Virus record (IMG/VR): IMGVR_UViG_3300022413_000014
Coordinates: 1-55,978 of that record
Reading direction: 5' to 3' (one strand)
DNA length: 55,978 nucleotides
From: a virus
In this document: positions 1 to 55,978 of the stretch, piece after piece
How positions within the stretch are numbered: position 1 is the first letter of the stretch
Layout: each line of letters begins with the position of its first letter
Program-made: the position numbers and the translations under genes
The notes under the pieces: generated by a model
Database searches by the model: none
What the model saw: the letters and a program-made list of their open reading frames with translations, nothing else
What the model was told of the DNA's origin: nothing

Positions 1-146
1 AGATAAGACAAGGCGCTCCCATCTTCGAACGGGTTTTCGCCTATCTCTGGGTATTCTGAGTCCGACTTCCTGCCAGCCTCGAATCCTCGGTCATACGCCA
101 TCTGCTTTAGATCATCGTCATCATCAACCTCATCCCGCACGCTCAT
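1..146 (-). CDS. Acidic hypothetical protein, C-terminus off the left edge
   Basis: Only the first 48 residues are in the window; the frame is still open at base 1. The start is ATG at 146-144, with a GGGAGG ribosome binding site seven bases upstream, and it overlaps the stop of the next gene by one base. The N-terminus has a run of five aspartates followed by a glycine-, lysine- and glutamate-rich stretch. No family is recognised. It is the last visible gene of a leftward set of overlapping small genes. Confidence 0.7.
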   Translation of the reverse strand, partial: MSVRDEVDDDDDLKQMAYDRGFEAGRKSDSEYPEIGENPFEDGSALSY

Positions 147-355
147 CAACGCCTCCCGTCCCTAAAGCCGTAGCACTCGTCAATCGAGTCGAAGCCATCG
201 CGCTTGCACGACGCGATGTTGGCGTCATAGGCGACGGCCAAGGCCACCAACAACGCGACCACCAGGAAGAACCCGAGCACGCGGAACACCCAGGGCAGGA
301 GGCCGCCGGGCTTGTCGTCATCGCCGATGCCGATGCTAATCTCGGTCTTAGGCAT
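146..355 (-). CDS. Small single-pass membrane protein
   Basis: A 69-residue protein with an acidic N-terminus (about 25 residues), one strongly hydrophobic segment at about residues 22-43 and a short C-terminal tail with two cysteines and charged residues. It overlaps the 348-659 gene by eight bases and the gene at its 3' side by one, so it is translationally linked in the leftward operon. The membrane location follows from the hydrophobic segment; the function is unknown. A GAGGTGA element precedes the ATG. Confidence 0.7.
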   Translation of the reverse strand: MPKTEISIGIGDDDKPGGLLPWVFRVLGFFLVVALLVALAVAYDANIASCKRDGFDSIDECYGFRDGRR

Positions 356-659
356 CGATCGTCACCTCGGCTCCAAGTCCGGCGGTAAAGCTCGGCTCCC
401 AATCGACCACGACGTCAAAGCGGATGATCATCAGGGCCTCGCCTTCCATTGGGCCACCAGGAGCACCCGGCACGCGCACCCAGACCGGACAACCATCTTT
501 CGGGAAGTCTGCCGGATCGGACTCCCACCAGGCCAACAGATATTCCTCGGCAGCCTCGGCTGGGCTATCGGCCTCGATCGCAACCCAGCCTTGCATTTTT
601 GGGTCGACCTTGCCCGCCATCGCTTGGGGGTCGTAGTGATTGACGGTGTACATGGTCAT
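348..659 (-). CDS. Hypothetical protein, 103 aa
   Basis: A soluble, tryptophan-rich acidic protein of 103 residues with no recognised domain. The ATG at 659 overlaps the upstream stop (ATGA) and has GGAGAG in front; an ATG two codons later is a possible alternative. Tight overlap with both neighbours indicates one leftward operon of small, probably early, host-interaction genes. Confidence 0.7.
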   Translation of the reverse strand: MTMYTVNHYDPQAMAGKVDPKMQGWVAIEADSPAEAAEEYLLAWWESDPADFPKDGCPVWVRVPGAPGGPMEGEALMIIRFDVVVDWEPSFTAGLGAEVTIDA

Positions 660-937
660 GCTTTGCTCTCCAGCATGGTGACCGCCATCGCGATCACATA
701 GGCGGCGGTGGCCGCAAGGTCGCGCCCGAACTCGCCGGTCCCGGCCCTGAACGCGCGGCTCTCATCAGGCTTGATGGCGCTGACCATGAAGGCATGGCCC
801 TCAATGCGATGCTTGGTGAGGCGCAGCCTGGCAGCATGAAAACGCTCGATGCTGTCCTTCAAAGTCGGGCCGCCCGTGATCTTTTCCTGCTCAGCAGCGC
901 CGGCCTCGTTGGTGATTTCGATGAGAAATTCAGCCAT
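656..937 (-). CDS. Hypothetical protein, 93 aa
   Basis: A 93-residue protein with no recognised family. The start was placed at the ATG at 937-935 because the open frame upstream is arginine- and tryptophan-rich and looks like a shadow of the neighbouring gene. The central part is charged and probably helical; the C-terminus is alanine-rich. It overlaps the 930-1214 gene by eight bases and ends in an ATGA junction with the next gene. Confidence 0.65.
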   Translation of the reverse strand: MAEFLIEITNEAGAAEQEKITGGPTLKDSIERFHAARLRLTKHRIEGHAFMVSAIKPDESRAFRAGTGEFGRDLAATAAYVIAMAVTMLESKA

Positions 938-1214
938 CGCCGTGCTCCTCCTCGGCCGTATCCACCCAGGCCTGAAGACGAGTGATGACGGCGCGTGCCA
1001 TGTCGACGTCCAGATGGGCTGACATGCACGAGTCCGGGTGGGTGCCACGGTCGTACCAAGACCGATCGTCAACGTTGAGCCAGCAGGCCACATGTTCAGC
1101 TGAGGACGAGTCGCGAACAGTCACGGTCGAGCCATAAAGGCAGGTGACCGGCTCCCCGTAATCGCGCAGGCCACGGTCGTTGGTGCATGTTATTTCGATG
1201 GTTTTCTGTGCCAT
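930..1214 (-). CDS. Hypothetical protein, 94 aa
   Basis: A 94-residue acidic protein with four cysteines scattered along the chain and no clear metal-binding spacing. ATG at 1214 is preferred over the GTG one codon earlier because GGGGAGG sits seven bases upstream of it. It directly follows the DnaA-like gene, whose stop overlaps its start. Function unknown. Confidence 0.65.
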   Translation of the reverse strand: MAQKTIEITCTNDRGLRDYGEPVTCLYGSTVTVRDSSSAEHVACWLNVDDRSWYDRGTHPDSCMSAHLDVDMARAVITRLQAWVDTAEEEHGDG

Positions 1215-1561
1215 CACGCCGCCTCCCCGGCCGCTCTAGCCACCTTAGCCGCATCGTTCTCCGCCCTGATCCTGATGACCTCGGCGCAACATTCGTCGGC
1301 AATCATCGAAAGGTCTGGGCGATTACGGACGCGCTTGACGCCATGCATGACGGTCGTATGGTCCTTGGTTTCGCTGTCACGCTCGCCTGAAAAGTGCCGG
1401 GCAATGTCCGGGTAGCTCATCCTGGTCATCGCCCTCAGCATGAACCACGTCACATGCCGAGCGTTGACATGCTCGCGGAGGCGACGACTGCCGAACACTT
1501 GATCCACGGTCACATCGAACCGGGCTGCGGCAATCGTCGCCATGGTTTTCAGCGTGATCAC
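1214..1561 (-). CDS. DnaA domain IV-like DNA-binding protein
   Basis: The 115-residue protein matches the C-terminal DNA-binding domain (domain IV) of the replication initiator DnaA and nothing else of DnaA. Seen: an Arg-rich helix after VFGSRR, a NARHVTWFMLRAM helix, the SYPDIARHFSG turn and the signature DHTTVMHGVKRV that contacts the DnaA box. There is no AAA+ ATPase domain. The basic loop has an insertion (GERDSETKDHTTV, where host proteins usually have GRDHTTV). The GTG start at 1561 overlaps the upstream stop (GTGA); ATG at 1543 is an alternative. It may bind DnaA boxes to steer or block initiation; that role is inferred. Confidence 0.88.
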   Translation of the reverse strand: MITLKTMATIAAARFDVTVDQVFGSRRLREHVNARHVTWFMLRAMTRMSYPDIARHFSGERDSETKDHTTVMHGVKRVRNRPDLSMIADECCAEVIRIRAENDAAKVARAAGEAA

Positions 1562-1887
1562 TCGGCTACGGTGGTGAGCGACGGCCGCAGACGATGGGCC
1601 TCGGTCACAGAAGCTGACGCGATATCAGTCGACGCCACCCAATCGAGAATGTGATCAACAACTCGATCAACAACCGCCGACGGGATGAACGTCTTGATCG
1701 TCAGTCCATCGCTCATCGGCATCAACAGTTCGTATCCACCAGGCTTGGTCGGTGTCTTCTTGACGCCGCGTACCTTGCACTTAGCCTCGCCGCCGATCAC
1801 GTCGGACAATGCGTCGGCAGCAGCAAGCAGCCGCGTCTTCTGCTCGGTCTCGGCGCGGATGTCGTCGGTGTTCTCCTTGTCGGTCAT
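1558..1887 (-). CDS. Hypothetical protein, first gene of leftward operon
   Basis: A 109-residue protein, Glu/Asp-rich at the N-terminus with a basic central patch (CKVRGVKKTPTK). No family recognised. The ATG at 1887 was chosen for its GGGAAG ribosome binding site rather than the upstream ATG of the open frame. It is the first gene after the operator-containing promoter at 1968-1996, which points to regulation by the phage repressor. Confidence 0.65.
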   Translation of the reverse strand: MTDKENTDDIRAETEQKTRLLAAADALSDVIGGEAKCKVRGVKKTPTKPGGYELLMPMSDGLTIKTFIPSAVVDRVVDHILDWVASTDIASASVTEAHRLRPSLTTVAE

Positions 1888-1927
1888 GGTCTTCCCTATC
1901 CAATATGGTTGACGATTAATCACAGCT

Positions 1928-1944
1928 GGCTAAGGTTCTTAGCC
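1928..1944. repeat. Perfect 7-bp inverted repeat in leader
   Basis: GGCTAAG-GTT-CTTAGCC lies between the leftward promoter and the first gene of that operon. It could form a small hairpin in the 5' leader or be a second protein-binding site. No U-run follows, so it is not an intrinsic terminator. Confidence 0.5.
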
Positions 1945-1967
1945 TAACTCTGACTCTTACACGCCAA

Positions 1968-1996
1968 TTTTTAATCACGGGTGACAAACTTGTCAA
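1968..1996 (-). promoter_or_regulatory. Leftward promoter overlapped by TGACAANNTTGTCA operator
   Basis: Reading leftward: TTGACA (1996-1991), 17-bp spacer, TAAAAA (1973-1968). The palindrome TGACAAACTTGTCA at 1982-1995 contains the -35 box, so a bound protein would exclude RNA polymerase. The same site covers the GTG start of the rightward gene at 1981. Confidence 0.65.
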
Positions 1997-2262
1997 GCAA
2001 GCAGCAGAACAAAAAGGCGTTGCGCGAAGCCCTGGCGGTCGTCGACCGGGAGCAGAATGTGGGATGGTCATTCGTGATGCCGGTGTCGATGTATGGCGAG
2101 CTTTTGCGCCTTTCCGAGCTGACTGAGCAATCGATGGCCTATTATGCGCGTGATGCCTTGATGCGATATCTATCGACCGACGAGCACATCGCACATATGC
2201 GCAAGCTCGAACTACGCGAAAAGCAGCGCCTAGCGTTGATCAAGAAGGCGTCTAGCCGATAA
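1981..2262 (+). CDS. Ribbon-helix-helix-like small regulator
   Basis: A 93-residue protein with a lysine-rich N-terminus and a central strand-helix-helix pattern (WSFVMPVSMYGELLRL, then TEQSMAYYARDALMRYL) that resembles the Arc/CopG/MetJ DNA-binding fold; the C-terminus is a charged helix. It stands alone, rightward, between two leftward operons. The frame opens with GTG at 1981 inside the palindromic operator. No good ribosome binding site precedes GTG, so either the message is leaderless from a TTTAAT-like -10, or TTG at 1990 is used with GGGTGA upstream. An autoregulator role is inferred from the operator position. The 3' end overlaps the HNH gene by 11 bases. Confidence 0.65.
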   Translation: MTNLSSKQQNKKALREALAVVDREQNVGWSFVMPVSMYGELLRLSELTEQSMAYYARDALMRYLSTDEHIAHMRKLELREKQRLALIKKASSR

Positions 2263-2755
2263 TCCGCCCGGTCAGCTTGACGCCACCATCAAAGGTGATG
2301 GTCAGCCCTTCGGCCGCCTGTTTTAGCGATGGCAGGCACGGGGCCGGATAGCCGTTCGAGCTAGGCTTTACCGATCCATTTTTGATCATACCGATGAAGA
2401 CCTCGGGGGTGACGTCGAGTGATTTCCGTAGACTGTTGCACGCGCAGCAGGCGACGCGCAGGTTATCGGCGTCATGGGTGCCGCCTCGATATTGCGGGAT
2501 GACATGATCGAGGGTGCGCTGTGTAGGGTGGTTCATTCCCTGGGTGGTCTCGATCCCGCAATAGCTGCAATGCATGCCATCACGGGCATAGACCTTTTTC
2601 CTGGTGCTCTTGCTGGGCTGACCTGACGATCGCTTAAACGGCTCTTTGGGCTTGGCCTTGTCGAGGCGACGGTGCTTTTCGTTTTGTTCGGCTAGGGTCT
2701 TTTTGAATTTGTCGGCGCGTTTTTTAACGTAGCGTTTCATGGTGGCGTCGTGCAT
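2252..2755 (-). CDS. HNH endonuclease
   Basis: A 167-residue protein with a very basic N-terminus (Lys/Arg-rich to about residue 60) followed by an HNH nuclease domain: a CSYC zinc knuckle, the LDHVIPQYRGG core with the catalytic His, the DADNLRVACCACN segment with the Asn and the second Cys pair. Proteins of this type nick or cut double-stranded DNA and act in homing, packaging or host DNA breakdown. It lies just downstream of the replicative helicase. No strong ribosome binding site is seen before ATG 2755; ATG 2740 is an alternative. Confidence 0.88.
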   Translation of the reverse strand: MHDATMKRYVKKRADKFKKTLAEQNEKHRRLDKAKPKEPFKRSSGQPSKSTRKKVYARDGMHCSYCGIETTQGMNHPTQRTLDHVIPQYRGGTHDADNLRVACCACNSLRKSLDVTPEVFIGMIKNGSVKPSSNGYPAPCLPSLKQAAEGLTITFDGGVKLTGRIIG

Positions 2756-2766
2756 CGGTTGTGGGT

Positions 2767-4170
2767 TTAGCGCTCTTTGATTTCCCTAACAGCAGGCCCT
2801 CGAACAATTACCAGCAGACGCTCATCATCGCTACCGACATTCTCCGCCGGTCCATAGCGCGCGTCGGTCACCTCGAACCAGATTTCGGCCTTACTCTTGC
2901 CGCCACGTAGGCCAACCTCGACCTTGTGAATGGTAGCCAGCCAGGAGCATTCGCGCTTGATGCCGTCCGACCAGAGATTTTTGCCCTCCCGGTTTTGCTG
3001 CAGCGCGATCACTAGGATCAGGTCGTTGGATTGGATAAACGCAGACAGCTTTTGCGCGACCTGCTCATAGAACGCGGCCTCGTTCTGACGTTGGGCCTTG
3101 CCGGCGATCTTGGTGTAGTAGTCGATGAAGAATACGCGGGTGCCGTGGTCGATCATCGATCTGTTCATGCGAATCAACAGATCATCGATCGTGATGCCCG
3201 GCACGTGGTCGAACTTGGCGTGCTCGAAATAGGGGTTGGTAACCGCCCAGGCATCGAGCCGGGCCACCGCCAGATCAGCGTTGGCCTTGTCCTCCAGCCA
3301 GGCCAGCGGCGTGTTGGTGTCGCCACAGAACTCACGGGCGACCAGATCGGTGGGGGATTGCTCTAGCGAGAAGAAATGGGTTTTGACGCCCGAGATCAGC
3401 GCGCCACGCTGCACGCCCGACAGCACGGAGGTCTTGTTCGACTTGGGTGGCGCGTCAAAGCCGTAAATGCAGCCGGGACGAAGCCCGCCGCCGAGCGCCG
3501 CATCGAGGCAGGCGTAGCCGGTGGAGACCTTGGGCGACGACTCCAGTAGTCTTTCCTTGAGGTGGTTGATCACCGTCATGCCATCCCACGAGCGATCATG
3601 CGGTTCGGTGATCGAGATGTCTTCGATGCTCGAGGTGATACGGTGCGCGATGCCCTTCCATTCGGACGCCACCGTCAGGCTGGGGTCCATGGCGGCGTTC
3701 AAGCCTTCCTGGCAGATCGCGGCAAGGGCGCGGCGCTGGGCCAAATCGAAAATCAGACGCGCGTAATCCTGGGTGTTGAGGATGGTGATTGCCGCTTGGG
3801 CGAGGCCTGCGAGATAGCGTGATCCATTGACCTGGGCAAGGCGCTCATCGGTCTCGAAGGCCGATGCTAGGGTGACATGATCCACCAGGAGGCCGTCTTG
3901 ATGAGTCTTGAGCATGACCTCGAAAATCGACTGGTGGACCGGCTCGTAAAAATGTTCAGGCTTCAAAAACTCAGCGGCATCAGCGAGGGTGGAGTCGTTG
4001 ACCATGATCGCACCAAGCAACGCCTGCTCGGCTTCGAGATTGTGCGGTGGCGCTTGAAAACCGAACGGCAGCCGGCCGTACGCTTCGCTGTCGGATGGGG
4101 TGTCGACCGGCTCAACATGGATGAGTCCGGGTTCAGCGACTCGGTTGCCGCCCTTGGTCTCGTCAGCCAT
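2767..4170 (-). CDS. DnaB-like replicative DNA helicase
   Basis: 467 residues, the usual length for DnaB. Residues about 37-145 match the N-terminal helical domain (NLEAEQALLGAIM onward); residues about 215-467 match the RecA-like ATPase. The Walker B region is RVFFIDYYTKI, and ALQQNREGK sits where DnaB has its SQLNR finger. The Walker A loop is unusual: APPKSNKTS, with Asn in place of the invariant Gly before Lys-Thr. It would unwind DNA at the phage fork. The gene follows the 4199-5302 replication protein, the likely initiator or loader. ATG 4170 has GGAG upstream. Confidence 0.93.
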   Translation of the reverse strand: MADETKGGNRVAEPGLIHVEPVDTPSDSEAYGRLPFGFQAPPHNLEAEQALLGAIMVNDSTLADAAEFLKPEHFYEPVHQSIFEVMLKTHQDGLLVDHVTLASAFETDERLAQVNGSRYLAGLAQAAITILNTQDYARLIFDLAQRRALAAICQEGLNAAMDPSLTVASEWKGIAHRITSSIEDISITEPHDRSWDGMTVINHLKERLLESSPKVSTGYACLDAALGGGLRPGCIYGFDAPPKSNKTSVLSGVQRGALISGVKTHFFSLEQSPTDLVAREFCGDTNTPLAWLEDKANADLAVARLDAWAVTNPYFEHAKFDHVPGITIDDLLIRMNRSMIDHGTRVFFIDYYTKIAGKAQRQNEAAFYEQVAQKLSAFIQSNDLILVIALQQNREGKNLWSDGIKRECSWLATIHKVEVGLRGGKSKAEIWFEVTDARYGPAENVGSDDERLLVIVRGPAVREIKER

Positions 4171-4198
4171 CGCATGGGCTCCGTTTCTTATCGTTCGG

Positions 4199-5302
4199 TC
4201 AAACTGCCTCTTCGGGCATCTCGAAAATCATGGTCTTGGCGAAGCCGTCGCTTTTGCCAAACTTATCGCACTCGACCAGCTTGACGCCGCTGCCGGCATA
4301 GTTGGGATCAACGCGCCAGCCCTGGCCGACGGTCAAGTTCCGGCCCCTGAACGGGAAGCTACGCCCGATGAGATCAGGCGGGCCGAACGGGGACGGCCTC
4401 TCGGCAGGCTTGCCGGGGTTGGGTCCAGGCAGGTCATCGGACCAGCAGGCCTGGTTCAGCCAGGTCTGTGGGTGCTTGACGTAGCGGGCTTCGGTCTGGT
4501 TGTCCCTGACATGCGCCATGTAGCGCTTGAGACCGGCCTCCAGCTCGTCCGCCGTGGCCAGGTTTTTGTCGATGATGCGCTTGTAGCATTTTTCAGCGGC
4601 TCCCCTTCCGCGTTTCATGCCAGGCCCCCAGAGATCCCACCAGCTGGAAAAATCAGCGGATGGATTAGGCGGTGGGGGATCGGGCACAACGGCCACCGGC
4701 CGCAATGCCACCACGGTATCATCGGCATCCGGGTCCGTCACCCAGTTTGGAACGTCCTCGTGATCAGAATCACGCCCGCCGTCAGGTGGGCAATGGTCGG
4801 GGAACAGATCACCGTTGGCATGGCCTGAACAAGAGTCTTTTTCGTCTTTACCGTCTATACCGTTTAGATTCGTTTGCCCTTTGCTTGCCCTTCGCTTGCC
4901 CTTTACCGTGCCCTTTTTCCCGAACACCTCGTCTAAGTCTATGGAATAGATAGAGATATTGTGCCTCGTAGTTTGCCCTTTACTTTGCCCTTTTTCGTGC
5001 CCATTCACTGCCCATTTTTTGGTGCTATTTTTGCGGCTAATCATGCCGATATTTTGCAGCCTATTGAGCGCTGTTCTGATGACCTTGACGCTATAGCCGG
5101 TGGCCTGGTGAAGACGCGTGAGCGACACGCAAACGTCACCACGATCGAGCATGAGCATCTGGCCGCTATAGTGCACCGGACGCGGCTTGTGGGCGCACAG
5201 CGATAGCAGCTCAACCATCACATATTTTGTCGCTGGGGGCAGGTAAGAGCAGTCGCTCGGGAACATGTAGCGGGGCACTTGAAAATACGGCTGATCGGAC
5301 AT
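4199..5302 (-). CDS. Phage replication initiator/organiser-like protein
   Basis: 367 residues. The N-terminal third is a winged helix (start PRYMFPSD, then DRGDVCVSLTRLHQATGYS and a recognition helix around VKVIRTALNRLQ). It is followed by a low-complexity linker with repeated KGQ/KGK/KGT units (about residues 104-150), then an acidic/proline linker. The C-terminal part (WWDLWGPGMKRGRG to HPQTWLNQACW) matches a domain common at the end of phage replication proteins. The likely role is origin binding and helicase recruitment, inferred from domain type and position before the helicase. The N-terminus resembles the 5305-5658 protein. Confidence 0.75.
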   Translation of the reverse strand: MSDQPYFQVPRYMFPSDCSYLPPATKYVMVELLSLCAHKPRPVHYSGQMLMLDRGDVCVSLTRLHQATGYSVKVIRTALNRLQNIGMISRKNSTKKWAVNGHEKGQSKGQTTRHNISIYSIDLDEVFGKKGTVKGKRRASKGQTNLNGIDGKDEKDSCSGHANGDLFPDHCPPDGGRDSDHEDVPNWVTDPDADDTVVALRPVAVVPDPPPPNPSADFSSWWDLWGPGMKRGRGAAEKCYKRIIDKNLATADELEAGLKRYMAHVRDNQTEARYVKHPQTWLNQACWSDDLPGPNPGKPAERPSPFGPPDLIGRSFPFRGRNLTVGQGWRVDPNYAGSGVKLVECDKFGKSDGFAKTMIFEMPEEAV

Positions 5303-5304
5303 GG

Positions 5305-5658
5305 CTAATGCCCACCAACGTCATAGCCGAGGGCTTCGAGATCGATGCGATAGACCTTTTTATCACCGGGCTGGATGCCATCGGCAATGCACTCGATCGG
5401 GCCTTTTTCTTCAAGGTATTTGAGGATCGACCGAATGCGGCTCGGCTTATAGGTGGTGTGCGCGGTAAGCGCATCGTTGGACGTTAAAACGTCGCGACGC
5501 GTCAGTTCTATCGGACCACCGGGCGTTTCGACAAAACCAGGTTCATGGTCGTCGGCCATGTGGATCAGGGTCAGCAAAACAGGGATGCACCGCCCCTTGA
5601 TCGGCGATTCCTTCGTGAACAAAAAGCGGGGGGCGGAAAGGAATTGTGGGCTATGCAT
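5305..5658 (-). CDS. Winged-helix protein, paralogue of the replication protein N-terminus
   Basis: 117 residues from ATG 5658; the frame also opens at 5688 but the extra residues look non-coding. It shares the layout of the next gene: PRFLFTKES against PRYMFPSD near the start, then a hydrophobic helix, a Thr-Arg-Arg-Asp-Val turn and a recognition helix (SRIRSILKYLEEKG). It could bind the neighbouring inverted repeats at 5690-5791 and act in replication control. That role is inferred. Confidence 0.7.
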   Translation of the reverse strand: MHSPQFLSAPRFLFTKESPIKGRCIPVLLTLIHMADDHEPGFVETPGGPIELTRRDVLTSNDALTAHTTYKPSRIRSILKYLEEKGPIECIADGIQPGDKKVYRIDLEALGYDVGGH

Positions 5659-5689
5659 TTTCCGGCTCCGATCGCGGGGCCGAATCATT

Positions 5690-5815
5690 CAGCCCCTTGG
5701 TTGGCCTGATGGCAAGCTAGCGACGGTCACCAAACACAAAAATCCGTCAATAGCATCAGACCAACCAAGGGGCTGGTGATCGTGTTTGGTGATGTCGCAC
5801 CCCTGCCAAAGGGTG
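5690..5815. repeat. Two interleaved inverted repeats plus a hairpin
   Basis: Arm A CAGCCCCTTGGTTGG (5690-5704) pairs perfectly with 5761-5775 and extends by CTGAT/ATCAG (5706-5710 with 5755-5759) across one mismatch. Arm B CACCAAACAC (5728-5737) pairs perfectly with GTGTTTGGTG (5782-5791). The order is A, B, A', B', a pseudoknot topology. A smaller CACCC/GGGTG hairpin follows (5798-5802 with 5811-5815). This lies in a 245-bp gene-free stretch at the head of the replication operon: a candidate origin or structured leader. Confidence 0.75.
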
Positions 5816-5892
5816 GTCCCGCCTGATGCTGCTCTAACCGAAGTGATGAAACCTCGACAGCGCCAGACGGTAGCTACAGCCTTAAATCGCTA

Positions 5893-5907
5893 TGACAGGT
5901 CTGTCAA
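5893..5907 (-). promoter_or_regulatory. Variant operator TGACAGGTCTGTCA at replication operon
   Basis: TGACAGGTCTGTCA (5893-5906) is palindromic and matches the outer bases of the genome-wide operator. Leftward it supplies a TTGACA -35 box (5907-5902), but the -10 is poor (TTAAGG or TTTAAG). It would control the replication genes to its left. Confidence 0.5.
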
Positions 5908-6167
5908 TCGTCATTTGGCTCGTCAACCGGCATATCCGGCACCTTAGAGCCATTTTCGCGCTGCCACGCCCTCATGGCCTGCGCATGGGTGACCACGCTA
6001 TTGATCACCTGCTGGCTGGCCCCATGGCCCGCAGCAAGGTCGGCATAGAACTCCAGCGCGGCAGGCGCGACCTTGTCTTGAGCCCGGATCAAAAATACCG
6101 GCTCGTCCTCGGGGATCAGCTTGGCTGGGTCCTGGATGCGATTGTAGTCGGGCCTGGCGTGTTTCAC
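5904..6167 (-). CDS. Conserved-looking hypothetical protein, 87 aa
   Basis: An 87-residue protein; the N-terminal half (DPAKLIPEDEPVFLIRAQDK) looks like a short conserved phage protein of unknown function. It starts with GTG at 6167, chosen because AGGAGATC sits upstream at normal spacing. The stop overlaps the operator at 5893-5906. It lies between the resolvase group and the replication proteins. Confidence 0.65.
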   Translation of the reverse strand: MKHARPDYNRIQDPAKLIPEDEPVFLIRAQDKVAPAALEFYADLAAGHGASQQVINSVVTHAQAMRAWQRENGSKVPDMPVDEPNDD

Positions 6168-6207
6168 CGTGATCTCCTAATCCATCTGGCGCTTGGCTGT
6201 GCCGCCC

Positions 6208-6501
6208 TCAGTGAAGCTGCTCGTCGGACTCGGTATTTCGGTCTTGGGTCCACTCGGCCGCCTCATCGCTAAGCAGGCCTTGGGCGAACATGCCGCACAG
6301 CGTGCCGGCCTTGTCCGGTTCTAGGCTCGACACGACCGAATGCGAGAAGTCGACCGGACCTTTGGGCTCGTCCACGTCAGAAACCGACAACGCCACCATG
6401 TAATGGCCCGCCCCTGGGGTCTCCTTGATGATCTTATGGAAGCGCCTGGCCAGATCATCGGCCAGGGTTTCGCTCATGAAATCATCGTTGTCGTCAGCCA
6501 T
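6208..6501 (-). CDS. Acidic hypothetical protein, 97 aa
   Basis: A 97-residue, strongly acidic protein (many Asp and Glu, especially at both ends). No family is recognised. It overlaps the RusA gene by eight bases, so the two are probably co-translated. Small acidic phage proteins often mimic DNA or bind host enzymes; nothing here proves that. Confidence 0.6.
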   Translation of the reverse strand: MADDNDDFMSETLADDLARRFHKIIKETPGAGHYMVALSVSDVDEPKGPVDFSHSVVSSLEPDKAGTLCGMFAQGLLSDEAAEWTQDRNTESDEQLH

Positions 6502-7009
6502 CGGCCTGCTCCATCAGGGTGCGCCAGTCGGCATCATTGGGGTGATCCCCGAGACGTGTTACAGCGATATAGACTGACGGCTCCAGTGCATAGAATTTCT
6601 TGATGGTCTGATCGACCACATAGGCGTCATCGACGAATAGAATTTTAGAAAGCGCATCCTCGATGCATTTGGTCAGATTGGTGAGATCGGGGCGCACGCA
6701 GGGGCGGATCAGGCCCTTACAGGCGGCCTTGCGCTTGCCCTTGGGCCAGGATCGCGGCACCTCAAAATAGTAATGCAGCATCAGATGAACCGATCCCTTG
6801 ATCGGCGGCAGGCCCGCCATTTTGGCCCTGGCCTGGGTAGCCACCACCTGCTGAAAGGCGGCGGTCTCGGGGTCTTTGTCAGAAACGATTAGATAGCGCC
6901 CTCGCCCTTTGGGGCGCAGCACCTTGGCGCGTTCTCGATAGGGAGTAGGCCGATCCCTGACGTTGAAGGAAACGAACTCAACGCCAGGGATCAGATTAGG
7001 TTGATCCAT
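6494..7009 (-). CDS. rusA: RusA-family Holliday junction resolvase
   Basis: 171 residues, close to the family's usual 120-170. The C-terminal half carries the RusA signature: RPDLTNLTKCIEDALSK followed by LFVDDAYVVD, with the acidic residues that bind metal and cut the junction. The enzyme resolves branched DNA made by replication and recombination, partnering the exonuclease and annealing protein at 9648-12202. ATG 7009 overlaps the DUF2303 stop (TGATG); the codon before it in the open frame is TTG. Confidence 0.85.
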   Translation of the reverse strand: MDQPNLIPGVEFVSFNVRDRPTPYRERAKVLRPKGRGRYLIVSDKDPETAAFQQVVATQARAKMAGLPPIKGSVHLMLHYYFEVPRSWPKGKRKAACKGLIRPCVRPDLTNLTKCIEDALSKILFVDDAYVVDQTIKKFYALEPSVYIAVTRLGDHPNDADWRTLMEQADG

Positions 7010-7827
7010 CAATCGGCAGTGGCATGCAGGAAGCTGACGCCGGTCTCCTCGAAGATCTTCATAGCGATCTGCTTCATGAACACCTCGACCGCCGCATCGA
7101 GCTGGTCGATTTCATGGGTGAAGAGCACCTTGCCGTTGTCTTCGACGTGTGGCCGAAGGATCACCCTCAACCCAACATCATCACCTTGGTTCTCGTAGAT
7201 CGGCACACCGATCTCGAACGAGCCTGGAATCTCAAGATCACCGTCCTTGCCACCGTGCAGCGTGATGCTCTCGGCATAGGCATGGCTGCCGGCCCCGGTA
7301 TGCTCATCGATCTCCTCGGAAAACTCGACATTGGCCTTGCCACGGATCGAGCGAATAATGCCTAGCAGATCAGACGACTCCGGCGTCACCACATCTCTGC
7401 GGTGACGCTCGATAAACAGCGCGTAATTCCTTGCGTTCATGCCAACATTGGAAGCATTCACCCAGGTCATCAGTCGTTTCGACGGGGACGGGGAGAACTC
7501 ATAGCGGTGCCGTTGCCAGGATGGCGCTTTCGGCTGCCTGGCGTCGATCACGGCTGTGAATCGTGCAAAGCTCATATCACTGCTGACTTCACGCTGCTCG
7601 ATGAAGCCCCGTGTCGCCTCGGTCTGAAAAACCTTGACCATCTCGATAAAGGACGTCACGCGCTGGCACGAAACGGAGGCTTTATGCGCGCGCGGTGCGG
7701 GAAGCAAGTGCTCCAAGGTCTGCGTCTTGTAATGATCAGGCAAAATCAGGAACGGCATCCCGTCGAGCGTGCGCAGCTCCTGATCCACGGTCAGGGCCTC
7801 GTGCTGGGCTTCAGTTTCTGTTTTCAT
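7009..7827 (-). CDS. DUF2303 family protein (YfdQ-like)
   Basis: 272 residues, matching in length and pattern the DUF2303 family found beside phage recombination genes. Recognisable parts are the N-terminal LDGMPFLILPD, the central FTAVIDAR segment followed by a tryptophan-rich stretch, and the C-terminal QLDAAVEVFMKQIA helix. The biochemical function is unknown. The start has GAGAGC upstream. It is followed with a one-base overlap by RusA, so both probably serve recombination or replication. Confidence 0.75.
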   Translation of the reverse strand: MKTETEAQHEALTVDQELRTLDGMPFLILPDHYKTQTLEHLLPAPRAHKASVSCQRVTSFIEMVKVFQTEATRGFIEQREVSSDMSFARFTAVIDARQPKAPSWQRHRYEFSPSPSKRLMTWVNASNVGMNARNYALFIERHRRDVVTPESSDLLGIIRSIRGKANVEFSEEIDEHTGAGSHAYAESITLHGGKDGDLEIPGSFEIGVPIYENQGDDVGLRVILRPHVEDNGKVLFTHEIDQLDAAVEVFMKQIAMKIFEETGVSFLHATAD

Positions 7828-7863
7828 GATGATGCTCTCACGTTTCGGTTGAGTGGGCTTTGA

Positions 7864-8244
7864 TCAGTCGTCGTCGACTTCGCCGGTTTTAATGTCGAAG
7901 CTCCTGACATTACGCGCCGGGGGCGTGAACTTCACGACGTCATCCATGGTCATCTGCTGCGGGTCATCATTGCTGATGGTGCCATTAGTGGTCAGGAAGA
8001 ACGCGGTCGGTGATGGGGTCGCCGTCGGCAGCTTCGACGTGACTTCGCCGGTTAGGCTAAACTGGCCATTGCTTTCAGGCCGGATGTTGATAGTAAGCGT
8101 CATCTTGGCGGATTTTTGCAGGCTTTCGACCCTGCCGATTGCTTGCTGCAGCTGATCAGCGAAGCTGCTCAACAGCGTGCCGCGCTGCAGCGGCTTCACC
8201 ACATCGATGACATATTGCTCATGGGCTTGGAGGTCGTCGGTCAC
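7864..8244 (-). CDS. Hypothetical protein, 126 aa
   Basis: A 126-residue protein starting at GTG 8244, chosen because AAGGAAAAGG precedes it; the longer open frame upstream is a shadow of the HTH gene. It has a helical N-terminus, a strand-rich centre (MTLTINIRPES) and an acidic C-terminus (GEVDDD). It overlaps the HTH gene by 26 bases and precedes DUF2303. Function unknown. Confidence 0.65.
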   Translation of the reverse strand: MTDDLQAHEQYVIDVVKPLQRGTLLSSFADQLQQAIGRVESLQKSAKMTLTINIRPESNGQFSLTGEVTSKLPTATPSPTAFFLTTNGTISNDDPQQMTMDDVVKFTPPARNVRSFDIKTGEVDDD

Positions 8245-8617
8245 GAGTCCTTTTCCTTCCAGTTGAGGTTTTGCCGGCGGGTATTTTGCCGGCGGGCTTG
8301 CCCGTGCGTGGCCGCCTCTTGGCAGGGCCACGCTTGGGTTTCTCTTCCGCAGATGACTTGGCGACTGGACGTGCCATGGCGGCACGCCGTTTGATCACGA
8401 AGGCGGTTTCCCAGTCCATCAGCGTAACATAGGCGTCGGACATGACGTAGATGCGCTGAATGTTCTGGCAATCCGGGAAATGCGAGCCGTTGGCCCAGCG
8501 ATCAACGGTGCGCGTGACTACGTCCAGCTCGCGCGCGAGATCGGCACGCGACCAACCTTTGTCCGCCAGCCAGACGTCCATTTTGTGCGGGGTTTTGGTG
8601 ATGAGAGTTGTCGTCAT
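8219..8617 (-). CDS. HTH (XRE-like) transcriptional regulator, candidate repressor
   Basis: 132 residues. Residues about 15-65 form a helix-turn-helix of the Cro/CI/XRE type (WSRADLARELDVVTRTVDRW). The C-terminal third is a basic, proline-rich tail (KRGPAKRRPRTGKPAGK) with no dimerisation or protease domain. The leftward promoter 8624-8651 has its -10 so close that an mRNA starting near 8617 would begin at this ATG, so translation may be leaderless. Two copies of the genome-wide operator lie in the divergent region, making this the leading candidate for the protein that binds them; that is inferred. Confidence 0.8.
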   Translation of the reverse strand: MTTTLITKTPHKMDVWLADKGWSRADLARELDVVTRTVDRWANGSHFPDCQNIQRIYVMSDAYVTLMDWETAFVIKRRAAMARPVAKSSAEEKPKRGPAKRRPRTGKPAGKIPAGKTSTGRKRTRDRRPPSP

Positions 8618-8623
8618 ATAGCG

Positions 8624-8651
8624 TTTGTACATTACGGGACAAGCTTGTCAA
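8624..8651 (-). promoter_or_regulatory. Leftward repressor promoter with operator
   Basis: TTGACA (8651-8646), 16-bp spacer, TACAAA (8629-8624) reading leftward. The palindrome GGACAAGCTTGTCA (8637-8650) contains the -35 box. The predicted transcript start is at or next to the ATG at 8617. Confidence 0.6.
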
Positions 8652-8677
8652 GTTGTTGCTTTCTTGGGTGTTGATTG

Positions 8678-8705
8678 TTGACAAGGTTGTCAAGGGTAGT
8701 ATGAT
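8678..8705 (+). promoter_or_regulatory. Rightward promoter with operator
   Basis: TTGACA (8678-8683), 16-bp spacer, TATGAT (8700-8705). The palindrome TGACAAGGTTGTCA (8679-8692) overlaps the -35 box and spacer. This is a strong-looking sigma-70 promoter for the rightward recombination operon; the ribosome binding site GGAAGGA of gene 8726 follows directly. Confidence 0.75.
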
Positions 8706-8725
8706 GCCCATGGAAGGAGATCACC

Positions 8726-8959
8726 ATGAAGACCATGCATATCGGTGCGTTGACCTTGACGCAGGCTGAGAGCGGTAGCGGCGTTTACCTGGCCACCAAC
8801 GGGGCCGGTGAGCGCGTGGGCTCGCTGTGGCGTGACGATTACGGCTCGTGGGCGGCTTGCCGCCATCTGGCCGAGAACGTCACCGAGCAGCTAGGATCTG
8901 GCTCCACCAAACTTGAAAAGAGCGCTCGGTTTTTCTTCCGTGCGCATATCGGAGATTAA
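8726..8959 (+). CDS. Hypothetical protein, 77 aa
   Basis: The first gene after the rightward promoter: 77 residues with AAGGAG six bases before the ATG. The sequence is a mix of short strands and one helix (SWAACRHLAENVTEQL) and matches no family I know. First genes of such operons are often regulators or anti-host factors, but nothing in the sequence shows this. Confidence 0.65.
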   Translation: MKTMHIGALTLTQAESGSGVYLATNGAGERVGSLWRDDYGSWAACRHLAENVTEQLGSGSTKLEKSARFFFRAHIGD

Positions 8960-8960
8960 G

Positions 8961-9404
8961 ATGACCCTGCCCGCCCTGTCGGTCTCCTGTGATTGCTGCC
9001 ACCGAACCGGGGCGCATCTGACCATCGACTGCCTGCTGAGCGGTGATCCCATCAGTCAGTGCTGGGAATGCTTTGATCATCGTGCCGTGCCGATTAGCCA
9101 TGTATTCGCCACCGCCAAGGCCATGGGCTGGGAGAACGTCCCCCTGGTGATCAGGCGCTCTGTGCGCGTCTACAGCTTCGAGCGCTACATGCCGGTATCG
9201 GTATGGATCAAGACCATCAAGCAGATCAGGAAGGCCAAGGCCAAGGCGAGGGAGCGGCAGGAGAAGCGCCAGCGCGATTGGGCTGATCCCCTGGTGGACG
9301 AGATGCGCGGCGCTTGGAGGCGGTCATCAGCCACGCGCATTCATGTTAAAATGCCCACGGAACAACGTGGATTTTTCAACCGGCTTTTGAGGAGGAGCGG
9401 ATGA
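8961..9404 (+). CDS. Cysteine-rich, basic hypothetical protein
   Basis: 147 residues from ATG 8961, just after the upstream stop, with GGAGA in front. The N-terminus has a possible zinc-binding set (SCDCCHRTG about residues 9-17 and CWECFDH about residues 35-41). The middle is a lysine/arginine-rich helix (KAKAKARERQEKRQRD) likely to touch nucleic acid. The family was not identified. It overlaps the next gene by four bases. Confidence 0.65.
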   Translation: MTLPALSVSCDCCHRTGAHLTIDCLLSGDPISQCWECFDHRAVPISHVFATAKAMGWENVPLVIRRSVRVYSFERYMPVSVWIKTIKQIRKAKAKARERQEKRQRDWADPLVDEMRGAWRRSSATRIHVKMPTEQRGFFNRLLRRSG

Positions 9405-9622
9405 GCGAAGTAAGACGCCGTGACGTCACCAGGATCGCGCTAAAGCACACCGTGGCGCTGGATCGCATGCGCAAGGAGATCGCCACAATGATCGAGGAGA
9501 TGGACGCACTCCTGGAAAACCGTGAGGACCTGGGCCTGGACAAGGTCCTGGTCGAACGCTTCACCAACACGCGCGGCCATTACGGCAATATCAGACGAAA
9601 CCTAACGGCCTCGATGACCTAG
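9401..9622 (+). CDS. Small helical hypothetical protein, 73 aa
   Basis: 73 residues, nearly all predicted helix or coiled coil, with alternating basic and acidic residues. A clear GAGGAGGAG element precedes the ATG, which overlaps the previous gene. It comes just before the exonuclease gene, so it may be an accessory recombination protein; unproven. Confidence 0.65.
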   Translation: MSEVRRRDVTRIALKHTVALDRMRKEIATMIEEMDALLENREDLGLDKVLVERFTNTRGHYGNIRRNLTASMT

Positions 9623-9647
9623 GCCATAATCCTGGAAGGATAAAACC

Positions 9648-10706
9648 ATGAGCAACTACGCTTTGCCACTCGGACTGGTGCGCTACGGCAAGAACACCTT
9701 CGAAAAGCTGCACGCGCCCGGTTCCGAATGCATCACCGCATCGTCCATCCCGGACCTGTTCGGCATCGGCAAGAACGGCAAGCTGGCGCTGGCGGCGCAT
9801 ATCAAGGGCCTCGCCGACATGAGCCCCAAGAACAACAACATGCTGCGCCGTGGCCATCGCCTGCAGCCAATCGCGGCCCAGATGTACCACGAGGAAACCG
9901 GGCGGGTGGTCAAGAACATCCACGCGCGGGTCAAGCATGATGCACTGGCGTTCTACGCCAGCCCCGACATGCTGGAGCTTGAAGAAGGAGGGTTTTCCTT
10001 CCCGGTCGCGGGGACGGCCGGCGGCAGGACCCAGACCTGGCGACCGGGCGAAATCAAAGTGGTTGCCGAACCCATCTTCAACGCAACGTGGGAAAATGGC
10101 CCACCTCAGCGCGTCCTGATCCAGCACCAAGCGCAACTGATGCTCACGGGTGCGCCTGTCGGCCCGGTGGTCGCCCTGGTGGTCGGCGAGTTCGACATGT
10201 ACGTCAAGCATTGGGACATCGAGGCACACGCCCCCACGCAGCAGGTGATCGAGAAGGAGGTGGCGGGCTTTCTCGCGATGCTGAAGCGGAACGAGCTGCC
10301 CGCGCCCGATCTTGCCAATGAAGGCGATCAGAATGCGCTGATCAAACTGGCGCGCGCCGAACTGGATGATGTCATCACCCTGCCTGATGAAATGCGCGAC
10401 TGGATAAGCCTTTACCAGGACCACGGCGCTGAGATCTCCAGGCTGAAAAAGGAACGCAACGAAGCCAAGGCGCGCATGATCCACGCCCTTCAAGGCCACA
10501 AAGGGGGGCTGATCCACGCCGATCCTGACGACGCGGAGTCCAAGGACCAGATCGTGCAGATCAAGCGTATCGACGTGGCCGAGCGCTTTCAGGCGGCACA
10601 CACGCAAACCCGCATCTACATCAAGGACCAGGCCAAGCTGGAAAAGCGTGCCCAGGCGACCCTGGAAGAGATCCAGATCGCAAACCCCGTGCAGGCCGTG
10701 GGCTAG
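9648..10706 (+). CDS. YqaJ-type viral recombinase (exonuclease)
   Basis: 352 residues. The N-terminal 200 residues match the YqaJ/lambda-exonuclease-like nuclease fold: ITASSIPDLFGIG, then RRGHRLQPIAAQMYHEETG, the ASPDM acidic residue, the catalytic GEIKV (E-x-K) and the QRVLIQHQAQLMLTG helix. The C-terminal 150 residues are helical and charged. It would resect double-stranded DNA 5' to 3' to give single strands for the RecT-like protein at 11168, forming a two-part recombination system. ATG 9648 follows GGAAGGA. Confidence 0.85.
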   Translation: MSNYALPLGLVRYGKNTFEKLHAPGSECITASSIPDLFGIGKNGKLALAAHIKGLADMSPKNNNMLRRGHRLQPIAAQMYHEETGRVVKNIHARVKHDALAFYASPDMLELEEGGFSFPVAGTAGGRTQTWRPGEIKVVAEPIFNATWENGPPQRVLIQHQAQLMLTGAPVGPVVALVVGEFDMYVKHWDIEAHAPTQQVIEKEVAGFLAMLKRNELPAPDLANEGDQNALIKLARAELDDVITLPDEMRDWISLYQDHGAEISRLKKERNEAKARMIHALQGHKGGLIHADPDDAESKDQIVQIKRIDVAERFQAAHTQTRIYIKDQAKLEKRAQATLEEIQIANPVQAVG

Positions 10707-10708
10707 CC

Positions 10709-11089
10709 ATGGCACGCGTCAAGAAGTTCGAGCAGGGCGAGCCGTTCGAATCGCTCGACGAGTTCGCCGACTGGTGCCGCAAAGGCAACTATGTCTGGGT
10801 GCGCGGCAAGCCTACACACGGCGCGTGGTGCATGTCCTGGCAGTTCCACATGGTGCGCTCGCTGCTGCCTAAGCTGCGCAAAGCCGCCGTGCGCCAGGAA
10901 TGGATCGAGGCAGAAAAGGAAGGAAGGATTACCGACGATGGATCAAGAGCAGGCAAAGCAACTCGCGGAGATTCACGCAACCGTCATTCGTGGTATGCCC
11001 TCGGACGTGAGGCTAAGAGCGGCCGCGCAGGAAGTGGTGGCAGCGTTTTATGGCCTGGACAACGACGAGCGGGTCAAGAACGCGATTGA
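10709..11089 (+). CDS. Hypothetical protein with long 3' overlap
   Basis: 126 residues. The first 75 look like a real protein (Trp-rich, with GNYVWVRGKPTHGAWCMSW and a helical charged region). The last 50 or so are Arg/Gly/Ser-rich and run in the shadow of the 10938-11126 gene, as if an earlier stop codon had been lost. It lies between exonuclease and annealing protein. Function unknown. Confidence 0.55.
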   Translation: MARVKKFEQGEPFESLDEFADWCRKGNYVWVRGKPTHGAWCMSWQFHMVRSLLPKLRKAAVRQEWIEAEKEGRITDDGSRAGKATRGDSRNRHSWYALGREAKSGRAGSGGSVLWPGQRRAGQERD

Positions 11090-11126
11090 AGATCTAGCAT
11101 CGGCCCTTGAAGAGAACCAGGGCTGA
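10938..11126 (+). CDS. Small helical protein, 62 aa
   Basis: 62 residues from ATG 10938, which has AGGAAGGA upstream. It is all helical and acidic, ending EDLASALEENQG. The amino-acid make-up is more natural than the overlapping tail of the previous gene, so this frame is probably the one under selection. It lies directly before the RecT promoter. Confidence 0.6.
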   Translation: MDQEQAKQLAEIHATVIRGMPSDVRLRAAAQEVVAAFYGLDNDERVKNAIEDLASALEENQG

Positions 11127-11153
11127 CGTATGATGCCCATGACAAACATGTCA
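11107..11153 (+). promoter_or_regulatory. RecT promoter with downstream operator
   Basis: TTGAAG (11107-11112), 16-bp spacer, TATGAT (11129-11134). The palindrome TGACAAACATGTCA (11140-11153) sits just downstream, over the likely transcript start and up to the AGGAGAG ribosome binding site. The stretch TATGATGCCCATG is shared with the promoter at 8700. Confidence 0.6.
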
Positions 11154-11167
11154 GGAGAGCACAGACC

Positions 11168-12202
11168 ATGAATGCAAAAACCGCCGTCGCACAGGAACAG
11201 GGCAACATCGTGCCGCTGGGCGAGATCTCCAGCAACGAGATTGCCCTCAAGCCTGAAGACCGGAAATCCTATGGCGATCTCACCAAGCTGGCGATTGCTG
11301 TCTCGCAGACGGAAATGATCCCCACGGCTTACCAGGGTGAACCGCAGAAGACCGCCGTTGCCATGATGTATGCGCAGGAGGCTGGCGTGAATCCGCTGAC
11401 CGGGCTCAGCTTCATCGCGGTGATCAATGGCAAGCCCGGATGGTACGCCGAAGGCATCCCCGGCGTGGCCAAGATGAAAGGCCTGATCACGGGCTATAAG
11501 GAGTGGTTCACCGGCAAACCCTACGACGACGACTACACGGCCCATTGCAAGGTGTTGACCCCATCAGGGATGGAATACGAGAATCATTTCAGCGTCGCCG
11601 ACGCCAGACGCGCCAACCTTTGGGATAGGAACGTCTGGAAGCCGTATCCACGGCGCATGATGCAATGGCGGGCACGATCCTGGGCGGTGCGCGATGCGGC
11701 CCCCGAGGCGTTCATGGGTCCGACCGCTGAAGAGCTTCGTGACGCGTTCTTTGCCAATATCGGGCCGGATAACGCCAAGCTGATTCCCGGCGACCCCAAG
11801 TCCACGCTCGACGCCTTTGTTCGGGAACACGGCGGCGGCGATCAGGGGGAGGACGGCGAGAAGCCCGAACCGAATGAAGACAGCGCGGTGATCATCGACG
11901 CCGAAACCAAAGGCGCGACCGAGTCCAGCGCTGACGATCAGCCTCCTGACGTGAAGCCGCCCAAGAAGCAGCAGGCCGAGCGACCCAAGGTGTGGCTTAG
12001 CAGGGATCAGCCGGCCTACACGGTTGACGCGGGCAAGCTGGGGACGGTGTTGCTGACCGCAATCAACAAGGCCATGGACCCCAAGCAAGTCGAAGAGCTG
12101 ATGGCCTATAATAGCGGCGTGATCTCGGCGGTGCTGGACACCAAGGCCCAAGACGTGGTCAACGACGCCGGGGTTGCCAAGCTGCAGTCGTTCAAGCCAT
12201 AG
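11168..12202 (+). CDS. recT: RecT-family single-strand annealing protein
   Basis: 344 residues. The core (about 40-190) follows the RecT pattern: MIPTAYQGEPQKTAVAMMYAQE, then GLSFIAVINGKPGWYAEG and the conserved YPRRMMQWRARSWAVRDAAPE. A long acidic, low-complexity linker follows, then a helical C-terminus. It would coat and anneal single strands made by the YqaJ-type nuclease. AGGAGAG precedes the ATG. Its own promoter and operator suggest it can be expressed separately from the rest of the rightward operon. Confidence 0.85.
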   Translation: MNAKTAVAQEQGNIVPLGEISSNEIALKPEDRKSYGDLTKLAIAVSQTEMIPTAYQGEPQKTAVAMMYAQEAGVNPLTGLSFIAVINGKPGWYAEGIPGVAKMKGLITGYKEWFTGKPYDDDYTAHCKVLTPSGMEYENHFSVADARRANLWDRNVWKPYPRRMMQWRARSWAVRDAAPEAFMGPTAEELRDAFFANIGPDNAKLIPGDPKSTLDAFVREHGGGDQGEDGEKPEPNEDSAVIIDAETKGATESSADDQPPDVKPPKKQQAERPKVWLSRDQPAYTVDAGKLGTVLLTAINKAMDPKQVEELMAYNSGVISAVLDTKAQDVVNDAGVAKLQSFKP

Positions 12203-12242
12203 ACGTGACCGGGCTGTGTTGTCGTGTCATCATGCCGACGTC

Positions 12243-12470
12243 ATGGCACCACAGCCTACGACCTATTACGTGGTCACGCCCAAGACCGCCATCGTCTGGA
12301 GCGCCTGTCTCGCCTTCAGCGCGCTGATCTGGGCAGGCCTCTATTACCTCTTGGAGATGTTCGCGCCGTCCTTCGCCGTGGCGTTTGCGGTGATCGCCTG
12401 GGTCTGTCTGGCGGTCGCGGTGGTCATGGCCATAGTGTGGGCGGCGCTCCTGCTGCAGCGTCTTCGCTAA
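12243..12470 (+). CDS. Two-pass membrane protein, 75 aa
   Basis: 75 residues with two hydrophobic helices (about 14-37 and 42-70) joined by a short turn, and a basic C-terminal end. ATG 12243 was chosen because the upstream part of the open frame is Arg/Cys-rich and shadow-like; its ribosome binding site is weak. The end overlaps the convergent gene at 12467 by four bases. A holin-like or anti-host role is possible but not shown. Confidence 0.55.
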   Translation: MAPQPTTYYVVTPKTAIVWSACLAFSALIWAGLYYLLEMFAPSFAVAFAVIAWVCLAVAVVMAIVWAALLLQRLR

Positions 12471-13321
12471 AGCGTCTTCAGCCAGGCCTCGGTGACATCC
12501 CACCAATCGCCGAGATCATTCCAGTCGGTCTTGTCGGACGTCCGATCATCCCAGATGACGACGCCATCGGCATATTGGCGGCAGGTGTCCAGCTGTAGCT
12601 GCCAATAGTCGCCGGGGATCTCGCCAGCATTGCCGGGGTGATAGCGCGGCCATAGAACTGCATAGACCTTCTTGCCGTCCCCGATACGCCGGGCCTCCTC
12701 GATATTGGCGCGCGCATAGGTCACCCAGCCCTGGCGCGGGAATTTGTTCAGGTCGTTCTTGTCGTAAAACGTGTAGAGCGATGGCATCAGCCGGTCGACA
12801 TGGGCCACGATCGGTGCAACCTCGTTGTTCCACTTCTGCCAGGTCTTGTAATCCTGGCTGTTGGGATTGCTGACCGCGTCCCAATAGTTCCTGACCGGCA
12901 GGATCGAATACAGGCCGGTGAGATAGCCATTGCCGAGATTGGCCTGATAGACCTGCATCGCCTCGATATAGCGATCGACGTTCTCAGGGGTGACGCGCCA
13001 GGTATGCTTGTCCGCCCAACGCTCGATATCAACAACCGAGTCCCGAGGCGCTTGCTGGGCGGCGGCAGCGACCTTGCTCAGGTTCACGTCCATGGTGGTC
13101 CGGTTGTCGAACAGCGCACCCTCATACCAGATCTTCAAGGGCTTCATGCCGAGCGCCGCCAGGTCAGGCATATTGCGGTGGTCGATGATCTCGAACACCT
13201 CGAAATCACCATCAGGCGGCGGCGGAGGTGGCTTTTCCTCCATCCCCTTGTCGATGGTGTCGACCAGGGCAAGGATGCCGTCCCTGACCAGGGACCAAGG
13301 CGCGTAGTCATCGATGGGCAT
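12467..13321 (-). CDS. TIM-barrel glycosidase-like protein
   Basis: 284 residues. After a proline-rich stretch (about 30-38), the chain resembles TIM-barrel glycoside hydrolases of the hyaluronidase kind: VDRLMPSLYTFYD, a helix rich in Glu/Arg, KVYAVLWPRYHP, and the late QYADGVVIWDDR strand, ending with WWDVTEAW. The N-terminal KIWYEG segment would be an early strand. Catalytic residues cannot be named with certainty. There is no signal peptide, so a virion or lysis role is only a guess. It is leftward and convergent with the recombination operon. Confidence 0.45.
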   Translation of the reverse strand: MPIDDYAPWSLVRDGILALVDTIDKGMEEKPPPPPPDGDFEVFEIIDHRNMPDLAALGMKPLKIWYEGALFDNRTTMDVNLSKVAAAAQQAPRDSVVDIERWADKHTWRVTPENVDRYIEAMQVYQANLGNGYLTGLYSILPVRNYWDAVSNPNSQDYKTWQKWNNEVAPIVAHVDRLMPSLYTFYDKNDLNKFPRQGWVTYARANIEEARRIGDGKKVYAVLWPRYHPGNAGEIPGDYWQLQLDTCRQYADGVVIWDDRTSDKTDWNDLGDWWDVTEAWLKTL

Positions 13322-13417
13322 GGGCCTCTCCAGCGCTAAACCGCAGAAGATCCTAAGCCCCGGATGTGATCAGCCGTATTCGCGACGCCATCCGCTATTA
13401 AGCGTCGATGATGCCCG

Positions 13418-13446
13418 TTGACCGGGCGCTGGCTCTGATGTGAAAT
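13418..13446 (+). promoter_or_regulatory. Putative promoter of the HNH gene
   Basis: TTGACC (13418-13423), 17-bp spacer, TGAAAT (13441-13446). It lies about 35 bases before the ATG of the rightward HNH gene, inside a 160-bp gap (13322-13482) that otherwise shows nothing clear. Confidence 0.4.
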
Positions 13447-13482
13447 GTGCCCGGCCACCCACGCTAATGAAGGACCGAGCAC

Positions 13483-14241
13483 ATGACGACGTTATGCCAA
13501 GTTGACGGCTGCGACAAGACCGCTTGCAAAAAGGGGATGTGTGATCGGAATTACCGGCAAGCGCGCCGCGCCGAAACCCTCACGCCATGCAAGATCGACG
13601 ACTGCCAGACCAATGCCTATCGCAAAGGCCTTTGCCCAAAGCACTACAAGGCATCGCGAACCGATCTAGCGCCGTGTAGCGTTGAGGGATGCGATAGCAA
13701 GGTCATCGCACGCGGATACTGCACCAATCACTACCACCGCTTCATGAAATACGGCGACCCGCTCGCCGGCCAAGCACCGCCCAATGCCGGCCTTGATCTG
13801 ATCAAGGCTACGGTGGCCAATCCCCCTGACGAATGCGTCTTCTGGCCATATGGCAAGACGGAAGCAGGCTACGGCACGCTGATCTACCAAGGTCATAGGA
13901 TCACCGTCCCGCGTCTCACCCTCACGCTTTACGAAGGCCTAGATGAGCCGCCGGGTCCTGGCATCGTCACCCGGCATAAATGCGGCAACGGCCTGCAAGG
14001 CTGCTTCGGACCGAAATGTCTGGAGTGGGGGACGCCTGCTGATAACATCCAAGACACGGTCGATATGGATCGCGTGCCGAAAGGCGAAGATCATTGCCAT
14101 GCGAAGCTGACGGAAAAGGCCGTTCAGCATATCCGCGAGTCGGAACTGCACAACGAGACGCTAGCGGCGATGCATGGCGTTAGCCGCTTCACTATTCATG
14201 CTGTGAAAACGCGAAAGAATTGGGCATGGCTAGATGACTGA
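13483..14241 (+). CDS. Free-standing HNH homing endonuclease-like protein
   Basis: 252 residues. Three tandem zinc-knuckle repeats of about 30 residues open the protein (CQVDGCDKTACKKGMC, CKIDDCQTNAYRKGLC, CSVEGCDSKVIARGYC, each followed by a Tyr-containing tail). An HNH core lies at about 165-195 (TRHKCGNGLQGCFGPKCLEWG, then PADNIQD), and the C-terminus is a helix-turn-helix (NETLAAMHGVSRFTIHAVK). This is typical of homing endonuclease genes inserted between phage genes. It is rightward in a leftward region, with its own promoter and terminator. AGGACCGAG precedes the ATG. Confidence 0.85.
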   Translation: MTTLCQVDGCDKTACKKGMCDRNYRQARRAETLTPCKIDDCQTNAYRKGLCPKHYKASRTDLAPCSVEGCDSKVIARGYCTNHYHRFMKYGDPLAGQAPPNAGLDLIKATVANPPDECVFWPYGKTEAGYGTLIYQGHRITVPRLTLTLYEGLDEPPGPGIVTRHKCGNGLQGCFGPKCLEWGTPADNIQDTVDMDRVPKGEDHCHAKLTEKAVQHIRESELHNETLAAMHGVSRFTIHAVKTRKNWAWLDD

Positions 14242-14246
14242 ACTAG

Positions 14247-14289
14247 AGCGCCTGGAATGTAACAGAGCTACATTGACATCCCAGGCGCT
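14247..14289. terminator. Hairpin terminator between convergent genes
   Basis: AGCGCCTGG (14247-14255) pairs with CCAGGCGCT (14281-14289), with ATGT/ACAT pairing further in. It ends in TTTATG on the plus strand. It sits between the stops of the HNH gene and the leftward 14306 gene and could stop both. Confidence 0.6.
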
Positions 14290-14305
14290 TTATGTTCATG
14301 TTCAT

Positions 14306-14725
14306 TTAGGACTGCGGCAGTGTCAAAGTCAAAGAGGTAAGACGTACTTCCTGTGCGGCAGTAATAGATAAGTTGTCGATCTCGAAATCTCCTCCGCCAG
14401 AAGTAATAGTGACGTCGCCCGTCCATTTGACCACGGCATCGCCGAGCACCGCGCCATAGCCGGCCGTGCCGGTATTGTCCGCCGAGGCGTCGGTGAGCGG
14501 TACGCCGAGAAGGGTGGCGACAGCACCCGAACCGGATGCGGCGGCAGCACCGAAGGCCGGGTCCTGCAGGGTGAAGGTGGCGAGCACCGTGCCGGTGAGC
14601 GCGCCATTGACTGCCGGCTGCGTGCCGGTGCGGATTTCAATGGTAGCGGCGGCACCGATGTCGACATCGTCGACGATACCATCGCAGCCGGCTTCGACCG
14701 TGGCGTCATAGATCCTGAGAGTCAT
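14306..14725 (-). CDS. Strand-rich structural-type protein, 139 aa
   Basis: 139 residues, poor in Lys and Arg, rich in Thr, Ala, Gly and Val in short strand-like runs, as in phage decoration or fibre-associated proteins. No family is recognised. It is the last gene of the leftward virion run, starting with a four-base overlap from the repeat-fibre gene, so it may cap or bind that fibre. Its make-up resembles the 36563-37066 head-region protein. Confidence 0.6.
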   Translation of the reverse strand: MTLRIYDATVEAGCDGIVDDVDIGAAATIEIRTGTQPAVNGALTGTVLATFTLQDPAFGAAAASGSGAVATLLGVPLTDASADNTGTAGYGAVLGDAVVKWTGDVTITSGGGDFEIDNLSITAAQEVRLTSLTLTLPQS

Positions 14726-16986
14726 GGGCTTTGTCCTTGTAGAGTTGACATCGCGCGCACCGCCACGAGCTGACGATCAACGCATTTTTGGCCGGCAAGC
14801 CCGATCGACGGCCTTTGACCGATGATCAGCTGCGCGGCTTGGGTGGGCAGGAAGGCGGTCTGCGCCGCCGTTAGCTCTGCCACGACATCGACCTCGCTGG
14901 TCTGCACGGCGAGGAACGCCGACTGATCCGAGGACAAGGTCGAAAGGAGCCCCAGGACAGCGCTCTGCTGCGCCAGGAAAGCGATGTGGTCGCCGGTAAG
15001 GCCTGGTGCCGTCAGTTCCAGGGTCGACGCCTGAGCGGCCAGGAAAGCGGCCTGAGATGCGGAAATTGACGCTAAAGCGTCAAACGCGGCCGCTGACGTC
15101 GCCAAAAACGCGGTCTGGGTCGCGTTGACCTTGGCGATCAGGTCGACGTCGGTGGCCTGTGTGGCGAGGAAGGCGGCCTGATCACCGGCAACGTCGACCA
15201 CCACCTCGACGGTCGAGGATTGGGTGGCGAGAAAGGCGGTATGCTGACCGACGATGCCGGCTTGGGTGAGAATGAGCGCGCTTTGGGTGGCCAGGAACGC
15301 GGACTGGTCAGACGTGATCTGAAGGGCCACCGTGAGCGCTGACGCCTGGGTCGCCAAGAAGGCGCTTTGCCCAGCGGTGATGTCGGCAATCAGATCGAGG
15401 CTGGCGCTCTGCGTCGCGAGGAACGCCGTCTGCGCGCCATCGACGCTGGCGATCAGGTCAAGGACGGAGGCTTGCGTTGCCAAGAACGCCTGGTGATCAG
15501 CGGTGATGCCGGCCTGGGTGGTGATCGACGCGGCTTGGGTCGCGAGGAACGCATCCTGATCAGCGGCAATATCCGCGATCAGGTCAAGGGGTGCCGCCTG
15601 CGTTGCCAGAAACGCGGATTGTGCTGCCGTAACATCGGCGATGAGATCCAGCGTTGAGGCTTGGGTGGCGAGAAACGCCTGATGGTCGCCACTAACATCA
15701 GAGCTAATGATGCCTTCCAGGGCCGCCGTTTGCGTAGCCAGGAAGGCCGCCTGCGCCGCGCTGACCTTGCTGATTAGGTCAAGAGGGGCAGCCTGCGTTG
15801 CCAGGAAGGCGTCTTGCGCCGCTGTTGCCTTGCCGATCAGCTTGGCCGCCGCCGTTTGCGTCGCGAGAAACGCATCCTGATCAGCGGTAATATCGCGCTC
15901 GCGGACCAGCGTTGCCGATTGTGTGGCCAAGAACGCGTCGTGGTCGGCGGTGATCGAGCGATCCGGTCCAGCCGCCACGAACTCATAGGCACCGATCGAT
16001 GGCGTCGCCGGCCTGGTGACGCCTGCGATGTCGATGGTGGCGTCAACCCGGCTGTCTGGCAGCGATCCGCTGCGATCCGTGCCCGCCAGATAGAGATCTG
16101 AATCTGTATCGAGTATAGTCAGATCAAAATTGGTAGGGTCCGTCCATGCGTCGGCGTGAACGATGTTAGCAACAAACCCAGTAGCCGAAATGTCGTTGAA
16201 AGCTAGATTATTATCGGCTGCGTTATTCGCGCCGTTAATGGTAGCGACCGCGTCTTCAGAATGGAAAATAGTCTGTGAAGCGCCCTTTCCGTTGACTTCA
16301 GCATAGCCGTTAAAGCCACCAACCGTATTGTAGATATTGGCAACTGCTGTGGTGGCACCGCCGCGAGGGTACATATAACCTTGTCGCTGGCCGCCGTTGG
16401 TTTCCGTGATGGCGCATCGGTAACCAGTGCAAAATTCAAGATTTATCGTGCCATCATAATTAAAAAGATCGACCCATCCGCGATCGGCGTCGATCATGAC
16501 AGTATTGTAGAGCGTTAGCGGCGTATTGGAATCGCTCTGAGTGTAAAAACAGTCACCGTCAGTTGTGGTTCTGTTACGGGCCTGGGCGTCGAGAACACAA
16601 CGATCAACCAGTATATTGGTGCCAGTGCCGACGCGAATACACTCATTTGAGTTGCCGGAACCCGTTGACAGTTGAACGAGCATTTTTGAAACGCGCGCAA
16701 AGTTCTCGGTTACTTCGATCGAGTGGTCAGCTGCTGTCGGCGCAACGCGCGCGCCAGTTGTTGCATCACCAGCATGGTAAGCTGCGTCCGTCGCCGTCAG
16801 ATGCAGATAATTCGCAATTGTCGGCGTGCCGGTCGATCCGCCAAGCGTCAGGTTTTCGGCATACGCCGCGTTGTTCTGAACTTCGACGATGTAATCTTCC
16901 GTCGAGACGTCGGATGCGTCGATCGCAGCCTGAATGGTGGTGTAGTCAGCGCCGCCGCCAGAATTGACTGTTACGGTCGTCGTCAT
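14722..16986 (-). CDS. Fibre-like protein: beta-helix plus 18 tandem 21-residue repeats
   Basis: 754 residues. The first 340 or so look like a right-handed beta-helix (DYTTIQAAIDAS start, then many Asn/Thr/Gly-rich turns), as in pectate-lyase-like and tailspike proteins. Residues about 345-725 are eighteen near-regular 21-residue units built on AFLATQ (for example ITADQDAFLATQAAPLDLIA). Because 21 is three heptads and hydrophobic residues recur, the repeats may form a long helical shaft. The order is unusual: beta-helix N-terminal and shaft C-terminal. The role as receptor-binding or side fibre is inferred. ATG 16986 ends at the stop of the 16987 gene. Confidence 0.75.
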   Translation of the reverse strand: MTTTVTVNSGGGADYTTIQAAIDASDVSTEDYIVEVQNNAAYAENLTLGGSTGTPTIANYLHLTATDAAYHAGDATTGARVAPTAADHSIEVTENFARVSKMLVQLSTGSGNSNECIRVGTGTNILVDRCVLDAQARNRTTTDGDCFYTQSDSNTPLTLYNTVMIDADRGWVDLFNYDGTINLEFCTGYRCAITETNGGQRQGYMYPRGGATTAVANIYNTVGGFNGYAEVNGKGASQTIFHSEDAVATINGANNAADNNLAFNDISATGFVANIVHADAWTDPTNFDLTILDTDSDLYLAGTDRSGSLPDSRVDATIDIAGVTRPATPSIGAYEFVAAGPDRSITADHDAFLATQSATLVRERDITADQDAFLATQTAAAKLIGKATAAQDAFLATQAAPLDLISKVSAAQAAFLATQTAALEGIISSDVSGDHQAFLATQASTLDLIADVTAAQSAFLATQAAPLDLIADIAADQDAFLATQAASITTQAGITADHQAFLATQASVLDLIASVDGAQTAFLATQSASLDLIADITAGQSAFLATQASALTVALQITSDQSAFLATQSALILTQAGIVGQHTAFLATQSSTVEVVVDVAGDQAAFLATQATDVDLIAKVNATQTAFLATSAAAFDALASISASQAAFLAAQASTLELTAPGLTGDHIAFLAQQSAVLGLLSTLSSDQSAFLAVQTSEVDVVAELTAAQTAFLPTQAAQLIIGQRPSIGLAGQKCVDRQLVAVRAMSTLQGQSP
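14816..15960 (-). repeat. Eighteen tandem repeats of about 63 bp
   Basis: The region coding the shaft of the 14722-16986 protein. Units are 63 bp (21 residues), a few with one or two extra codons. The AFLATQ core is kept while the rest varies, and several units share near-identical DNA. Unequal recombination could change the number of units. Confidence 0.8.
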
Positions 16987-17811
16987 CTACAGGTCCAGAA
17001 CGTCTGTCATGTGAAGACGAAAATTCGCGGCGCTCATCTCCTCATAGCCGCCGGCTGCTGCGATCCGGTCGATTTCGGCATCGGCCAAGCGCCAGCGCCT
17101 CAACGCAAGCTTGCGGTCAAGCCGACGTTGGACATCTTCTTCGAACAGCGCCTTCGCTTGATCACGCGTTATCGAAAAATCAATGATGTTGGCGGCCGCA
17201 TCTTGAGCGACAAAGGTGGCGCAGCTCTCGACCGTTAAGCGGACTTCATCATCTTTGTTAGGCCGCACTGCGCCGTAATCCATGCGGATGACATGCTCGC
17301 CCGTCGCCTGGTCGTAAGACTGTTCTGCAAACGTCGAATTTGAGAGTTGACGCCATAGCCCGCGAGACGTCGCCATCCAGAAAATTGTGGCGCGACCACG
17401 CGATCGGTTCGGCAAATAATCTTGATTTCGGAAGCCCCAAGCATCGAGGAAACCTTTTCCTCGACCTTCATTCATGCCGCCATGGCCGTCGCGCGCGCGC
17501 ACCAGCCCAGAGACCACGATCACGCGCCAGCGGTCAGCGCCGACGTTCAGCGATTCCCAGGTGAATTGCGGCTCGGGGAGCCAGGGCCGGCAGAATTGCT
17601 CGGCTTCAGCTTCCGTCAGATCACAGCGCACCACGATAAAGCCGGGCGGGACCTGCTTGCCGCTGAGGTGACGGCTGGGGGTTTCTGGGCCTGCTGGAAC
17701 GCAAGAAGTAATCGCGCCCTTGCGGTTGGAGCACGCCATGCACTCGTCATCGGTCAGCGTTCCGTCGCCGACGACCTTGTTGAGACCACGAATGATAAAA
17801 TCGAACAGCAT
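16987..17811 (-). CDS. Hypothetical virion-region protein, 274 aa
   Basis: 274 residues, soluble, with an early cysteine pair (ECMACSNRKG) that could bind metal with nearby Cys, a Trp/Arg-rich middle and an alpha-helical C-terminus. No family is recognised. It lies between the lysis genes and the repeat fibre, in the same direction, so it is probably a tail appendage, chaperone or late accessory protein. The ribosome binding site is weak. Confidence 0.6.
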   Translation of the reverse strand: MLFDFIIRGLNKVVGDGTLTDDECMACSNRKGAITSCVPAGPETPSRHLSGKQVPPGFIVVRCDLTEAEAEQFCRPWLPEPQFTWESLNVGADRWRVIVVSGLVRARDGHGGMNEGRGKGFLDAWGFRNQDYLPNRSRGRATIFWMATSRGLWRQLSNSTFAEQSYDQATGEHVIRMDYGAVRPNKDDEVRLTVESCATFVAQDAAANIIDFSITRDQAKALFEEDVQRRLDRKLALRRWRLADAEIDRIAAAGGYEEMSAANFRLHMTDVLDL

Positions 17812-17894
17812 GCGCCGGCTGGCCCCGTTTAGCTGGACGGTGTCCTGCCGATCTTAGGAACCGGGCTTTTGGCCTCAATGAAGCCGGGCTGGCG

Positions 17895-18101
17895 TCATTC
17901 CTTGTTGATGACGGCACGCCCGAAGCGTTCATGTACGAACGCAACTTCACCGAGCAGCCTGGCCCAGGCCTTGGGCATCTTGCTGGCGATGTCAGGGTCA
18001 TCCTCATAGGCCATCAACACGGTTCTGAGGCTGGAGCAGGCGGTCGCCATGATCAGCGCGAAGGTTTCGGGCTTCACCGGACAATCCGGCGCGGCGCTCA
18101 T
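17895..18101 (-). CDS. Small hypothetical protein, 68 aa
   Basis: 68 residues, mostly helical with no membrane segment, starting in an ATGA overlap with the holin stop. It lies at the end of the lysis cassette. Function not recognised. An 83-bp gap with nothing clear follows. Confidence 0.6.
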   Translation of the reverse strand: MSAAPDCPVKPETFALIMATACSSLRTVLMAYEDDPDIASKMPKAWARLLGEVAFVHERFGRAVINKE

Positions 18102-18520
18102 TTCGCTTTGCCCGTGACCTTTTCACCGGTGCGTAGCAGACCGAGGCCGAGGATGGGGCCGAGCAGCGCGACCACGTCGGCGGTCGACAGGCCCACGGCG
18201 GGCAAAGGTTTGCCGCCGGCAATGAATACGATATCGCTCATCAGCATGCGGATCGGCCACATGTAAGCCAGCGCCCAGCCACACACCCAGATGATGAACG
18301 GGCGGCCGCCAGCGACGAAGACCGAGCGATGCTGGGCCTGAAGGGCATTGACCGCCGTCTGCAGCTTGGCCGGCTCCTGGCGCAGCTTGGCGAGCACGAT
18401 CTTGGCCGCGTCCTTTTCTTCGCGTGACGTGTGCAGCTCATCGATCACCCCGCCAATGGCATCGATCGGCGCGGCGATGCCGGCCCCACCCACGCTAAAA
18501 ATCTTCGACCAGATTGACAT
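18098..18520 (-). CDS. Holin of the 3TM type
   Basis: 140 residues. The N-terminus (AGIAAPIDAIGGVIDELHTSREEKDAAK) and the central VFVAGGRPFIIWVCGWALAY match the three-TM holin family (Holin_3TMs) of proteobacterial phages and gene-transfer agents. Hydrophobic segments lie at about 6-24, 72-95 and 110-130. It would form the lesion that lets the endolysin or its partners act. It is grouped with the endolysin at 19447 in the same direction. Confidence 0.8.
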   Translation of the reverse strand: MSIWSKIFSVGGAGIAAPIDAIGGVIDELHTSREEKDAAKIVLAKLRQEPAKLQTAVNALQAQHRSVFVAGGRPFIIWVCGWALAYMWPIRMLMSDIVFIAGGKPLPAVGLSTADVVALLGPILGLGLLRTGEKVTGKAK

Positions 18521-18531
18521 GGGCTTATCCC

Positions 18532-19095
18532 TTATTGGTGGTCAGACGGTGGGTCATGTGGCGGCAGCACGGTGAACGGTGGCGTTTCATAGGTGGTCTC
18601 GCGCGACATCATGCGCGCCGCCACCGTCGAGCCGTCGCCATCCGGGCAATCATAAGTGAGCCGGGAAATGATCTTCCAAAGGCCGGGCTGCATCAGCCCA
18701 TAATCGTCGGCATGAATCGGCGCGGTCGGCAAATTCAAGGCCAGTATCTGTTTTTTGCCCGGCCCCAATTGCAGCACAGGCCGTTGCTCGGAGAGGTAAT
18801 GCCAGCCGCGCTGCAGCTCCAGCATATGACGCACGACGCGCCCGTTTTCACAGTCGCCACGTCGTTTATCGAGGACCAATTCCACTTTATAAAGGCCGCC
18901 TAGGGCGACACGATCAAACGGCGCGCTGACGTCAATGATATGCACGGGATGGTCCAGGACCTTTGCATTGCGCAAATCGACCACGCCAAGCAAGGCACCA
19001 GCCCCGATGCCAAGGCCGGTTATTAGCCACAGCCAATGTCCAAGATCACGGCAATTGAACCAACGGGGATCAATTTTGATCATGCTGGTCGCCAT
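18532..19095 (-). CDS. Membrane-anchored protein of the lysis cassette
   Basis: 187 residues if ATG 19095 is used; ATG 19083 is equally possible and both have weak ribosome binding sites. One N-terminal membrane helix (HWLWLITGLGIGAGALLGVV, about residues 18-37) is followed by a predicted periplasmic, strand-rich domain with two cysteines. It overlaps the previous gene. It may be a lysis accessory protein, but no spanin signature is seen. Confidence 0.55.
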   Translation of the reverse strand: MATSMIKIDPRWFNCRDLGHWLWLITGLGIGAGALLGVVDLRNAKVLDHPVHIIDVSAPFDRVALGGLYKVELVLDKRRGDCENGRVVRHMLELQRGWHYLSEQRPVLQLGPGKKQILALNLPTAPIHADDYGLMQPGLWKIISRLTYDCPDGDGSTVAARMMSRETTYETPPFTVLPPHDPPSDHQ

Positions 19096-19441
19096 GACGC
19101 GCTTGCTTCGCCTGGACATCGCGCAGTGTGACATCCATCAGCCGCACCGTTTCTTGCAGCGTGTCGAGGCGGGTCGAGATGCGATTTTGCAGCGATTGCA
19201 GATTATCGAGACGCCAGCCCAGCTGCGCGATTTCCGTTTGCCGCTCGACTAAAATCTTCAGTTCGTTTTTGACATCGCGCAGTTCACTGGTCAGGTAGGT
19301 CTGGGCGGCTCTGATCTCAAAAACATACCAACTCGCCGCGATAAACGCGCCGATCACGACAATGATATTGACGCCGCCAAGGCCTTCGACAAGCCAGTGC
19401 GTCTTGCGCTCTCCCTGCTCGTTCATGGTCTGATCCGTCAT
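19070..19441 (-). CDS. Membrane coiled-coil protein, possible inner-membrane spanin
   Basis: 123 residues: a short cytoplasmic N-terminus, one membrane helix (about 23-42) and a long coiled coil (SELRDVKNELKILVERQ, then SRLDTLQETV-like heptads). This topology is that of Rz-type inner spanins, which fuse the membranes at the end of lysis. No separate outer-membrane lipoprotein partner was found. It lies between endolysin and holin. Confidence 0.55.
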   Translation of the reverse strand: MTDQTMNEQGERKTHWLVEGLGGVNIIVVIGAFIAASWYVFEIRAAQTYLTSELRDVKNELKILVERQTEIAQLGWRLDNLQSLQNRISTRLDTLQETVRLMDVTLRDVQAKQARHGDQHDQN

Positions 19442-19446
19442 GGTTT

Positions 19447-19917
19447 CTAGCTAGCGTCATAGGTCCAAAACGCCGGATTTTTCCGGCCTACCCAACAGTC
19501 AAGATGAACAAAGCGTCCCAGAGGTTTGCCATGCTGAAGTGCGCCGATGCCGATGAAGCCGTAGCTGGGTGCGGCCTTGATCACTTCATAGGCTTCGGTA
19601 AAGCGCACCGCGAGGTCGACCGCCTGGCAGTCAGGGTGCGGTCCCACCAGGCTATTGGTCGAGGACACCGCCTGATTATGCTTGGGGGATCGGTAGCCCG
19701 AGGTGACCGGCAAGGGCACGGCGACGGCCGTGCGCATCGACTGCAGCCGGTCCATGAAATTGGGATCGATGAGCACGCACTGGGTGCCCTGACAGGCCAT
19801 CTCCTGGGGCGTAAAGCTCGGCCATAGCCATTCGCCGCGCTTGACCGCAGACGGACGCGCCCAGCGCCATAGCTCAGCCTGGTCAAGCCTGCGCTTGGTG
19901 ATTTCACGTGAAACCAT
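19447..19917 (-). CDS. Endolysin, peptidase M15 family
   Basis: 156 residues. Matches M15A D-Ala-D-Ala carboxypeptidase-like endolysins: FTPQEMACQG start, VTSGYRSPKHNQAV, the zinc ligands in GPHPDCQAVD and a third in FVHLDCW. It cuts peptidoglycan cross-links at lysis. There is no signal peptide, so release depends on the holin. The next gene upstream (19917) ends at its start. Confidence 0.85.
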   Translation of the reverse strand: MVSREITKRRLDQAELWRWARPSAVKRGEWLWPSFTPQEMACQGTQCVLIDPNFMDRLQSMRTAVAVPLPVTSGYRSPKHNQAVSSTNSLVGPHPDCQAVDLAVRFTEAYEVIKAAPSYGFIGIGALQHGKPLGRFVHLDCWVGRKNPAFWTYDAS

Positions 19918-20294
19918 CAGAAGCGCGCGGTCAGCTTGAAGGTGCCGGTCAGCGCCGGGTAGCGGTCGTTGGCCGCGTCCAGGATTTCCGCCTGATGATA
20001 GTAGGAGCCGGGCCAGAGTGATTTGGTGTCCGCCGGCAGGATCTCGACTTCGAAGATGCCGCCGGCCGCATTGGTGACCGTGACCCCTGAGCCCAGGGTT
20101 TTCGGGATGATCGCCGGGGCCTCGAAGTCCTTGTCGGGGCTGACACCATAGATGCCGTAATTGATTTCCTGAACATTGGTTAGGTCGGTGACGCTGCCAC
20201 CGGGGTCGGTCACCGCGACCGACAGCCGCACGGTGGCGTTGGGGTAAACCGGATCAGCGGCACTGGTGCCGACATTTTGGTTGACTGCCGTCAT
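19917..20294 (-). CDS. Strand-rich hypothetical protein, baseplate/neck-like
   Basis: 125 residues from ATG 20294, chosen over the upstream open frame because GCGAGGCGAG precedes it. The sequence is strand-rich with Gly/Pro/Thr turns (ATVRLSVAVTDPGG, then GSYYHQAEILDA), like the N-terminal domain of phage baseplate upper proteins or Ig-like modules. It is the first gene of the leftward lysis run, divergent from the tail tube gene. Confidence 0.5.
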   Translation of the reverse strand: MTAVNQNVGTSAADPVYPNATVRLSVAVTDPGGSVTDLTNVQEINYGIYGVSPDKDFEAPAIIPKTLGSGVTVTNAAGGIFEVEILPADTKSLWPGSYYHQAEILDAANDRYPALTGTFKLTARF

Positions 20295-20481
20295 CGCTCG
20301 CCTCGCTCCTGGCCATCTCTTTTCGGCCAAGACGATGAGCAAGCCTTTGAAGGCGTACAATCAATTCACCAAAGCGCTATCCACAATCATCTATGGCAAA
20401 TGATGCCCTCTCGGGATGTTTGAGATCTAGCCCGCGTTCCCTGAACCTCGCTCGAAAGTCCATGCAAGAAGCGGGGTTCCC

Positions 20482-22074
20482 ATGGTTGCTGTCGACAAGA
20501 TTGACTCAAATGTAACCGGCCTTTCGATCGCACGCGAAGCCTCCAATGGGGTCCTCCCCGGCTCGCCGATCTGGATCGCGATGCAGCCCAATGAATACGG
20601 CAATTTCGGTGCGGCGCTCACCACCACCGCCCGAACCCCGATCAGTCGGCTGCGCCAGAACCGAAAGGGTGTCACCACAGACTTCGATGCGGCAGCGTCG
20701 TTCGGTCAAGACCTGACGATGTACAGCTTTGCCGACCTTTGGCCGGGCATGATGCTCGCCAACACCAAGAAAACGCCAACCTTTGGCGGGCGCAATGAGG
20801 CGACCACGGTCACGGCGGTGACTGCCAATACCATCGATTTCGGTACTGATGCCGCCACCCTCGGCTTTGTGGTCGGCATGCTGATCCATACCGAAGGCTT
20901 CGGCGCGGCCGCCAACAACATCGTGGGCACGGCCTACCGCGAGATCACGGCGGTTACCGCCAACACCATCACAGCAGCCGGCTATGTAACCGAGGCGACG
21001 CCGCCGCAAGACGCGATCGTGCGCGTGATCGGCTTTGCCTTCCCCACCTCTGATGTTGATGTCGCCAGGCCAGCGAGTGACTTTCCGCGTTTGACCGCAG
21101 CCGCCACAGACATGACTGATTTCGGTCTGGAGATCGGCGATTGGGTGCGCGTCGGAGGGGCGGTCACCGCGAATCAGTTCGATGATGCCGGCAATACCAC
21201 CTTTGCTCGGGTCGGGCAGGCCGTGACCGCCACCGACATGATTTTTGATCTGACCACCGGCGGCACCGATGCCTCGACCGAGATGACCGCCGAGGTCGGC
21301 ACCGGCAAGGACATCACCATTTTCTTCGGCAACGTCAACCGCAATGTCTCAGCCGATAATGCCGACTTCGCGCAGATCACCTACCACATGGAGCGCTCGC
21401 TTGGTGAAGCCGATGACACCAACGGCGAGGTGCAGGGCGAGGTGGTCGCAGGCGCGCTGTTCAACAACGCCACGATCAACGTGCCGACTGCCGACAAGAT
21501 CGCCGTCGATACCGAGTTTCTGGCGACGTCCGTAACCAACTACACGGGGGCTGTCGGCGACGAGCTGCCCACCGATGGCGCGACCATCAACGAGCTAGAG
21601 AATTCAGACGCGTTCAACACCACCGACAACGTGCCTGACATCCGGCTGTTCCTGCGCTCGACTGATCCGGCGGCGGTGGTGCCATCGGCGTTCTTCGCCT
21701 ATGTGGCTGAGGTCACCATGAACGTGTCCAACAACGCCACAGCGAACAAAGCGGTCGGTGTGCTCGGGGCGTTCGCGGTCACCGCCGGCAACTTTACGGT
21801 GTCGTCCGAGATGACCGGCTATTTCCAGAACGTTACCTCGTTGAACGCGGTGGTGAATAACTCGGATGTCGGTCTGTTCGCGCTGATCAAGCAGACCTTG
21901 GCAGGCCGTCCTGCGGCGCTGTTGATGGATCTGCCGTTCGGATCGGTGACCACGCCAGGCTTGAACGTCGTTGGCGATGCGCCTATCACCGCACCTCTAA
22001 CGCTAGAAAGCGCTGTTGATCCTGTAAGCAGCCGAACCATGACCATCGTTGAGTTTTGGGGGCTGCCCGTCTAA
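20482..22074 (+). CDS. Major tail tube protein
   Basis: 530 residues, longer than most tail tube proteins. The N-terminus (GLSIAREASNGVLPGSPIWIAMQPNEYGNFG) matches the Phage_tube_2 type of siphovirus tube protein; the C-terminus (ESAVDPVSSRTMTIVEFW) is the closing strand pair. The middle seems to hold one or two extra strand-rich domains (VTAVTANTIDFGTDAA-like repeats), probably exposed on the tail. It forms stacked rings around the tape measure. It is rightward, opposite to the tape measure gene, and is followed by the chaperone pair. Confidence 0.75.
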   Translation: MVAVDKIDSNVTGLSIAREASNGVLPGSPIWIAMQPNEYGNFGAALTTTARTPISRLRQNRKGVTTDFDAAASFGQDLTMYSFADLWPGMMLANTKKTPTFGGRNEATTVTAVTANTIDFGTDAATLGFVVGMLIHTEGFGAAANNIVGTAYREITAVTANTITAAGYVTEATPPQDAIVRVIGFAFPTSDVDVARPASDFPRLTAAATDMTDFGLEIGDWVRVGGAVTANQFDDAGNTTFARVGQAVTATDMIFDLTTGGTDASTEMTAEVGTGKDITIFFGNVNRNVSADNADFAQITYHMERSLGEADDTNGEVQGEVVAGALFNNATINVPTADKIAVDTEFLATSVTNYTGAVGDELPTDGATINELENSDAFNTTDNVPDIRLFLRSTDPAAVVPSAFFAYVAEVTMNVSNNATANKAVGVLGAFAVTAGNFTVSSEMTGYFQNVTSLNAVVNNSDVGLFALIKQTLAGRPAALLMDLPFGSVTTPGLNVVGDAPITAPLTLESAVDPVSSRTMTIVEFWGLPV

Positions 22075-22085
22075 GCGGAGAAATC

Positions 22086-22646
22086 ATGCCCCAAACCCGA
22101 GCTAACGGAAAAGACCGCAGCAGCATCGCGGCGGCGGTTGGTAGCCTACACGTCCAGAAGACCGAGCTTTTGGAATTGGGAACGATCTGGATCGAGCTTC
22201 TGATTCCGAACCCGTCCAACCAAACCTTTCGCGCTCGGGCCGTCCAGATGAAGGACAAGCTGGATGCGCTCAAGGATGTCTCGGTCGATAACCTCTCGGC
22301 CTTTGTCGACGAGGATGGCCAGTTCACCGATGACGTGATCGAGCTGATCCATACCATCTACATTGAGGACTGGGGTGGCTATGACGACAAGGGCAAGCGC
22401 GTGCCGCTCTACGATGCCGATGGTGATCCGGTGCCCTGCACCCTAGATGAATTCAGCTCGGTGGTGCGTGACATGGACGGCGGTAGCGAGCTGTTCATGG
22501 CGATCCAGCAGCATGTCGCTAAGCTGAACGCCGGGAAGATCCAGGTGGCGAGTGCGGAAAAAAACTCTTCCGAGGTATCGCCCACGCCGCGCGCCTCGGC
22601 TCCCAGCCGGCGGACCCGAAAAGGCCCAAGGCGGGCACGCGCCTAG
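22086..22646 (+). CDS. Tail assembly chaperone, upstream frame (G-like)
   Basis: 186 residues in the zero frame. It lies directly after the tail tube gene in the usual chaperone place. The body has an acidic helical domain (QFTDDVIELIHTIYIEDWGG). The basic tail after residue 158 follows a slippery heptamer, so it appears only when ribosomes stay in frame. ATG 22086 was chosen for the GGAGAAATC upstream. Confidence 0.75.
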   Translation: MPQTRANGKDRSSIAAAVGSLHVQKTELLELGTIWIELLIPNPSNQTFRARAVQMKDKLDALKDVSVDNLSAFVDEDGQFTDDVIELIHTIYIEDWGGYDDKGKRVPLYDADGDPVPCTLDEFSSVVRDMDGGSELFMAIQQHVAKLNAGKIQVASAEKNSSEVSPTPRASAPSRRTRKGPRRARA

Positions 22647-22957
22647 AAGCCATCAGGGCGGTTCAGCGCCAAGCCGCCGCCCATGGCCAAGATTTCAACA
22701 ATCCGATTTTGGACGCGCTCGATCAGGTCGAGCCGTGGATGGAATTCTATTTTGCCGCCAAGGCCGAGCTAAACACCTGCGTTGGCCCGGTCGGCAAGAT
22801 CCCCTGGACCGCGATCAATGACTACGCCATCGCCTATGGGCTATCGCTTGATGAGATGGACGACCTAACACGCATGATCCGGGCCATGGAAGATGGGGTC
22901 AGCGATGCCGAGGACGCGCTCAAGGACGAAAAGCCCGCCGATGGCAAAAAGTCATGA
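22086..22957 (+). CDS. Frameshifted tail assembly chaperone fusion (GT-like)
   Basis: A -1 shift on A AAA AAC (22559-22565) joins the 22086 frame to the next frame, open to 22957, giving a fusion of about 290 residues. The added 130 residues end in a compact domain (VEPWMEFYFAAKAELNT, then IPWTAINDYAIAYGLSLDEMDDL) typical of the T part. In the lambda G/GT system the fusion loads the tape measure. Here the tape measure is 7 kb away on the other strand. The downstream part has no good start of its own, which supports the shift. Confidence 0.8.
22558..22599 (+). promoter_or_regulatory. -1 ribosomal frameshift signal with stem
   Basis: The run A7C (22558-22565) reads GAA AAA AAC in the upstream frame, so the heptamer is the classic A AAA AAC. 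Five bases later CCGAGG (22570-22575) pairs with CCTCGG (22594-22599), a stem at the right spacing to pause ribosomes. Confidence 0.85.
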
Positions 22958-23371
22958 TGACAAATTTTGGCCAAACTTGCGCAAAATGTGTTTTTTCATT
23001 CTGTTGGCGTTGCCAATTTGCGATTCTGCTGGTGATCGGAGCTGATGCTCCTTAGCCAAACATTCCTCTCGGGTCATGTCGTCGAGCTTAACGAACTTCC
23101 TTCTGCCATTGCGCATCACCGGAAACCGGGTAGAGAGACCGTTAATCCCAGGCAGCATACCCTGGTCTGTTGCGTTCGCTTTATTGGCTTTCTGAACCAT
23201 CTTTTCAAACGCCAAGGACACGGCGTAATCAATGCAGGCTTCCGCCATCCTAGGGTCATCCTTGACCGTGCCTTTAGCGCGTTCACAAAGGTCCCTAATA
23301 TCGAGGTCCCCGTGGCCGTCAGAATTAGCTAGGTGCATGGCCGCAATTTCGATAACACGTCGGTAGCTCAC
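22952..23371 (-). CDS. Hypothetical protein, 139 aa, in tail region
   Basis: 139 residues, basic, mostly helical, with a C-terminal KLDDMTREECLAKEHQL segment and a lysine-rich end. It overlaps the convergent chaperone frame by six bases. Function not recognised; a small regulator or accessory late protein is possible. It is the last gene of the leftward tail run. Confidence 0.6.
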   Translation of the reverse strand: MSYRRVIEIAAMHLANSDGHGDLDIRDLCERAKGTVKDDPRMAEACIDYAVSLAFEKMVQKANKANATDQGMLPGINGLSTRFPVMRNGRRKFVKLDDMTREECLAKEHQLRSPAESQIGNANRMKKHILRKFGQNLSS

Positions 23372-23415
23372 GGCTTAGAGCCTCTTCTTGATCATCATCC
23401 AGGGATGACTTTAAT

Positions 23416-23485
23416 CTCACCACCTTGGAATCGATAGGGCCGAACCTCCCATCGGAAGTCCGGCCCGGTCCAGCTTTATGGTGAG
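23416..23485. repeat. Nested inverted repeats in 170-bp gap
   Basis: CTCACC (23416-23421) pairs with GGTGAG (23480-23485) around an inner GGGCCG (23437-23442) / CGGCCC (23461-23466) stem. This lies between the 23543 tail gene and the 22952 gene, so it could be a processing or termination structure. No clear U-run. Confidence 0.4.
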
Positions 23486-23542
23486 AGCACAAAGGTAGGA
23501 CAATCCCTTATTCGCTGAAGACCTGCGTCACGTCAACTCCAG

Positions 23543-24076
23543 CTACGCGCCGAAGCGCTCGCCCGCATTCACAGTATCGACGAAATTGAAAAAGGTGTCG
23601 TTTTGGTCGAACCTTGCCTGATCGGCTGCCGAGAGGCGAAGATCATTCGAGCGGTCGATCTCGGCGAATACGCTGTCAATCTTGACGGCAACGTCACTGC
23701 CCTGGTCATCCTCGACGATCTGAATGTCCTGCATGGTGCCGAAGATCAGGGTCTCTGAGGCTTCGACCACGCCAGCGGCGTTGATGTTGCCGAGACGGAT
23801 GCGGGCATCACGGCATTGGAATTGCTCGGTCAGCCCCGCGTTCCTGATTTCGTCGGCAGCCCCGCTGATCTGTGCGGCAATGTCGAGTGACGATTGCTCC
23901 AGACTTTGCCGGATGGCCAACGCGCCGGTAATGCCAGCTAGAGGTTGATAGGTGGTGCCGTCAAACTCGCCTTCGAAAGGGCGCGTCCATAAGCTGATGG
24001 TGCCGCTATCGAAAAACAGATCGACCAGCACCACGGGCTTTTGCTGGAGCGCAAAGCTGTCGGTGAGCGCGGTCAT
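23543..24076 (-). CDS. Tail/baseplate protein (DUF2163-like)
   Basis: 177 residues. Strand-rich, with VVLVDLFFDSGTISLWTRP near the start and a C-terminal RLSAADQARFDQNDTFFNFV segment resembling baseplate hub-associated proteins of GTA- and lambda-type tails. It overlaps the 24073 gene by four bases. The role at the tail tip is inferred from family resemblance and position. Confidence 0.55.
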   Translation of the reverse strand: MTALTDSFALQQKPVVLVDLFFDSGTISLWTRPFEGEFDGTTYQPLAGITGALAIRQSLEQSSLDIAAQISGAADEIRNAGLTEQFQCRDARIRLGNINAAGVVEASETLIFGTMQDIQIVEDDQGSDVAVKIDSVFAEIDRSNDLRLSAADQARFDQNDTFFNFVDTVNAGERFGA

Positions 24077-24312
24077 TCGACCGCCTGCCAGGTCAGGCGC
24101 GATGACGTGCTCGTGGCGTTGCTAATACGAAAACCGATGTCATCGTCGATTAGGGTGAAGCTGCCGGCGATCACATGGCTATCCTTGACGCAAAGCTGAT
24201 AGCTGCCGCCACCGAGCGGTTTGATCTTGACCGGCTTGGCGTTCCAGTAATGCGGGCCGCCCCGGCCATGGCGCACGAGATAGCCCCAAACATTCATCGG
24301 CGGCATGGTCAT
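24073..24312 (-). CDS. Small tail-region protein, 79 aa
   Basis: 79 residues with Gly/His/Trp-rich N-terminus and a strand-rich rest. Both ends overlap neighbours (ATGA). No family is recognised. It lies between a lectin-like fibre gene and a baseplate-type gene, so it is probably part of the tip or fibre assembly. Confidence 0.6.
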   Translation of the reverse strand: MTMPPMNVWGYLVRHGRGGPHYWNAKPVKIKPLGGGSYQLCVKDSHVIAGSFTLIDDDIGFRISNATSTSSRLTWQAVE

Positions 24313-25121
24313 GGCACGTATCGCTGCAGATATTGATCATCGAGCGAGATCTGAAACGGGCTTGTCATCCACACGGCAAAGACAGGCCCCTGATAAGGCG
24401 AGTTGTCGGTCAAATCGAGCGGGTCATAGATGTTGCCGACCACGAAGTCACCCGCCGCGTCACTCGCCTTGGTGGAACTGCCGCTGGCGGTTGTGACCGT
24501 GCCGGTTTCAACGAACGAGCTGCCATTCCACAGGCGGAACGTCCCCGAATTGCTGGTATTGCCACCATCATAGCGAATCGAACCGAGCACGAGATCATCG
24601 ACGCTGAAAAATCCGCTGGCTTCCAGCAGCCAAAATGCGCCATTGCTCATGTAATGTCGGAACAAAATCGTACCATCCGGGGAAAGCCGAAGAACCCAGC
24701 CCTCATCTAGGCCGAAGCTGTAGCGTTTGGACGCGATGGTAGAGGGAAGGTTGAAGGTAAAGTCGGCGGTTCGATCCCAGCGTGCGGCAAAGCTGATCGC
24801 CTTGGTGCCCGAGCCGAAAAAGAAATCATCAAGCGCGCCCGCAGATGACCCTATCTTCCGATTGATCGGGTCCGGCGCGGTCGTCTCTTCAAATGAAATA
24901 CCGTCAAAGCCATTTTGGGTGTTGCTTTCCAATTCCGGCCCCGGTTGCACGCCCAATTGGCTCAGCACGATCGATGATTTCTGATCCGTCCAGGTGTCGA
25001 CCTCGCCACCGGTATCGGCGACACTGGTTTCCGACTCCCAAAACGCCACCAGATTACTGTAATTGAGCGGCGTGCCGCCGCCAGCGGCAGCGACCGAGCC
25101 GAGCTGTCCAGGAAATGGCAT
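24309..25121 (-). CDS. LamG/concanavalin-like lectin-domain tail protein
   Basis: 270 residues. From about residue 20 it follows the LamG-like jelly-roll layout: LVAFWESETSVADTGGEVDTWTDQ at the start, then alternating strands and a Gly-Asn-Ile-Tyr turn near 240. Such domains bind surface sugars, so this is a candidate receptor-binding component. The TAATG junction with the upstream fibre gene suggests coupled translation. Confidence 0.65.
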   Translation of the reverse strand: MPFPGQLGSVAAAGGGTPLNYSNLVAFWESETSVADTGGEVDTWTDQKSSIVLSQLGVQPGPELESNTQNGFDGISFEETTAPDPINRKIGSSAGALDDFFFGSGTKAISFAARWDRTADFTFNLPSTIASKRYSFGLDEGWVLRLSPDGTILFRHYMSNGAFWLLEASGFFSVDDLVLGSIRYDGGNTSNSGTFRLWNGSSFVETGTVTTASGSSTKASDAAGDFVVGNIYDPLDLTDNSPYQGPVFAVWMTSPFQISLDDQYLQRYVP

Positions 25122-26035
25122 TAGCTATTCTGCCCGTAAATAAATACGCGGGTCGTGGTGACATATTCGACCGTGCAGACCTTCTGCTGACCCAAGGTCA
25201 AGCCACCGGCAGCGATGGTGACGCCGCCACCGGCCGCAAAGGTAATGTCGGCGGTGCCGTCGTTCATGATCGGGTAGACCTCGCCGGCCGTGCCCGTGTT
25301 GATGGTCCAGGTGGACGCGGATGAGCCGGTGAAGCGGTTGCGCTCGCCACGGGTGACGCCGGTCGGAACGGTCACAGACGTGCCGGTCTCAGGGTCCTCA
25401 GTAAAGGTCGCTTTCTCGGTCTCGATCAGGCTAGCGACCGTGGTGCCGCCCTGCTCTAGCGTGGTCGCGTTGAAGGTCCCGGTAACCGTGACCTCGTCGC
25501 CGATGGTGATCTTATTGGTAAGGGAACCGCCACGAATGACGCCGAGATCGGCCTCCGTGTCCTCCGAGGCGTCGGTGTTGTCGGTCACCCTAAGATCGAG
25601 CGAAAACCCGATGGTGTCCTCATTGGCGACGTTCTCGAAGCCGAGATCCAAAAACGACGCCAGACCGGTATCGATATCGCTTCTGACCACCAGAGAGGCG
25701 GTGCCGCCGGTGACGTCGATGATCTGTGACGCGGTAAACGGGTCGGTATTGCTGAGCGAAACCACAGCAGCAGCCTGCGAAAACAGCTTGACTCCCGTAC
25801 TGGCATCGATCTCGGCGACTTTGTCCCAGGCGGTGTTAGCCTGGTTCCTCATGTTCAGCTCGGGCGGAGTCTGGCTGGTGTCGATCCACCACATACCATC
25901 AAAGGTCGTGGACGGGGCCGTGGTGCCTGAATTCTTGGTCAGGATGCCGTCGAAGTAATCGGCCTCATTGGTCCTGATGGCCGTGCCGGACGCGCCGGAC
26001 GGTTGGCTGTAGTCGCTATCGGTCGGCTGTGACAT
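25121..26035 (-). CDS. Tail fibre protein
   Basis: 304 residues from ATG 26035 (the open frame starts at a TTG two codons earlier). The N-terminal motif FDGMWWIDTSQTPPELNMRNQANTAW-type (about 45-75) is the short tryptophan motif seen at the base of phage fibres. The rest is Thr/Gly/Asp-rich beta-strand repeats. It lies between the tip protein and the lectin-domain protein. A 100-bp gap with a small AGCATC/GATGCT hairpin (26111-26125) separates it from the tip gene. Confidence 0.65.
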   Translation of the reverse strand: MSQPTDSDYSQPSGASGTAIRTNEADYFDGILTKNSGTTAPSTTFDGMWWIDTSQTPPELNMRNQANTAWDKVAEIDASTGVKLFSQAAAVVSLSNTDPFTASQIIDVTGGTASLVVRSDIDTGLASFLDLGFENVANEDTIGFSLDLRVTDNTDASEDTEADLGVIRGGSLTNKITIGDEVTVTGTFNATTLEQGGTTVASLIETEKATFTEDPETGTSVTVPTGVTRGERNRFTGSSASTWTINTGTAGEVYPIMNDGTADITFAAGGGVTIAAGGLTLGQQKVCTVEYVTTTRVFIYGQNS

Positions 26036-26110
26036 GGACAAGCCCGCATGTGGTCAACCCAGTTGCGCCGAGATTGGCGGTCCTTTGCGCGGGATCAAAA
26101 GAAACCGGCT

Positions 26111-26125
26111 AGCATCATCGATGCT
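26111..26125. repeat. Small perfect hairpin between tail genes
   Basis: AGCATC-ATC-GATGCT, a 6-bp stem in the 26036-26140 gap. It may be a weak terminator or an mRNA processing site. No U-run follows on the leftward strand. Confidence 0.35.
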
Positions 26126-26140
26126 TAATGGTGCGATCGC

Positions 26141-29100
26141 CTAGACATCGACCGGTAGCTCGCGCGCGACGATGCGCAGCTCGGTGATACGGATGTTGAC
26201 GGTCGGCACCAGCGATTTGGCCTTAAGCCTAAATTCCCAGGAGCGATGGTTGAAGATGCGCGATTCCAGGCGCTCCCACGGGCCGAAGGTGTCGGCGGCG
26301 GCAGCGTCAGGGCTATAGCGCGCCTCGATGAAAGCGGTCGCCTGGCCAACCTGGGCGGTGCCAGCACCGATCGCGTCGATATTGGGGATCAGGTCGATAT
26401 TGTCGATCGAATCGATGCCGGTGGCGACGTCGACCACCTCGGTGGTGACCACGGACTCGAGCAGCACGCGGGCGCGGGCGGACAGGTCGATGTTGGTGGC
26501 GAAGAAGTACAGGCCTTCAGGGGCGACCGAGTTCGAGGCCGGAATCGCGTCGATGTCGGTCACCGTGTCGATGTCGGTAATGCTGTCGATGCCACCTTCG
26601 AGCGGCAGGGTCAGCCAGTCGTTGGGGTCATCCTCAACGAGGGTATTGCTAGGATTGGTCGACGGGAATGTCGGGTCCTCTTGAATGGTGATCTGGTCAA
26701 GCGTCGAGTTGTTGGCGTCGAACACGCCGCCGGTAATGGTCTGGCCAAACGGCACGGGCCTGACGCCATCGGTGGACCACTCGGCAAAGCCCGAACTATT
26801 GCCGGTCTGATCGATGAAGCGGATGTAATAGGTACCGAGCACGAATGGCACCTGCACCACGGCAGCGTCACCGCTGATGATGGCGAGGTCGCGGGAATCG
26901 CCGGACTTGCCGCCCGCATCATCGGACTGATGGCGGATCTCGACCACGCCGCCCTGGCGCACGTCCAGGTCAACCGACCGATCCCATTGCAGGATGATGC
27001 CGGCGCTCAGCGTGATCTGACCGTTGAACCCGGTGGGGTCCGATGGCGGGGCCGATAGGCCCAAGATCTCAATATTCGACGTGGTCGCAAAGTCACTTTC
27101 AAGTCCAAGAGTGTTAAGCGCAACAACGCGGAAAGTATAGACGCCGGGCGACAAGTCTTTAATCACAACTTCAAGGTCTGGCGTCTTCGGCAAGAAAGTA
27201 AAGTTGACGTCGGCGTCTTCTTTATAGGACACGACATAGCTCTCGACAAAACCGCCCTCCGAGGGGGTCCAGGTGACGGTCGCGAGGGTGCGCACGCCAG
27301 CGCCTTCCGAGGTCGAGAACAGGCTTTCGGTGACCAGCGGGTTGCCAGGGGTGCCGACGTTGAACGGCGACTCGATGCCGGGAATGCGCGTTTCCTCAAC
27401 CAGTTGCTCATCGCTAGCGCTCAGATCGAAGGTTGAGGATTCCAGCTGCCGTCCGGTGACGTCGATGCCGATCGTGGGCACATCATCGGCAATCTCGACG
27501 AACAGGGTATGGTCGCGCACTTCGAAGGTGGTGTTGACGTCGAGGCCCAGCGATGGCTTGTCGAGTGTGAAAATCGTGCCGGGGGAAAGACGGTAGAGGC
27601 TGAGATCGCCCGAAAACGAGACGGTTCGTTCTTGGCGACTGCGCCGAAGCCGGATCAGCGCTTGACGTTGAGCAACGCCGGCCTTGCCTGTGAATGGCAG
27701 GTCAAAACGCCCCGGTGCGGCCTTGCCGTTGTCCAACACCTGATAGATGCCGCCGCCGTCGACCGTGGGGTAGTCCTTGGGCGTGAACAAGTTCAGGGCT
27801 GAATTGTAGATGCCGGTGAGCGCGGTGACGCGTTCGGATGAGGGCAGCCGGTTGTTCAGGGAGATCGCGCCTAGGATATCATCCTCGGTGACCGTTTCGG
27901 TTGAGACCGGGAAGGACGTCTGCGTGATCGCGATCTTGCCGTCACTGATATACAGAGACGCGCTGCAGCTTTCCAAGATCTTCTGGACGACCGATGACAG
28001 CACCTCGTTCGACTTGTAGGTAAAGCCGGACATATGCCGGATTTCCGCGACCTTTCTGACATCGATATCGGTGGTGCGCGTCCCCTGCAGGATATAGGTG
28101 CCATCGAGCGCATCGTTGAGCGAAGCCGCCAACGCGACCGCAGGGAATTGGAAGTTGTTGATCCTGTGGCGGATCGGGATGACGTGATAGCGCGTTCCGG
28201 GTGAGAAATTGGGCGGCATGCTTTGCCCTGCCGAAGCCACGACCTCAACCACATCGCCATAGGTGAAGGGGGTCACGCCTTGATTGAACTCGAATAGATG
28301 ATTGGCAAACGACTTGTTGGTGTCGGTGGTGACCAAGGCGGTGCGCGTGACGTTGGGAACGTCAAGCTCCATGTCCGCCCAATTGGCCCCAGCTGAAAAC
28401 GTCGTGCTGTCGATCGAGGCCGGGTCAATCTCGGCACCGCCGATGGCCTTGTCCTTGGTCAGCAGGTCATAGAGCTGGACATAGGGGTTGAAGCTCCAGC
28501 CAGCGGTCGAGGTGCGCGGGTCAACAGCCTTGCGTAGGCGCGCGAGCACGGTGACCTCGGGGTCGCCTTCGAACCGCCCCTGAATGAAGACCCACTTCGA
28601 ATAGGTGTAGGCGATGCCAGTGCCGACAAAGGTCGAGTCCGCGTCGGTCTCGTCGACGAACGGCTGAATGAAGGTCTGCCCGGGCGCGCCCAGACGCGGG
28701 ATGATCTTGGCTCCGATCGGGTCGCCTTTGCCGTCAACACCCGTGCCGGAAAAACGGCCTGATGTGATCGTCCCTTCAGGCTGCGGGATGCCATTCTTGA
28801 TCAAACCCTGATTGCCCGGAAAGTCCCCGGGAAACACCACGCCCTGCGATCCGCTCGGGCTTCCGAACACCACATAGGCCGAGATCCCGTCGATCTCGTC
28901 GGCGGTGATGGTGTTGATCAGATGCAAGGCCCCGCTGCTGTCGATCTCACGAAAAACCTTCTCGGTATCGACTCTGACATAGCCATAGCCATAAGTGCGC
29001 GGCTGCGATGTCCCGGACTGCTCAGCCTGGAGTTCGGCGACCCCGGCACGCAGCGCTCGGGTTAGGCGATCGGCACGGGTCACAGTGATCCGCGAGGTCA

Positions 29101-29170
29101 GCCCGTTCTGGCGGATCGTAATGGTGCGCTTGGCCCCTTGGGCCGAGGTCATGTACTTGGATGATGTCAT
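26141..29170 (-). CDS. Tail tip host-specificity protein (J-like)
   Basis: 1009 residues. N-terminal and central parts match central tail tip/hub proteins: long strand-rich stretches, with AEIRHMSGFTYKSNEVLSS and a following hub segment (about 375-420). A fibronectin type III domain lies at about 645-745 (VTWTPSEGGFVESYVVSYK, then SPGVYTFRVVALNTLGLESD), followed by a second FN3-like part and the C-terminal strand-rich domain. It forms the tail tip and probably contacts the receptor. It overlaps the previous gene (TGATG). Confidence 0.75.
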   Translation of the reverse strand: MTSSKYMTSAQGAKRTITIRQNGLTSRITVTRADRLTRALRAGVAELQAEQSGTSQPRTYGYGYVRVDTEKVFREIDSSGALHLINTITADEIDGISAYVVFGSPSGSQGVVFPGDFPGNQGLIKNGIPQPEGTITSGRFSGTGVDGKGDPIGAKIIPRLGAPGQTFIQPFVDETDADSTFVGTGIAYTYSKWVFIQGRFEGDPEVTVLARLRKAVDPRTSTAGWSFNPYVQLYDLLTKDKAIGGAEIDPASIDSTTFSAGANWADMELDVPNVTRTALVTTDTNKSFANHLFEFNQGVTPFTYGDVVEVVASAGQSMPPNFSPGTRYHVIPIRHRINNFQFPAVALAASLNDALDGTYILQGTRTTDIDVRKVAEIRHMSGFTYKSNEVLSSVVQKILESCSASLYISDGKIAITQTSFPVSTETVTEDDILGAISLNNRLPSSERVTALTGIYNSALNLFTPKDYPTVDGGGIYQVLDNGKAAPGRFDLPFTGKAGVAQRQALIRLRRSRQERTVSFSGDLSLYRLSPGTIFTLDKPSLGLDVNTTFEVRDHTLFVEIADDVPTIGIDVTGRQLESSTFDLSASDEQLVEETRIPGIESPFNVGTPGNPLVTESLFSTSEGAGVRTLATVTWTPSEGGFVESYVVSYKEDADVNFTFLPKTPDLEVVIKDLSPGVYTFRVVALNTLGLESDFATTSNIEILGLSAPPSDPTGFNGQITLSAGIILQWDRSVDLDVRQGGVVEIRHQSDDAGGKSGDSRDLAIISGDAAVVQVPFVLGTYYIRFIDQTGNSSGFAEWSTDGVRPVPFGQTITGGVFDANNSTLDQITIQEDPTFPSTNPSNTLVEDDPNDWLTLPLEGGIDSITDIDTVTDIDAIPASNSVAPEGLYFFATNIDLSARARVLLESVVTTEVVDVATGIDSIDNIDLIPNIDAIGAGTAQVGQATAFIEARYSPDAAAADTFGPWERLESRIFNHRSWEFRLKAKSLVPTVNIRITELRIVARELPVDV

Positions 29171-29796
29171 CAGATGGCCTCACGGCAGACGACATCGAAT
29201 CCATGGATCACGGGCGACGACAGCGAGGCATCAACCGTATCGGTCAGGCGGAACAGGCAAAGCGGCGCTGAGAAACTGACCGAGTCGCCGCTGATGGTGC
29301 CTTCACGGATCGGCGGCCAGACGTCAATGGTGGCGTTGCCGGAGCCATCGGTGTCGACATCGGCGAGCACACGGTGCCAATGCGGGCGGTTGCTTGGCCC
29401 GACCTGAATGATGTCACCGACCAGCAGCCATCCGGTTTCTGAAACGGGCGCGCTGGTGACGATCAGCTCATCACTGCCGGCTTGGCCTGAGCCGTTGACG
29501 GTCGGTGATGACGGCACCGTCGAGGCCGTGCCCAGCGGGCTGGCATAGCCTGGAAAGGGGATGACAAAGGTCCCAACCGGGCCTTTCAGCGAATCCAGCG
29601 CGCCGATCACGGGTTGCGCCAGCGTCCGGTCGATCGAGCGATAGACCAGAGTGGCCTCCCACCAGGCCCCTTCATATTCCTGGACCTGCCCACGGCCGGT
29701 AAAGGGCGAGGCCTGAAAGGTGCTGGAATTGCGCGGGCGCACATTGATCTCGGCGACATCATTCAGCGGCAAATCGATGGGATAGCTGATGGCCAT
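29170..29796 (-). CDS. Distal tail-like protein
   Basis: 208 residues from ATG 29796 (the upstream codon of the open frame is TTG). The region FTGRGQVQEYEGAWWEATLVYR, then GPVGTFVIPFPGYASPLG, is strand-rich and fits a distal tail or tip adaptor by place, directly after the tape measure. It overlaps both neighbours by a few bases. The exact family is not certain. Confidence 0.6.
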   Translation of the reverse strand: MAISYPIDLPLNDVAEINVRPRNSSTFQASPFTGRGQVQEYEGAWWEATLVYRSIDRTLAQPVIGALDSLKGPVGTFVIPFPGYASPLGTASTVPSSPTVNGSGQAGSDELIVTSAPVSETGWLLVGDIIQVGPSNRPHWHRVLADVDTDGSGNATIDVWPPIREGTISGDSVSFSAPLCLFRLTDTVDASLSSPVIHGFDVVCREAI

Positions 29797-32700
29797 CAAA
29801 AGTCCCCGAGCAAGATGCGCTCGGCAGCGATGCCCGCGCGGAATTCGACCGAGGCGTCAAGTTCGAGCACCTGGCTGGTCAGGCGGTCAGTGGTCGAGCG
29901 ATCAACGCCCTCGATGATGAAGACCTTGGTCAAACTGCCGCCTAGGCCTGCCGCGCTGACACCGAGACCACGGGAGGTTTGCGTGAGCGGCAGGATCGCT
30001 TCCGGCCCGGCTTCACCGGCAAGGCCGAGGTCAGCGGTGCCGAGCACATTGTCGACGCCGCCGATCAGGGTCGGGGACGACAGCGTACCACCGGTCCTGA
30101 ATTCCTTGCCATCGGCATCGGGGCCGGACAGGGACACCGGGCCGGTGATCACGCCACCCTCGGCGAACAGCCCGCCGATCTTCTTGCCGATGCTCTTGAT
30201 GCCACCGCCGACCGACTTGGCAATGCCGCCGATGGCGCTGCCGACGCTACCGACCGAGCTGGTGATGCCGCCGAGGATGCCACCGACCGTGCCGGCGGCA
30301 CTGTTAGCAATGCTGATCACGGAATCGAAAGCGCTGGAGGCGGCACTGACAATCCCGCCAAAAGCACTAGCGGCGATTCCGACCAGCGAGCCAAGCGCGC
30401 TGCCGATCGCGCCCACGGCAGACTGGGCAATGCTAACTATGGCGCTAAAGGCCGAGGACGCGGCCGAGACGATGCCGCTAAAGACGCTTTGCGCGGTGCT
30501 AAGAATGGCACTGAAGGCTGACGTGAACGCGCTCAAGAGGGTGCTGATGATCCCTTGCAGCGCGCTGAGCATGGCGGAGGCGGCGGAGATGATGCCGCTC
30601 ATCACGCTTTGCACCAGGCTCAAGATCGCGGTGAAGGCCGAGGTGAAGGCGCTCAGCAACGTGCTGATGATGCCCTGCAAGGCGCTGAGCATGGCGGAGG
30701 CGGCGGAGATGATACCCGTGAGCACCGTTTGCGCGATACTAAGCACCGCGCTGAAGGCAGCGGTGAACGCGCTCAGGATGGTCGAGGCGATGGCGCTGAG
30801 CACGTCCAGCATCACCGAGGCGGCAGCCTGGATGGCGCTAAATACCGCTGTGACCACCGTCTGGATGGCGCTGAACGCCGCCGAGAACACTTCGACGATC
30901 AGGCTAACCGACGCGGTCAAGGCCTCGACCAGCAGGCCCGCAGCCGCCTTGATGACGTCAAAGGCTACGGTCGCCACGGTCGAGATCAGGCTGAACGCGG
31001 CCGAGAAGATGTTGCCGATAACGCTGACGATCCCGACCAGGGCGTCGACCATAAATTCGGCGGCCGAGACCACGGCGTCAAAGGCGAATTCCGCGACGTC
31101 GCTGATGGTGCCGAACACGTCGACGCCGGCCAGCTCCAACACGCCAAGGACGGCGACCACACCGAGGATAGCCAGACCGATCGGGCCTAGGAAGGCGAGG
31201 AAGCTGCTGGCGGCCGCGCTAATGCCGCCAAAGCTGCTGATGCCGGTCGAGCCCAGGATGCCAAAGCCGGATGAGATGCCGGGGATCAGGCTGGTGATCG
31301 ATGTCATTGACTCGAACAGGCCGGAACCGCCCGAGAAAATATTGATGATGCCGGTGACCGCGCTGATGGCAGCGTCACCCAGTCCGGTAAACTCAAGGCC
31401 AAAGAAATTAAACACGCCTTCGGCGATGCGCTCGATCTCATCGAAGTTGAACTTAAAGAACGTGCGGAAGGCCTCAATAACACCGCCGGCTTTCTTGCCG
31501 AAGATGTCTTCGAGACTTATGCCGATACCATCGAGGACTTGAATAACGTCATCGACGAAGTTGCCAATTTTCTCACCACTTTCGCCGCTGAAGTCCTCGA
31601 TGATGGTCGGTGCGCGCTCACCGAAGACCACCTCGATTTCATTGGCGACGTCTTCAATGACGTCAGGCAGTTGCTCGAAGGACTCATTGGCGGTCTGGGC
31701 GAAGGCCGCGACCTCGCCGCCGGCAAAGGAGGCGGCGAAGCCGAGCTGCTGGAGGTTGTCGGCGGTTTCCTCAGCCGCGCCCGAGCTATCACCGAGGATG
31801 TCAGAAAGCTCACCACCCTCTTCGTTCAGCCCGCCGAGGCTATCGGCAGCGTCATCAGCGCCTTCACTGAGCGCGCCCAGGTTTTCGCCGGCTTCCTCGG
31901 CCGCCTCGCCAAGGCCGATGACCGACTTGACCGAGTCCGGCAGGAAGTCGAGTAGACCCTTGATGCTTTCGAGCGCCTTGCCAAAGGCGTTGGTGATGGT
32001 GTCACCGAACTCCAGCACCGGCTGGATCGCATCCCTGATGGCATCGGCAAAGCCTTCGACAGCGTCTACGGCCTTATCGAACAGGTCGCTAAAGGCCTCG
32101 ATCGCATCACCGACATCGACCAGCTCCCCGATGCTTTCAACGGCATCTCCGATCGATTCCGCGACCTCCTTGGCAAAGTCCACCAACGGATTGTCGGTAA
32201 ACAGACCGTTGAAGGTCGCGATGATGCCTTCGACCGCATCCAGCTCGCCGAACTTGGTGAGGACCTCACCGATCGAGGCGACGACGTCATCAACGAAGAC
32301 AGCGACGGGATTGTCATCAAATAGCCCGGCGAAGTTGTCGATGATCTGCTTGATGCCATCGAACTCGGTGAAGCCCTCGATGATATTGGCGATCGAAAGC
32401 AGGATCGATGCGCCGAATGCCTCTAATGGGTTGCCCTCGAATAGCCCTAGGAAGGCCTCGACAAAGCTGTCAGCGGCCGCCAGCTGGGAAATGACGTCGA
32501 TGACGTTGGAAACGGTCTCTAGAACGCCCTCACCAAAGCCGGCGATGATCTCGCCAGACGTTTCAAAGAGCCCACCGAAGGTGGCAAGAATCTGCTGGAC
32601 GCCGTCGAGCTGCTTAAAGTCCTCGACGATGCCGTTGAGCGTAGTCTTAACCTGGGACCCGAAACTGGTGAACGGCGTGGTGATCCCGAGAATGCCCGTC

Positions 32701-33725
32701 CCGAATTCAACCGCTTTCTTGGTCAGGTCGAAGAAAAACTCATCAAGGGCCTCAAAAGGTCCCTTCAGGTCGATCAGGCCGCCCGATAGCTTCTTGAGCC
32801 CGTCAAGGATCTCGCCGCCAATGAGGTCGGCTAACGGCCCGAAGGAAATGCCCGTCTCTGCGACGTTATCGGCCAACGTTCCGAACGCTGTGGCCAGGCC
32901 GTCCAGGAGCTTTGTAAGCCCACCGGTGACGCCGGTGGCCTGGCTAACAATACCAACCAGGCGGATTAGCTCATTCGAGAACGCAGCGCCCGCCTGAGGC
33001 AGGGATCGACCCAAGCGCTCTGCCGTTGCGTCGACCTCTTCTCTTAGGAGCGCGAAGGCCTTGACCATCACCTCGCCGGTGATCCTGCCCTCTTCACCTA
33101 GCTGACGAAGGCTCTCGACCGGTTCCCCAAGGACTTCGGCGAGCGCTTCGGACAGCTTCGGGAAGACCTCAAGGACGGTCTTTAGCTCATCACCGTCAAG
33201 CTTGCCCTTGGAGAAAGCCTGAGCGAGCTGCGTGGTCGCCGCTGCGGCTGCCTCTGATGATCCGGCAAAGGTGCCAAGCGCCTTGACGATGCCGCCGACA
33301 AGCACGATCGTCTCACTGGTCGAAAGCCCCAGGCTCTTGGTGGCTACGCTGTATTGTTTGAAGGCCTCGGCGACCTGAACCACGCCGACGCCGGCATCAT
33401 TGGCGATGTCAACGAGCTGGTCGACGACTTCATTCGCTTGGGTAATATTGGGAATGACCGTGCCGACCGCACGTTCGACCTGCTGCCATGACGTGGCATA
33501 ATCAATAATCTTCTTGACTGCCCCGACCGTGACGATGGTAGCGATGATGCCTTTGATATTGGTGAGGATGCCGCTGGTCTTCTGCGCGGAAGTCCCGGTT
33601 TTTTCGAAGCCATCATCAAGGTCGTCGAGGCCAGTGCCCTTGCCGAGCCCGTCGAGATCCTTATTGATCTGCTGGATTTGCTGCCGTAACCGGGCAACGT
33701 CGAGTTCGACAACAATTGTCGCCAT
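29796..33725 (-). CDS. Tape measure protein
   Basis: 1309 residues, the longest gene here. The N-terminus (about 80-270) is the tape-measure domain: SWQQVERAVGTVIP, ANDAGVGVVQVAEAFKQYS, then KGKLDGDELKTVLEVFPKL and EVMVKAFALLREEVD. The rest is helical with hydrophobic stretches and, near 980-1110, tandem repeats. The end has Gly-rich and small-residue segments. At about 1.5 angstrom per residue it would set a tail of roughly 195 nm (inference). It fills the tube and is ejected into the host. The start is ATG 33725. Confidence 0.85.
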   Translation of the reverse strand: MATIVVELDVARLRQQIQQINKDLDGLGKGTGLDDLDDGFEKTGTSAQKTSGILTNIKGIIATIVTVGAVKKIIDYATSWQQVERAVGTVIPNITQANEVVDQLVDIANDAGVGVVQVAEAFKQYSVATKSLGLSTSETIVLVGGIVKALGTFAGSSEAAAAATTQLAQAFSKGKLDGDELKTVLEVFPKLSEALAEVLGEPVESLRQLGEEGRITGEVMVKAFALLREEVDATAERLGRSLPQAGAAFSNELIRLVGIVSQATGVTGGLTKLLDGLATAFGTLADNVAETGISFGPLADLIGGEILDGLKKLSGGLIDLKGPFEALDEFFFDLTKKAVEFGTGILGITTPFTSFGSQVKTTLNGIVEDFKQLDGVQQILATFGGLFETSGEIIAGFGEGVLETVSNVIDVISQLAAADSFVEAFLGLFEGNPLEAFGASILLSIANIIEGFTEFDGIKQIIDNFAGLFDDNPVAVFVDDVVASIGEVLTKFGELDAVEGIIATFNGLFTDNPLVDFAKEVAESIGDAVESIGELVDVGDAIEAFSDLFDKAVDAVEGFADAIRDAIQPVLEFGDTITNAFGKALESIKGLLDFLPDSVKSVIGLGEAAEEAGENLGALSEGADDAADSLGGLNEEGGELSDILGDSSGAAEETADNLQQLGFAASFAGGEVAAFAQTANESFEQLPDVIEDVANEIEVVFGERAPTIIEDFSGESGEKIGNFVDDVIQVLDGIGISLEDIFGKKAGGVIEAFRTFFKFNFDEIERIAEGVFNFFGLEFTGLGDAAISAVTGIINIFSGGSGLFESMTSITSLIPGISSGFGILGSTGISSFGGISAAASSFLAFLGPIGLAILGVVAVLGVLELAGVDVFGTISDVAEFAFDAVVSAAEFMVDALVGIVSVIGNIFSAAFSLISTVATVAFDVIKAAAGLLVEALTASVSLIVEVFSAAFSAIQTVVTAVFSAIQAAASVMLDVLSAIASTILSAFTAAFSAVLSIAQTVLTGIISAASAMLSALQGIISTLLSAFTSAFTAILSLVQSVMSGIISAASAMLSALQGIISTLLSAFTSAFSAILSTAQSVFSGIVSAASSAFSAIVSIAQSAVGAIGSALGSLVGIAASAFGGIVSAASSAFDSVISIANSAAGTVGGILGGITSSVGSVGSAIGGIAKSVGGGIKSIGKKIGGLFAEGGVITGPVSLSGPDADGKEFRTGGTLSSPTLIGGVDNVLGTADLGLAGEAGPEAILPLTQTSRGLGVSAAGLGGSLTKVFIIEGVDRSTTDRLTSQVLELDASVEFRAGIAAERILLGDF
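30541..30780 (-). repeat. Tandem 120-bp repeats in the tape measure
   Basis: Two adjacent 120-bp units (from 30541 and from 30661) share a 30-base identical core (GCGCTGAGCATGGCGGAGG onward) and code the same 40-residue unit (GIISAASAMLSALQGIISTL, then LLSAFTSAF). A third, weaker copy follows. Duplication here would lengthen the tail. Confidence 0.75.
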
Positions 33726-33727
33726 GG

Positions 33728-34114
33728 TTAGGTCACCCTAGTGAAGCGGGCATTGATCCGGGTGGCGACTGGCTCGGTGACGCCTTGCGGGGCCTGGCTA
33801 GATGAACCGGCATCCAGATAAATCGCGTAGTCGACACCATTGGCGAAGAAGATGTTGCCGTTGGCGATCGTCCAGGTGCCACCAAAGCCGCGATGGCCGT
33901 AGGTGCGGTTGGGATCACGACTGCCGCGAACACTGCCGTTGGGCGAGCCGAAGGACTTGTTCCAGTTCGAACGGAAAAAGCCGGTATCGACCGGTGAGTC
34001 AGCCAGGACTTCGGTCCCGGTCGATCCTTCGATTTGGCGGACGATGGCTTCGACTTCGTCGGTCACTCTGGCGATGTCTTGAGCAACGCCAGTAACGGTC
34101 ACCTTGGCGGGCAT
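33728..34114 (-). CDS. HK97 gp10-like head-tail protein
   Basis: 128 residues. SPVDTGFFRSNWN at about 60-72 and the ANGVDYAIYLDAGSSSQAPQG segment are the hallmarks of the HK97-gp10 family, which joins head and tail. It sits between the tail completion gene and the tape measure, as usual for this family. Confidence 0.8.
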   Translation of the reverse strand: MPAKVTVTGVAQDIARVTDEVEAIVRQIEGSTGTEVLADSPVDTGFFRSNWNKSFGSPNGSVRGSRDPNRTYGHRGFGGTWTIANGNIFFANGVDYAIYLDAGSSSQAPQGVTEPVATRINARFTRVT

Positions 34115-34117
34115 GGG

Positions 34118-34531
34118 CTAACCCCTGATGTCGTAAATCAGGCGCACGCTGACGCGTGATTGGGCATACCCGCTGACGGTGTTGCCGAAGTCGCGCTTGC
34201 TCAACCGTTCCTTGCGACCGCTATTTGGCAATATTAACCAATTGATGGTTTCGCGGACGTCGTCGGCGATCTGTTCGACCTGCAGCAGGTCTTCACCGGT
34301 GGGCACGTAGATGTCGACGGTGAAGAGTACGGTCTGGGTGACCGCCTTGCCGATCGCCTCATAACGGCCTTCCTGCTCGGCATAGATCACCTGCAAATAA
34401 GCTTCATCAGGCGGCGGCAGGTCTTGCGAGCGCGCAAAGACGATGTTGGCAACCGGGAATGATGGACGAACGGTCTGAAAGCCGCTTAGGAACCCTGAGA
34501 GAACGGCGGTTCGAAAGGTCTCATAGGACAT
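34118..34531 (-). CDS. Tail terminator/completion-like protein
   Basis: 137 residues. The pattern (VRPSFPVANIVFARSQDLPPPDEAYLQV, then TVDIYVPTGED and a C-terminal QSRVSVRLIYDIRG strand) fits siphovirus tail terminators of the gpU type. It lies between connector proteins and the gp10-like protein, supporting that role. It starts next to the upstream stop. Confidence 0.6.
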   Translation of the reverse strand: MSYETFRTAVLSGFLSGFQTVRPSFPVANIVFARSQDLPPPDEAYLQVIYAEQEGRYEAIGKAVTQTVLFTVDIYVPTGEDLLQVEQIADDVRETINWLILPNSGRKERLSKRDFGNTVSGYAQSRVSVRLIYDIRG

Positions 34532-34532
34532 G

Positions 34533-34907
34533 TCACCGCTCCGTCGATATCAGGAGCGTGTAAAGGACCTCGATGTTGCCGGGCTTCAGCGGCAGGATCT
34601 CCGCGACGCCGTAGATAACGCCCTCGTCCTCGATCTTGTCTCCCTTGCTGGGGGTGAGCGTGATCTCATTGGGTGAGATCAACGCTTTCTTGGTGAACTC
34701 GATTTGCGGCCAGGCCTGGTGATCGGCGCTCGTGCTATCGAGGATTACGCCGGTCACGGTGACCGCTGGAGCCGGCTGGCGGCCGCGCCAGGGCTCGCCC
34801 GGCGAAATCTCGACGGTGCCGCCAGGACGATAGGAAATCGAGCGCCCGAATTCGGTGATCAGATCCTCGGCGTCGGCGGCAAGTTCAGTGTAAAACGCAT
34901 CGGTCAT
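34533..34907 (-). CDS. Head closure/neck protein
   Basis: 124 residues. A helical N-terminus (AADAEDLITEFGRSISYRP) is followed by strands (VTVTGVILD, then LISPNEITLTPSKGDKI and a closing strand pair), the layout of head-closure connectors. Position between the adaptor (34911) and tail terminator supports this. No exact family named. Confidence 0.6.
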   Translation of the reverse strand: MTDAFYTELAADAEDLITEFGRSISYRPGGTVEISPGEPWRGRQPAPAVTVTGVILDSTSADHQAWPQIEFTKKALISPNEITLTPSKGDKIEDEGVIYGVAEILPLKPGNIEVLYTLLISTER

Positions 34908-34910
34908 GCG

Positions 34911-35534
34911 TCAGTACCGCACGAAGCGTGATGCGCCCGATCCGCCCGCCTTGAGCCATCGGCGCAGGAGCGTGACCACCGCCGGGAATTCCTGAATCGA
35001 GACGCCGTTTAGGGTGGTAGCGGTGGGCAGGCGATGAACGCCGCCGATTGCGCCGCCATAGGTCTTTTGCGTCTCGATCACATCGACCTTTTTCCTGACG
35101 CTGACCAACGGGCCGTCAGTGACATCGGCGGTGACACCATCGGCGTCGGCGACCGGATAGGGCGACGGCGGATCAGGCAGGAGTCGATCCAGGCCTTGGG
35201 CGCGCTCTGCTAGCTCGATGGTGGCGCGCACGACCCCTGTCGGCACACCCGTGACAAGCTCCCCCAGCTCGTCATAGACGTAATCGCGTGGCCATGAGAG
35301 GGCTTGCGATGACGTCATGGGCGTACCGACAAAGGACCGGCCCCAGCGCTGCTCGATATAATCGGTCGCGCGGATCAGAAGGGCTTCGATCTGCTCCTCG
35401 GTAAGATTTTGCAGGATGGTGCGGTGGCGGCCAGCCGCATAGTCGCGCGCCTGGTCTGGATCGGCGTAGGAATTGGCATTCGGCAGGCCCGCACCGAGTT
35501 CATGAACGAGATCGACCTCGAAGGTGACGGTCAT
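34911..35534 (-). CDS. Head-tail adaptor (DnaT-like/connector family)
   Basis: 207 residues from ATG 35534 (the open frame upstream is not coding). ANSYADPDQARDYAAGR near the start, the EALLIRATDYIEQRWG helix and QALSWPRDY match the adaptor family often named DnaT-like in phages. It sits on the portal side of the neck. It overlaps the 35531 gene by four bases. Confidence 0.7.
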   Translation of the reverse strand: MTVTFEVDLVHELGAGLPNANSYADPDQARDYAAGRHRTILQNLTEEQIEALLIRATDYIEQRWGRSFVGTPMTSSQALSWPRDYVYDELGELVTGVPTGVVRATIELAERAQGLDRLLPDPPSPYPVADADGVTADVTDGPLVSVRKKVDVIETQKTYGGAIGGVHRLPTATTLNGVSIQEFPAVVTLLRRWLKAGGSGASRFVRY

Positions 35535-35926
35535 TTGGTGACATCCTGCTTGATGCGCCAACGACCCTTGGCGATGGTCTTGATGACACCGAGCGCCGCA
35601 TCGTCCTCGTCATAGGTCATCTCGATATCGTAGAAATACGCGCCGGCGGTGGCGGCAGCATCGCCTGCGCTTAAGGGAAAGCGGATCTTGCCGGCTTCGG
35701 CGTCGACGATCTCGCCGGTCAGCTCATAGATCTCATTGACGTCTGATGTCGGTTCGCTGCTCGGGTCGACGGCCAGGCGGAAGGTGCGCCCGGTGACGTC
35801 GATGACGGTCATGGTGCGGTCGACGAGCTGATAGTTTTGCGGTGACGTGTCGCCACGGCTCCGCTGGACGTTGACCCTTGATGGCTTGTCACCAATGACG
35901 ATCAGCAGGGGGTTGATTTCCGCCAC
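35531..35926 (-). CDS. Strand-rich head-region protein, 131 aa
   Basis: 131 residues, strand-rich: NVQRSRGDTSPQN, then MTVIDVTGRTFRLAVDP and GAYFYDIEMTYDED. It resembles the small Ig-like or BppU-type domains that decorate heads and baseplates. Located between a helical protein and the head-tail adaptor. Function inferred only from place. Confidence 0.6.
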   Translation of the reverse strand: MAEINPLLIVIGDKPSRVNVQRSRGDTSPQNYQLVDRTMTVIDVTGRTFRLAVDPSSEPTSDVNEIYELTGEIVDAEAGKIRFPLSAGDAAATAGAYFYDIEMTYDEDDAALGVIKTIAKGRWRIKQDVTK

Positions 35927-35943
35927 GCCGATCTCCCGTCAGT

Positions 35944-36552
35944 TTATGTCTTTTCCAGCAGGAAGCCATCGGGCCGGTTTGTCCCAAACGCGCGCCGATC
36001 TTTCATCGCCTCGTCCAGCGGGGATCGCCTGCGCGCATGGCGCTCATGAACCGCATGGCGGGCACGGCGCTCGCTGGCTTCGCGTGATCGGGCCGTGTAT
36101 TCCATGACCGCCTCTTGTGGCTTCACCGCCGGGAACAGCGCCTGATAGGCCATGGTCAAGAGCCGTTCTTGGCCGGAAAGCGCCGAGAGTTCGCGAATGG
36201 CTTCATCACGTGCGGCCGTAGCCTCAACGGTTTTTTGCCGGATATCGGCAATCGCCGCCTTCAGCTTTTGCTTTTCCTCGCCTTCGACGGCCGCGTCCGG
36301 CCGCTCGATGTCGCCCTCGGTCTTGGCAACGCGATTTGTCACCTTTTCCGGCTCGATCACCACAGGCTCGGGAACCGTTTCCAAGCGCATAAGGTCAGGG
36401 GCGAACCTGATGACGTCGGCACGCGTGGCATCATCGACGCCAGACAGTTCGCGGACGACGTCGATGCGCGGCTTGCCGCCGCTGGTCCAATGCTCTGCAT
36501 TGCCATGGTCAAGCTGGTTCAGCCCGGCCTCAATCTGTTGACGGCGAGTCAT
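35944..36552 (-). CDS. Helical head-region protein, 202 aa
   Basis: 202 residues starting at ATG 36552, six bases after AAGGAG (ATG 36555 is one codon earlier). The middle third is a coiled coil (EEKQKLKAAIADIRQKTVEAT) and the C-terminus is arginine-rich (REASERRARHAVHERHARRR). It follows the decoration-like gene. No family is recognised; a neck or internal head protein is possible. Confidence 0.6.
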   Translation of the reverse strand: MTRRQQIEAGLNQLDHGNAEHWTSGGKPRIDVVRELSGVDDATRADVIRFAPDLMRLETVPEPVVIEPEKVTNRVAKTEGDIERPDAAVEGEEKQKLKAAIADIRQKTVEATAARDEAIRELSALSGQERLLTMAYQALFPAVKPQEAVMEYTARSREASERRARHAVHERHARRRSPLDEAMKDRRAFGTNRPDGFLLEKT

Positions 36553-36562
36553 CATGGGCTCC

Positions 36563-37066
36563 TTAGTCATCGCCAAGAGCGACGACGGCTAGGGTCACAT
36601 AGCCGGTCACCGTCACGGCAACGCCATCGGCCGAGATGTCGGCGTCATCAACTAGCAAGTTGAGGTTGACCTCGCCGGTGCCTGCGGAATTGTCGATCAC
36701 CGCCGGGGTGGTGACATCGGCGGCCGCTGAGGCGACGCCAGCCGTCGCTGGGCCAAGCGCGGTCGAACCGACGAGATCGACATCAGCCGCCGTGATCGTG
36801 CCGTCATCAGCGGGCGTGGTGCCGATACCAAAGTCACCTGACCAGGTGTCGCTCATGCCAGCGTCAGCCTCGGTGAAGGTGAGGTCGGCGCGACCTCCAA
36901 GAAAGAGCAAATGGGCTTCCGGCAAACCGGCGATGGCCGCTGAGCCAAAGCCAATGCCCGTAGCCCCGTCAACGGTGATCGTGGTGTTGACGGTAGCTCG
37001 AACAGCGACCGAAGCCTGCTGCAGCGCGTTGCCGCGCGAAATGGAGCGAGAAAGTCCCTTAGTCAT
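36563..37066 (-). CDS. Head decoration-like protein
   Basis: 167 residues from ATG 37066. Poor in Lys, rich in Ala/Thr/Asp/Gly with strand patterns (NTTITVDGATGIGFG, then VAVTVTGYVTLAVVALGDD), as in capsid decoration or stabilising proteins. It lies directly downstream of the capsid gene. Its make-up resembles the 14306-14725 protein. Confidence 0.6.
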   Translation of the reverse strand: MTKGLSRSISRGNALQQASVAVRATVNTTITVDGATGIGFGSAAIAGLPEAHLLFLGGRADLTFTEADAGMSDTWSGDFGIGTTPADDGTITAADVDLVGSTALGPATAGVASAAADVTTPAVIDNSAGTGEVNLNLLVDDADISADGVAVTVTGYVTLAVVALGDD

Positions 37067-37123
37067 CGGCCGTGCCTCCAAAGGCGCGGCTCTCCCCCGT
37101 AAAGAGGAGAGCCGCTTTCATCA

Positions 37124-38323
37124 TCAGGATTCGCGCGTGATCAGGCGGGTGATCTTGATCTGCTTGCGCTGCGGGAAGACACGCTGCCAGCTGGCGACAT
37201 GCGACAGGCCACCGGTCGAGTTGTCGTTGATCGGACCACCGACAGGCGGCGAAGCGATCTGGAAGGCGTGGCCGGACGGGTGGACCATCCACTCAACGCG
37301 GTTGGTCAGCACCTCTTGGCCAGCACCGTTGCCGGCAAGCTCTTCACGGTGGATCGCGGTCGGCACGGCAGGATCGGCGGTACCATAGCGGAAGGCATCA
37401 CGCCCCAGCAGCCAGGTGTGATAGATGCCGGCGGCGGTCTGGGCACCGAGCGTGGTGTCGCCAGCCGGGTTGGGCATCGTGTCATCCTGGATCAGCCGGC
37501 GGCCCTGGAAGGTCGGGATACGCACGGCGAGGCCGTTGATGCTGTCGGGCACGAAGTCGATCAGGTTGTTCTTCCTGAGCGTTGCCATCACGGTCGAATG
37601 CACCATCATCGCCACGATGTCGTCCGAGCTGTCGCCCATCAGCGCCAGGGTGTCGATGACGTTCTCAGCCTGAATGTTGGTGGTGCCGTCGATGAAGCCG
37701 CCACCCGAGACATCATTGGTGAGATCACCTTGAACATGCTCGGAACCGGCGGGAGCGGCATCATTGTCATTGAAGATGCCCTGCGCGGTCGCGACCATGA
37801 CTTTCTGCAGACGGATGCGCCACCAATCGGCCTGAAGGTCCACAATCGCGTCCATGGCATCGTCGCCGGCAAGACGCGATGCCAGGTCGTTCGCGGTCCA
37901 GGATTTGTTACGGCTAAGACGGACGGCGGTTTCCAAGCTGGACTGGATCTTGGCCGGCACCGAGTCGCCGCGTGCGGTGGCCGCAAGAATGGCACCGGTA
38001 AGGCCGGAACCGAGGGACGCGCCTGACGTCAGCGCATCGAAGATCTCGCCAGCAATGCCGCCGCCGGTCAGGCGCAGAATGTCTGCCGTGGCATCGGTCG
38101 AGACGTTTTCAGGGTCGGAACCGTCGAGCGGCTGCCAGCTGGGAATCTGGAACAGCACGCCGCCGCCTTGCTGGCTGGCGTTGCCTTCGAGAAGATTGTC
38201 GAGGAAGGGGTCGCGCGCCACGACACCGGCTTGGAGAAGGTTCCATTTTTCCTCGGTGCGCTGACGCACGTAAGAAGAAAAGGTTTCCGGGGTGACGACG
38301 TCTTCAATACGGGTCGTAGGCAT
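37124..38323 (-). CDS. Major capsid protein
   Basis: 399 residues. An acidic N-terminus (MPTTRIEDVVTPETFSSYVRQRTEEK), the central TSGASLGSGLTGA and WWRIRLQKVMVATAQGIF helix and a C-terminal HPSGHAFQIASPP stretch fit HK97-fold capsid proteins of siphoviruses. No prohead protease gene is seen, so N-terminal cleavage is not expected. Its place after the scaffold gene supports the call. ATG 38323 overlies the end of a promoter-like gap. Confidence 0.8.
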   Translation of the reverse strand: MPTTRIEDVVTPETFSSYVRQRTEEKWNLLQAGVVARDPFLDNLLEGNASQQGGGVLFQIPSWQPLDGSDPENVSTDATADILRLTGGGIAGEIFDALTSGASLGSGLTGAILAATARGDSVPAKIQSSLETAVRLSRNKSWTANDLASRLAGDDAMDAIVDLQADWWRIRLQKVMVATAQGIFNDNDAAPAGSEHVQGDLTNDVSGGGFIDGTTNIQAENVIDTLALMGDSSDDIVAMMVHSTVMATLRKNNLIDFVPDSINGLAVRIPTFQGRRLIQDDTMPNPAGDTTLGAQTAAGIYHTWLLGRDAFRYGTADPAVPTAIHREELAGNGAGQEVLTNRVEWMVHPSGHAFQIASPPVGGPINDNSTGGLSHVASWQRVFPQRKQIKITRLITRES

Positions 38324-38363
38324 GGCTACTGGCTCCGATGAGGTTCAAACGACCAGCAGTCAG

Positions 38364-38474
38364 CGCCCATGCGCTTTAGCCGGATGGTTCAAATCCTTCG
38401 GACGCCCATGCGCCTTAGGATGTCAGATGATGAGACGGCCCCATGGCCGGTCGCGGCACCCATGCGCCGCTAGA
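38364..38474. repeat. Three short direct repeats between scaffold and capsid genes
   Basis: GCGCCCATGCGCTTTAG (38364-38380), ACGCCCATGCGCCTTAG (about 38402-38418) and GCACCCATGCGCCGCTAG (38456-38473). Each can fold into a GCGC-CCAT-GCGC mini-hairpin; the third has compensating G-T pairing. They fill the 38324-38477 gap. Confidence 0.55.
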
Positions 38475-38477
38475 GGG

Positions 38478-39347
38478 TCAGATCTGAACCTGACCGTTCG
38501 GGGCAGGCGGCCGCTTGGGCCGCTTAGGATCAACACCCGCCGCACGTGCCTGGGTCTCCCAGGCATCACGGCCCTTGGTGCGCAGCAGCTCGTTCTGCGC
38601 TGCCATGCTCCAATTGTTGAAGGTGAACGGGTTTTTGGTGACGCCGCCGGTGCCCCCACCGCCTTTGCCACCGCCACCGCCGCCTGTGGGCTTGTTCCAG
38701 GTCGGCCGCTTGTCGAGCATCTCGGTCATCCACATTTCGACCGGCATGCCCGGGGCGATTCCGTCAAGGCCATCCTTGGTTACGGTCTCGCCGTCTTCAT
38801 TGCGCTCCAGCATGAACTTGGCCGCCATGCGGACGTCAGGGAGCGCATCAGGATTGCACGACTTGATCCCGAGGTCATTGACCTGCTGGGAGATGATCGT
38901 GGTATCGAGGTCGGCGCGCAGCGTGGTGCCGAGCTGTACGGCCTGATCGCGCTCTGCGGTCACGGTGTCAAGCTGACGCTGCAGCGGCTTGATCGAGCGC
39001 GCCATGCGCTTCTCGACCAGCTCCTCAAGTTCCTCTTCACTGAGCTTGCCGCCGCCTTCCCCGCTTTCAATGCGGGCGCGCAATTCCTCAACCTCGTCGA
39101 GGGCTGCGGTCACGTCTTCAGGATCTCGATCACCGAGAGCCTTCCAGCGGTCGCGCGCCTTCCTGTGGTCGTTGCGTTCTTTGGTGAGGGCGGACTGAAG
39201 TTTGGTGACGTCGGACTCGGATTTCAGACCGGCAATCGGGACAATGCGATATTTGCCATCCTCGCCTTCCTGAAACAGGTCGGCAATCGGCACGGCCTCG
39301 GGTAGGCCATCGAGTGAGTCTAGCTCGGCTGAAAGATCAATTGGCAT
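38478..39347 (-). CDS. Capsid scaffold protein
   Basis: 289 residues. A coiled-coil middle (SALTKERNDHRKARDRW, then EEELEELVEKRMARS and LDTVTAERDQAVQL) with a Gly-rich hinge (about 236-250) and a basic C-terminal helix is the layout of phage scaffolding proteins. It directly precedes the capsid gene in the direction of transcription. A promoter-like TTGCCA/TATAAG pair lies just upstream. Confidence 0.7.
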   Translation of the reverse strand: MPIDLSAELDSLDGLPEAVPIADLFQEGEDGKYRIVPIAGLKSESDVTKLQSALTKERNDHRKARDRWKALGDRDPEDVTAALDEVEELRARIESGEGGGKLSEEELEELVEKRMARSIKPLQRQLDTVTAERDQAVQLGTTLRADLDTTIISQQVNDLGIKSCNPDALPDVRMAAKFMLERNEDGETVTKDGLDGIAPGMPVEMWMTEMLDKRPTWNKPTGGGGGGKGGGGTGGVTKNPFTFNNWSMAAQNELLRTKGRDAWETQARAAGVDPKRPKRPPAPNGQVQI

Positions 39348-39381
39348 GGGCTCGTGCTTGGTTCGACACGTTGATTCGATG

Positions 39382-39408
39382 CTTATATGCCCATGCCGAC
39401 CTTGGCAA
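39382..39408 (-). promoter_or_regulatory. Leftward promoter before the scaffold gene
   Basis: TTGCCA (39408-39403), 15-bp spacer, TATAAG (39387-39382). It lies about 35 bases before the scaffold ATG and could drive the capsid operon. No copy of the palindromic operator is present. Confidence 0.4.
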
Positions 39409-39424
39409 GGATTTTCCGCCTAGG

Positions 39425-39865
39425 TCATTTGGGATCGATGTCCCAGCGGTTATAGATCTCTTCGATCATCTCATCCCAACGCGCGGCATGATGGACCGAT
39501 CGGAGCACGCGCAGACCATCGCCGAGGCCGGCCTGGGGGAAGTCGAAGCAAAAGCCCTTTAGGAAGATCATCACCTTATCGACCACCTGGCGTTCGGCCT
39601 TGATGCGCTGGTCTTGCGGGAGGTTCTTCATGCTGAACATGTCGCTGTCGATCGCGGACAAATAGCCGAGCACCCATTGCTCGATCTCGAATGCTGGCTG
39701 TCGTCCGGGGTCATGGCCAAGCGCTCGGCAAGAGAGTGCGCCGGCCCCTAGAAAGTCAGAGCCTTCGACGCGCTGATCCTCGGGCGGGGCCATAGCGTAG
39801 GCTGGCGAGGCGAGCACGCACCACCAAACGACCAAGGGAAAGATGATGAAACCGAAGACTGCCAC
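39425..39865 (-). CDS. Exported protein with signal peptide
   Basis: 146 residues starting at GTG 39865. The first 24 residues are a Sec signal peptide (hydrophobic core FIIFPLVVWWCVLAS, cleavage after AYA). The mature part has two cysteines (GALSCRALG and GFCFDFPQ) that could form a disulfide, a QWVLGYL helix and an acidic end. No family is recognised. Exported phage proteins often alter the envelope or exclude other phages. A terminator hairpin just upstream (39877-39899) separates it from the 39937 gene. Confidence 0.65.
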   Translation of the reverse strand: MAVFGFIIFPLVVWWCVLASPAYAMAPPEDQRVEGSDFLGAGALSCRALGHDPGRQPAFEIEQWVLGYLSAIDSDMFSMKNLPQDQRIKAERQVVDKVMIFLKGFCFDFPQAGLGDGLRVLRSVHHAARWDEMIEEIYNRWDIDPK

Positions 39866-39876
39866 GGCGGTTCGCT

Positions 39877-39899
39877 AAAAAGAACGGCCGTCGCCGGCC
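39877..39899 (-). terminator. Leftward hairpin terminator
   Basis: Leftward: GGCCG-GCGA-CGGCC (39899-39886) followed by GTTCTTTTTAG. It separates the exported-protein gene from the SPFH group. Confidence 0.5.
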
Positions 39900-39936
39900 G
39901 CCAAGGTCGTGTTCAGAGAGGCTAACGCAAGCGACG

Positions 39937-40245
39937 CTAGTCGGGCTTGCCGTCACCGTCAATGTTTTCAGTCTGGGCGCTGTAAATCAGCCTGGGGCCT
40001 GCGCCGGGTTCCTCGATGTCCTCGCCCTTGGCGTGGCGGTGGATCTCATCGATCAGCCCTTTCAAGATGGTGATGTCATCATCAGACAATTCCGGGTAGT
40101 CCCTGACCGGCTGCATATGCTCATCGTCGACGATACCGCCATAGCGCACGCCCCACAGGGAATCGACGTAATAGACGCCCTCATGATCGGCGACATGGTT
40201 CAGATAGCGCTTCAGGAGGGATCGGTAATCAGTTTGATCAGTCAT
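39937..40245 (-). CDS. Hypothetical protein, paralogue of the 48398 gene
   Basis: 102 residues. DYRSLLKRYLNHVADHEGVYYVDSLW matches DYRELLKRYMANVEAREGVYFIEPGW of the protein at 48398-48673, and both end with a PxLSDxD segment. The two genes flank the portal and minor head genes on opposite strands. It overlaps the SPFH gene by eight bases. Function unknown. Confidence 0.65.
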   Translation of the reverse strand: MTDQTDYRSLLKRYLNHVADHEGVYYVDSLWGVRYGGIVDDEHMQPVRDYPELSDDDITILKGLIDEIHRHAKGEDIEEPGAGPRLIYSAQTENIDGDGKPD

Positions 40246-41167
40246 CGCTCACTCCGTTGACATAGGGCACGGCGTCGACGTCGTCGCCCTCGCCATGCGC
40301 GTGTTGATGCAGATGCTCGGCCGTGTCCAGCACGCGGTTGATGCCATTGCGCGCGGCATGGCTGTTGGCAAGGTTGGCATGGGCGATGAATTCACTGGGA
40401 ATGTCACCCTTGGCGACGGACTCGGGGTCCATGATGTTCGGGATCGGGCAGACCACGGTCGCGGCAGGGTTGGCTGCAATCGTCTTGAGCGTGCCCATCC
40501 AGCGCAGTTGCATGCCATGGGGGGAACTGCCGAGGATGTCAGCGGCCTCTGCGGTCATCTTGGCGGCTTCCAGCTCGCCCTGGGCGTCGATGATCCTTGC
40601 CCTGCGGTCACGTTCGGCCATGGCTTGCCGGGCGATGCTTCTGACCATCTGCTCGTCAATCTTGATCTCCTTGACTTCGACCGCGACCGTACGCACGCCC
40701 CATTCGGCTGTTCGGATAGCCAGCGCAGCCGTGACCTTGCGGCCCATGCCTTCGGTGTCGGCGATGTCGTCAAGGTCAGCAGATCCTATGCTGGCGCGCA
40801 GTACGGCCTGCGCCATTTCGGTCGTCGCCTTGCAGTGGTCCTCGGTCTCGATCACCGCCTTCTCACAATCCTCGACTTGGTAATAGACGACGCCATTGAC
40901 CCTCACCAAGACGTTGTCACGGGTCAGGATCTCCTGCAGCGGGATGTCGTCGACCATCTGCTGGACACTGACACGACGCGCCACCTGGACGGTGGGGACC
41001 ACAAACCGAAGCCCAGGCCCGCGTATGCCTTTGAACTTGCCAAGGCTAAGCACCACCAAGCGTTCGTATTGATCGACCACAACCGCCGAAAGCGCCGAGA
41101 TAATGGCCGCAAACAACAGCGCGATATAGATCACTCCCGCAGCATTGCTAAACATCCAATTAGGCAT
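40238..41167 (-). CDS. SPFH-domain (stomatin/prohibitin-like) membrane protein
   Basis: 309 residues from ATG 41167. One membrane helix (about 8-30), then a clear SPFH/Band 7 domain: VVDQYERLVVLSLGKFKGIRGPGLRFVVP, NVLVRVNGVVYYQV, the TEMAQAVLRASIGSADLDDI stretch and RTAEWGVRTVAVEVKEIKI, followed by a helical AQGELEAAKMTAEAADIL arm. The C-terminal tail has His-rich residues (HLHQHAHGEGDD). Host SPFH proteins (HflK/C, QmcA) form membrane rings and regulate proteases; a phage copy may disturb that or organise the membrane. That role is inferred. Confidence 0.88.
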   Translation of the reverse strand: MPNWMFSNAAGVIYIALLFAAIISALSAVVVDQYERLVVLSLGKFKGIRGPGLRFVVPTVQVARRVSVQQMVDDIPLQEILTRDNVLVRVNGVVYYQVEDCEKAVIETEDHCKATTEMAQAVLRASIGSADLDDIADTEGMGRKVTAALAIRTAEWGVRTVAVEVKEIKIDEQMVRSIARQAMAERDRRARIIDAQGELEAAKMTAEAADILGSSPHGMQLRWMGTLKTIAANPAATVVCPIPNIMDPESVAKGDIPSEFIAHANLANSHAARNGINRVLDTAEHLHQHAHGEGDDVDAVPYVNGVSDD

Positions 41168-41189
41168 CGATATCCATCCAATTAGGCAT
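41153..41189. repeat. Tandem duplication of 15 bp at gene junction
   Basis: CATCCAATTAGGCAT occurs at 41153-41167 and 41175-41189 with period 22. The copies carry the stop of the upstream gene and the start of the SPFH gene, so the junction may have arisen by duplication. Confidence 0.7.
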
Positions 41190-41517
41190 TCCAGCGCCCC
41201 CCATGGCTCATGATGCCCGCGCGCTGATCGGCCCTCCTGATGGCATCGAGCAGCAGCGCGCCGAGTACCAAGGCAGCGCTGATCAGGGCAAAGCCCCAAG
41301 CGCCGACGCTATTGACGGCAAGCGGCAGGGACATCAGGCACAGGGCGGCGGCCAGACCCGAGCGCCCCCAAGTCACAAAGCAGTCGATCCTAAAGACCAG
41401 CGCCATGACGATGACGGCAATCGCCAAGCCCGCGAACAGCAGCGCCCATAGGCCCTCATGGCCGAGCGACGCCGAAATCAGGATCAGATCGATGAAGGCG
41501 ATCACGGCGGACTTCAT
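41182..41517 (-). CDS. Multi-pass membrane protein, 111 aa
   Basis: 111 residues from ATG 41517 with four likely membrane helices (about 3-18, 24-43, 52-72 and 75-93). Its start overlaps the 41514 gene (ATGA) and its stop precedes the SPFH gene, so it belongs to a membrane operon. No family is recognised. Confidence 0.65.
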   Translation of the reverse strand: MKSAVIAFIDLILISASLGHEGLWALLFAGLAIAVIVMALVFRIDCFVTWGRSGLAAALCLMSLPLAVNSVGAWGFALISAALVLGALLLDAIRRADQRAGIMSHGGRWNA

Positions 41518-41888
41518 GACGATCTTCCTATGCGTGATCGCCTGTCCTTGACCCCGCGCGATAGCGTGATGCTGCCGATGATGATCATGTAAAGAACGGC
41601 TGAGGCGGGGCCGACGATCTGCCAGAAATATTCCCAGGACCATGGCTTTAAAAACGTCGTATCGGGGTGGGCAAACAATGAAATGATGCAGTTGATCCCG
41701 ACGATGATGTCAGCGACATGGAAACCACGCTGGCGCACCTTGTCCCACCATGCCGGATCGCGCCTTGGCATGACCTGATGCGCACGCTTCTTAGGCTGTG
41801 GCCTACGCTTGGCGAGGGGCAGACCGCTAGCCGTGGCGCGCGGGTCGACGCCCATCAGCTTGCCGACCAGCCTGAGCAGCATCCTCAT
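41514..41888 (-). CDS. Two-pass membrane protein, 124 aa
   Basis: 124 residues: a basic soluble N-terminus (Arg/Lys/Pro-rich to about 60) and two hydrophobic segments (about 57-72 and 87-108) near the C-terminus, ending in basic residues. It overlaps both neighbours by four bases. Function unknown; part of the membrane operon 40238-42088. Confidence 0.65.
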   Translation of the reverse strand: MRMLLRLVGKLMGVDPRATASGLPLAKRRPQPKKRAHQVMPRRDPAWWDKVRQRGFHVADIIVGINCIISLFAHPDTTFLKPWSWEYFWQIVGPASAVLYMIIIGSITLSRGVKDRRSRIGRSS

Positions 41889-42088
41889 AGCGTGTCGACG
41901 ATAGGCTTGATGTGGTTGTAAAGACTGACCGCCATGAACAGGACGGCAACGCCGCTGAGGACAAAAATCAGAGGTGGAATATCAGAATAGGCCTGATCAA
42001 GAACAAACGCGAATGCGCCAATTAGCAGCAGAAACAAGGCGAAGGCGATTTGGTAGAGCGCGCGCAAGTTGCGCAGTTCTTCGGACAT
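41885..42088 (-). CDS. Two-pass membrane protein, 67 aa
   Basis: 67 residues with two hydrophobic segments (about 14-31 and 39-57) and a short positive loop. It is the first gene of the leftward membrane operon, downstream of the operator at 42141. Function not recognised. Confidence 0.65.
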   Translation of the reverse strand: MSEELRNLRALYQIAFALFLLLIGAFAFVLDQAYSDIPPLIFVLSGVAVLFMAVSLYNHIKPIVDTL

Positions 42089-42140
42089 GGTTCACCCCTT
42101 TAGCTCTCACACTGGATTCAGGGGCGAAGATTTCATAGAA

Positions 42141-42154
42141 TGACAATCTTGTCA
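42141..42154. promoter_or_regulatory. Operator TGACAATCTTGTCA between divergent genes
   Basis: A copy of the genome-wide palindrome between the leftward membrane operon and the rightward winged-helix gene. Leftward it supplies TTGACA without a good -10; rightward a TTGTCA/TACAAA pair with an 18-bp gap is possible. It could control both directions. Confidence 0.55.
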
Positions 42155-42227
42155 AGATTCCTGCTTGAATGATACAAAGAAATAATGTACGGATCGCAGA
42201 CCGTTCAAATGTTAGGGAACAGAAAAG

Positions 42228-42584
42228 ATGATCATTCACCAAAAGCGCGGCTTGATGATGCTGGCCGCTATCGATGCGCTGGCGCAGGACTGTGGTCCCG
42301 AGTCCTATATCCATAATCGCGATATCGCCGCCGAGCTGAAGATTGCCGAGCGCTATGCCGAGGCCACCTTGCAGGCATTGGTCAGGAATGGCTGGTTAAC
42401 ATCCAAGCTCAGCCGCTATGGCGGTTATCGTCTGACCGACAGGGCAAAGGCCGCTGGCGCGGCCGGGTTCTACTACGAAAATATGCCCGATGAAGACGCC
42501 TGGCTGGACCTGATCACGCCGCAGCCGAAGCGCCCAAAGAAAGTCGCCTTTCGTGATCTTCTGCCGGCCTTCAAGATTAGCTGA
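42228..42584 (+). CDS. Rrf2-like winged-helix protein
   Basis: 118 residues. Residues about 5-75 follow the Rrf2 winged-helix pattern: GLMMLAAIDALAQ, NRDIAAELKIAERYAEATLQALVRNGWL, then SRYGGYRLTDRAK. There are no clustered cysteines, so no iron-sulfur centre. It is rightward between leftward runs, next to the 42141 operator, so it may regulate the membrane genes. AGGGAA lies before the ATG. It overlaps the convergent 42577 gene by eight bases. Confidence 0.7.
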   Translation: MIIHQKRGLMMLAAIDALAQDCGPESYIHNRDIAAELKIAERYAEATLQALVRNGWLTSKLSRYGGYRLTDRAKAAGAAGFYYENMPDEDAWLDLITPQPKRPKKVAFRDLLPAFKIS

Positions 42585-42888
42585 CCGGCTGATATAGCAT
42601 CGGCTCGCGCTCGATCCTGGTGATCAGTGACGCCAGCGCACCGTTGAGGGTGAAGATCGAGCCGGTGCCTGGCGTGTAAGCCGTGGCAATCGAACGGTCA
42701 GCATAGACCACGGCAACACCCACGCTTTGCAGATAGCCCTCGGTCAGGGCGTCATAAAGGTGATAGAGAATCGGCCACGCGTCATCCCCTGATGGATTGA
42801 TCTGCTCGACCTTTTCGGGATAGCGCGGCTTGACCTTGGCAATGCGGCAACGCGTATGCTGCCATTGCCAGGCAGGCTGATCGGTCAC
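42577..42888 (-). CDS. Hypothetical protein, 103 aa
   Basis: 103 residues, tryptophan-rich at the N-terminus (TDQPAWQWQHTRCR), then mixed. No family is recognised. It starts two bases after the stop of the Imm-like gene, so they are probably co-transcribed. Confidence 0.6.
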   Translation of the reverse strand: MTDQPAWQWQHTRCRIAKVKPRYPEKVEQINPSGDDAWPILYHLYDALTEGYLQSVGVAVVYADRSIATAYTPGTGSIFTLNGALASLITRIEREPMLYQPVS

Positions 42889-42890
42889 GC

Positions 42891-43112
42891 CTATGCGCTT
42901 CCGTGCGCAACGCGGTTGCTACCGGGCTCGTTCTTGACCGCCCAGACCAGGGCGGCGATCCAGCCGAGGAACGTCCAGCCCAGGAACAAGTTGAGGAGGA
43001 AGATCGCGTTCGCGTTGAGGTGATGCCGCCGCCAGGCAACAAGAGACGGCGCAAAATAGATCGCCAGGCAAATGGCGATGAATATCAAGGCCGCAACAAT
43101 GTCGCTATCCAT
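42891..43112 (-). CDS. Superinfection immunity family membrane protein
   Basis: 73 residues from ATG 43112 (AAGGGA upstream). Two membrane helices enclose the family signature NANAIFLLNLFLGWTFLGW followed by IAALVWAVKNEP, as in the Imm_superinfect family related to T4 Imm, which blocks DNA entry of a second phage. It is grouped with other small membrane genes between scaffold and minor head genes. Confidence 0.85.
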   Translation of the reverse strand: MDSDIVAALIFIAICLAIYFAPSLVAWRRHHLNANAIFLLNLFLGWTFLGWIAALVWAVKNEPGSNRVAHGSA

Positions 43113-43175
43113 GTCAGTCCCTTCCATTCTCACATCTGACAACGCTATTAACTAAGTAGGAACGAGGGCGAGCCC

Positions 43176-43283
43176 ATGTCAAGGAAATGGCAGATCATGA
43201 TTGTTGTGCTAGTTGCTGTAATCGTCTTGTGGTTCATGGTCGAATTGATCGACTGGGCGCAGGTCATGGGCGAGGCATCCTGA
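43176..43283 (+). CDS. Tiny single-pass membrane protein, 35 aa
   Basis: Too short for standard gene finding. ATG 43176 with GAGGG upstream gives MSRKWQIMIVV then a hydrophobic stretch to residue 24 and an acidic tail, stop at 43281-43283. The basic start, single helix and acidic end make it look real. It lies in a gap between leftward genes, near the 43316 operator. Confidence 0.5.
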   Translation: MSRKWQIMIVVLVAVIVLWFMVELIDWAQVMGEAS

Positions 43284-43315
43284 TCAATCTGACGCTGGCG
43301 CACCCACGGCCATGT

Positions 43316-43329
43316 AGACAAGATTGTCA
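43316..43329. promoter_or_regulatory. Operator AGACAAGATTGTCA without clear promoter
   Basis: A copy of the palindrome with one outer mismatch, in the gap before the 43355 gene stop. No good -10 is seen in either direction, so it may act as a roadblock or secondary site. Confidence 0.45.
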
Positions 43330-43354
43330 GTTATCGTCACATACTGATCCCTGT

Positions 43355-43624
43355 CTACTGACGAGGAAATAGCCACTCCACGACGTTCAGCCCACGCCCA
43401 CGCCATCGAATGGCGCGAATGTCAGCCATCAGTAACAGCGTGATCGGCCACATCCCCGCCTGAAACAGGAAGATATGCGGTCGGAGCAGCCTCCAAGGTT
43501 TGGTCCGACCGCGCCGCTTTTCCTGATAACCGCTTTCCACGCCATCATAGAGCGCGATCAGACAACCGATGATTAGCCACCAGCTAAGCGACGTCCAGAA
43601 ATCAGGCAGGTCAGATAAACCCAT
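43355..43624 (-). CDS. Two-pass membrane protein, 89 aa
   Basis: 89 residues with two hydrophobic segments (about 12-28 and 50-67) joined by a basic loop (YQEKRRGRTKPWRLLRPH). No family is recognised. It lies just downstream of the 43637 basic protein in the same direction. Confidence 0.6.
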   Translation of the reverse strand: MGLSDLPDFWTSLSWWLIIGCLIALYDGVESGYQEKRRGRTKPWRLLRPHIFLFQAGMWPITLLLMADIRAIRWRGRGLNVVEWLFPRQ

Positions 43625-43636
43625 GTCGGCAGCCTA

Positions 43637-43792
43637 TCACCCCTTCCGACGTCGTTTGCGCGCCTTTTTGCGCTTATCTGCTTGATGGAATTCCTTGGCA
43701 ACGCTTGGCTTGATCCCAGCCTTCTTGGCGAAGGCCGGATTGTGCGCGGCAATCCTCATGAAACGCCGCTGCTTGGCGGTTTTCGACGGCAT
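43637..43792 (-). CDS. Small basic protein (MPSK...QRRFM type)
   Basis: 51 residues, below usual ORF limits. ATG 43792 has GGGGAG eight bases upstream. The start MPSKTAKQRRFM and the very basic C-terminus (RKKARKRRRKG) match a small phage family of unknown function often found near portal/minor head genes; it likely binds nucleic acid. Confidence 0.65.
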   Translation of the reverse strand: MPSKTAKQRRFMRIAAHNPAFAKKAGIKPSVAKEFHQADKRKKARKRRRKG

Positions 43793-43827
43793 GACTAGGG
43801 CTCCCCGGAAGTCTGTGGGGTCTATGG

Positions 43828-44064
43828 CTAGGGCTCATCAATCCATTCCTGGTATTCACCGCAGCATTCATGGAATGCGGTTATAGGCCAGATCGCCATG
43901 GGATATCGGCCTTCATTGGTCATAAAGGTCTTGCCGTCATGGATGACCGGGGCACGGCGACGGCAAAGCCCGTAGAACGGCCCACCGATCGGCGCTTCGT
44001 TCTGAACGCCTTCGAGTTCGACCTCATGCCAGAATCGGCAGGTGTCGCAGCATTCGCGCTTCAT
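43828..44064 (-). CDS. Cysteine-rich zinc-ribbon-like protein, 78 aa
   Basis: 78 residues with five or more cysteines (ECCDTCRFW at the start, GLCRRRAP mid, HECCGEY near the end), a likely zinc site. Its ATG overlaps the stop of the minor head gene. No family is recognised beyond the metal-binding pattern. Confidence 0.65.
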   Translation of the reverse strand: MKRECCDTCRFWHEVELEGVQNEAPIGGPFYGLCRRRAPVIHDGKTFMTNEGRYPMAIWPITAFHECCGEYQEWIDEP

Positions 44065-46520
44065 TCCAGATAATCCTCAGGATCAAGACCGGCGGCCAAA
44101 AACGCGTCCTTCTCCGTCTTGGCCAGCTCGGCAAGCGTAAGCGGTCGCCCGTGGCGGTCAACTAGCCTGCCGATCGATAGATTGCCCCTGCGGAACAGCC
44201 TGGACCGGGTCACGCCCAATAAGTTGCTCTGATCGGAAACGCTCAATCCGTTAAGAAAATCTTCTGACGACGGCACGCCGGGGATGCCGCCGACCTGTTG
44301 CCGGATGCTTTCACGCACGAAGCCATCGAAGCGTGCGCGCTGGCGCGCGGTGAGCTGACCGACCGAGCTGACCGGTTGCATGTTCTCGCGCCGGGTGAAG
44401 TCCCTGAGATAGCGGCGGCGCTCGTCTGACGTCAGTTGTTGCCGCACCAGCGCGGTGTTGGAGATGAACGGCACCCGCCGTGATCGGCAGTTGTGGTGGG
44501 CTGGAGGATATATTCCTTTTCCTGCGTCAAAAATCCTACCATTAAGGTCTAAGCAGATGTGGCTATTATGAGCAACCACCCCGCCGACGATAAAGCTATG
44601 ATCATCGGCTACTTCGATGTCATAGACGACCGCGCCGGCATTGACCGCCTCAACCCCGGCAACGGCAGCGTCATCTGGACATTCGTTCGTTTCGCTTCGG
44701 CCTGCATGTGACAGCGTCGACATCGCGTCGCCAGATTGCTCAACGCGTTCGCCTTCCGTGAATCCGTAAAGTTGTGGAACGGAATGATGTGGTCGACATC
44801 CAACGAACGCCCTGCCTCGGCTTTCTCCTTGGCCTCGGTCTTGCCACAGTCGACGCAAGTGTGGACATCCCGTTTCAAGACGCGCCGCCTGATAGCCTTC
44901 CAGCCGATGCCCCGAGCGCTCGACGTGCGACCGCCGCCTTTCCAGTTCGGATGAGCTTGTCCTGTGAAAGCCTTGCTGATCTTGTCCTTGCGCGCCTGGT
45001 TGTTTGACGTCCATGCACGATTGCATGCTTGCGAGCAGACCTTGCCGCCATTGTGCGCCACCATCGCCATGCCGAATTTGCGTTTGATCGGCTTGACCGG
45101 GGAAAACATGGCTCGGCAATTCACGCAACGGCGTGGCCTTGGCTTTTTGGCCGCCACCCGACAGGCATGCGAACAATATTTCTTCTTGGTTCCACCCGCC
45201 GGCAAGCGCTGCCCACAATGAGCGCATAAACCGCGTTGCTCGATCCGCCATTGATCGTAGCAAGCGCGCGAACAGAAAATCTTGTCTGACGCCCCGCTGA
45301 CCCGTGTCTGACAATGGCCGCGCAGGACTTCCTTGCCGCAGCGATGACACGCATTTCGATGTATGCGACGGCCCGCTGCCTTGCAGGCATTGCCGCAATA
45401 AGTTTGATGTGGATGACCTGAGAAAACGCGAAAGCGTTGACCACATGTCGCGCAGTGGCGATGATCGTTTGGCATGGGCGACTCCTCCAAAGTCATTCAT
45501 GCTCGCGAGGATCATCGTTTGTGCCGATGGTCCTCGCTGCGTTTTGGCAAGGCGGTCACCGTTCCTAAGCGTTCCGGCTTCCTGCCATGAGCCGTCAGGT
45601 CGAAGGAACAGATGATCGCTGGTGCAGGTAAAGCTTTCGCCATTGGCTAGCATCACGCGTACCAGATCATCACTATATTTCGCTTGCGTGGCCCGTACAA
45701 CCCGAGGCGCGCCGCTGCCGCCGATGACCAGGTCTCCAGGTTGTATCGTCTCTATGGGGCGTTTGCCAGTGGGCGTCTCGATCAGCGTGCCGGCAACAAA
45801 ACACGTCCTATCATCGAGCACGGCCGCCCAGATCTCTTTCTTGAACAGCCGCTTATTGGCCTCGGCGAACTCACGTCCGGCAGCGGCGGCGATGTGGGTG
45901 ACCGAAGTGCGCACGATGGTCTGCGCCTGGGCTCGGGTGATCTGGGTCGCGCCGTCACGACCGGCCAGCTCAGCGGTGCCGACGATGCGCGCAGCAATGG
46001 CGTTGACGGTCTCGCCCTGGGTTAGGCCGATGCGGATTTCGTTCATGATGCGGCGGCGCTCGTCCGCTTCAAGCAGCCGCGTCCAGTCCTTGAGGATACG
46101 GCCCTGAAACGGCCTCGACGTCACAATCTTTCTCAGCTCGGATGAGGTCGGCAGCCTGGCCGTAGTGCTGACCGGGGCCGCCATCTTGGTGAGGTTGGCG
46201 AGAAAGCGCGGCTCGTCCAGCGCGATGGCGCTGAGTTCGCCGGTCAGCTCATCCAAGAGACCGCTAAAGGCAGGCGACCTGACCTTCTCGATCGTCTGCT
46301 CCAGGCGGGAAAGGCGCTGGCGTGCCGTCCGGTCTAAAGCGAAGCCACCGCCCGCTGACGACTGCAGCGGCGCGGTCTTGGCGATGATCTGGTCCTTGAG
46401 GTCGCGCTCGGTCCTTTGCAGGTGATTTAGGATCTGGGAGCGCATCCGATTCGACACCCGTACCAGGCCGATCTGACGCCTGATGCTGCTGTCTAGGATG
46501 ATCTCGTTGGCCGTTGGCAT
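44061..46520 (-). CDS. Minor head protein (MuF/SPP1 gp7 type) interrupted by an intein
   Basis: 819 residues in one open frame. Residues 1-239 and 653-819 are the head protein: helical N-terminus, AQTIVRTSVTHIAAAAGREFA, then AVLDDRT joined after splicing to SHICLDLNGRIFD and the PPAHHNCRSR zinc-type motif of MuF proteins. Residues 240-652 are an intein (see next entry). The spliced product would be 406 residues. MuF proteins sit in the head near the portal and help assembly or DNA entry. Location beside the portal fits. Confidence 0.85.
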   Translation of the reverse strand: MPTANEIILDSSIRRQIGLVRVSNRMRSQILNHLQRTERDLKDQIIAKTAPLQSSAGGGFALDRTARQRLSRLEQTIEKVRSPAFSGLLDELTGELSAIALDEPRFLANLTKMAAPVSTTARLPTSSELRKIVTSRPFQGRILKDWTRLLEADERRRIMNEIRIGLTQGETVNAIAARIVGTAELAGRDGATQITRAQAQTIVRTSVTHIAAAAGREFAEANKRLFKKEIWAAVLDDRTCFVAGTLIETPTGKRPIETIQPGDLVIGGSGAPRVVRATQAKYSDDLVRVMLANGESFTCTSDHLFLRPDGSWQEAGTLRNGDRLAKTQRGPSAQTMILASMNDFGGVAHAKRSSPLRDMWSTLSRFLRSSTSNLLRQCLQGSGPSHTSKCVSSLRQGSPARPLSDTGQRGVRQDFLFARLLRSMADRATRFMRSLWAALAGGWNQEEILFACLSGGGQKAKATPLRELPSHVFPGQADQTQIRHGDGGAQWRQGLLASMQSCMDVKQPGAQGQDQQGFHRTSSSELERRRSHVERSGHRLEGYQAARLETGCPHLRRLWQDRGQGESRGRAFVGCRPHHSVPQLYGFTEGERVEQSGDAMSTLSHAGRSETNECPDDAAVAGVEAVNAGAVVYDIEVADDHSFIVGGVVAHNSHICLDLNGRIFDAGKGIYPPAHHNCRSRRVPFISNTALVRQQLTSDERRRYLRDFTRRENMQPVSSVGQLTARQRARFDGFVRESIRQQVGGIPGVPSSEDFLNGLSVSDQSNLLGVTRSRLFRRGNLSIGRLVDRHGRPLTLAELAKTEKDAFLAAGLDPEDYLE
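44565..45803 (-). mobile_element. Intein in the minor head protein, with a nested HNH gene
   Basis: The intein starts with Cys240 (TGT, 45803-45801) and ends with Asn652 (44567-44565), followed by Ser. Block A is CFVAGTLIETPTGKRPIETI, block B holds TSDH in GESFTCTSDHLFLRP, block F is VYDIEVADDHSF and the end is VVAHN-S, all hallmarks of protein splicing. Between blocks B and F the frame runs open across the HNH gene but its translation is low-quality, with no nuclease domain. The insertion point is the conserved DDRT-SHIC active region of the MuF domain. Confidence 0.9.
44609..45475 (-). CDS. HNH homing endonuclease nested out of frame in the intein
   Basis: 288 residues in a frame shifted +1 from the intein. 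ATG 45475 follows GGAGGA at ideal spacing. The protein has at least four Cys-x2-Cys zinc units (CATCGQRF, CHRCGKEV, CAHCGQRL, CVNCRAMF) and a C-terminal HNH core: CVDCGKTEAKEK, then DVDHIIPFHNF and CRRCHMQAE. It would cut intein-less alleles so the element spreads. The last residues overlap intein block F. In usual inteins the nuclease is in frame; here it is a separate, overlapping gene. Confidence 0.88.
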   Translation of the reverse strand: MPNDHRHCATCGQRFRVFSGHPHQTYCGNACKAAGRRIHRNACHRCGKEVLRGHCQTRVSGASDKIFCSRACYDQWRIEQRGLCAHCGQRLPAGGTKKKYCSHACRVAAKKPRPRRCVNCRAMFSPVKPIKRKFGMAMVAHNGGKVCSQACNRAWTSNNQARKDKISKAFTGQAHPNWKGGGRTSSARGIGWKAIRRRVLKRDVHTCVDCGKTEAKEKAEAGRSLDVDHIIPFHNFTDSRKANALSNLATRCRRCHMQAEAKRTNVQMTLPLPGLRRSMPARSSMTSK

Positions 46521-46529
46521 TGATAGTCA

Positions 46530-48044
46530 TCATTCGCCGTCATTGCTGCGGGAATCGTTTTCGTTTTCGTCACCGGGCTGCTCGAAGGGCTGGCCAAAAC
46601 CGCCATTGGCCGGGGCCATGGATGACATCGCGGCCTTGTCGAGGATATCGGCTGGAATGACGCCCTCTTCCAGTTCAATCTCCTCGATCTCCTCTTCGAG
46701 GGTGCGGCTGGTAACATCACGCTTGAGCATAATCTCGTTGATGGTGCGATAGGAAATGACGCCGCCGCGCTGCTTGAAGGTCAGCATTTCATTCAGCTCG
46801 CTGGCCTCCATCGGATCGTCGGCAAAATCAAGATTGGGCTCGATAAGCACGCCGGCATCATCGACGCCTAGCCAGCGCGCGGCCATGCGCAGCGCTTCCT
46901 GCATGCCGGCGGCCGAGGCCTTGGCGATCGACGTCAGGCTGGCGGTCTGGGCGGCTACACGGATGCGTAGGGCATCACCGGACTCGACCGCAGAGCCACG
47001 CTGCACCAGGCGCGCCGATAGCGCGTTGGCGATCTGGTAGTCCTCGCCGAGGTTGTTGAGCTGGAACTGGATGCCCCGGCTGTCGACGCCGATGAACTTA
47101 GCGTCGCCGCCCTCCTGCATGGCGATGCGCGCGCCGGGGCCGATTTGGATGTCCTCGGTGAGCGTGTTGCCGATGGTGACCAAGGTTTCCTGCCCGGTCA
47201 TGAATAGCGCGTGCCGAAGGTCAGCCTCGCCTAGATAGATCGACATCGAGCGGTTAGCGAGGCCAAGCAGCGGCGGCAGATCGACATTGATGTCGATGTC
47301 GTGGGGGCCGATGAATACGAACGGGATTTCGCCCAAGGTCTGGCCGCGCAGCAGCACCGGCTGGGTTGCGCTGACGTCGAAGGTTTCATCCTCCATGAAC
47401 ATGCCCGAGCTATAGGTGCCGGCGCTCTCGTTCTCAGCGAATTCACCTAGGACCAGGACGCGGTATTTGCGTTCGGTCTTCCATTCCAGCCCGTCGCGGA
47501 CGTTCTCGGTTTCATCCAGCACGACGATGTTGAGGTTTTGCTTGGTGGGATCGCCGGCCTCGCCGTCATCCCAGTTGATTACGCTTTCCGCCGTGTAGGT
47601 CGACAGCAGCGGCAGGATCGACGGGATCTGTACTGGATCTTGCGGAACGTCGACATGAAGCCCCATGCGACCGGTCACTAGCTGTTGCTCGTGGATCTTG
47701 CGCAAGAGATCGACCAGGCTTTCGCCAAGGATGGTCGCCTTGTCCCTAAGCGGTTCCATGGCCTCGGGAAGCTGGATTGACGGCGGCTTGCGGTTGAGGA
47801 TGCCGACCAGAATGTCGACCGTGTCCTTCATCACCTCGGGGAAGACCGCGCGTCGAAGATAGGCTTGATAGCGGCGAAGCCCGTTCTGGCCGGTCAGCAT
47901 GCCTTCAAGATACATGCCTTCGGTCGCGGGGAGATAGGCGAGCCCCTTGGCCTTGACTGCATTCTGGCCGGCATGGCTATCGCGACAAAGCGTCCAAAGG
48001 TCGATGTGGGCCTGATAATCGGGATGCGTGCTGTCGATGGTCAT
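46530..48044 (-). CDS. Portal protein (DUF4055-like)
   Basis: 504 residues. The pattern (AYLPATEGMYLEGMLTGQNGLRRYQAYLRRAVFP near the start, then ESLVDLLRKIHEQQLVTGRMG and GEIPFVFIGPHDIDINVDLPPLLGLA, NRSMSIYLGEADL later) matches DUF4055 portal proteins. A long C-terminal helix and acidic end follow. Twelve copies form the DNA channel of the head. It is directly before the minor head gene, as is normal. Confidence 0.85.
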   Translation of the reverse strand: MTIDSTHPDYQAHIDLWTLCRDSHAGQNAVKAKGLAYLPATEGMYLEGMLTGQNGLRRYQAYLRRAVFPEVMKDTVDILVGILNRKPPSIQLPEAMEPLRDKATILGESLVDLLRKIHEQQLVTGRMGLHVDVPQDPVQIPSILPLLSTYTAESVINWDDGEAGDPTKQNLNIVVLDETENVRDGLEWKTERKYRVLVLGEFAENESAGTYSSGMFMEDETFDVSATQPVLLRGQTLGEIPFVFIGPHDIDINVDLPPLLGLANRSMSIYLGEADLRHALFMTGQETLVTIGNTLTEDIQIGPGARIAMQEGGDAKFIGVDSRGIQFQLNNLGEDYQIANALSARLVQRGSAVESGDALRIRVAAQTASLTSIAKASAAGMQEALRMAARWLGVDDAGVLIEPNLDFADDPMEASELNEMLTFKQRGGVISYRTINEIMLKRDVTSRTLEEEIEEIELEEGVIPADILDKAAMSSMAPANGGFGQPFEQPGDENENDSRSNDGE

Positions 48045-48163
48045 GGGCGGGCTTGGCTCCGTGGCGACGGCGATCGCCAGAGCCTAGCCAGGCCTGTCAA
48101 GCAGCGTGATGATCGAAGCGAAGTGCTATTGACGTTTGATGATGGTGCCGGCAAGCCTACGCC

Positions 48164-48304
48164 ATGAAACTTGACCGCTATCTAGAGACCTTGCGCCGTA
48201 TGCTGCGCGACCTGTGGGCGACGTCCATGGTCGGCGGCGGCATTGCCATGATTGTGCTGATCGCTGGCGCGCTCCTCATCGCTTGGGCGCTCAATGCGGG
48301 TTAA
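48164..48304 (+). CDS. Small membrane protein, 46 aa
   Basis: 46 residues, below usual ORF limits: basic, amphipathic N-terminus (MKLDRYLETLRRMLRDLW) and one hydrophobic helix (about 22-43). Its stop overlaps the next small gene. First gene of a rightward cluster divergent from the portal. Confidence 0.5.
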   Translation: MKLDRYLETLRRMLRDLWATSMVGGGIAMIVLIAGALLIAWALNAG

Positions 48305-48398
48305 AAGCTGGATATTCTGGCTGGCAGTTCTGGTCAGCGGACTTGGCGGCGGTGTCGCCGCCGGCGTGGCCATCATCATCTTGAGGGACGGGCTTTAA
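48294..48398 (+). CDS. Small membrane protein, 34 aa
   Basis: 34 residues: MRVKSWIFWLAVLVSG then a Gly/Ala-rich helix and a basic end. The start overlaps the previous gene and the stop is in a TAATG junction with the next, which supports translation. A hydrophobic micro-protein of unknown role. Confidence 0.5.
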   Translation: MRVKSWIFWLAVLVSGLGGGVAAGVAIIILRDGL

Positions 48399-48673
48399 TG
48401 ATCAAGACGGCGGACATCCCTATCGGTCGGCGCTGGCATGACACCGAGTCCGACCAGGTAAAGGTATGGGACGGCGAAGCCTGGCAACTCGACTACCGTG
48501 AGCTTTTAAAGCGCTACATGGCCAACGTCGAGGCGCGCGAAGGCGTGTATTTCATCGAGCCTGGATGGGATGAAAACCCGGATTACGATGTGACCCCTTA
48601 TCCCGGTCTGTCGGACGCCGACCAGATCGAACTCGGCAAGATCGCGAGCGAGATCAGCTATTATGACGGATGA
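48398..48673 (+). CDS. Paralogue of the 39937 protein
   Basis: 91 residues. DYRELLKRYMANVEAREGVYF and the C-terminal PGLSDADQ match the protein at 39937-40245. TAATG links it to the preceding micro-gene. Function unknown; duplication on opposite strands is unusual. Confidence 0.65.
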   Translation: MIKTADIPIGRRWHDTESDQVKVWDGEAWQLDYRELLKRYMANVEAREGVYFIEPGWDENPDYDVTPYPGLSDADQIELGKIASEISYYDG

Positions 48674-48914
48674 GTCATTCCGGAGTATTGTGATGAACAA
48701 GAACCACGCGACCGGCGCTGAAGTCGATGCGCTTTTGGCTGCGATGCCGGATCGCTGCATCGTCTGGCTAAGCGTCGACTCCGAAAGCTATTTCGTTAGG
48801 GCTGTTGGGACCAGGCCTCATGAACAGCCTGATATGCTCGCCTTCAAAAGATCACGTTCAGGCATCGATCAGGCCGTTGCGTTGGCGCGCATGGCCGCTG
48901 CCGAGCAGTCCTGA
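48663..48914 (+). CDS. Hypothetical protein, 83 aa
   Basis: 83 residues with helix-strand mix (EVDALLAAMPDRCIVWLSVD). No family is recognised. ATG 48663 or ATG 48693 (MNKNHATGAEV) may be used; both overlap or closely follow the previous gene. It overlaps the next by one base. Confidence 0.55.
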   Translation: MTDESFRSIVMNKNHATGAEVDALLAAMPDRCIVWLSVDSESYFVRAVGTRPHEQPDMLAFKRSRSGIDQAVALARMAAAEQS

Positions 48915-49180
48915 TGCCGCTTATTCGTGTTCTTGAGATCCCGCCGCCGACTGGGACATATCATTTCCGTAGCGGCGAGCCCCAGACCTTCATCGAGGTC
49001 GATTGGTTCCGTGATGATGATTACATCGAGGGCCACCCGGACGCGCCGGTGATGACCACCGAGCGCGGTCGCGAACTGATCATCGCGTTCATTAAGCAGA
49101 AGCGCTATTTCAAGCCCGGCAAGGCGTTTCTGGTGCTGCACCAGGACTACAGCATGACCATCGGCTATAGCGCGCCTTAA
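48914..49180 (+). CDS. Hypothetical protein, 88 aa
   Basis: 88 residues, mixed, with IEVDWFRDDDYIEGHPDAPVM in the middle. No family is recognised. It starts in a TGATG junction and ends convergent with the 49177 gene. Confidence 0.6.
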   Translation: MPLIRVLEIPPPTGTYHFRSGEPQTFIEVDWFRDDDYIEGHPDAPVMTTERGRELIIAFIKQKRYFKPGKAFLVLHQDYSMTIGYSAP

Positions 49181-49482
49181 TAGGGCGTGACGCAGGCGTG
49201 CGCTAGACAGGCGTAATCGGTGGTCCAGTAGCCGACGACGGTACGCCCGTCCGCTAGCTCACCACGACCATAAACCAGCTCGGCATGCTCATATTCTGGA
49301 GGCGTCAGCAGGTCATCGGCATCGCCGGCTGTCACCGTCTCCAGCGAGCGGCAGATTTCCAGCACGATGATACGGCTTTCGGGGGGCAGCAAGCTGCAAA
49401 ACCCGATGATGGTGCCGCGCTGGCGATCTCTGACGGGAATTCCCGGATCGCCTTGGGGAAGGCTTTGGTCCAGGGAAGACAT
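49177..49482 (-). CDS. Hypothetical protein, 101 aa
   Basis: 101 residues from ATG 49482 (AAGGAACC upstream); the open frame above it is a shadow of a hairpin region. Strand-helix mix with a Tyr/Trp-rich end (VVGYWTTDYACLAHACV). No family is recognised. It follows a structured gap that starts with a strong hairpin. Confidence 0.6.
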   Translation of the reverse strand: MSSLDQSLPQGDPGIPVRDRQRGTIIGFCSLLPPESRIIVLEICRSLETVTAGDADDLLTPPEYEHAELVYGRGELADGRTVVGYWTTDYACLAHACVTPY

Positions 49483-49498
49483 GGCTAGGTTCCTTGTC

Positions 49499-49538
49499 GA
49501 GACGGGCGCGGTGGAAGGATTGAGCCCGCGCCCGTCTC
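49499..49538 (-). repeat. Perfect 13-bp hairpin in the leader of gene 49482
   Basis: GAGACGGGCGCGG (49499-49511) pairs fully with CCGCGCCCGTCTC (49526-49538), with a 14-base loop. It sits just before the ribosome binding site of the leftward gene, so it could regulate its translation or stop upstream messages. Confidence 0.6.
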
Positions 49539-49572
49539 TAGGAGAACATCGGGGCAATCTTATTCATTTCAA

Positions 49573-49639
49573 ATGAAAAAAGCAAAAAAGGGCGGTGGCT
49601 TGTCATTTGCCCGAAGGCAGGGGAGAACAAGACACCGCC
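49573..49639 (-). terminator. Leftward intrinsic terminator
   Basis: Leftward, GGCGGTGTCTTGT (49639-49627) pairs with ACAAGCCACCGCC (49603-49591) with one mismatch, followed by TTTTTTGCTTTTTTC. It ends transcription coming from the 50069 promoter region. Confidence 0.7.
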
Positions 49640-49772
49640 GAAATCGATTGACCTTGTATAGGTCAAAGCCCATGCCAGCTGCGAGGTCCGTCACAGGAAT
49701 GCAACTGACAATAGGTAATTTAGGGCTATTGACGGTGAATGACTAGGGGGGCTAGCTGTCTGTGGGGAAGGC

Positions 49773-49893
49773 GGGCCGATGACCGTATGTTGTGATGGCA
49801 TTCCCATCGAGCCACCGTACGGGATTCTTCATCACTGGGTAGCAGTGGTCATCGGCCCCACCATCGGTCTGCGTCTGGCTGGCGAGACAGACC
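49773..49893. ncRNA. Structured non-coding stretch, possible RNA
   Basis: GGGCCGATGACC (49773-49784) pairs perfectly with GGTCATCGGCCC (49847-49858). Inside, CCGTA (49783-49787)/TACGG (49818-49822) and GTGATG (49792-49797)/CATCAC (49830-49835) interleave. A GGTCTG/CAGACC hairpin follows (49866-49893). No ORF covers the 49483-50079 gap. It may be a structured RNA or a control region; no known family was recognised. Confidence 0.4.
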
Positions 49894-49916
49894 GTTCATG
49901 AAACCATCATCAACAA

Positions 49917-49925
49917 TTATCAACG
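49917..49925. promoter_or_regulatory. DnaA-box-like sequence
   Basis: TTATCAACG in an AT-rich stretch, one mismatch from TTATCAACA. It lies in the non-coding gap and is of interest because the phage encodes a DnaA domain IV protein. Single sites occur by chance. Confidence 0.25.
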
Positions 49926-49942
49926 GTTATTTTCCATCCGAC

Positions 49943-49972
49943 GGAAAAGGGGGCCGACTGGTGCCGGCCCCC
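49943..49972 (-). terminator. GC-rich hairpin terminator, leftward
   Basis: GGGGGCCG (49949-49956)/CGGCCCCC (49965-49972) with leftward TTTTCC. It lies about 70 to 100 bases after the 50055-50083 promoter, so a short leader RNA of about 90 bases is expected. Confidence 0.6.
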
Positions 49973-50054
49973 TCCCCTTCGTACATTGCGGGATTTCACG
50001 ACGGGTTTTCTGATCGCCTCCTTTCGCTAGCTCTCACCACTAATCGAGACCGTG

Positions 50055-50083
50055 ATCATGATCTGTGCTGACAACGTTGTCAA
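50055..50083 (-). promoter_or_regulatory. Leftward promoter with perfect operator
   Basis: TTGACA (50083-50078), 17-bp spacer, CATGAT (50060-50055). TGACAACGTTGTCA (50069-50082) is a perfect palindrome over the -35 box. It points into the gene-free 49483-50079 gap, not directly at a gene. Confidence 0.6.
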
Positions 50084-50367
50084 GTATCAGCATCGGTGAT
50101 CACGAATACATCCTCGACGCCGATGCGCATCAGCCGGAGATACCCGGTCTTGATCTCGACCGAGAGCATGTGCCCGCGCGGCACCTCGATATATCCGTTG
50201 CTCTGTGCGTCGCACACGAGCCACATGCGATCATAGCCGTGGTGACTTTCGGCAAAATAACAGTCACCAGGAAGCAGGACGCGCGTGTTGACCTTGACGA
50301 TGTCAAGCCCGGCCGGCATCTCGCCGTCGCCACGTAGGGCTGCCCATAGCTTCCTGATGACCGTCAT
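50080..50367 (-). CDS. Hypothetical protein, 95 aa
   Basis: 95 residues from ATG 50367 (GAGGAG upstream). Strand-rich (TRVLLPGDCYFAES, then IEVPRGHMLSVEIKTG). No family is recognised. Its stop overlaps the operator at 50069-50082. Confidence 0.6.
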   Translation of the reverse strand: MTVIRKLWAALRGDGEMPAGLDIVKVNTRVLLPGDCYFAESHHGYDRMWLVCDAQSNGYIEVPRGHMLSVEIKTGYLRLMRIGVEDVFVITDADT

Positions 50368-50372
50368 GATGA

Positions 50373-50759
50373 TTACTCCTCGAAAACGTATCCGCGATCT
50401 TCCAGCCACTTCCTTTGCGACGGGGTCAGATCGATATAGCCGTTAGCACCTGGCGTCATAAGGCGCTTGGCGTCTTCGTGTTGCCATCTTTCTATCTTGG
50501 CCCCCACGGTCTCAACCTGGTATTCCTTGGCCGTGACATCTCCGAAGCGCTCGCGGGCTACCGCGTACCATGCGCGCTGCTCTGGCGTCAGATCCTCATG
50601 TCCTGGCAACGGCACCCACATCTCGCTGACGCCATCGAAGTGGTGGGTGCAGCTGATCAGCGCTTCCATGGCGTCGGTCTGCTCCTTCGATCCGGTGACC
50701 TTCATGGCATCGCCATCGCCGACCAGATCGATCCACATCTCGTAGTTCTGCATTGCCAT
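50373..50759 (-). CDS. Hypothetical protein, 128 aa
   Basis: 128 residues, acidic, with Trp/His-rich N-terminal half and LTPSQRKWLEDRGYVFEE at the end. AGGAGAG precedes ATG 50759. No family is recognised; part of the leftward small-gene run between terminase and portal. Confidence 0.6.
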   Translation of the reverse strand: MAMQNYEMWIDLVGDGDAMKVTGSKEQTDAMEALISCTHHFDGVSEMWVPLPGHEDLTPEQRAWYAVARERFGDVTAKEYQVETVGAKIERWQHEDAKRLMTPGANGYIDLTPSQRKWLEDRGYVFEE

Positions 50760-50770
50760 TGTGCTCTCCT

Positions 50771-51340
50771 TTACGCTTTCTTCTCCAACGTCGCCCGCGT
50801 GCTGAGCTTGTGCATGTCGAGCAACAGCGCCAAGGCCTGCTTGGCGTGATCATAGGGGACGTATACGTCGACCTTGATCCTGACCTCGTCCCCGTTGCCT
50901 ACGGCAGAAGCCCATGGCGAATATCGACTCATGAATTCGCGCATCTCATTGGTGAACAGATCTTCGATACGTTGCTTAGCTGCCTTGCGCTCGGAACTTA
51001 ACTGCCGGCTATGGACTTTCTGGCCGACCAACATTCGCAGACGCTCGGCGATCTTCTTGATGTTGTACGCGCCTGACCTATTCGGCTTATAGGTCACCGC
51101 CGGTGACGTCCTGATGTTGATCTCTGCATAGCCCGTGTCCTCGCGATGCCACGAATCGCCCCGGCAATACTGGCGAATTGTCAGATCGAAACCGTCGAGA
51201 TTCTCGCCGTTGACGGTCCATCTGCGCTGCCGCCCGGTTTGATCATCATGCGAAAGCGCGACGCCTTCGCCAGCGAGCTGCTCGATGAGCCATGCTGTCC
51301 ATGCAGACTCGTCGTACGTGGTTGGCTGTTCGGTGGACAT
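50771..51340 (-). CDS. Hypothetical protein, 189 aa
   Basis: 189 residues, mixed with a Glu/Arg-rich C-terminus. The AEINIRTSPAVTYKPNRSGAY strand region and a long basic helix (LSSERKAAKQRIEDLF) stand out. GGAAGGGG precedes the ATG. The family was not identified. Confidence 0.6.
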   Translation of the reverse strand: MSTEQPTTYDESAWTAWLIEQLAGEGVALSHDDQTGRQRRWTVNGENLDGFDLTIRQYCRGDSWHREDTGYAEINIRTSPAVTYKPNRSGAYNIKKIAERLRMLVGQKVHSRQLSSERKAAKQRIEDLFTNEMREFMSRYSPWASAVGNGDEVRIKVDVYVPYDHAKQALALLLDMHKLSTRATLEKKA

Positions 51341-51421
51341 TGCTTTCCCCTTCCTTGGTTGGTGGTCTCAGTCGGTGACCGCCCGTAGACGGCCACCTGC
51401 TGACATCACCTCCTTTGCTGA

Positions 51422-51535
51422 TTAAGCCGCTAGCTCGGCCATCTTCTCGGTCAGGTGCCACATGAGGCATAGGACCAGCGCGACGAGCGCGCCGACCCCG
51501 ATGGCCTTGACGATGGCCTTATCGACCTGGTTCAT
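51422..51535 (-). CDS. Small membrane protein, 37 aa
   Basis: 37 residues from ATG 51535, whose ribosome binding site lies in the end of the 51519 gene (GAGGAGATCGAGG). A basic N-terminus and one hydrophobic helix (about 12-28) with an acidic tail. A micro-protein of unknown role. Confidence 0.5.
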   Translation of the reverse strand: MNQVDKAIVKAIGVGALVALVLCLMWHLTEKMAELAA

Positions 51536-51929
51536 CCTCGATCTCCTCGCCCAGAGCTGGAATGAAGCTGGCATCCAGATCCCAATCCCAAGCGAACCGG
51601 CTGAGCGCAATCGCGAACCCTTCAGGACTTTCAATGGCGGTCTGTTCGAGGTTGTCATGAACGCCCTGCAGTTCCGTCAGGAATTGATCCTCACACTCAG
51701 CGAAGAGCGGGGCGATGCTAGGGGCCTGCTTCAACATCTCGATGACGCCCAGGCCCTCGGTGACCTCTCCATAAAGCTCGTTGGGGATCAGATGTCCGAT
51801 GGCGCATTTGTTGCCATCGGGGTCACGATAGGCGCAGGTTGAGCCGTCATCGACCAACGAAAAGTCGTTCTGAGCGATCAGCGCTTTGGCCGCCGTCTCG
51901 AACGCGGTCTGATGGGTGTAGGGTGTCAT
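51519..51929 (-). CDS. Acidic hypothetical protein, 136 aa
   Basis: 136 residues, acidic, with a CAYRDPDGNKCAIGHLIP motif near residue 35 (two cysteines and a histidine, perhaps metal-binding). No family is recognised. A terminator hairpin lies just upstream, so it may have its own transcript. Confidence 0.6.
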   Translation of the reverse strand: MTPYTHQTAFETAAKALIAQNDFSLVDDGSTCAYRDPDGNKCAIGHLIPNELYGEVTEGLGVIEMLKQAPSIAPLFAECEDQFLTELQGVHDNLEQTAIESPEGFAIALSRFAWDWDLDASFIPALGEEIEDEPGR

Positions 51930-51947
51930 TTCTCGTTCCTTCCAATG

Positions 51948-51969
51948 AAAAGGCCCGCCGAAGCGGGCC
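51948..51969 (-). terminator. Leftward intrinsic terminator
   Basis: Leftward GGCCCGC-TTCG-GCGGGCC (51969-51952) then TTTTC. The same GCCCGC-CGAA-GCGGGC core recurs at 52509-52524. Confidence 0.7.
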
Positions 51970-51976
51970 AGGGTGA

Positions 51977-52186
51977 TCAGGTCCAGCCGAAGCGGGACTT
52001 GAGGTCATCAAGTTCCTTGCGCGTTCGCGCGTCGAACCCGTCCCGCCTAGTCTGGGGCCACCAGCTTTGATGGCGGTCAGGGTTGGCTAAGCGCGCCTCA
52101 AGCGACTTACGCTTGCTCTCGCCGGCCTTGCGGTCGACGGCGTCAAGCTCGGCCTTCAGTCGGTCGAATGCACTATTGACGGTCAT
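51977..52186 (-). CDS. Basic hypothetical protein, 69 aa
   Basis: 69 residues, Lys/Arg/Asp-rich with ELDAVDRKAGESKRKSLEARL as a helix. No family is recognised. Confidence 0.6.
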   Translation of the reverse strand: MTVNSAFDRLKAELDAVDRKAGESKRKSLEARLANPDRHQSWWPQTRRDGFDARTRKELDDLKSRFGWT

Positions 52187-52239
52187 GATGGTCTCCTTGG
52201 TTGAACGATCCTTAGGGGTGCCTGCCGTGGTTGTGCTGG

Positions 52240-52449
52240 TTAGCAGCGTTCCAGGCGGGTTGTTTTTACGAATTCATATCGCTCGCTGACGATGTGCTGG
52301 ATGCGGGCGAAGTTGCCTTTTGACGTCCTGGCCAAGCCGATGATCTGCCACGTTCCGGCAGCCTCGGCCTCGGGGTGCTTCATGACGATGTGATCTCGGC
52401 CGATAACCTGGCCCTTGGCATCTTTTGTTGAGTTGATAAATGCTAGCAT
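52240..52449 (-). CDS. Hypothetical protein, 69 aa
   Basis: 69 residues from ATG 52449 (AGGAGAC upstream); the longer frame is a shadow. Strand-rich, with GQVIGRDHIVMKHPEAEAAG and GLARTSKGNFARI. No family is recognised. A hairpin follows the upstream gene. Confidence 0.6.
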   Translation of the reverse strand: MLAFINSTKDAKGQVIGRDHIVMKHPEAEAAGTWQIIGLARTSKGNFARIQHIVSERYEFVKTTRLERC

Positions 52450-52508
52450 GGGATGTCTCCTGCTCTTTAGGCAGGCACTCCCAAGGGTCGTCGCATTGGC
52501 TTGAAGGT

Positions 52509-52524
52509 GCCCGCCGAAGCGGGC
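52509..52524 (-). terminator. Hairpin after the 52530 gene
   Basis: GCCCGC-CGAA-GCGGGC; the same core as the 51952 hairpin but without a good U-run. It may be a weak terminator or an mRNA end-protecting structure. Confidence 0.45.
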
Positions 52525-52529
52525 TTGGC

Positions 52530-52853
52530 TCATTCAATGTCGGCGACAAGATCTGCAAGTGATTCGGTGCGGGCGTTTGCACTGTAGTCGGACAGGACGT
52601 CGATGCCGTTGCCGTGAATGAATAGCATCCATCCAACGCGCTTTGATGCACCCGGAAGAGCATCATCAGTTAGCTTGATGATTGTCTCGTCTGACGATCC
52701 GACATGATAGCCGATCTCTTTGAGGTCAGAACTGTCGACCAGGGTCTCATCTTCGCCGTCGCTGACGGTCACCTTCATGCTTGCATCTATGGCTGCTTTT
52801 AGGATGCGCTCGATGATAAGTCGCTCGATGATGTCAATCTGCGATATGGACAT
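52530..52853 (-). CDS. Hypothetical protein, 107 aa
   Basis: 107 residues from ATG 52853 (GGAGG upstream). Helical N-terminus (IDIIERLIIERILKAAIDAS), then acidic strand-rich part. It is the first gene after the 53043 operator-promoter. A leader of about 170 bases with a GATCGG/CCGATC hairpin lies between. Confidence 0.6.
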   Translation of the reverse strand: MSISQIDIIERLIIERILKAAIDASMKVTVSDGEDETLVDSSDLKEIGYHVGSSDETIIKLTDDALPGASKRVGWMLFIHGNGIDVLSDYSANARTESLADLVADIE

Positions 52854-53028
52854 GGAAGCCTCCAAGCTTAGGGTGGACACTTCCAAGCCAATGTCTTGTT
52901 CTCTGCGCTCCCTACTGGAAGCCCTTCGGGCCCGCGACCTATCCGTCTGACTGTCTGATCCTTGGCTAGAAGGACCGGGCTATCTGGGATCGGTTGGCTC
53001 CGATCGCTTGCCCTTTAACCATGAAACA

Positions 53029-53057
53029 AGTGTACGGACCTATGACAAGCTTGTCAA
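53029..53057 (-). promoter_or_regulatory. Leftward promoter with perfect operator
   Basis: TTGACA (53057-53052), 17-bp spacer, TACACT (53034-53029). TGACAAGCTTGTCA (53043-53056) is a perfect palindrome over the -35 box. The bases after the -10 match the 55526 promoter (TACACTTG.TT.ATGG). Confidence 0.75.
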
Positions 53058-53088
53058 CGATGTCGGATAAAAAAATTGCGTTTTGTTT

Positions 53089-53331
53089 TTACCCTGATGA
53101 CGTCCCCTCCTTGGGATTGTTCAGTGTCGTCAGGCAGGCGCGTGCCATGGCCTCAGTCAGGCTGTAAGGGTCGTTTCCCCTAATCGGCACGCTGATCGAT
53201 GGATAACGCGCCATCACCAGAACGTGACGCTGATCAATCGGTGAAAAGTCGACTTCATAGGACGAGAGGCCAGGCTGGCTGATCACGGCGCGGAAGCCGC
53301 CACCGGGCTCGGTCAAGATGACGGGCTTCAT
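53089..53331 (-). CDS. Hypothetical protein, 80 aa
   Basis: 80 residues from ATG 53331 (AAGGAC upstream). Short strands (GGGFRAVISQPGLSSYEVDFS) and a C-terminal SLTEAMARACLTTLNN helix. No family is recognised. It ends just before the 53029 promoter and overlaps the next by four bases. Confidence 0.6.
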   Translation of the reverse strand: MKPVILTEPGGGFRAVISQPGLSSYEVDFSPIDQRHVLVMARYPSISVPIRGNDPYSLTEAMARACLTTLNNPKEGTSSG

Positions 53332-53714
53332 AACGGTGTCCTTTTGATCTGGATGTCTGTGCCGCCGCAGTGCTTGCAACGCGCGGTGATGATCTGGTCG
53401 GACTCAGGCTCGTCATCATCAGGGACATAGTCAGGATGCTGCTCGTCCACATGCAGCGTCACCTCACCTCGATCACCCCTCTTGAACGAGATGTCGCAGA
53501 AGCGTTGCAGGCCAGCGGGGAGGAACGCCAGATTGAGGCGAAGGACGCCGTATAGGAGCGCTGCTGCCACCACGATCAGCGCGACGGCGAACCCGGGACC
53601 AGCGTCAGGGACTCGCTCGCGATAGCTACCGAAGACAGCATCGGAAAAGGCCACGATGCCGAGAAGCGCTAGCGGGATGCTGGCTGCTGACTTGATCAGC
53701 TGCGATAGGGTCAC
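53328..53714 (-). CDS. Membrane protein with C-terminal zinc ribbon
   Basis: 128 residues: two hydrophobic helices (about 8-27 and 41-58), then a soluble acidic part and a CKHCGGTDI end that looks like half a zinc ribbon. Function unknown. It overlaps both neighbours by four bases. Confidence 0.6.
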   Translation of the reverse strand: MTLSQLIKSAASIPLALLGIVAFSDAVFGSYRERVPDAGPGFAVALIVVAAALLYGVLRLNLAFLPAGLQRFCDISFKRGDRGEVTLHVDEQHPDYVPDDDEPESDQIITARCKHCGGTDIQIKRTPL

Positions 53715-54031
53715 TTGTCCGCCCCCTTGAAGATGGCATCTGCCAGCTCATCGAAGGTGGTTGCGCTGATCACTTCGACCTTGGCGTCAGGTCCTCGGCC
53801 TTCGCGCACCCAATCAGCAAAGCTCATGTCGGCCGGGCAGCGCGCCTTGATGTGGTCAAGCTCGTTAAAGCGCTTGGCATCGGCCTCCAAGCCTGGTGCG
53901 CAGTTCGGGCAGGTGGCCTTCGCGCCGAAGATGAAGCCGCCGGACTGATCGCTTGACGTCCAATCTTCATTGCACCAGTCGCACAGCACCAGCGCGCCGA
54001 GGTGGGTGATGGTCTCACGAGTGATGGTCAT
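53711..54031 (-). CDS. Zinc-finger-like hypothetical protein, 106 aa
   Basis: 106 residues with a four-cysteine pattern LCDWCNEDW and ATCPNCAPG (about residues 16-45), a zinc-binding ribbon. The rest is helical and acidic. No family is recognised. Overlaps both neighbours by four bases. Confidence 0.65.
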   Translation of the reverse strand: MTITRETITHLGALVLCDWCNEDWTSSDQSGGFIFGAKATCPNCAPGLEADAKRFNELDHIKARCPADMSFADWVREGRGPDAKVEVISATTFDELADAIFKGADK

Positions 54032-54261
54032 GACCGTTCCTTCCCATCTTTATCGACCGCGCTGTCAAGATCATCCATCAGCACAGCAAGCGAGCGTGCC
54101 ATCAGGCTGTCCGCCGTTGGGTGCAACGTGCTGACGTTCATTATGATCAGCGGGATCGCTTTCTTTATGTTGACCCCAGATGGGTATATCCGAGCTGTGA
54201 TCACGCTATAGGAGGCAATAACCTCAGCCTGATGGCGCTTGCTGTTGATGATCCGGCTCAT
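54028..54261 (-). CDS. Hypothetical protein, paralogue of 54574
   Basis: 77 residues. IINSKRHQAEVIASYSVITARIYP aligns with TTRSKHHKAHLTAAISCNEIQIYP of the 54574 protein, and both end with a similar helix (LAVLMDDLDSAVDK and LLDALDQKVEQ). Function unknown. The ATG overlaps the stop of 54258. Confidence 0.65.
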   Translation of the reverse strand: MSRIINSKRHQAEVIASYSVITARIYPSGVNIKKAIPLIIMNVSTLHPTADSLMARSLAVLMDDLDSAVDKDGKERS

Positions 54262-54581
54262 GACCTGGCCACCTTGATCGCGATGTGCTGGACGTGCTCG
54301 CCGTGGGGGATGTCAGGGATCTTGATCGAGGCTTTCTTATAGCCGTCATGGTCATAGTCGATGCGGCTGTCGATGATCTCACCTTTGACGGGGCCACCCT
54401 CATGGGTGCGGTCACGATAAACCGCGATATGCGCCCAATAGGTGCCGTCAGACGTGCGCGTGACCTCGACGTTGCCGCCGGGGAACTCGATTGCTGCGGT
54501 CGAAGGCTCGGGGTGCTTGCGGTCGCCCTCGAATACGATCACGCAGCTGTCGGTGCTATGGGTGACCTTGGCTCTAGCCAT
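54258..54581 (-). CDS. Strand-rich hypothetical protein, 107 aa
   Basis: 107 residues with repeating strands (SCVIVFEGDRK, AAIEFPGGNVEVT, YWAHIAVYRDR, KKASIKIPDI). No family is recognised. It lies between the two paralogues 54028 and 54574. Confidence 0.6.
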   Translation of the reverse strand: MARAKVTHSTDSCVIVFEGDRKHPEPSTAAIEFPGGNVEVTRTSDGTYWAHIAVYRDRTHEGGPVKGEIIDSRIDYDHDGYKKASIKIPDIPHGEHVQHIAIKVARS

Positions 54582-54822
54582 GTTCCACCTTCCTATTCAG
54601 TTCCAGTGCCTGCTCGACCTTCTGGTCAAGCGCATCCAACAGCGTGGACACGGCCAACGCCGCGAGACTGTCGCTTATTAGGTTGATGTGGCTGACATTG
54701 ACGGTCATCAGCGGCGATGCCGTCTTGACGTTGGCGTTGATCGGGTAGATCTGGATCTCGTTGCATGAGATCGCGGCCGTCAGATGCGCCTTGTGATGCT
54801 TGCTTCTGGTGGTGCTGGCCAT
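54574..54822 (-). CDS. Hypothetical protein, paralogue of 54028
   Basis: 82 residues. N-terminal strand region and C-terminal helix align with the 54028 protein at about one residue in three. It overlaps the 54258 gene by eight bases. The pair suggests duplication around 54258. Function unknown. Confidence 0.65.
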   Translation of the reverse strand: MASTTRSKHHKAHLTAAISCNEIQIYPINANVKTASPLMTVNVSHINLISDSLAALAVSTLLDALDQKVEQALELNRKVEHG

Positions 54823-54831
54823 GGTGGACTC

Positions 54832-55146
54832 CTATTTGAAAGCGCCTGGAACTCGCGGCAAGACCGGACGGCCCTGCGCACGCGTCAGCGCATCGTCGAA
54901 GCTGTTGGCCGGGCGGAAGCCCGAGCGATAAGTAGCGAAGGCGGCTTCCAGCTCAGCCTCGTCTATGTCCTTCAGCCTGTACTTGCCAAGGCACTCGGCC
55001 GCGAGCACGTCGTCGCTGTCGCTGATCAGCCGCTGCTCGATCGAGGCCATGCTTTTGTCGAGAGCGCCGCGCGTCAGCCAGCGCTGCACGATGGCCGCAA
55101 GCATGCCGTCACGCGTGGTGTAGTGCTTATCCTGGAAGATGTTCAT
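54832..55146 (-). CDS. Helical hypothetical protein, 104 aa
   Basis: 104 residues, mostly helix (MLAAIVQRWLTRGALDKSM, then RLKDIDEAELEAAFATYR), ending with a proline-rich tail. No family is recognised. Upstream gene ends six bases before. Confidence 0.6.
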   Translation of the reverse strand: MNIFQDKHYTTRDGMLAAIVQRWLTRGALDKSMASIEQRLISDSDDVLAAECLGKYRLKDIDEAELEAAFATYRSGFRPANSFDDALTRAQGRPVLPRVPGAFK

Positions 55147-55152
55147 TGCCGG

Positions 55153-55485
55153 TTACCCTGCCTCAGCGGTCACAAAACCCTCATATTCACAAAGGGCCTC
55201 GACCTCGTCGATCGTCTCTTGATCCTGTCCGTCTCGGACCACTGTGACAGCTTCGCTGCCACGCACGTCTACTCGATAGACGTGGTAGCCGGTGCGCGTG
55301 TCTGCTGGGTTATTGCGTTGGAAATCGTAGCTTCTTCCATGCTCGCCTATATCAGAATCGATCAATTTAGCGGCGGCAATTCCAGCCTTTTCGGCGTCGC
55401 TGTAATCGCTGTTGCTATAACCGACCAAGTCGCGGCTATCTCCAAAAATGTAACCGCTGCCGTTATCTATAAGGATTACGTGCAT
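55153..55485 (-). CDS. Hypothetical protein, first gene after terminase
   Basis: 110 residues, acidic, strand-helix mix (MHVILIDNGSGYIFGDSRD). No family is recognised. It is the first gene after the 55526 promoter, in a run of small genes between terminase and portal. Confidence 0.6.
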   Translation of the reverse strand: MHVILIDNGSGYIFGDSRDLVGYSNSDYSDAEKAGIAAAKLIDSDIGEHGRSYDFQRNNPADTRTGYHVYRVDVRGSEAVTVVRDGQDQETIDEVEALCEYEGFVTAEAG

Positions 55486-55525
55486 GTCTCATCTCCTACC
55501 TGCACTACGGTTTACCCATAAAGCA

Positions 55526-55554
55526 AGTGTATGGATAAAAGACAAGCTTGTCAA
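55526..55554 (-). promoter_or_regulatory. Leftward promoter with operator
   Basis: TTGACA (55554-55549), 17-bp spacer, TACACT (55531-55526). AGACAAGCTTGTCA (55540-55553) overlaps the -35 box. The region just after the -10 matches the 53029 promoter. Confidence 0.75.
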
Positions 55555-55567
55555 GCATCGGAATGGC

Positions 55568-55599
55568 AGGGCGGGGCTTACCCTGATGCTAGGGCGGGG
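55568..55599. repeat. Two 9-bp direct repeats after the terminase gene
   Basis: AGGGCGGGG at 55568-55576 and 55591-55599, in the gap between the terminase stop and the next promoter. Role not known. Confidence 0.4.
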
Positions 55600-55602
55600 A
55601 TG

Positions 55603-55978
55603 TCAAAACCCGCCTGCTACCTTGCCCTTGGTGCCCAGCATCGACAGCTTGAAGAATGCCGAACTTCTAAGTGCATCGGCGTAGTGCGAACTCCAATTAT
55701 GATTCGGTCGCCGATTGACCTCGCGCTTTTCGTCCCGATCCCATTGATAGGCCTTGAGCGCACGCAGGCCTTCGGCACATTCGATTTCGTCGAATTCGAA
55801 GAACGGAAAGATATTTCGAATCTCATTGATGCCGAGAATAGGGTCACCGCGCGCCATCACACGCACGGGTTGGCCGGTCAAGCGCTTGACGCAGTTCTCG
55901 GTGCTCTCGCCGCTGTTGCGGTCGCGGTTGGCTCCGTCATGGGGCAGGACATGGCCACGATAGCTGATGCCCAGCTCG
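55603..55978 (-). CDS. terL: Large terminase subunit, C-terminal part
   Basis: The frame is open to the right edge, so only the last 124 or so residues are seen. YRGHVLPHDGANRDRNSGES, GINEIRNIFPFFEFDEIEC, then GLRALKAYQWDRDEKR and NHNWSSHYADALR are the nuclease-domain end of phage TerL; the Asp in SHYADALR is a likely metal-binding residue. TerL packages DNA into the head. The gene is leftward, with about 7.5 kb of small genes between it and the portal. Confidence 0.85.
   Translation of the reverse strand, partial: ELGISYRGHVLPHDGANRDRNSGESTENCVKRLTGQPVRVMARGDPILGINEIRNIFPFFEFDEIECAEGLRALKAYQWDRDEKREVNRRPNHNWSSHYADALRSSAFFKLSMLGTKGKVAGGF

Follow-up and report, generated by a model that had tools for sequence, protein, structure and literature searches.

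A stand-alone DnaA domain IV protein encoded in a phage replication operon, and its possible DNA targets

A DnaA domain IV gene in a phage operon

Which DNA would a phage protein read if it consisted of the box-binding part of DnaA and nothing else? The question is raised by an open reading frame at positions 1214-1561 (minus strand, GTG start, 115 aa) of a 55,978-nucleotide viral sequence (IMG/VR record IMGVR_UViG_3300022413_000014), the whole of which is referred to here as the window. In a six-frame scan this frame is the sole match of the window to Bac_DnaA_C (PF08299; E 1.2e-16). It overlaps its neighbours by four bases on both sides, at its start orf121 (1558-1923, minus strand) and at its end orf95 (930-1217, minus strand; weak match to phrog_3849), and its codon-position GC (0.59/0.48/0.74) is similar to that of neighbouring genes. 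Thus, as far as these features of the sequence can tell, it is very likely a genuine gene and part of an operon. Orf121 is not DnaA-like; it could be assigned to neither a Pfam nor a PHROG family, and it matched no phage record.

The operon is one of replication genes: upstream in the same orientation are those for an HNH endonuclease (2252-2755) and a phage DnaB-type replicative helicase (2767-4170), both assigned by Pfam/PHROG, and a phage replication initiation protein (4199-5302; phrog_270), which has a homologue in the related phage G026; all three are on the minus strand. A small protein encoded on the opposite strand (1981-2262, plus strand) is 29% related to a ribbon-helix-helix-like protein of G026.

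Domain identity and the missing ATPase domain

The protein scores 57.4 bits against PF08299, for which the curated cut-off is 31.5, and its nearest solved structures by sequence are DnaA proteins (3pvp, 1j1v and 8btg). An AlphaFold2 model built from a 34-sequence alignment has a mean pLDDT of 94.1 and contains six helices (residues 4-14, 19-23, 29-46, 50-57, 68-80 and 82-114). DnaA domain IV spans approximately residues 1-100, and the last of the helices is a longer C-terminal one. With VIA-align the model superposes on 3pvp (Z 14.1, 92 residues, 1.4 A) and on 1j1v (Z 13.7, 90 residues, 1.5 A), both of which are complexes of domain IV with DNA. DnaA DNA-binding domains are at the top of the Foldseek plus VIA-align ranking, where the best non-DnaA entry has a Z of 6.6. 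The preliminary description of the protein as DnaA domain IV alone is borne out by the Pfam score, the model and the Z values of about 14. Its identity as a stand-alone DnaA box-binding domain is therefore well supported, and we infer that it binds DNA, probably in a sequence-specific manner.

An ATPase domain had also been reported as lacking, and this holds for the entire window: PF00308 (AAA+ ATPase domain III) has no match at E<=10 in any of the six frames, in a search that was positive in 14 of 14 control genomes. Against the NCBIfam DnaA equivalog TIGR00362, which has a cut-off of 343.9 bits, the protein reaches 52 bits. A split or frameshifted DnaA was considered and rejected; as PF00308 is missing from all six frames and the upstream orf121 matches nothing, a DnaA broken by sequencing error appears unlikely.

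DNA-reading residues and a six-residue insert

According to PMC5043019, the basic loop connects helices 2 and 3 and contains E. coli R399, and the base contacts of E. coli DnaA are at positions 399, 423, 432-435 and 438-439. Alignment with 1j1v places these contacts at R27, P51, K66, D67, H68, T69, M72 and H73 of the window protein, of which six of the eight are identical and two are conservative replacements (R432K and L438M). The basic loop GSRRL (residues 24-28; 1478-1492, minus strand), in which R27 is the equivalent of R399, carries no insert. The recognition helix region (residues 66-80; 1322-1366, minus strand), located by alignment and model, starts with KDHTTVMH, which is also the motif in many full-length DnaA proteins of the alignment. 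The presence of this motif agrees with the earlier view that the DnaA-box-binding signature is intact. Judged by these residues, an ordinary DnaA-box preference is the simplest expectation for the protein, which the insert described below may modify.

The preliminary description had placed a five-residue insertion in the basic loop. However, this loop is of ordinary length, and the extra residues are six in number and lie in the helix-turn-helix turn ahead of the recognition helix. Relative to the FGG-type DnaA loop, the insert ERDSET (E60-T65; 1367-1384, minus strand) is found between G59 and K66 in an alignment with 33 other domains (13 from phages and 20 chromosomal, out of 80 fetched). In the model it follows helix 4 (50-57) and precedes the recognition helix (68-80), and residues 61-70 are the block of lowest confidence (mean pLDDT 77). 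The insert is present in one of 38 phage domain rows, in a profile whose underlying alignment includes many of its own hits and in which several rows are near-copies. A pattern match over all loci gave a span of 16-17 residues in 127 places; the longer matches besides that of the window protein are apparently misplaced pattern starts or unrelated proteins. As the insert has a net charge of -2 and abuts the recognition helix, DNA affinity or specificity may have changed. Through the insert, the contribution of the turn ahead of the recognition helix could be tested cleanly.

Stand-alone domain IV proteins in other phages

Rarity had been implied for such a protein, which is incorrect, as domain IV-only proteins are common in phages. 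PF00308 is missing from 34 of 35 phage records, all chosen for having PF08299, and the window protein likewise has domain IV without PF00308. The exception with an ATPase domain is MT835859, a full-length frame of 437 aa from an unverified human faecal clone. A DnaB_C helicase is found in only three of the 35 records. Annotated records with the gene include phages of Rhizobium, Octadecabacter, Pelagibacter and Microcystis, and two Bradyrhizobium phages. Among the best 50 matches of a structure search of viral proteins, most are about 90-200 residues long; many, from uncultured phages, are named 'Chromosomal replication initiator, DnaA C-terminal', and Cellulophaga phage DnaA proteins also occur. 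Phage proteins with the 'DnaA C-terminal' name are mostly of this length (about 90-200 aa) and are often encoded in early or replication/recombination regions.

A0A6J5M868 (BFVD/UniProt) and R9ZYL7 of Cellulophaga phage phi19:3 resemble the window protein in having the domain IV fold without an ATPase domain, as do Pelagibacter phage HTVC204P gp23, Octadecabacter DB virus 2 gp52 and Rhizobium phage RHph_N28_2 EVB88_078. The viral structure matches are 14-30% identical to the window protein, and the phage members of the 33-domain alignment 22-30%; the window protein differs from this phage kin in its own six-residue insert. With chromosomal DnaA domain IV (1j1v and 3pvp) it has in common the fold and the base-contact residues; unlike full-length DnaA, it has no domains I-III, and it carries the insert and the longer C-terminal helix. 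The PRK06030-type small bacterial proteins (NCBIfam NF004686-NF004688, 'hypothetical protein') are also short, and their models weakly match some of the phage domain IV relatives, whereas the window protein gives no match to them at E<=0.01. A 'replication initiation protein DnaA' is listed for a Polaribacter phage in PMC4615864. Our literature search found no tested function for any phage domain IV protein. Stand-alone domain IV proteins of phages are thus known, widespread and named by homology, and the window protein adds one with an insert otherwise absent from the domains compared.

No close homologue of the exact window protein, and no relative with the same insert, was found in the viral contigs, phage records and genome contigs searched, and a 34-row family tree left the protein without placement. 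Among the genome-contig matches listed, 77 of 80 lie in frames of at least 300 aa. The viral and genome scans were mostly driven by the pattern KDHTTVM(H). The invariance of this motif among the relatives is thus built into the search, which under-samples proteins with a different recognition helix; G026 and G031 came to light by other routes. The lack of a close homologue and the fast divergence among relatives are what might be expected if the gene were left over from a captured host dnaA, as a remnant that is degenerate or neutral. However, the frame is open, with four-base overlaps on both sides and normal codon-position GC, the recognition signature is intact, and the recurrence of a stand-alone domain IV across nearly all of the phage records points to a kept function, so that a remnant is improbable.

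Two Acinetobacter 'phage' records (H9 and H10) were left out, the H9 region being a bacterial dnaA-dnaN-recF-gyrB locus, and Salmonella and Campylobacter records (H58-H62) are outside the comparison. L130 (CAKLQH020000026.1), filed as Acinetobacter phage MD-2021a, shows such a bacterial dnaA-dnaN-recF-gyrB region and looks like host chromosome.

Phage origin and DnaA boxes

A candidate phage origin is found inside the initiator gene, as an array of iterons with the core AAAGGGCAM (4872-5008, minus strand). Five exact copies of this core fall at 4874-4993, and the rest of the window has one more, with 0.6 expected. The iteron core AAAGGGCA is arranged in two clusters, and core and layout are conserved in G026 (L147, 11976-12201), where the 12-base repeat AAAGGGCACGTC forms two clusters, also within the initiator gene. 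In lambda-like origins, iterons lie inside the initiator gene and are read by that initiator. By analogy, the array is likely to be the phage origin and the initiator its reader.

Boxes of the form TTWTNCACA are absent from the window (1.5 expected), an absence no greater than chance would give. Near-boxes number at most one per 300 bases, without any cluster, and none is found in the iteron region. Among 36 phage sequences that carry the gene (the window plus 35 loci, of which L131 proved to contain a full-length DnaA and most are 4-12 kb rather than whole genomes), one has clusters of near-boxes, versus 10 of 16 chromosomal dnaA loci (hand-picked from 80) given the same treatment. The test is thus able to see an oriC. 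Sites with no more than one mismatch to TGATCCACA/TTATCCACA number 24 in the window, against 17.5 expected; 24 was reached in six of 100 shuffles, and no cluster is apparent by eye. Across 31 sequences TTATNCACA occurs 10 times (6.9 expected). No CtrA-type sites (TTAA-N7-TTAA) were found, and Rfam gave no match.

A phage origin composed of canonical DnaA boxes is disfavoured, since there is neither a TTWTNCACA box nor a box cluster and the iteron array is the better candidate. Binding to a phage origin was one of the two roles suggested at first for the protein, and as far as it would proceed via DnaA boxes it is disfavoured for the same reasons, the iteron array being common to the window and G026. 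The absence of boxes also argues against self-directed binding via canonical boxes, but it is no proof of a host target, as it does not exceed chance and the window is probably incomplete.

The protein could still assist at the phage's own origin, as an accessory that acts with the initiator or with the helicase on the iteron array. Domain IV genes are found in or beside the replication modules of several unrelated phages: in the Rhizobium phage RHph_N28_2 the gene adjoins DUF1376, in MW202613 it adjoins a replisome organizer, in G026 it lies downstream of the initiator, and in G031 it is about 1.3 kb from a DnaB-type gene. However, the iteron region has no near-box for such a protein to read, box clusters are far scarcer in phage sequences with the gene than at chromosomal dnaA loci, and, if lambda-like origins are a guide, the iterons already have an obvious reader in the initiator encoded around them. 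An accessory role at the origin therefore seems unlikely.

Between ORFs at 5690-5775 there is a long inverted repeat with 22-base arms (95% complementary), the fold of which has a z of -8.9 versus shuffles.

Domain IV in the relatives G026 and G031

G026 is the closest relative found for the window phage, with a capsid that is 81% identical and homologues of the initiator (26%), the HNH protein, the opposite-strand small protein and the DUF2303 protein, in a largely common order. Its syntenic replication module encodes a domain IV-like protein between the initiator region and the HNH gene, which scores 24.7 bits with Pfam (below the cut-off) and is recognized by profile comparison (E 4e-6, probability 87%). 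Counted against the E. coli letters, two of the eight contacts are kept in this protein: in the alignment of the 38 phage rows R399 is replaced by Y, P423 by T and the motif KDHTTVMH by RDTSAVRD. Thus, this lineage can do without box reading. G031, found via its helicase, encodes another domain IV protein with the recognition motif REHATVLW. In G026 and G031 the replication modules retain the fold but box reading changes, which supports a general DNA-binding role more than a fixed host-box role. An inverted repeat TATCCAGAGG/CCTCTGGATA (L142, 2538-2570) was seen by eye in the region beside the opposite-strand gene of the relative.

Host or phage DNA as the target

A further reading is a role on phage DNA away from the origin, in which the domain IV fold would be reused by a transcription regulator whose specificity has changed to suit a phage operator, possibly in the divergent region 1916-1985 before its own operon. 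Recognition residues drift among relatives, and full-length DnaA is described as an activator or repressor of transcription in PMC8203912. The window has three TTAATCAC sites, of which two (1916-1923 and 1971-1978) fall within this divergent region at a distance of 55 bases, beside a promoter-like match. However, these sites are weak evidence, as three were found against 0.6 expected and they differ from TTATCCACA in at least two positions, and the promoter scan gave three matches against 2.5 in shuffles, which is no excess. Moreover, the contact residues of the window protein are those of a normal box reader, and a phage regulator with shifted specificity is a somewhat doubtful reading.

The reading that we tentatively prefer, at a little less than an even chance, is that the window protein competes for DnaA boxes in host DNA. 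Replication of the phage appears to rely on an iteron origin, an initiator and a helicase of its own, and since the known phage sequence has no canonical boxes, an intact box reader would most likely find its targets among the DnaA boxes of the host chromosome. With the box-reading residues kept but without domains I and III, the protein would not be expected to bind ATP, form a DnaA filament, open DNA or recruit helicase. At oriC and at promoters under DnaA control it would instead be a competitor of host DnaA, and the effect would be slower host initiation or shifted cell-cycle transcription during phage replication. After this host-DNA competitor, we place the phage regulator with shifted specificity second, followed by the less likely role at the origin. 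A wider version of the competitor reading, in which phages have repeatedly trimmed DnaA to its box reader as a decoy against host DnaA and the reshaped helix-turn-helix turn here tunes affinity or box choice, is speculative and rather improbable.

If host boxes are the target of stand-alone domain IV proteins, these would be a direct and simple viral off-switch for host initiation and DnaA-controlled genes; if phage DNA is bound with shifted specificity, they would provide a natural collection of DnaA readers with alterations. In both cases, a function would be gained for a gene family that is present in many phages and has so far been named by homology alone.

The window also encodes a DUF2303 protein (7009-7827; Pfam), a family to which we take YfdQ of E. 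coli to belong. As a route to relatives, this protein led to nothing. Prophage genes that lower host initiation are known from the E. coli cryptic prophage CPS-53 (YfdQRST), according to PMC4776307, which prints DUF2302. YfdR binds DnaA domains I-II (PMC4776307) and is not itself a DnaA domain, whereas the window protein is one.

Phage affiliation and completeness of the window

The structural proteins point to a siphovirus group of Proteobacteria, presumably the PaMx25/chi-like phages. The window (1-55978) has no terminal repeat, and no terminase (PF03237 or PF17289) was found in it, though portal and capsid are present. Thus, the record is probably incomplete. A 353-aa protein encoded at 40238-41299 has a SPFH/stomatin-like look by eye, with a weak match to phrog_200. 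The MuF-like head gene at 44061-46520 contains what we take to be intein motifs. It apparently holds an intein, with a 295-aa HNH-like ORF inside (44609-45496) on the same strand in another frame.

What the first reader, a model, noticed from the sequence alone, without database searches (positions are those of the whole stretch)
5690..5815. Interleaved 15-bp and 10-bp inverted repeats at the replication genes
Two perfect inverted repeats are arranged A-B-A'-B', with the longer extending past a mismatch, in a 245-bp gap at the head of the replication operon and next to two winged-helix genes. In RNA they form a pseudoknot topology; in DNA they could be initiator sites. No ORF explains them.
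Basis: seen in the sequence. Interest (0 to 1): 0.72.

Follow-up and report, generated by a model that had tools for sequence, protein, structure and literature searches.

The report
Phage leader RNA switching replication genes
Just upstream of this phage's DNA-replication genes lies a folded RNA control element whose two interleaved stems probably cannot both form in one molecule; several other phages carry the same design in the same place with different letters, and it most likely acts as an RNA off-switch (immunity) for replication.

Summary
The repeats are real and larger than reported: arm A 5690-5711/5754-5775 (22 nt, 21 Watson-Crick plus one G.U on the minus strand) and arm B 5727-5737/5782-5792 (11 nt, perfect), interleaved. 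A is the longest inverted repeat of the window. Letters differ but pairing holds: 13 of 19 stem-A pairs change on both sides among seven of them. A U-rich tract follows stem A in nine of ten loci; the window lacks it. In the window, B'/B is predicted to fold first and A to displace it: alternatives, not a stable pseudoknot. This resembles the plan of P4 CI / P1 C4 / N15 antisense immunity RNAs, but Rfam's C4 model does not match. A likely origin (eight iterons) lies inside the initiator gene instead. Best reading: a C4/CI-like leader RNA that stops transcription of the replication operon. The structured leader is well supported; termination and trans-acting immunity are inferred.

The parts
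5893..5906 (.). palindrome TGACAGGTCTGTCA, likely phage-repressor operator; overlaps a TTGACA -35-like hexamer (5907-5902, minus strand) at the upstream edge of the leader gap
   Evidence: pattern TGACANNNNTGTCA with up to 1 mismatch: 11 sites in the window against 1.38 expected, 0 of 100 shuffles; contexts; no good -10 found
5782..5792 (-). B' arm (target-like segment, seqA-like) TCACCAAACAC
   Evidence: pairs with 5727-5737; extends to 13 pairs with one G.U
5794..5798 (-). GCGAC, pairs with GTCGC 5720-5724 and lengthens the B'/B helix in the nascent fold
5754..5775 (-). stem A, 5' arm on the coding strand
5744..5749 (-). inner hairpin C, 5' arm (UGACGG); its 17-nt loop carries B
5727..5737 (-). 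B arm GTGTTTGGTGA, exposed in the loop of the inner hairpin inside stem A
5721..5726 (-). inner hairpin C, 3' arm (CCGUCG)
5690..5711 (-). stem A, 3' arm on the coding strand
5666..5669 (-). GGAG, likely ribosome-binding site of the first gene downstream (ATG 5658-5656)
   Evidence: sequence
5305..5658 (-). 117-aa protein of unknown family, first gene after the element
4199..5302 (-). replication initiation protein (phrog_270)
   Evidence: E 3.9e-22
2767..4170 (-). DnaB-like replicative helicase
4875..5015 (+). eight TGCCC(T/A)T iteron-like repeats, two groups of four, 11-12 bp apart, in a G+C dip inside the initiator gene: candidate replication origin

Best explanation
The element is the structured 5' leader of the phage's replication transcript, made from the minus strand. 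As RNA polymerase passes, B' first pairs with B; when A' emerges, the 22-bp stem A forms and displaces that pairing. Stem A (with a U tract in most relatives) stops or processes the transcript before the replication genes. The released RNA, with B held open inside stem A, can then pair in trans with B' on new leaders and keep the operon off, as P4 CI RNA does with seqA. So it would keep a prophage's or a superinfecting sister phage's replication genes silent. Shown: interleaved complementarity, same place before replication genes in ten loci, compensatory change in stem A (in relatives), predicted mutually exclusive folds. Inferred: transcription, termination, the trans step and immunity.
For: Same B'-A-B-A' plan before the replication operon in BcepIL02, JC1, CSP3, BcepMigl, DC1 and a Caballeronia prophage, Bcep22, a prophage in genome G107 and a Manatee Spring phage. 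Pair counts on seven aligned elements: 98.1% of cells paired, 13 of 19 stem-A pairs and 2 of 5 P2 pairs changed on both sides, 0 of 500 shuffles as high, slid controls 33-45% paired. U-rich tail after stem A in 9 of 10 loci; in the Manatee phage stem A runs into a run of eight T and then the replication gene's ATG. Between JC1 and BcepIL02 the leader is wholly different but similarity resumes at 82% six bases after A': a swapped module, as expected of immunity specificity. Before A' is made, B'/B pairs have mean probability 1.00 (window), 0.99 (JC1), 0.95 (G107), 0.71 (Caballeronia), 0.67 (BcepMigl); stem A forms in the full-length fold of all ten. Same gross plan as Rfam C4 (17-bp stem enclosing two hairpins), which rings in P4, N15 and P1; P4 loop complementarity upstream and downstream was recovered. 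P4 mechanism read in passages of PMC4825925.
Against: No expression data. Rfam C4 does not match the window or the element of the five Lessievirus records or the Caballeronia element, nor Bcep22, G107 or the Manatee phage. The model built from BcepIL02-type elements does not match the window, JC1 or the Caballeronia element, so the window belongs by plan only, and no compensatory change could be shown within its own lineage. The window has no U tract after A' and no promoter match. In the BcepIL02 type the 7-nt B alone is not significant (reached in 0.18-0.51 of shuffles) and never varies; B'/B is improbable in the nascent folds of five of ten loci (0.17-0.30: BcepIL02, Bcep22, CSP3, DC1, Manatee). 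No downstream target like P4 seqC was found consistently. Other phages with related DUF2303 or replication proteins mostly lack the element.
Confidence: 0.55

Rival explanations
1. A purely cis-acting attenuator: B'/B is an antiterminator and A a terminator or blocking hairpin; the balance is set by transcription speed, a phage protein or an antitermination factor, and no free antisense RNA acts.
For: Mutually exclusive folds; U tract after A in 9 of 10 loci.
Against: Does not by itself explain why B is kept unpaired inside the finished stem A as in C4 (folds), or the swapped leader modules; B'/B is weak in the nascent folds of five loci.
Confidence: 0.28
2. Replication origin or initiator/regulator binding sites acting as DNA.
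For: Inverted repeats before replication genes; hairpins are strong on both strands.
Against: Iterons lie elsewhere; pair-preserving divergence of stem A with a 94.4% identical replication protein; G.U against A.C bias on the coding strand.
Confidence: 0.06
3. An RNase III processing site or simple terminator between two operons, with B/B' a by-product.
For: Long near-perfect stem; U tract in relatives.
Against: The B' match exceeds chance in the window (1 of 2000), Caballeronia (15 of 2000) and JC1 (40 of 2000); the layout of B' recurs.
Confidence: 0.09
4. Small mobile palindromic element or chance.
For: Terminal-repeat-like shape.
Against: Single copy in the window; same place in ten loci with unrelated letters.
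Confidence: 0.02

Closest known systems
C4 / P4 CI / N15 antisense immunity RNAs (Rfam RF01695)
   Same: Long closing stem enclosing inner hairpins, exposed segment complementary to an upstream target in the same leader, placed before replication or antirepressor genes (alpha in P4, ant in P1)
   Different: No match to the C4 model; stem is 17-22 near-perfect pairs; only an upstream target, no consistent downstream one; stem A itself is followed by a U tract in nine of ten loci
c4-a1b1 and isrK leader elements (RF03163, RF01394)
   Same: Upstream target region of C4 RNAs (c4-a1b1 matched in P1, isrK in P4 and N15)
   Different: No match in the elements here; B' is a short segment, in the BcepIL02 type the loop of a small hairpin
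Transcription attenuators with alternative antiterminator and terminator hairpins
   Same: Mutually exclusive helices, U tract in relatives
   Different: No leader peptide or ligand domain seen; the window lacks a U tract

Membership tests
C4 antisense RNA (Rfam RF01695) | Score above the curated cut-off of the covariance model | tested here: not met
   no match in the window or at the elements of five Lessievirus records and Caballeronia (E<=1); none in Bcep22, G107, Manatee; P4, N15, P1 positive
C4 antisense RNA (Rfam RF01695) | Closing stem enclosing inner hairpins | tested here: met
   folds; C4 consensus. The window has one inner hairpin instead of two
C4 antisense RNA (Rfam RF01695) | Exposed segment complementary to a target in the same leader | tested here: met
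   weak per locus in the BcepIL02 type
P4 CI-type immunity RNA | Targets both upstream (seqA) and downstream (seqC) | tested here: not met
   only the upstream target was found consistently
P4 CI-type immunity RNA | Stable processed RNA that acts in trans and ends transcription early | not testable with these tools
   needs RNA and reporter experiments
BcepIL02-type elements (model R1) | Match to the covariance model built here | tested here: not met
   window, JC1 and Caballeronia not matched; the five matched members are the training set; G107 matched at E 1.8e-11
Replication origin (iteron type) | Tandem initiator repeats with an A+T-rich stretch | tested here: not met
   none reported within the element; present at 4875-5015 in the initiator gene

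The most novel reading that the evidence does not exclude
A new family of phage immunity RNAs, separate from C4, in which one stem is both the terminator of the replication operon and the scaffold of a trans-acting antisense RNA; phages change immunity by swapping this roughly 100-nt leader module, and the family spans Lessieviruses, other prophages and this siphovirus.
Probability: 0.38. Interest if true: 0.75.

Novelty: new variant of a known kind. Interest (0 to 1): 0.6.

Why it matters
RNA-based phage immunity is known from a handful of cases (P4, P1/P7, N15). A structurally conserved, sequence-divergent counterpart before replication operons, not matched by Rfam, would mean such control is commoner than thought, and would give Bcep22-like phages, which are reported to form unstable lysogens except JC1 (passages of PMC9144972), a testable second immunity layer beside the protein repressor.

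Tried and rejected
DNA similarity of the region to phages: none. Exact stem-A pattern in viral and genome contigs: none. Relatives by neighbouring or structural proteins in viral contigs: none; L004 is a distant initiator and L005 a chance match in a tail-like protein. The B-pair pattern in viral contigs gave four stretches, none with the window's plan. DUF2303-bearing loci: of 16 loci scanned only the Caballeronia one showed a clear copy; I did not annotate the genes at the other long repeats there. Replication-protein homologues: 0 of 6 (L097-L102) and 0 of 4 (L121-L124) have it. Burkholderia genus DNA search: 28 of 65 genomes rang at E<=0.001; the matching 23-mer was read inside a conserved host gene in 16 of the 28 fetched loci, and the two loci that matched within gp19 instead (L063, L066) show no element and look like host DNA. 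R1 search of 299 genomes: 6 rang, only G107 credible; R2 search of 398: G107 and one weak match without the pairing.

The scan for interleaved repeats has background: 49 hits (A>=13, B>=7) in 2.24 Mb of shuffled sequence, 4 with A>=16, and real hits with A>=16 at other places in L017 and L019, L051, L056, L057, L058 and L107. It does not fire on the P4, N15 or P1 loci at A>=16, because C4 stems are less perfect; it is tuned to the present elements.

Mobile-element, plain-terminator and DNA-origin readings were considered and rejected for the reasons given under rivals.

Full report
The observation. The minus strand carries, from 5' to 3': B' (5792-5782), stem A 5' arm (5775-5754), an inner hairpin whose 17-nt loop holds B (5737-5727), and A' (5711-5690), then GGAG and the ATG at 5658. 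Arm A is 22 nt with 21 Watson-Crick pairs and one G.U; B is 11 nt, perfect. A is the longest inverted repeat in 56 kb (21 matched; next 15; shuffles 12-14). The whole folds about 6 standard deviations better than shuffles on either strand. B given A: 1 of 2000 shuffles. Rfam has no family for it.

Surroundings. The window is a virus record of IMG/VR with siphovirus-type genes (portal, capsid, tape measure). Downstream of the element on its strand lie a 117-aa protein of no known family, a phage initiator (phrog_270), a DnaB-like helicase and an HNH protein; upstream lie RusA and a DUF2303 protein; RecE and RecT genes are on the other strand. The early region resembles that of Burkholderia phage BcepIL02.

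Relatives. Near relatives of the window were not found. Distant ones were reached through DUF2303. In BcepIL02 the 213-bp gap before the replication operon holds the same plan with other letters, as do JC1, CSP3, BcepMigl and DC1, Bcep22 and a Caballeronia prophage ahead of an AntA-like gene (that name is recalled from the look of the sequence, not from a family search). A covariance model of the BcepIL02 type then found an independent member in G107 (E 1.8e-11) before a phage replication-like gene and a DnaC-like gene (names likewise from reading), and BLAST from that found a Manatee Spring phage. That makes ten loci with the window.

Pair conservation. On five Lessievirus elements 7 of 19 stem-A pairs change on both sides, on six sequences 11 of 19, on seven 13 of 19; 0 of 500 shuffles reach the covariation score in each, and slid controls fall to 32-46% paired. 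For five sequences the count of pairs changed on both sides was reached by 51 of 500 shuffles, so that set alone was not decisive on that measure. JC1, the Caballeronia element and the window are not in these alignments. The BcepIL02-type B/B' pair (TTGGCGG/CCGCCAA) is invariant in seven of seven and gives no covariation; support for B/B' comes from its different letters in JC1, Caballeronia and the window.

Strand. Exceptions in stem A are 6 G.U against 1 A.C on the coding strand over eight loci (the CSP3 and DC1 rows were entered without their bulge). The numbers are small. U-rich tails follow A' on the coding strand in nine of ten loci; the window's A' is followed by AATGATTCGG.

Alternatives, not a stable pseudoknot. 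In the window the nascent RNA up to A' pairs B' with B along 11 of 11 pairs, lengthened by GCGAC/GTCGC, at -40.9 kcal/mol; once A' is made stem A wins at -61. Six bases join B' to A, too few to span some 21 bp of stem (about 59 angstrom at 2.8 per pair against at most about 45-49; my estimate). Nascent B'/B probability in the other loci: 0.99, 0.95, 0.71, 0.67, and 0.17-0.30 in five. So a cis switch is strong in the window and JC1 and weak in several BcepIL02-type members, where pairing between two RNAs or two loops is more plausible.

What it works like. The P4 scheme, as stated in the passages I read of PMC4825925: CI RNA, processed from the leader, pairs with seqA and seqC and ends transcription before the replication genes. 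Passages of PMC12197685 describe c4 RNA of P1/P7. The C4 consensus is a 17-bp stem around two hairpins. The elements here share that gross plan and the upstream target, but not the sequence model, and have no consistent downstream target. I therefore say that it works like C4/CI, not that it is a member of C4.

Module swap. BcepIL02 and JC1 share 82% identity beginning 6 bases after A', through the next gene, while the leader before it differs. BcepIL02 and DC1 share B and the flanks and have 94.4% identical replication proteins, yet differ along stem A.

Control of the leader. The palindrome TGACAGGTCTGTCA sits at 5893-5906, at the upstream edge of the gap; TGACANNNNTGTCA occurs 7 times exactly and 11 times with up to one mismatch, against 1.38 expected, including beside the divergent early promoters (8637, 8679) and before recT (11140). 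At 8678 it overlaps a TTGACA-N16-TATGAT promoter. At 5907 the TTGACA is present but the -10 is poor, so a leader promoter there is a guess.

Origin. Eight TGCCC(T/A)T repeats, 11-12 bp apart in two groups of four, lie at 4875-5015 inside the initiator gene in a local G+C dip (45-49% against 59% overall). This is a better origin candidate than the element. It is a pattern match, not a tested origin.

In print. The JC1 paper (PMC9144972; passages by term search) has no 'antisense' or 'immunity'; its terminator table, seen in a passage, does not include the element; and it reports stable lysogeny as the first for the group. The CSP3 paper (PMC10269572; term search) has none of antisense, small RNA, noncoding, immunity or hairpin. 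Searches for Bcep22 with antisense RNA and Lessievirus with antisense found no paper in the held library. The library lacks most subscription journals; the founding Bcep22 paper was not seen (recalled only).

Verdict. Real, conserved in plan, most likely a C4/CI-like leader RNA controlling replication; mechanism unproven.

Noticed in passing
window 1982-1995, 5893-5906, 8637-8650, 8679-8692, 11140-11153, 32459-32472, 42141-42154, 43316-43329, 50069-50082, 53043-53056, 55540-55553: Palindromes TGACANNNNTGTCA (up to one mismatch), 11 against 1.38 expected: probably the operators of the phage repressor, some overlapping -35 hexamers
   Followed up: partly
window 4875-5015: Eight iteron-like TGCCC(T/A)T repeats in two groups of four inside the initiator gene: likely replication origin
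   Followed up: partly
L029 (G001:C99:49420-49509): A classical C4 antisense RNA above the Rfam cut-off in the same Caballeronia genome, on another contig than the element described
   Followed up: no
L052 19088-19224, L057 17671-17791, L058 2126-2298: Iteron-like direct and inverted repeats (TGGTCAGGG, TGTCTAGGG, TGTCACAGG) in DUF2303-bearing loci
   Followed up: no
L006, L018, L019, L020, L105 leader gaps: Dyads around a -10-like GGCACAAT or GGCATACT upstream of B' in the Lessievirus leaders, perhaps operator and promoter of the leader
   Followed up: no
L108 3120-3184 and L110 4451-4515: The same 10-nt inverted repeat CACCAAACAC/GTGTTTGGTG, with identical flanks, in two viral contigs, without a stem A
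   Followed up: no

Follow-up and report, generated by a model that had tools for sequence, protein, structure and literature searches.

An HNH endonuclease gene nested out of frame in the intein of a phage head gene, and other phage inteins with overlapping nuclease genes

Introduction

How can a phage gene hold an intein whose DNA also carries, in a different reading frame, the gene of a homing endonuclease? Canonical inteins bear an in-frame LAGLIDADG or HNH domain, PI-SceI being an example, and the element considered here resembles them in combining a Hint splicing fold with a homing endonuclease. Its nuclease, however, lies outside the intein polypeptide. The DNA analysed, hereafter the window, is the whole 55,978 bp of an IMG/VR virus record belonging to an uncultivated siphophage with portal, scaffold, major head, tape-measure and DnaB-like helicase genes, and the allele in question is known from this one metagenomic contig. 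Elsewhere in the window, an ORF of 754 aa at 14722-16986(-) has no PHROG match.

An earlier, sequence-only reading of the window had placed a complete intein at 44565-45803 and, in the +1 frame within it, an HNH gene at 44609-45475, and had implied that such a fully overlapping form was unique. Recomputation of the ORFs and searches against Pfam, TIGR and PHROG reproduce these coordinates and frames. The uniqueness did not stand, as the overlapping form is found again in further genes and also with the nuclease antisense to the intein.

Results

The interrupted gene encodes a MuF-type head morphogenesis (minor head) protein and occupies positions 44061..46520 on the minus strand, as do all window features described below. 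It forms a single open frame of 819 codons, and not the two ORFs of a split intein; the 819-aa product matches phrog_241 with E=1.6e-82, with the Phage_Mu_F match remaining under the Pfam cut-off. The intein, at 44565..45803, comprises 413 aa (CFVAGTLIETP...VVAHN, followed by Ser+1), with its Cys1 codon at 45803-45801 and its final Asn codon at 44567-44565. Blocks A, B, F and G, the His-Asn end and the +1 nucleophile are all present in frame with the host, and the host ORF is recognised by the intein families of Pfam (PF14890 and PF13403; Intein_splicing E=4.6e-9, Hint_2 4.7e-9) and by TIGR01443 and TIGR01445. Upstream lies an N-extein of 239 aa (45804..46520) ending in ..VLDDRT, and downstream a C-extein of 167 aa, SHICLDLNG..., which together with its stop codon takes up 44061..44564. 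Both exteins align to intein-less MuF homologues, which occur in 448 annotated phage records and also in almost all loci of an IMG/VR set of 80. These alleles run continuously across the motif LD-x-RT^[S/T], which fixes the insertion point exactly and predicts a spliced product of 406 aa. The intein would excise itself and ligate the exteins.

Structure prediction divides the intein into two confident ends and a long middle. In the AF2 model of the 413-aa intein the ends reach pLDDT 93-96, whereas residues 92-389 mostly stay below 65 and many below 50. The N-terminal splicing segment (residues 1-89, blocks A and B, 45537..45803; pLDDT about 95) lies outside the overlap with the HNH gene, and the C-terminal segment (residues 390-413, blocks F and G) maps to 44565..44636 with pLDDT about 93. 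According to the model, the two ends make up a Hint domain, and the middle, when translated in the intein frame, forms a disordered loop; Foldseek relates the predicted structure to the MchDnaB-1 (E 2.5e-6), gp41-1 and Mtu RecA inteins. A nuclease domain in the intein frame is thus not found, the middle being unstructured there and the HNH domain being in +1.

The nested gene spans 44609..45475 and encodes an HNH endonuclease of 288 aa (PF01844 1.6e-8; phrog_1271 8.9e-24). Its ATG at 45475 is 1045 nt from the host start, and 1045 mod 3 = 1, which gives the +1 frame. The ribosome-binding site that the sequence-only reading had pointed out is present as a Shine-Dalgarno-like GGAGGA at 45483..45488, 7 nt before this ATG; a second in-frame ATG stands upstream, at 45496. 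The protein is laid out as an array of zinc fingers followed by a C-terminal HNH domain at 44699..44857, where PF01844 matches residues 214-266 of a 295-aa translation, and the HNH motif with its zinc ligands can be aligned to those of free-standing HNH proteins. Its family and its location suggest that the protein is an active endonuclease that would cut the intein-less allele, and the ribosome-binding site suggests that it is translated separately.

At its 3' end the nested gene enters intein block F, as had been proposed. The HNH stop codon falls 44 nt before the end of the intein, inside VYDIEVA^DD, and the HNH tail and block F consequently have bases in common. This doubly coding stretch, 44609..44636, corresponds to a high-pLDDT strand of the Hint fold, and most of the HNH tail encoded there is missing from the closest relatives of the nuclease, the loci L183 and L184.

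Is the intein frame open across the HNH gene by chance? The absence of stops had been remarked upon from the sequence, and it proves far from what the HNH protein would leave by itself. Given the HNH protein sequence and the codon usage of the phage, the intein frame should contain 10.7 stops, but it has none (P=4e-6; P=6e-7 with the codon usage of the gene itself). None of 3119 windows of 288 codons taken from the other genes of this phage is open in the same shifted frame. A site-wise test leads to the same result. To create a stop in the intein frame, an HNH codon must end in T and the next codon must begin with AA, AG or GA. Of the HNH codons followed by such a codon, 0/59 end in T, as against 57/229 elsewhere in the gene (Fisher p=5.8e-7). 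In three HNH relatives, split or free-standing, whose DNA is not shared with an intein frame, no significant stop avoidance is seen (28/86 vs 66/206, p=1; 22/89 vs 54/149, p=0.08; 12/71 vs 38/242, p=0.85). We conclude from these tests that the intein frame across the HNH gene is held open by selection; the stop expectation and the site-wise comparison lead us to reject a chance open frame in GC-rich DNA.

The relatives of the locus were collected with the HNH core as query, which brought in 80 loci; IMG/VR scans with the single HNH or host protein found nothing. In none of the 80 does an open host frame with intein blocks extend over the nuclease. The two closest HNH relatives, L183 (45% identical over 230 aa) and L184 (37.5% over 290 aa), both from IMG/VR, carry the same intein at the same site of MuF genes, with the same HNH family, in the order MuF-IntN with a stop, HNH gene, and IntC-MuF as a separate ORF. 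Longer flanks (L265 for L183, L264 for L184) give identities to the window of 43% and 54%, respectively, for IntN, and of 67% over 21 aa for IntC in both. The comparison with split inteins drawn in the sequence-only reading was therefore apt. The same reading had held that close relatives with stops in the intein frame would count against it. Such stops do occur, 22 in L183 and 28 in L184, in the equivalent of the window's intein frame, but they do not refute the overlap: the intein halves of these loci are separate ORFs, which turns the stops into a control. With 22 and 28 stops and no avoidance in the split loci, openness of the intein frame is confined to the contiguous form.

A third arrangement is found in L185:1069-3250(+), where a related HNH gene directly follows an intein-less MuF gene and represents a candidate nuclease targeting the intein site from outside. 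The three placements of the HNH gene, beside the MuF gene, between the intein halves and nested, plausibly form an evolutionary series, which may have run in either direction.

Further contiguous inteins were sought by a scan with the intein N-domain, genomes included. It yielded four more cases of a sense-strand nuclease out of frame with an open host frame, two in helicase inteins (L266 and L267) and two in terminase inteins (L286 and L294). The helicase inteins have the geometry of the window with a different nuclease, a DUF559 (Vsr-like) protein with zinc ribbons in the +1 frame (L266:4116-4895(+), L267:4284-4904(+)); in L266, stop-making codons are again avoided (0/68 vs 45/190, p=3e-7). 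The terminase inteins carry an HNH_3 nuclease in the +2 sense frame (L286:4252-4896(+), p=0.008; L294:4258-4752(+), p=0.02). On the opposite strand, an antisense HNH_3 gene lies inside the intein of L318:4137-4853(-) and its copies L320 and L321, in a register unlike that of the EDxHD class described below. Two minor-head-gene inteins contain antisense nuclease-like ORFs, one on a Nostoc linckia contig (L330:4076-4999(-)) and one on a Bacteroidetes MAG contig (L331:4028-4894(-)); both contigs are possibly prophages. Their host frames are open against 14-18 expected stops, and the ORF of L331 has no PHROG match. Since inteins with an in-frame HNH domain (e.g. L272-L274, L277) and mini-inteins (L263, L268) also occur among the related loci, an out-of-frame nuclease is one of several states.

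The largest set came from the relatives of the host gene, where the inteins of L043 (4802-5668(-)) and L084 led to a nuclease on the opposite strand. The antisense loci (L043, L084, L094-L102 and L103-L182) carry an I-Bth0305I-like nuclease gene opposite the intein in 89/89 of those examined (75 non-redundant), mostly in MuF genes. Homologues of the nuclease were found in 121 annotated records of phages of Salmonella, Escherichia, Klebsiella, Pseudomonas, Vibrio, Gordonia, Rhodococcus and Haemophilus, where the overlying gene is mostly annotated as head morphogenesis or minor capsid protein. Many cultured phages of Salmonella, Escherichia, Gordonia, Pseudomonas and Vibrio have the arrangement, Gordonia phage Fosterous and coliphage Snoke among them. 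The protein combines a helix-turn-helix with an EDxHD nuclease; its profile matches I-Bth0305I (3r3p) with E=1.5e-6 and Vsr more weakly, and its AF2 model (pLDDT 86) has I-Bth0305I as the best Foldseek match, with probability 1.00.

The exactly complementary frame is free of stops in 89/89 loci and, with few exceptions, carries blocks B and G of an intein, while the other four frames are closed in all. None of the 89 nuclease genes contains TTA, CTA or TCA, the codons that would interrupt the intein frame, although up to 17 would be expected in AT-rich loci (P down to 1e-9.8). Identity in the intein frame amounts to 0.229, against 0.175 expected from the nuclease sequence alone. The third position of nuclease codons varies most and the second least in nearly all close pairs, L126-L141 being the exception as regards the third position. 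An artefact of the sense frame is rejected as the source of the antisense ORF, given that the exact complementary frame alone is open, together with the pattern at position 3 and a folded protein that matches I-Bth0305I. The nuclease start also usually coincides with intein block F, which is recognisable in 65 of the non-redundant antisense loci. In 63 of these, the strand opposite the His codon of GHVYNL supplies the start codon of the nuclease (51 ATG, 10 GTG, 2 TTG), and in 53 of the 65 the start codon is accompanied by a Shine-Dalgarno sequence of at least 4 bases in the complement of the codons that follow.

A sense motif, [F/L]HGD..GE.EI, was also noted in these loci: the conserved HGD of the intein frame faces the catalytic AVE motif of the nuclease, and could either serve the intein or be imposed by the nuclease.

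The window does not belong to this class. Its nuclease is an HNH protein on the sense strand, and the antisense arrangement is a separate solution.

Discussion

What could be the mode of operation of the locus in the window? We favour, with a probability of roughly 0.86, a contiguous cis-splicing intein in the MuF gene with a homing HNH gene that lies wholly inside it in the +1 frame and is made separately. Ribosomes starting at the head gene would read through in the host frame, and the two ends of the intein would fold as a Hint domain around a disordered loop, the product of reading the HNH gene in the intein frame, and splice to give the 406-aa head protein. Ribosomes entering at GGAGGA and the ATG at 45475 would produce a free zinc-finger HNH nuclease, which would cut intein-less alleles at LD-x-RT^S and thereby promote homing of the whole element. 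The need for the head protein would keep the intein frame free of stops; in L183 and L184 the intein is split, this constraint would be gone, and stops could accumulate. The prediction of the sequence-only reading that a contiguous intein coexists with a separately translated out-of-frame HNH gene thus gains support from the allele-specific stop avoidance, the Hint fold made of two ends, the alignment of the HNH N-terminus, the ribosome-binding site and the lack of an Rfam intron. Against it count the insert of 300 disordered residues, which could impair splicing, and the translational cost of two overlapping frames on one mRNA.

The alternative explanations are each improbable and at odds with at least one of the results above. 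The best of them, to which we allow a small chance, is recent inactivation, with the HNH gene or the intein decaying and the double openness of the DNA a transient state. There are no close relatives by which selection could be gauged, and this leaves some room for decay; the HNH ligands and zinc-finger cysteines, however, are intact across the 288 codons, as are the splicing blocks, and stops could not have been avoided without lasting selection on the intein frame, acting once the HNH gene had acquired its present sequence. A slightly poorer prospect is a sequencing or assembly error, in which a pair of indels displaced an HNH domain that was once in frame. The allele comes from a single metagenomic record, and the related loci L272-L274 and L277 do have in-frame HNH inteins, yet the HNH gene of the window has its own ATG and ribosome site, its N-terminus aligns with the independently translated protein of L184, and two indels alone would neither clear some 11 expected stops nor produce 0/59 against 57/229.

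Programmed +1 ribosomal frameshifting is about as improbable as such an error. It would fuse the HNH protein to the N-terminal half of the intein with no internal initiation, and would suit frames that are one base apart and an HNH region that comes after the N-terminal splicing segment. Against it, a good Shine-Dalgarno sequence and an ATG stand before the HNH region, an upstream stop in the HNH frame confines any shift to a short stretch, and in the split relatives the HNH gene starts independently. HNH genes are often found within group I introns, but removal at the RNA level, with the HNH gene in a self-splicing intron and the intein-like reading incidental, is hardly credible when the intein-block matches are significant, an intron has no need of a frame open throughout, and no intron or other RNA family of Rfam matches at E<=1 over 43800-46600, by which a group I or II intron at the locus is rejected.

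Which known systems does the nested arrangement resemble? Split inteins whose two halves flank a free-standing homing endonuclease gene were reportedly described as ‘fractured genes’ by Dassa et al. in 2009. Like the window, they keep splicing parts and nuclease as separate genes, and L183 and L184 display precisely this layout; in the window, by contrast, the frame is uninterrupted, splicing would act in cis rather than in trans, and the nuclease overlaps wholly. I-Bth0305I is encoded by an intron. This EDxHD homing endonuclease (PDB 3r3p) matches the antisense nucleases in fold and sequence, unlike the HNH nuclease on the sense strand of the window. The nearest published case is the ShiLan domain, which together with the Pacc40 insert represents an out-of-frame HNH gene in phage methylase genes (Arsenault, Gosselin, Gogarten 2025, PMC11855218). 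It shares with the window an HNH gene nested out of frame and a host gene that stays open across the insert. However, it has neither splicing domains nor a ribosome-binding site and is thought to be retained in the protein (PMC11855218), whereas the window combines a full intein with a strong Shine-Dalgarno sequence. The same article cites, for overlapping reading frames, a preprint from the same group by Gosselin et al. (bioRxiv 2025, doi 10.1101/2025.01.02.630785) on actinobacteriophage inteins with ‘non-canonical architecture’. As far as that citation indicates, the preprint may already cover overlapping-frame inteins, and with them part of the present finding; its set consists of actinobacteriophages, which the window phage and most of the present cases are not shown to be.

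Taken more broadly, the loci lead us to a tentative proposal, which we hold at somewhat less than even odds. Besides the in-frame nuclease and the split intein, inteins would have a widespread third architecture, not described as a general one before, in which an independent nuclease gene overprints the intein, either in a second sense frame or antisense to it. In the antisense loci block F would double as the Shine-Dalgarno sequence and start of the nuclease and so lock the register across very divergent phages, and the window would be a sense-frame member, connected through its relatives with split inteins. The least certain part is the absence of a prior description as a general architecture.

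If this proposal is true, the functions of splicing and homing use common bases but not a common polypeptide. The splicing element and the nuclease would be genetically fused yet separately translated, and the dose and regulation of the nuclease could be independent of the host protein. The long ‘junk’ middles of many phage inteins annotated without a nuclease would be accounted for. The HNH gene beside an intein-less gene, between split halves and nested offers a natural series in which the origin of split inteins, or their re-fusion, could be tested. The antisense class is a large and clean example of DNA in which each strand encodes a constrained protein. There is also a warning for annotation pipelines, in which the nested nuclease is overlooked because the longer frame gets called.

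Among the annotated phages, the passages in which papers note inteins make no mention of an antisense nuclease. Two of these phages, Escherichia phage vB-Eco-KMB36 (L101) and Snoke (L097), have annotated minor-head inteins; each carries an antisense nuclease ORF, and their insertion sites differ.

Follow-up and report, generated by a model that had tools for sequence, protein, structure and literature searches.

Dispersed repressor operators are known in temperate phages, as for the C1 repressor of phage P1 and in mycobacteriophage L5. Short terminated phage RNAs include the OOP and 6S late-leader RNAs of lambda, and the put RNAs of HK022 are structured leader RNAs with antitermination. Here, we analysed a virus record of 55,978 bases from IMG/VR (IMGVR_UViG_3300022413_000014), from an uncultured bacteriophage, referred to below at its full length as the window, in which a gene-free stretch resembles each of these systems in part. 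As with P1 C1 and L5, one operator recurs in many promoter copies, some of them beside a repressor-like gene; by contrast, the site found here, GACAANNTTGTC, is symmetric, and its binding and the temperate lifestyle of the phage are putative. As with lambda OOP and 6S, a probably regulated promoter is followed by a probable terminator within about 100-200 bases and by no convincing ORF, whereas this RNA has no known antisense partner or antitermination protein and no sequence relation to the lambda RNAs. The structured RNA leading from the promoter to the terminators recalls HK022 put, but no sequence or family match connects the two, and antitermination is hypothetical in the present case. 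Among the papers listed by a literature search on phage small RNAs, no closer precedent appeared. The gene-free stretch most likely makes a short non-coding RNA, and would then be a known kind of phage control region.

Judging from its structural proteins, the phage is distantly related to Nipunavirus and Roseobacter phage RDJL3. The portal shares 40-46% identity with the portals of Nipunavirus JG054, Vibrio phage VpKK5, RDJL3 and phage Simon, and for the major head protein the identity to Nipunavirus phages (Queuovirinae) and RDJL3 is about 47%. The portal alignment covered the best 80 of 406 viral relatives, together with 27 genome loci; identity reached at most 48% among these best 80 of 406, and at most 44% at full length among the genome contigs, with one short segment at 52%. 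In RDJL3, the terminase genes adjoin the portal, while small rightward genes and the gene-free region lie there in this phage. No terminase turned up in the contig when it was queried with those of RDJL3, though the portal is present and RDJL3 has both side by side, suggesting that the contig is probably incomplete. The gene of the head-morphogenesis protein (44061-46520, minus strand) carries an apparent intein, by reading of the sequence from CFVAGT... to ...VVAHN|S; an ORF inside it (44609-45496, minus strand) is HNH nuclease-like in appearance, and the phrog_241 match of the protein is split over two stretches.

The stretch itself, a 597-bp gap at 49483-50079, is the longest in the gene model and lies between two minus-strand genes (Table 1). 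A preliminary description made from the letters had called it a region of about 600 bp without genes, and neither codon use nor family search produced a convincing ORF. Six ORFs of 38-57 aa are present, with codon-use scores of -2 to -33 bits; none matched a Pfam or PHROGs family at E <= 1, and no convincing relative was found for the plus-strand ORF 49898-50071. The codon score is weak as evidence, since the probable repressor ORF 8219-8617, which the gene caller used for the gene model had missed, scores negative too. No second copy of the stretch exists anywhere in the window. DNA searches of phages and plasmids gave nothing or only brief matches of the kind expected by chance. Viral contigs were scanned at the protein level for the portal, the 49177 gene, the 50373 gene and the Rrf2-like gene without yielding relatives, and the 50771 gene likewise had no relative in a protein search of phages. 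The loci compared (L002-L113), many on contigs too short to reach the corresponding place, held no homologue of a flanking gene at E <= 1e-3 and no above-chance match to the stretch, and the promoter-operator pattern was not found in a scan of viral contigs. The stretch is without relatives in the collections searched, which may omit records very near the window. Structure predictions for the product of the 49177 gene and for the Rrf2-like protein, with mean pLDDT of 44 and 43, were left unused.

Table 1 Features of the gene-free stretch, its flanking genes and the candidate regulator
Feature	Position	Strand	Remarks
Upstream gene	50080..50367	-	95 aa, no assigned function; ends the leftward cluster
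Sigma70-type promoter TTGACA-17-CATGAT, leftward	50055..50083	-	10/12 consensus matches
Palindromic operator TGACAACGTTGTCA	50069..50082	.	One of eight GACAANNTTGTC sites
Predicted short untranslated RNA	49945..50048	-	Both ends predicted
AAAGGAGG, Shine-Dalgarno-like	50017..50024	-	No start codon 2-13 bases after AGGAGG
GC-rich hairpin with short U-run, probable leaky terminator	49948..49973	-	Perfect 9-bp inverted repeat
86-nt element with perfect 12-bp closing stem	49773..49858	-	Between the two terminator hairpins
Intrinsic terminator, hairpin 49639-49591 then two T-runs	49574..49639	-	-24.5 kcal/mol
Perfect 13-bp hairpin	49499..49538	-	Immediately 5' of the gene 49177-49482 ribosome site
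Downstream gene	49177..49482	-	101 aa, no assigned function
Probable CI/Cro-like repressor, candidate operator binder	8219..8617	-	HTH; operators 8638 and 8680 just upstream

The sequence GACAANNTTGTC occurs in eight exact copies in the window (at 1983, 8638, 8680, 42142, 43317, 50070, 53044 and 55541), against 0.04 expected under a first-order model. No other spaced 5-base inverted pair is as frequent in the window, and none of the eight copies falls inside a called gene. At the leftward promoter 50083-50055, the perfect palindrome TGACAACGTTGTCA overlaps the promoter and covers the -35 box, while the -10 box has four of six consensus matches. A full TTGACA -35 box is found on at least one strand at seven of the eight operators, the best at 43317 reaching 5/6; the -10 boxes differ among the sites, those at 43317 and 42142 being poor. 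A consensus scan of 38000-55978 returned four promoter-like sites compared with a mean of 7.0 in shuffles, a count no higher than chance, so that the scan itself carries no weight; its three best matches (10/12) are the operator sites 55541, 53044 and 50070. Together, the eight-copy operator and the repressor-like gene beside two of the copies strongly support the operator-controlled leftward promoter of the preliminary description, and suggest that this promoter is probably one of several under repressor control. The eight dispersed GACAANNTTGTC operators make up a predicted regulon spread over the genome. An identical 14-mer, GTATGATGCCCATG (plus strand), was also observed at about 8697-8710 and 11127-11140, where it precedes gene 8726-8959 and the RecT-like gene 11168-12202; its copies adjoin an exact and a one-mismatch operator.

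CI/Cro-like control regions typically have divergent genes around repressor operators. Operators 8638 and 8680 are placed in this way, flanked by the divergent gene 8726-8959 (plus strand) and ORF 8219-8617 (minus strand). The product of this ORF has a helix-turn-helix (Pfam HTH_23, E 7e-5, 23.0 bits, below the cut-off of 24.6), matches a PHROG of transcriptional regulators (E 6.7e-5) and is 42% identical over 71 residues to a transcriptional repressor of phage C72C1 (E 5e-8). It is the probable binder of the GACAANNTTGTC operators, an assignment that is not settled because a second regulator-like ORF, 42228-42584 (plus strand), also has an operator upstream, at 42142. This second ORF resembles Rrf2 regulators (29.3 bits, cut-off 30); it had only two weak matches in phages, and a search of solved structures with its protein gave nothing.

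Transcription from the leftward promoter would start at about 50048. The predicted RNA carries GAAAGGAGGCGAUC, a strong Shine-Dalgarno-like sequence, which we take to be nearly complementary to the 16S rRNA tail. The preliminary description had proposed that a GC-rich terminator ends a short RNA. The hairpin is indeed present, at 49973-49948 and about 100 bases from the predicted start, but its designation as a terminator is weak: four U follow the stem and neither of two terminator scans lists it, suggesting that it may be leaky. As a whole, the predicted RNA (109 nt) folds with a moderate z of -2.3 against shuffles, and its 5' 59 nt are unstructured (z -0.4). A duplex search of the predicted RNA against the phage's own gene starts gave no signal, 49 of 60 shuffles being equally good. 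With a repressor-type promoter, a strong hairpin within about 100 bases and no ORF after it, it is plausible that the stretch encodes a regulatory RNA; whether this RNA acts in trans is more doubtful, and we lean against it. A second AAAGGAGG followed by a strong hairpin was noted at 51341-51421 (minus strand), just before a gene start, with the second lowest folding z among 85 gene starts.

No Rfam family matched the window at curated scores. In a 1-kb scan, BjrC68 (RF02353) scored 24.1 bits at 49939-50014 (E 0.0009, cut-off 39 bits), where a hairpin followed by a GC-rich terminator gives a likeness to this sRNA; the family was not listed when the whole window was scanned. Its model also produced sub-cut-off matches in 9 of 14 unrelated control genomes, and 65 of 5592 window segments matched its non-terminator part as well or better. 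The BjrC68 assignment was therefore rejected. Passages on BjrC68 in PMC4842269 and PMC5471319 add nothing on its function.

The stretch as a whole is rich in structure. Perfect inverted repeats of 13 bp (49499-49538), 12 bp (49773-49858) and 9 bp (49948-49973) amount to three in 597 bp, compared with 0.6 per kb elsewhere in the window, a density about eight times higher; among perfect repeats with arms of at least 12 bp, two of the four in the whole window are found here. The 12-bp repeat and the 13-bp hairpin of the preliminary description exist as described, both perfect. The leftward strand (566 nt) folds with z = -6.5, matched by none of 100 shuffles, and seven of the ten best-folding 650-nt minus-strand blocks of the window overlap the stretch; taken singly on the minus strand, the hairpins and the 86-nt element reach z of -4.3 to -5.3. 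In the minimum-energy prediction, the 86-nt element adopts a three-way junction on the minus strand and one long hairpin on the plus strand. The second terminator with two U-runs, also part of the preliminary description, is convincing and leftward. In its predicted fold, the 13-bp hairpin also draws part of the gene 49177-49482 ribosome site into pairing, and the start of this gene has the lowest folding z (-4.7) among 85 gene starts.

These observations are consistent with a control region between genes, at the left margin of the leftward gene cluster. The operator family, the promoter match, the hairpins and the missing start codon after the Shine-Dalgarno-like site are read directly from the sequence. 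A phage repressor, probably the HTH protein of 8219-8617, would sit on the -35 palindrome and keep the promoter 50083-50055 off; when it is absent, polymerase would start near 50048 and make an untranslated RNA of about 100 nt, ending mostly at the GC-rich hairpin 49948-49973. Read-through would be stopped by the stronger terminator 49639-49591, insulating gene 49177-49482, the start of which would be further shaped by the hairpin against its ribosome site. We infer the operator-binding protein, the start and end of the transcript and whatever regulation the RNA may exert, and we favour, with modest confidence, a short non-coding RNA made under repressor control at an operon boundary. The window shows a network of operators dispersed over a phage distantly related to Nipunavirus and RDJL3, and one output of this network is probably a non-coding RNA. 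Should that RNA be active, it would represent a phage small RNA linked to the repressor switch; if it is inactive, the locus would still be a compact example of how one phage transcription block is separated from the next.

The stretch might instead be an ordinary operon boundary without a functional small RNA, an interpretation that we consider possible but tentative. Its two terminators would close the leftward cluster that ends with gene 50080-50367, the operator-promoter would serve gene 49177-49482 via read-through, and the remainder would be spacer, or what a gene has left after decay, namely its promoter, Shine-Dalgarno sequence and terminator. Such a boundary with a lost gene would also account for a good part of the observations. 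The terminators do come after the last gene of a same-strand cluster, the strong Shine-Dalgarno-like site without a start codon resembles a remnant, and the 5' part of the RNA is unstructured. However, the promoter stands 601 bases from gene 49177-49482, with two hairpins and the 86-nt element between them, and perfect inverted repeats are about eight times denser than in the rest of the window, both of which argue against a mere boundary. The same structures could serve an RNA-based antitermination leader, in which the transcribed 86-nt element would let polymerase pass the terminator at 49591 and read leftward into gene 49177-49482, perhaps as far as the late genes from the portal (48044) on. 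The promoter is followed by the first hairpin, the structured element, the second terminator and then the gene, an order that fits such a leader, as does the failure to find a consensus promoter just upstream of the portal gene. Yet no RNA family matches, the rightward genes 48398-49180 separate the stretch from the late genes, and several folds other than the modelled three-way junction are possible, and we consider this leader unlikely. Quite unlikely, too, is an undescribed class of RNA antitermination leader that works without protein and is built from the repressor-controlled promoter and the 86-nt three-way junction; it would decide whether leftward transcription passes the terminators into the genes beyond.

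A role of the stretch as a replication origin or a DNA-packaging site, as also entertained in the preliminary description, is very unlikely. An AT-rich patch with a DnaA-like box had been described. The AT-richness is real, with 50-bp patches of 0.62-0.68 that are equalled by 51 and 7 of 11186 window positions, and it speaks for such a site; the box was not found, as the stretch contains no match to TTATNCACA with one mismatch allowed, and the window as a whole shows no excess of such sites (12 versus 17.5 expected). The raw cumulative GC skew peaks at 49798, within the stretch, which would also suit an origin, but after detrending the maximum shifts to 38343, with a range that does not exceed that of block shuffles (P = 0.4). 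The replication genes, at 2767-5302, lie about 45 kb away and are adjoined by a longer inverted repeat at 5690-5775. With no DnaA boxes, no significant skew turn and distant replication genes, the origin idea is not supported. Packaging found no support either; a packaging site would be expected beside terminase genes or at a genome end, and no terminase matched in this contig. The repeat at 5690-5775 is intergenic, 86 nt overall, with perfect arms of 15 bp. A common family with the element at 49773-49858 is not claimed, because the two share only a short stem string. No fold in the window is more unusual than the hairpin at 5690-5775 (z about -7 to -9), itself a possible origin or RNA element.
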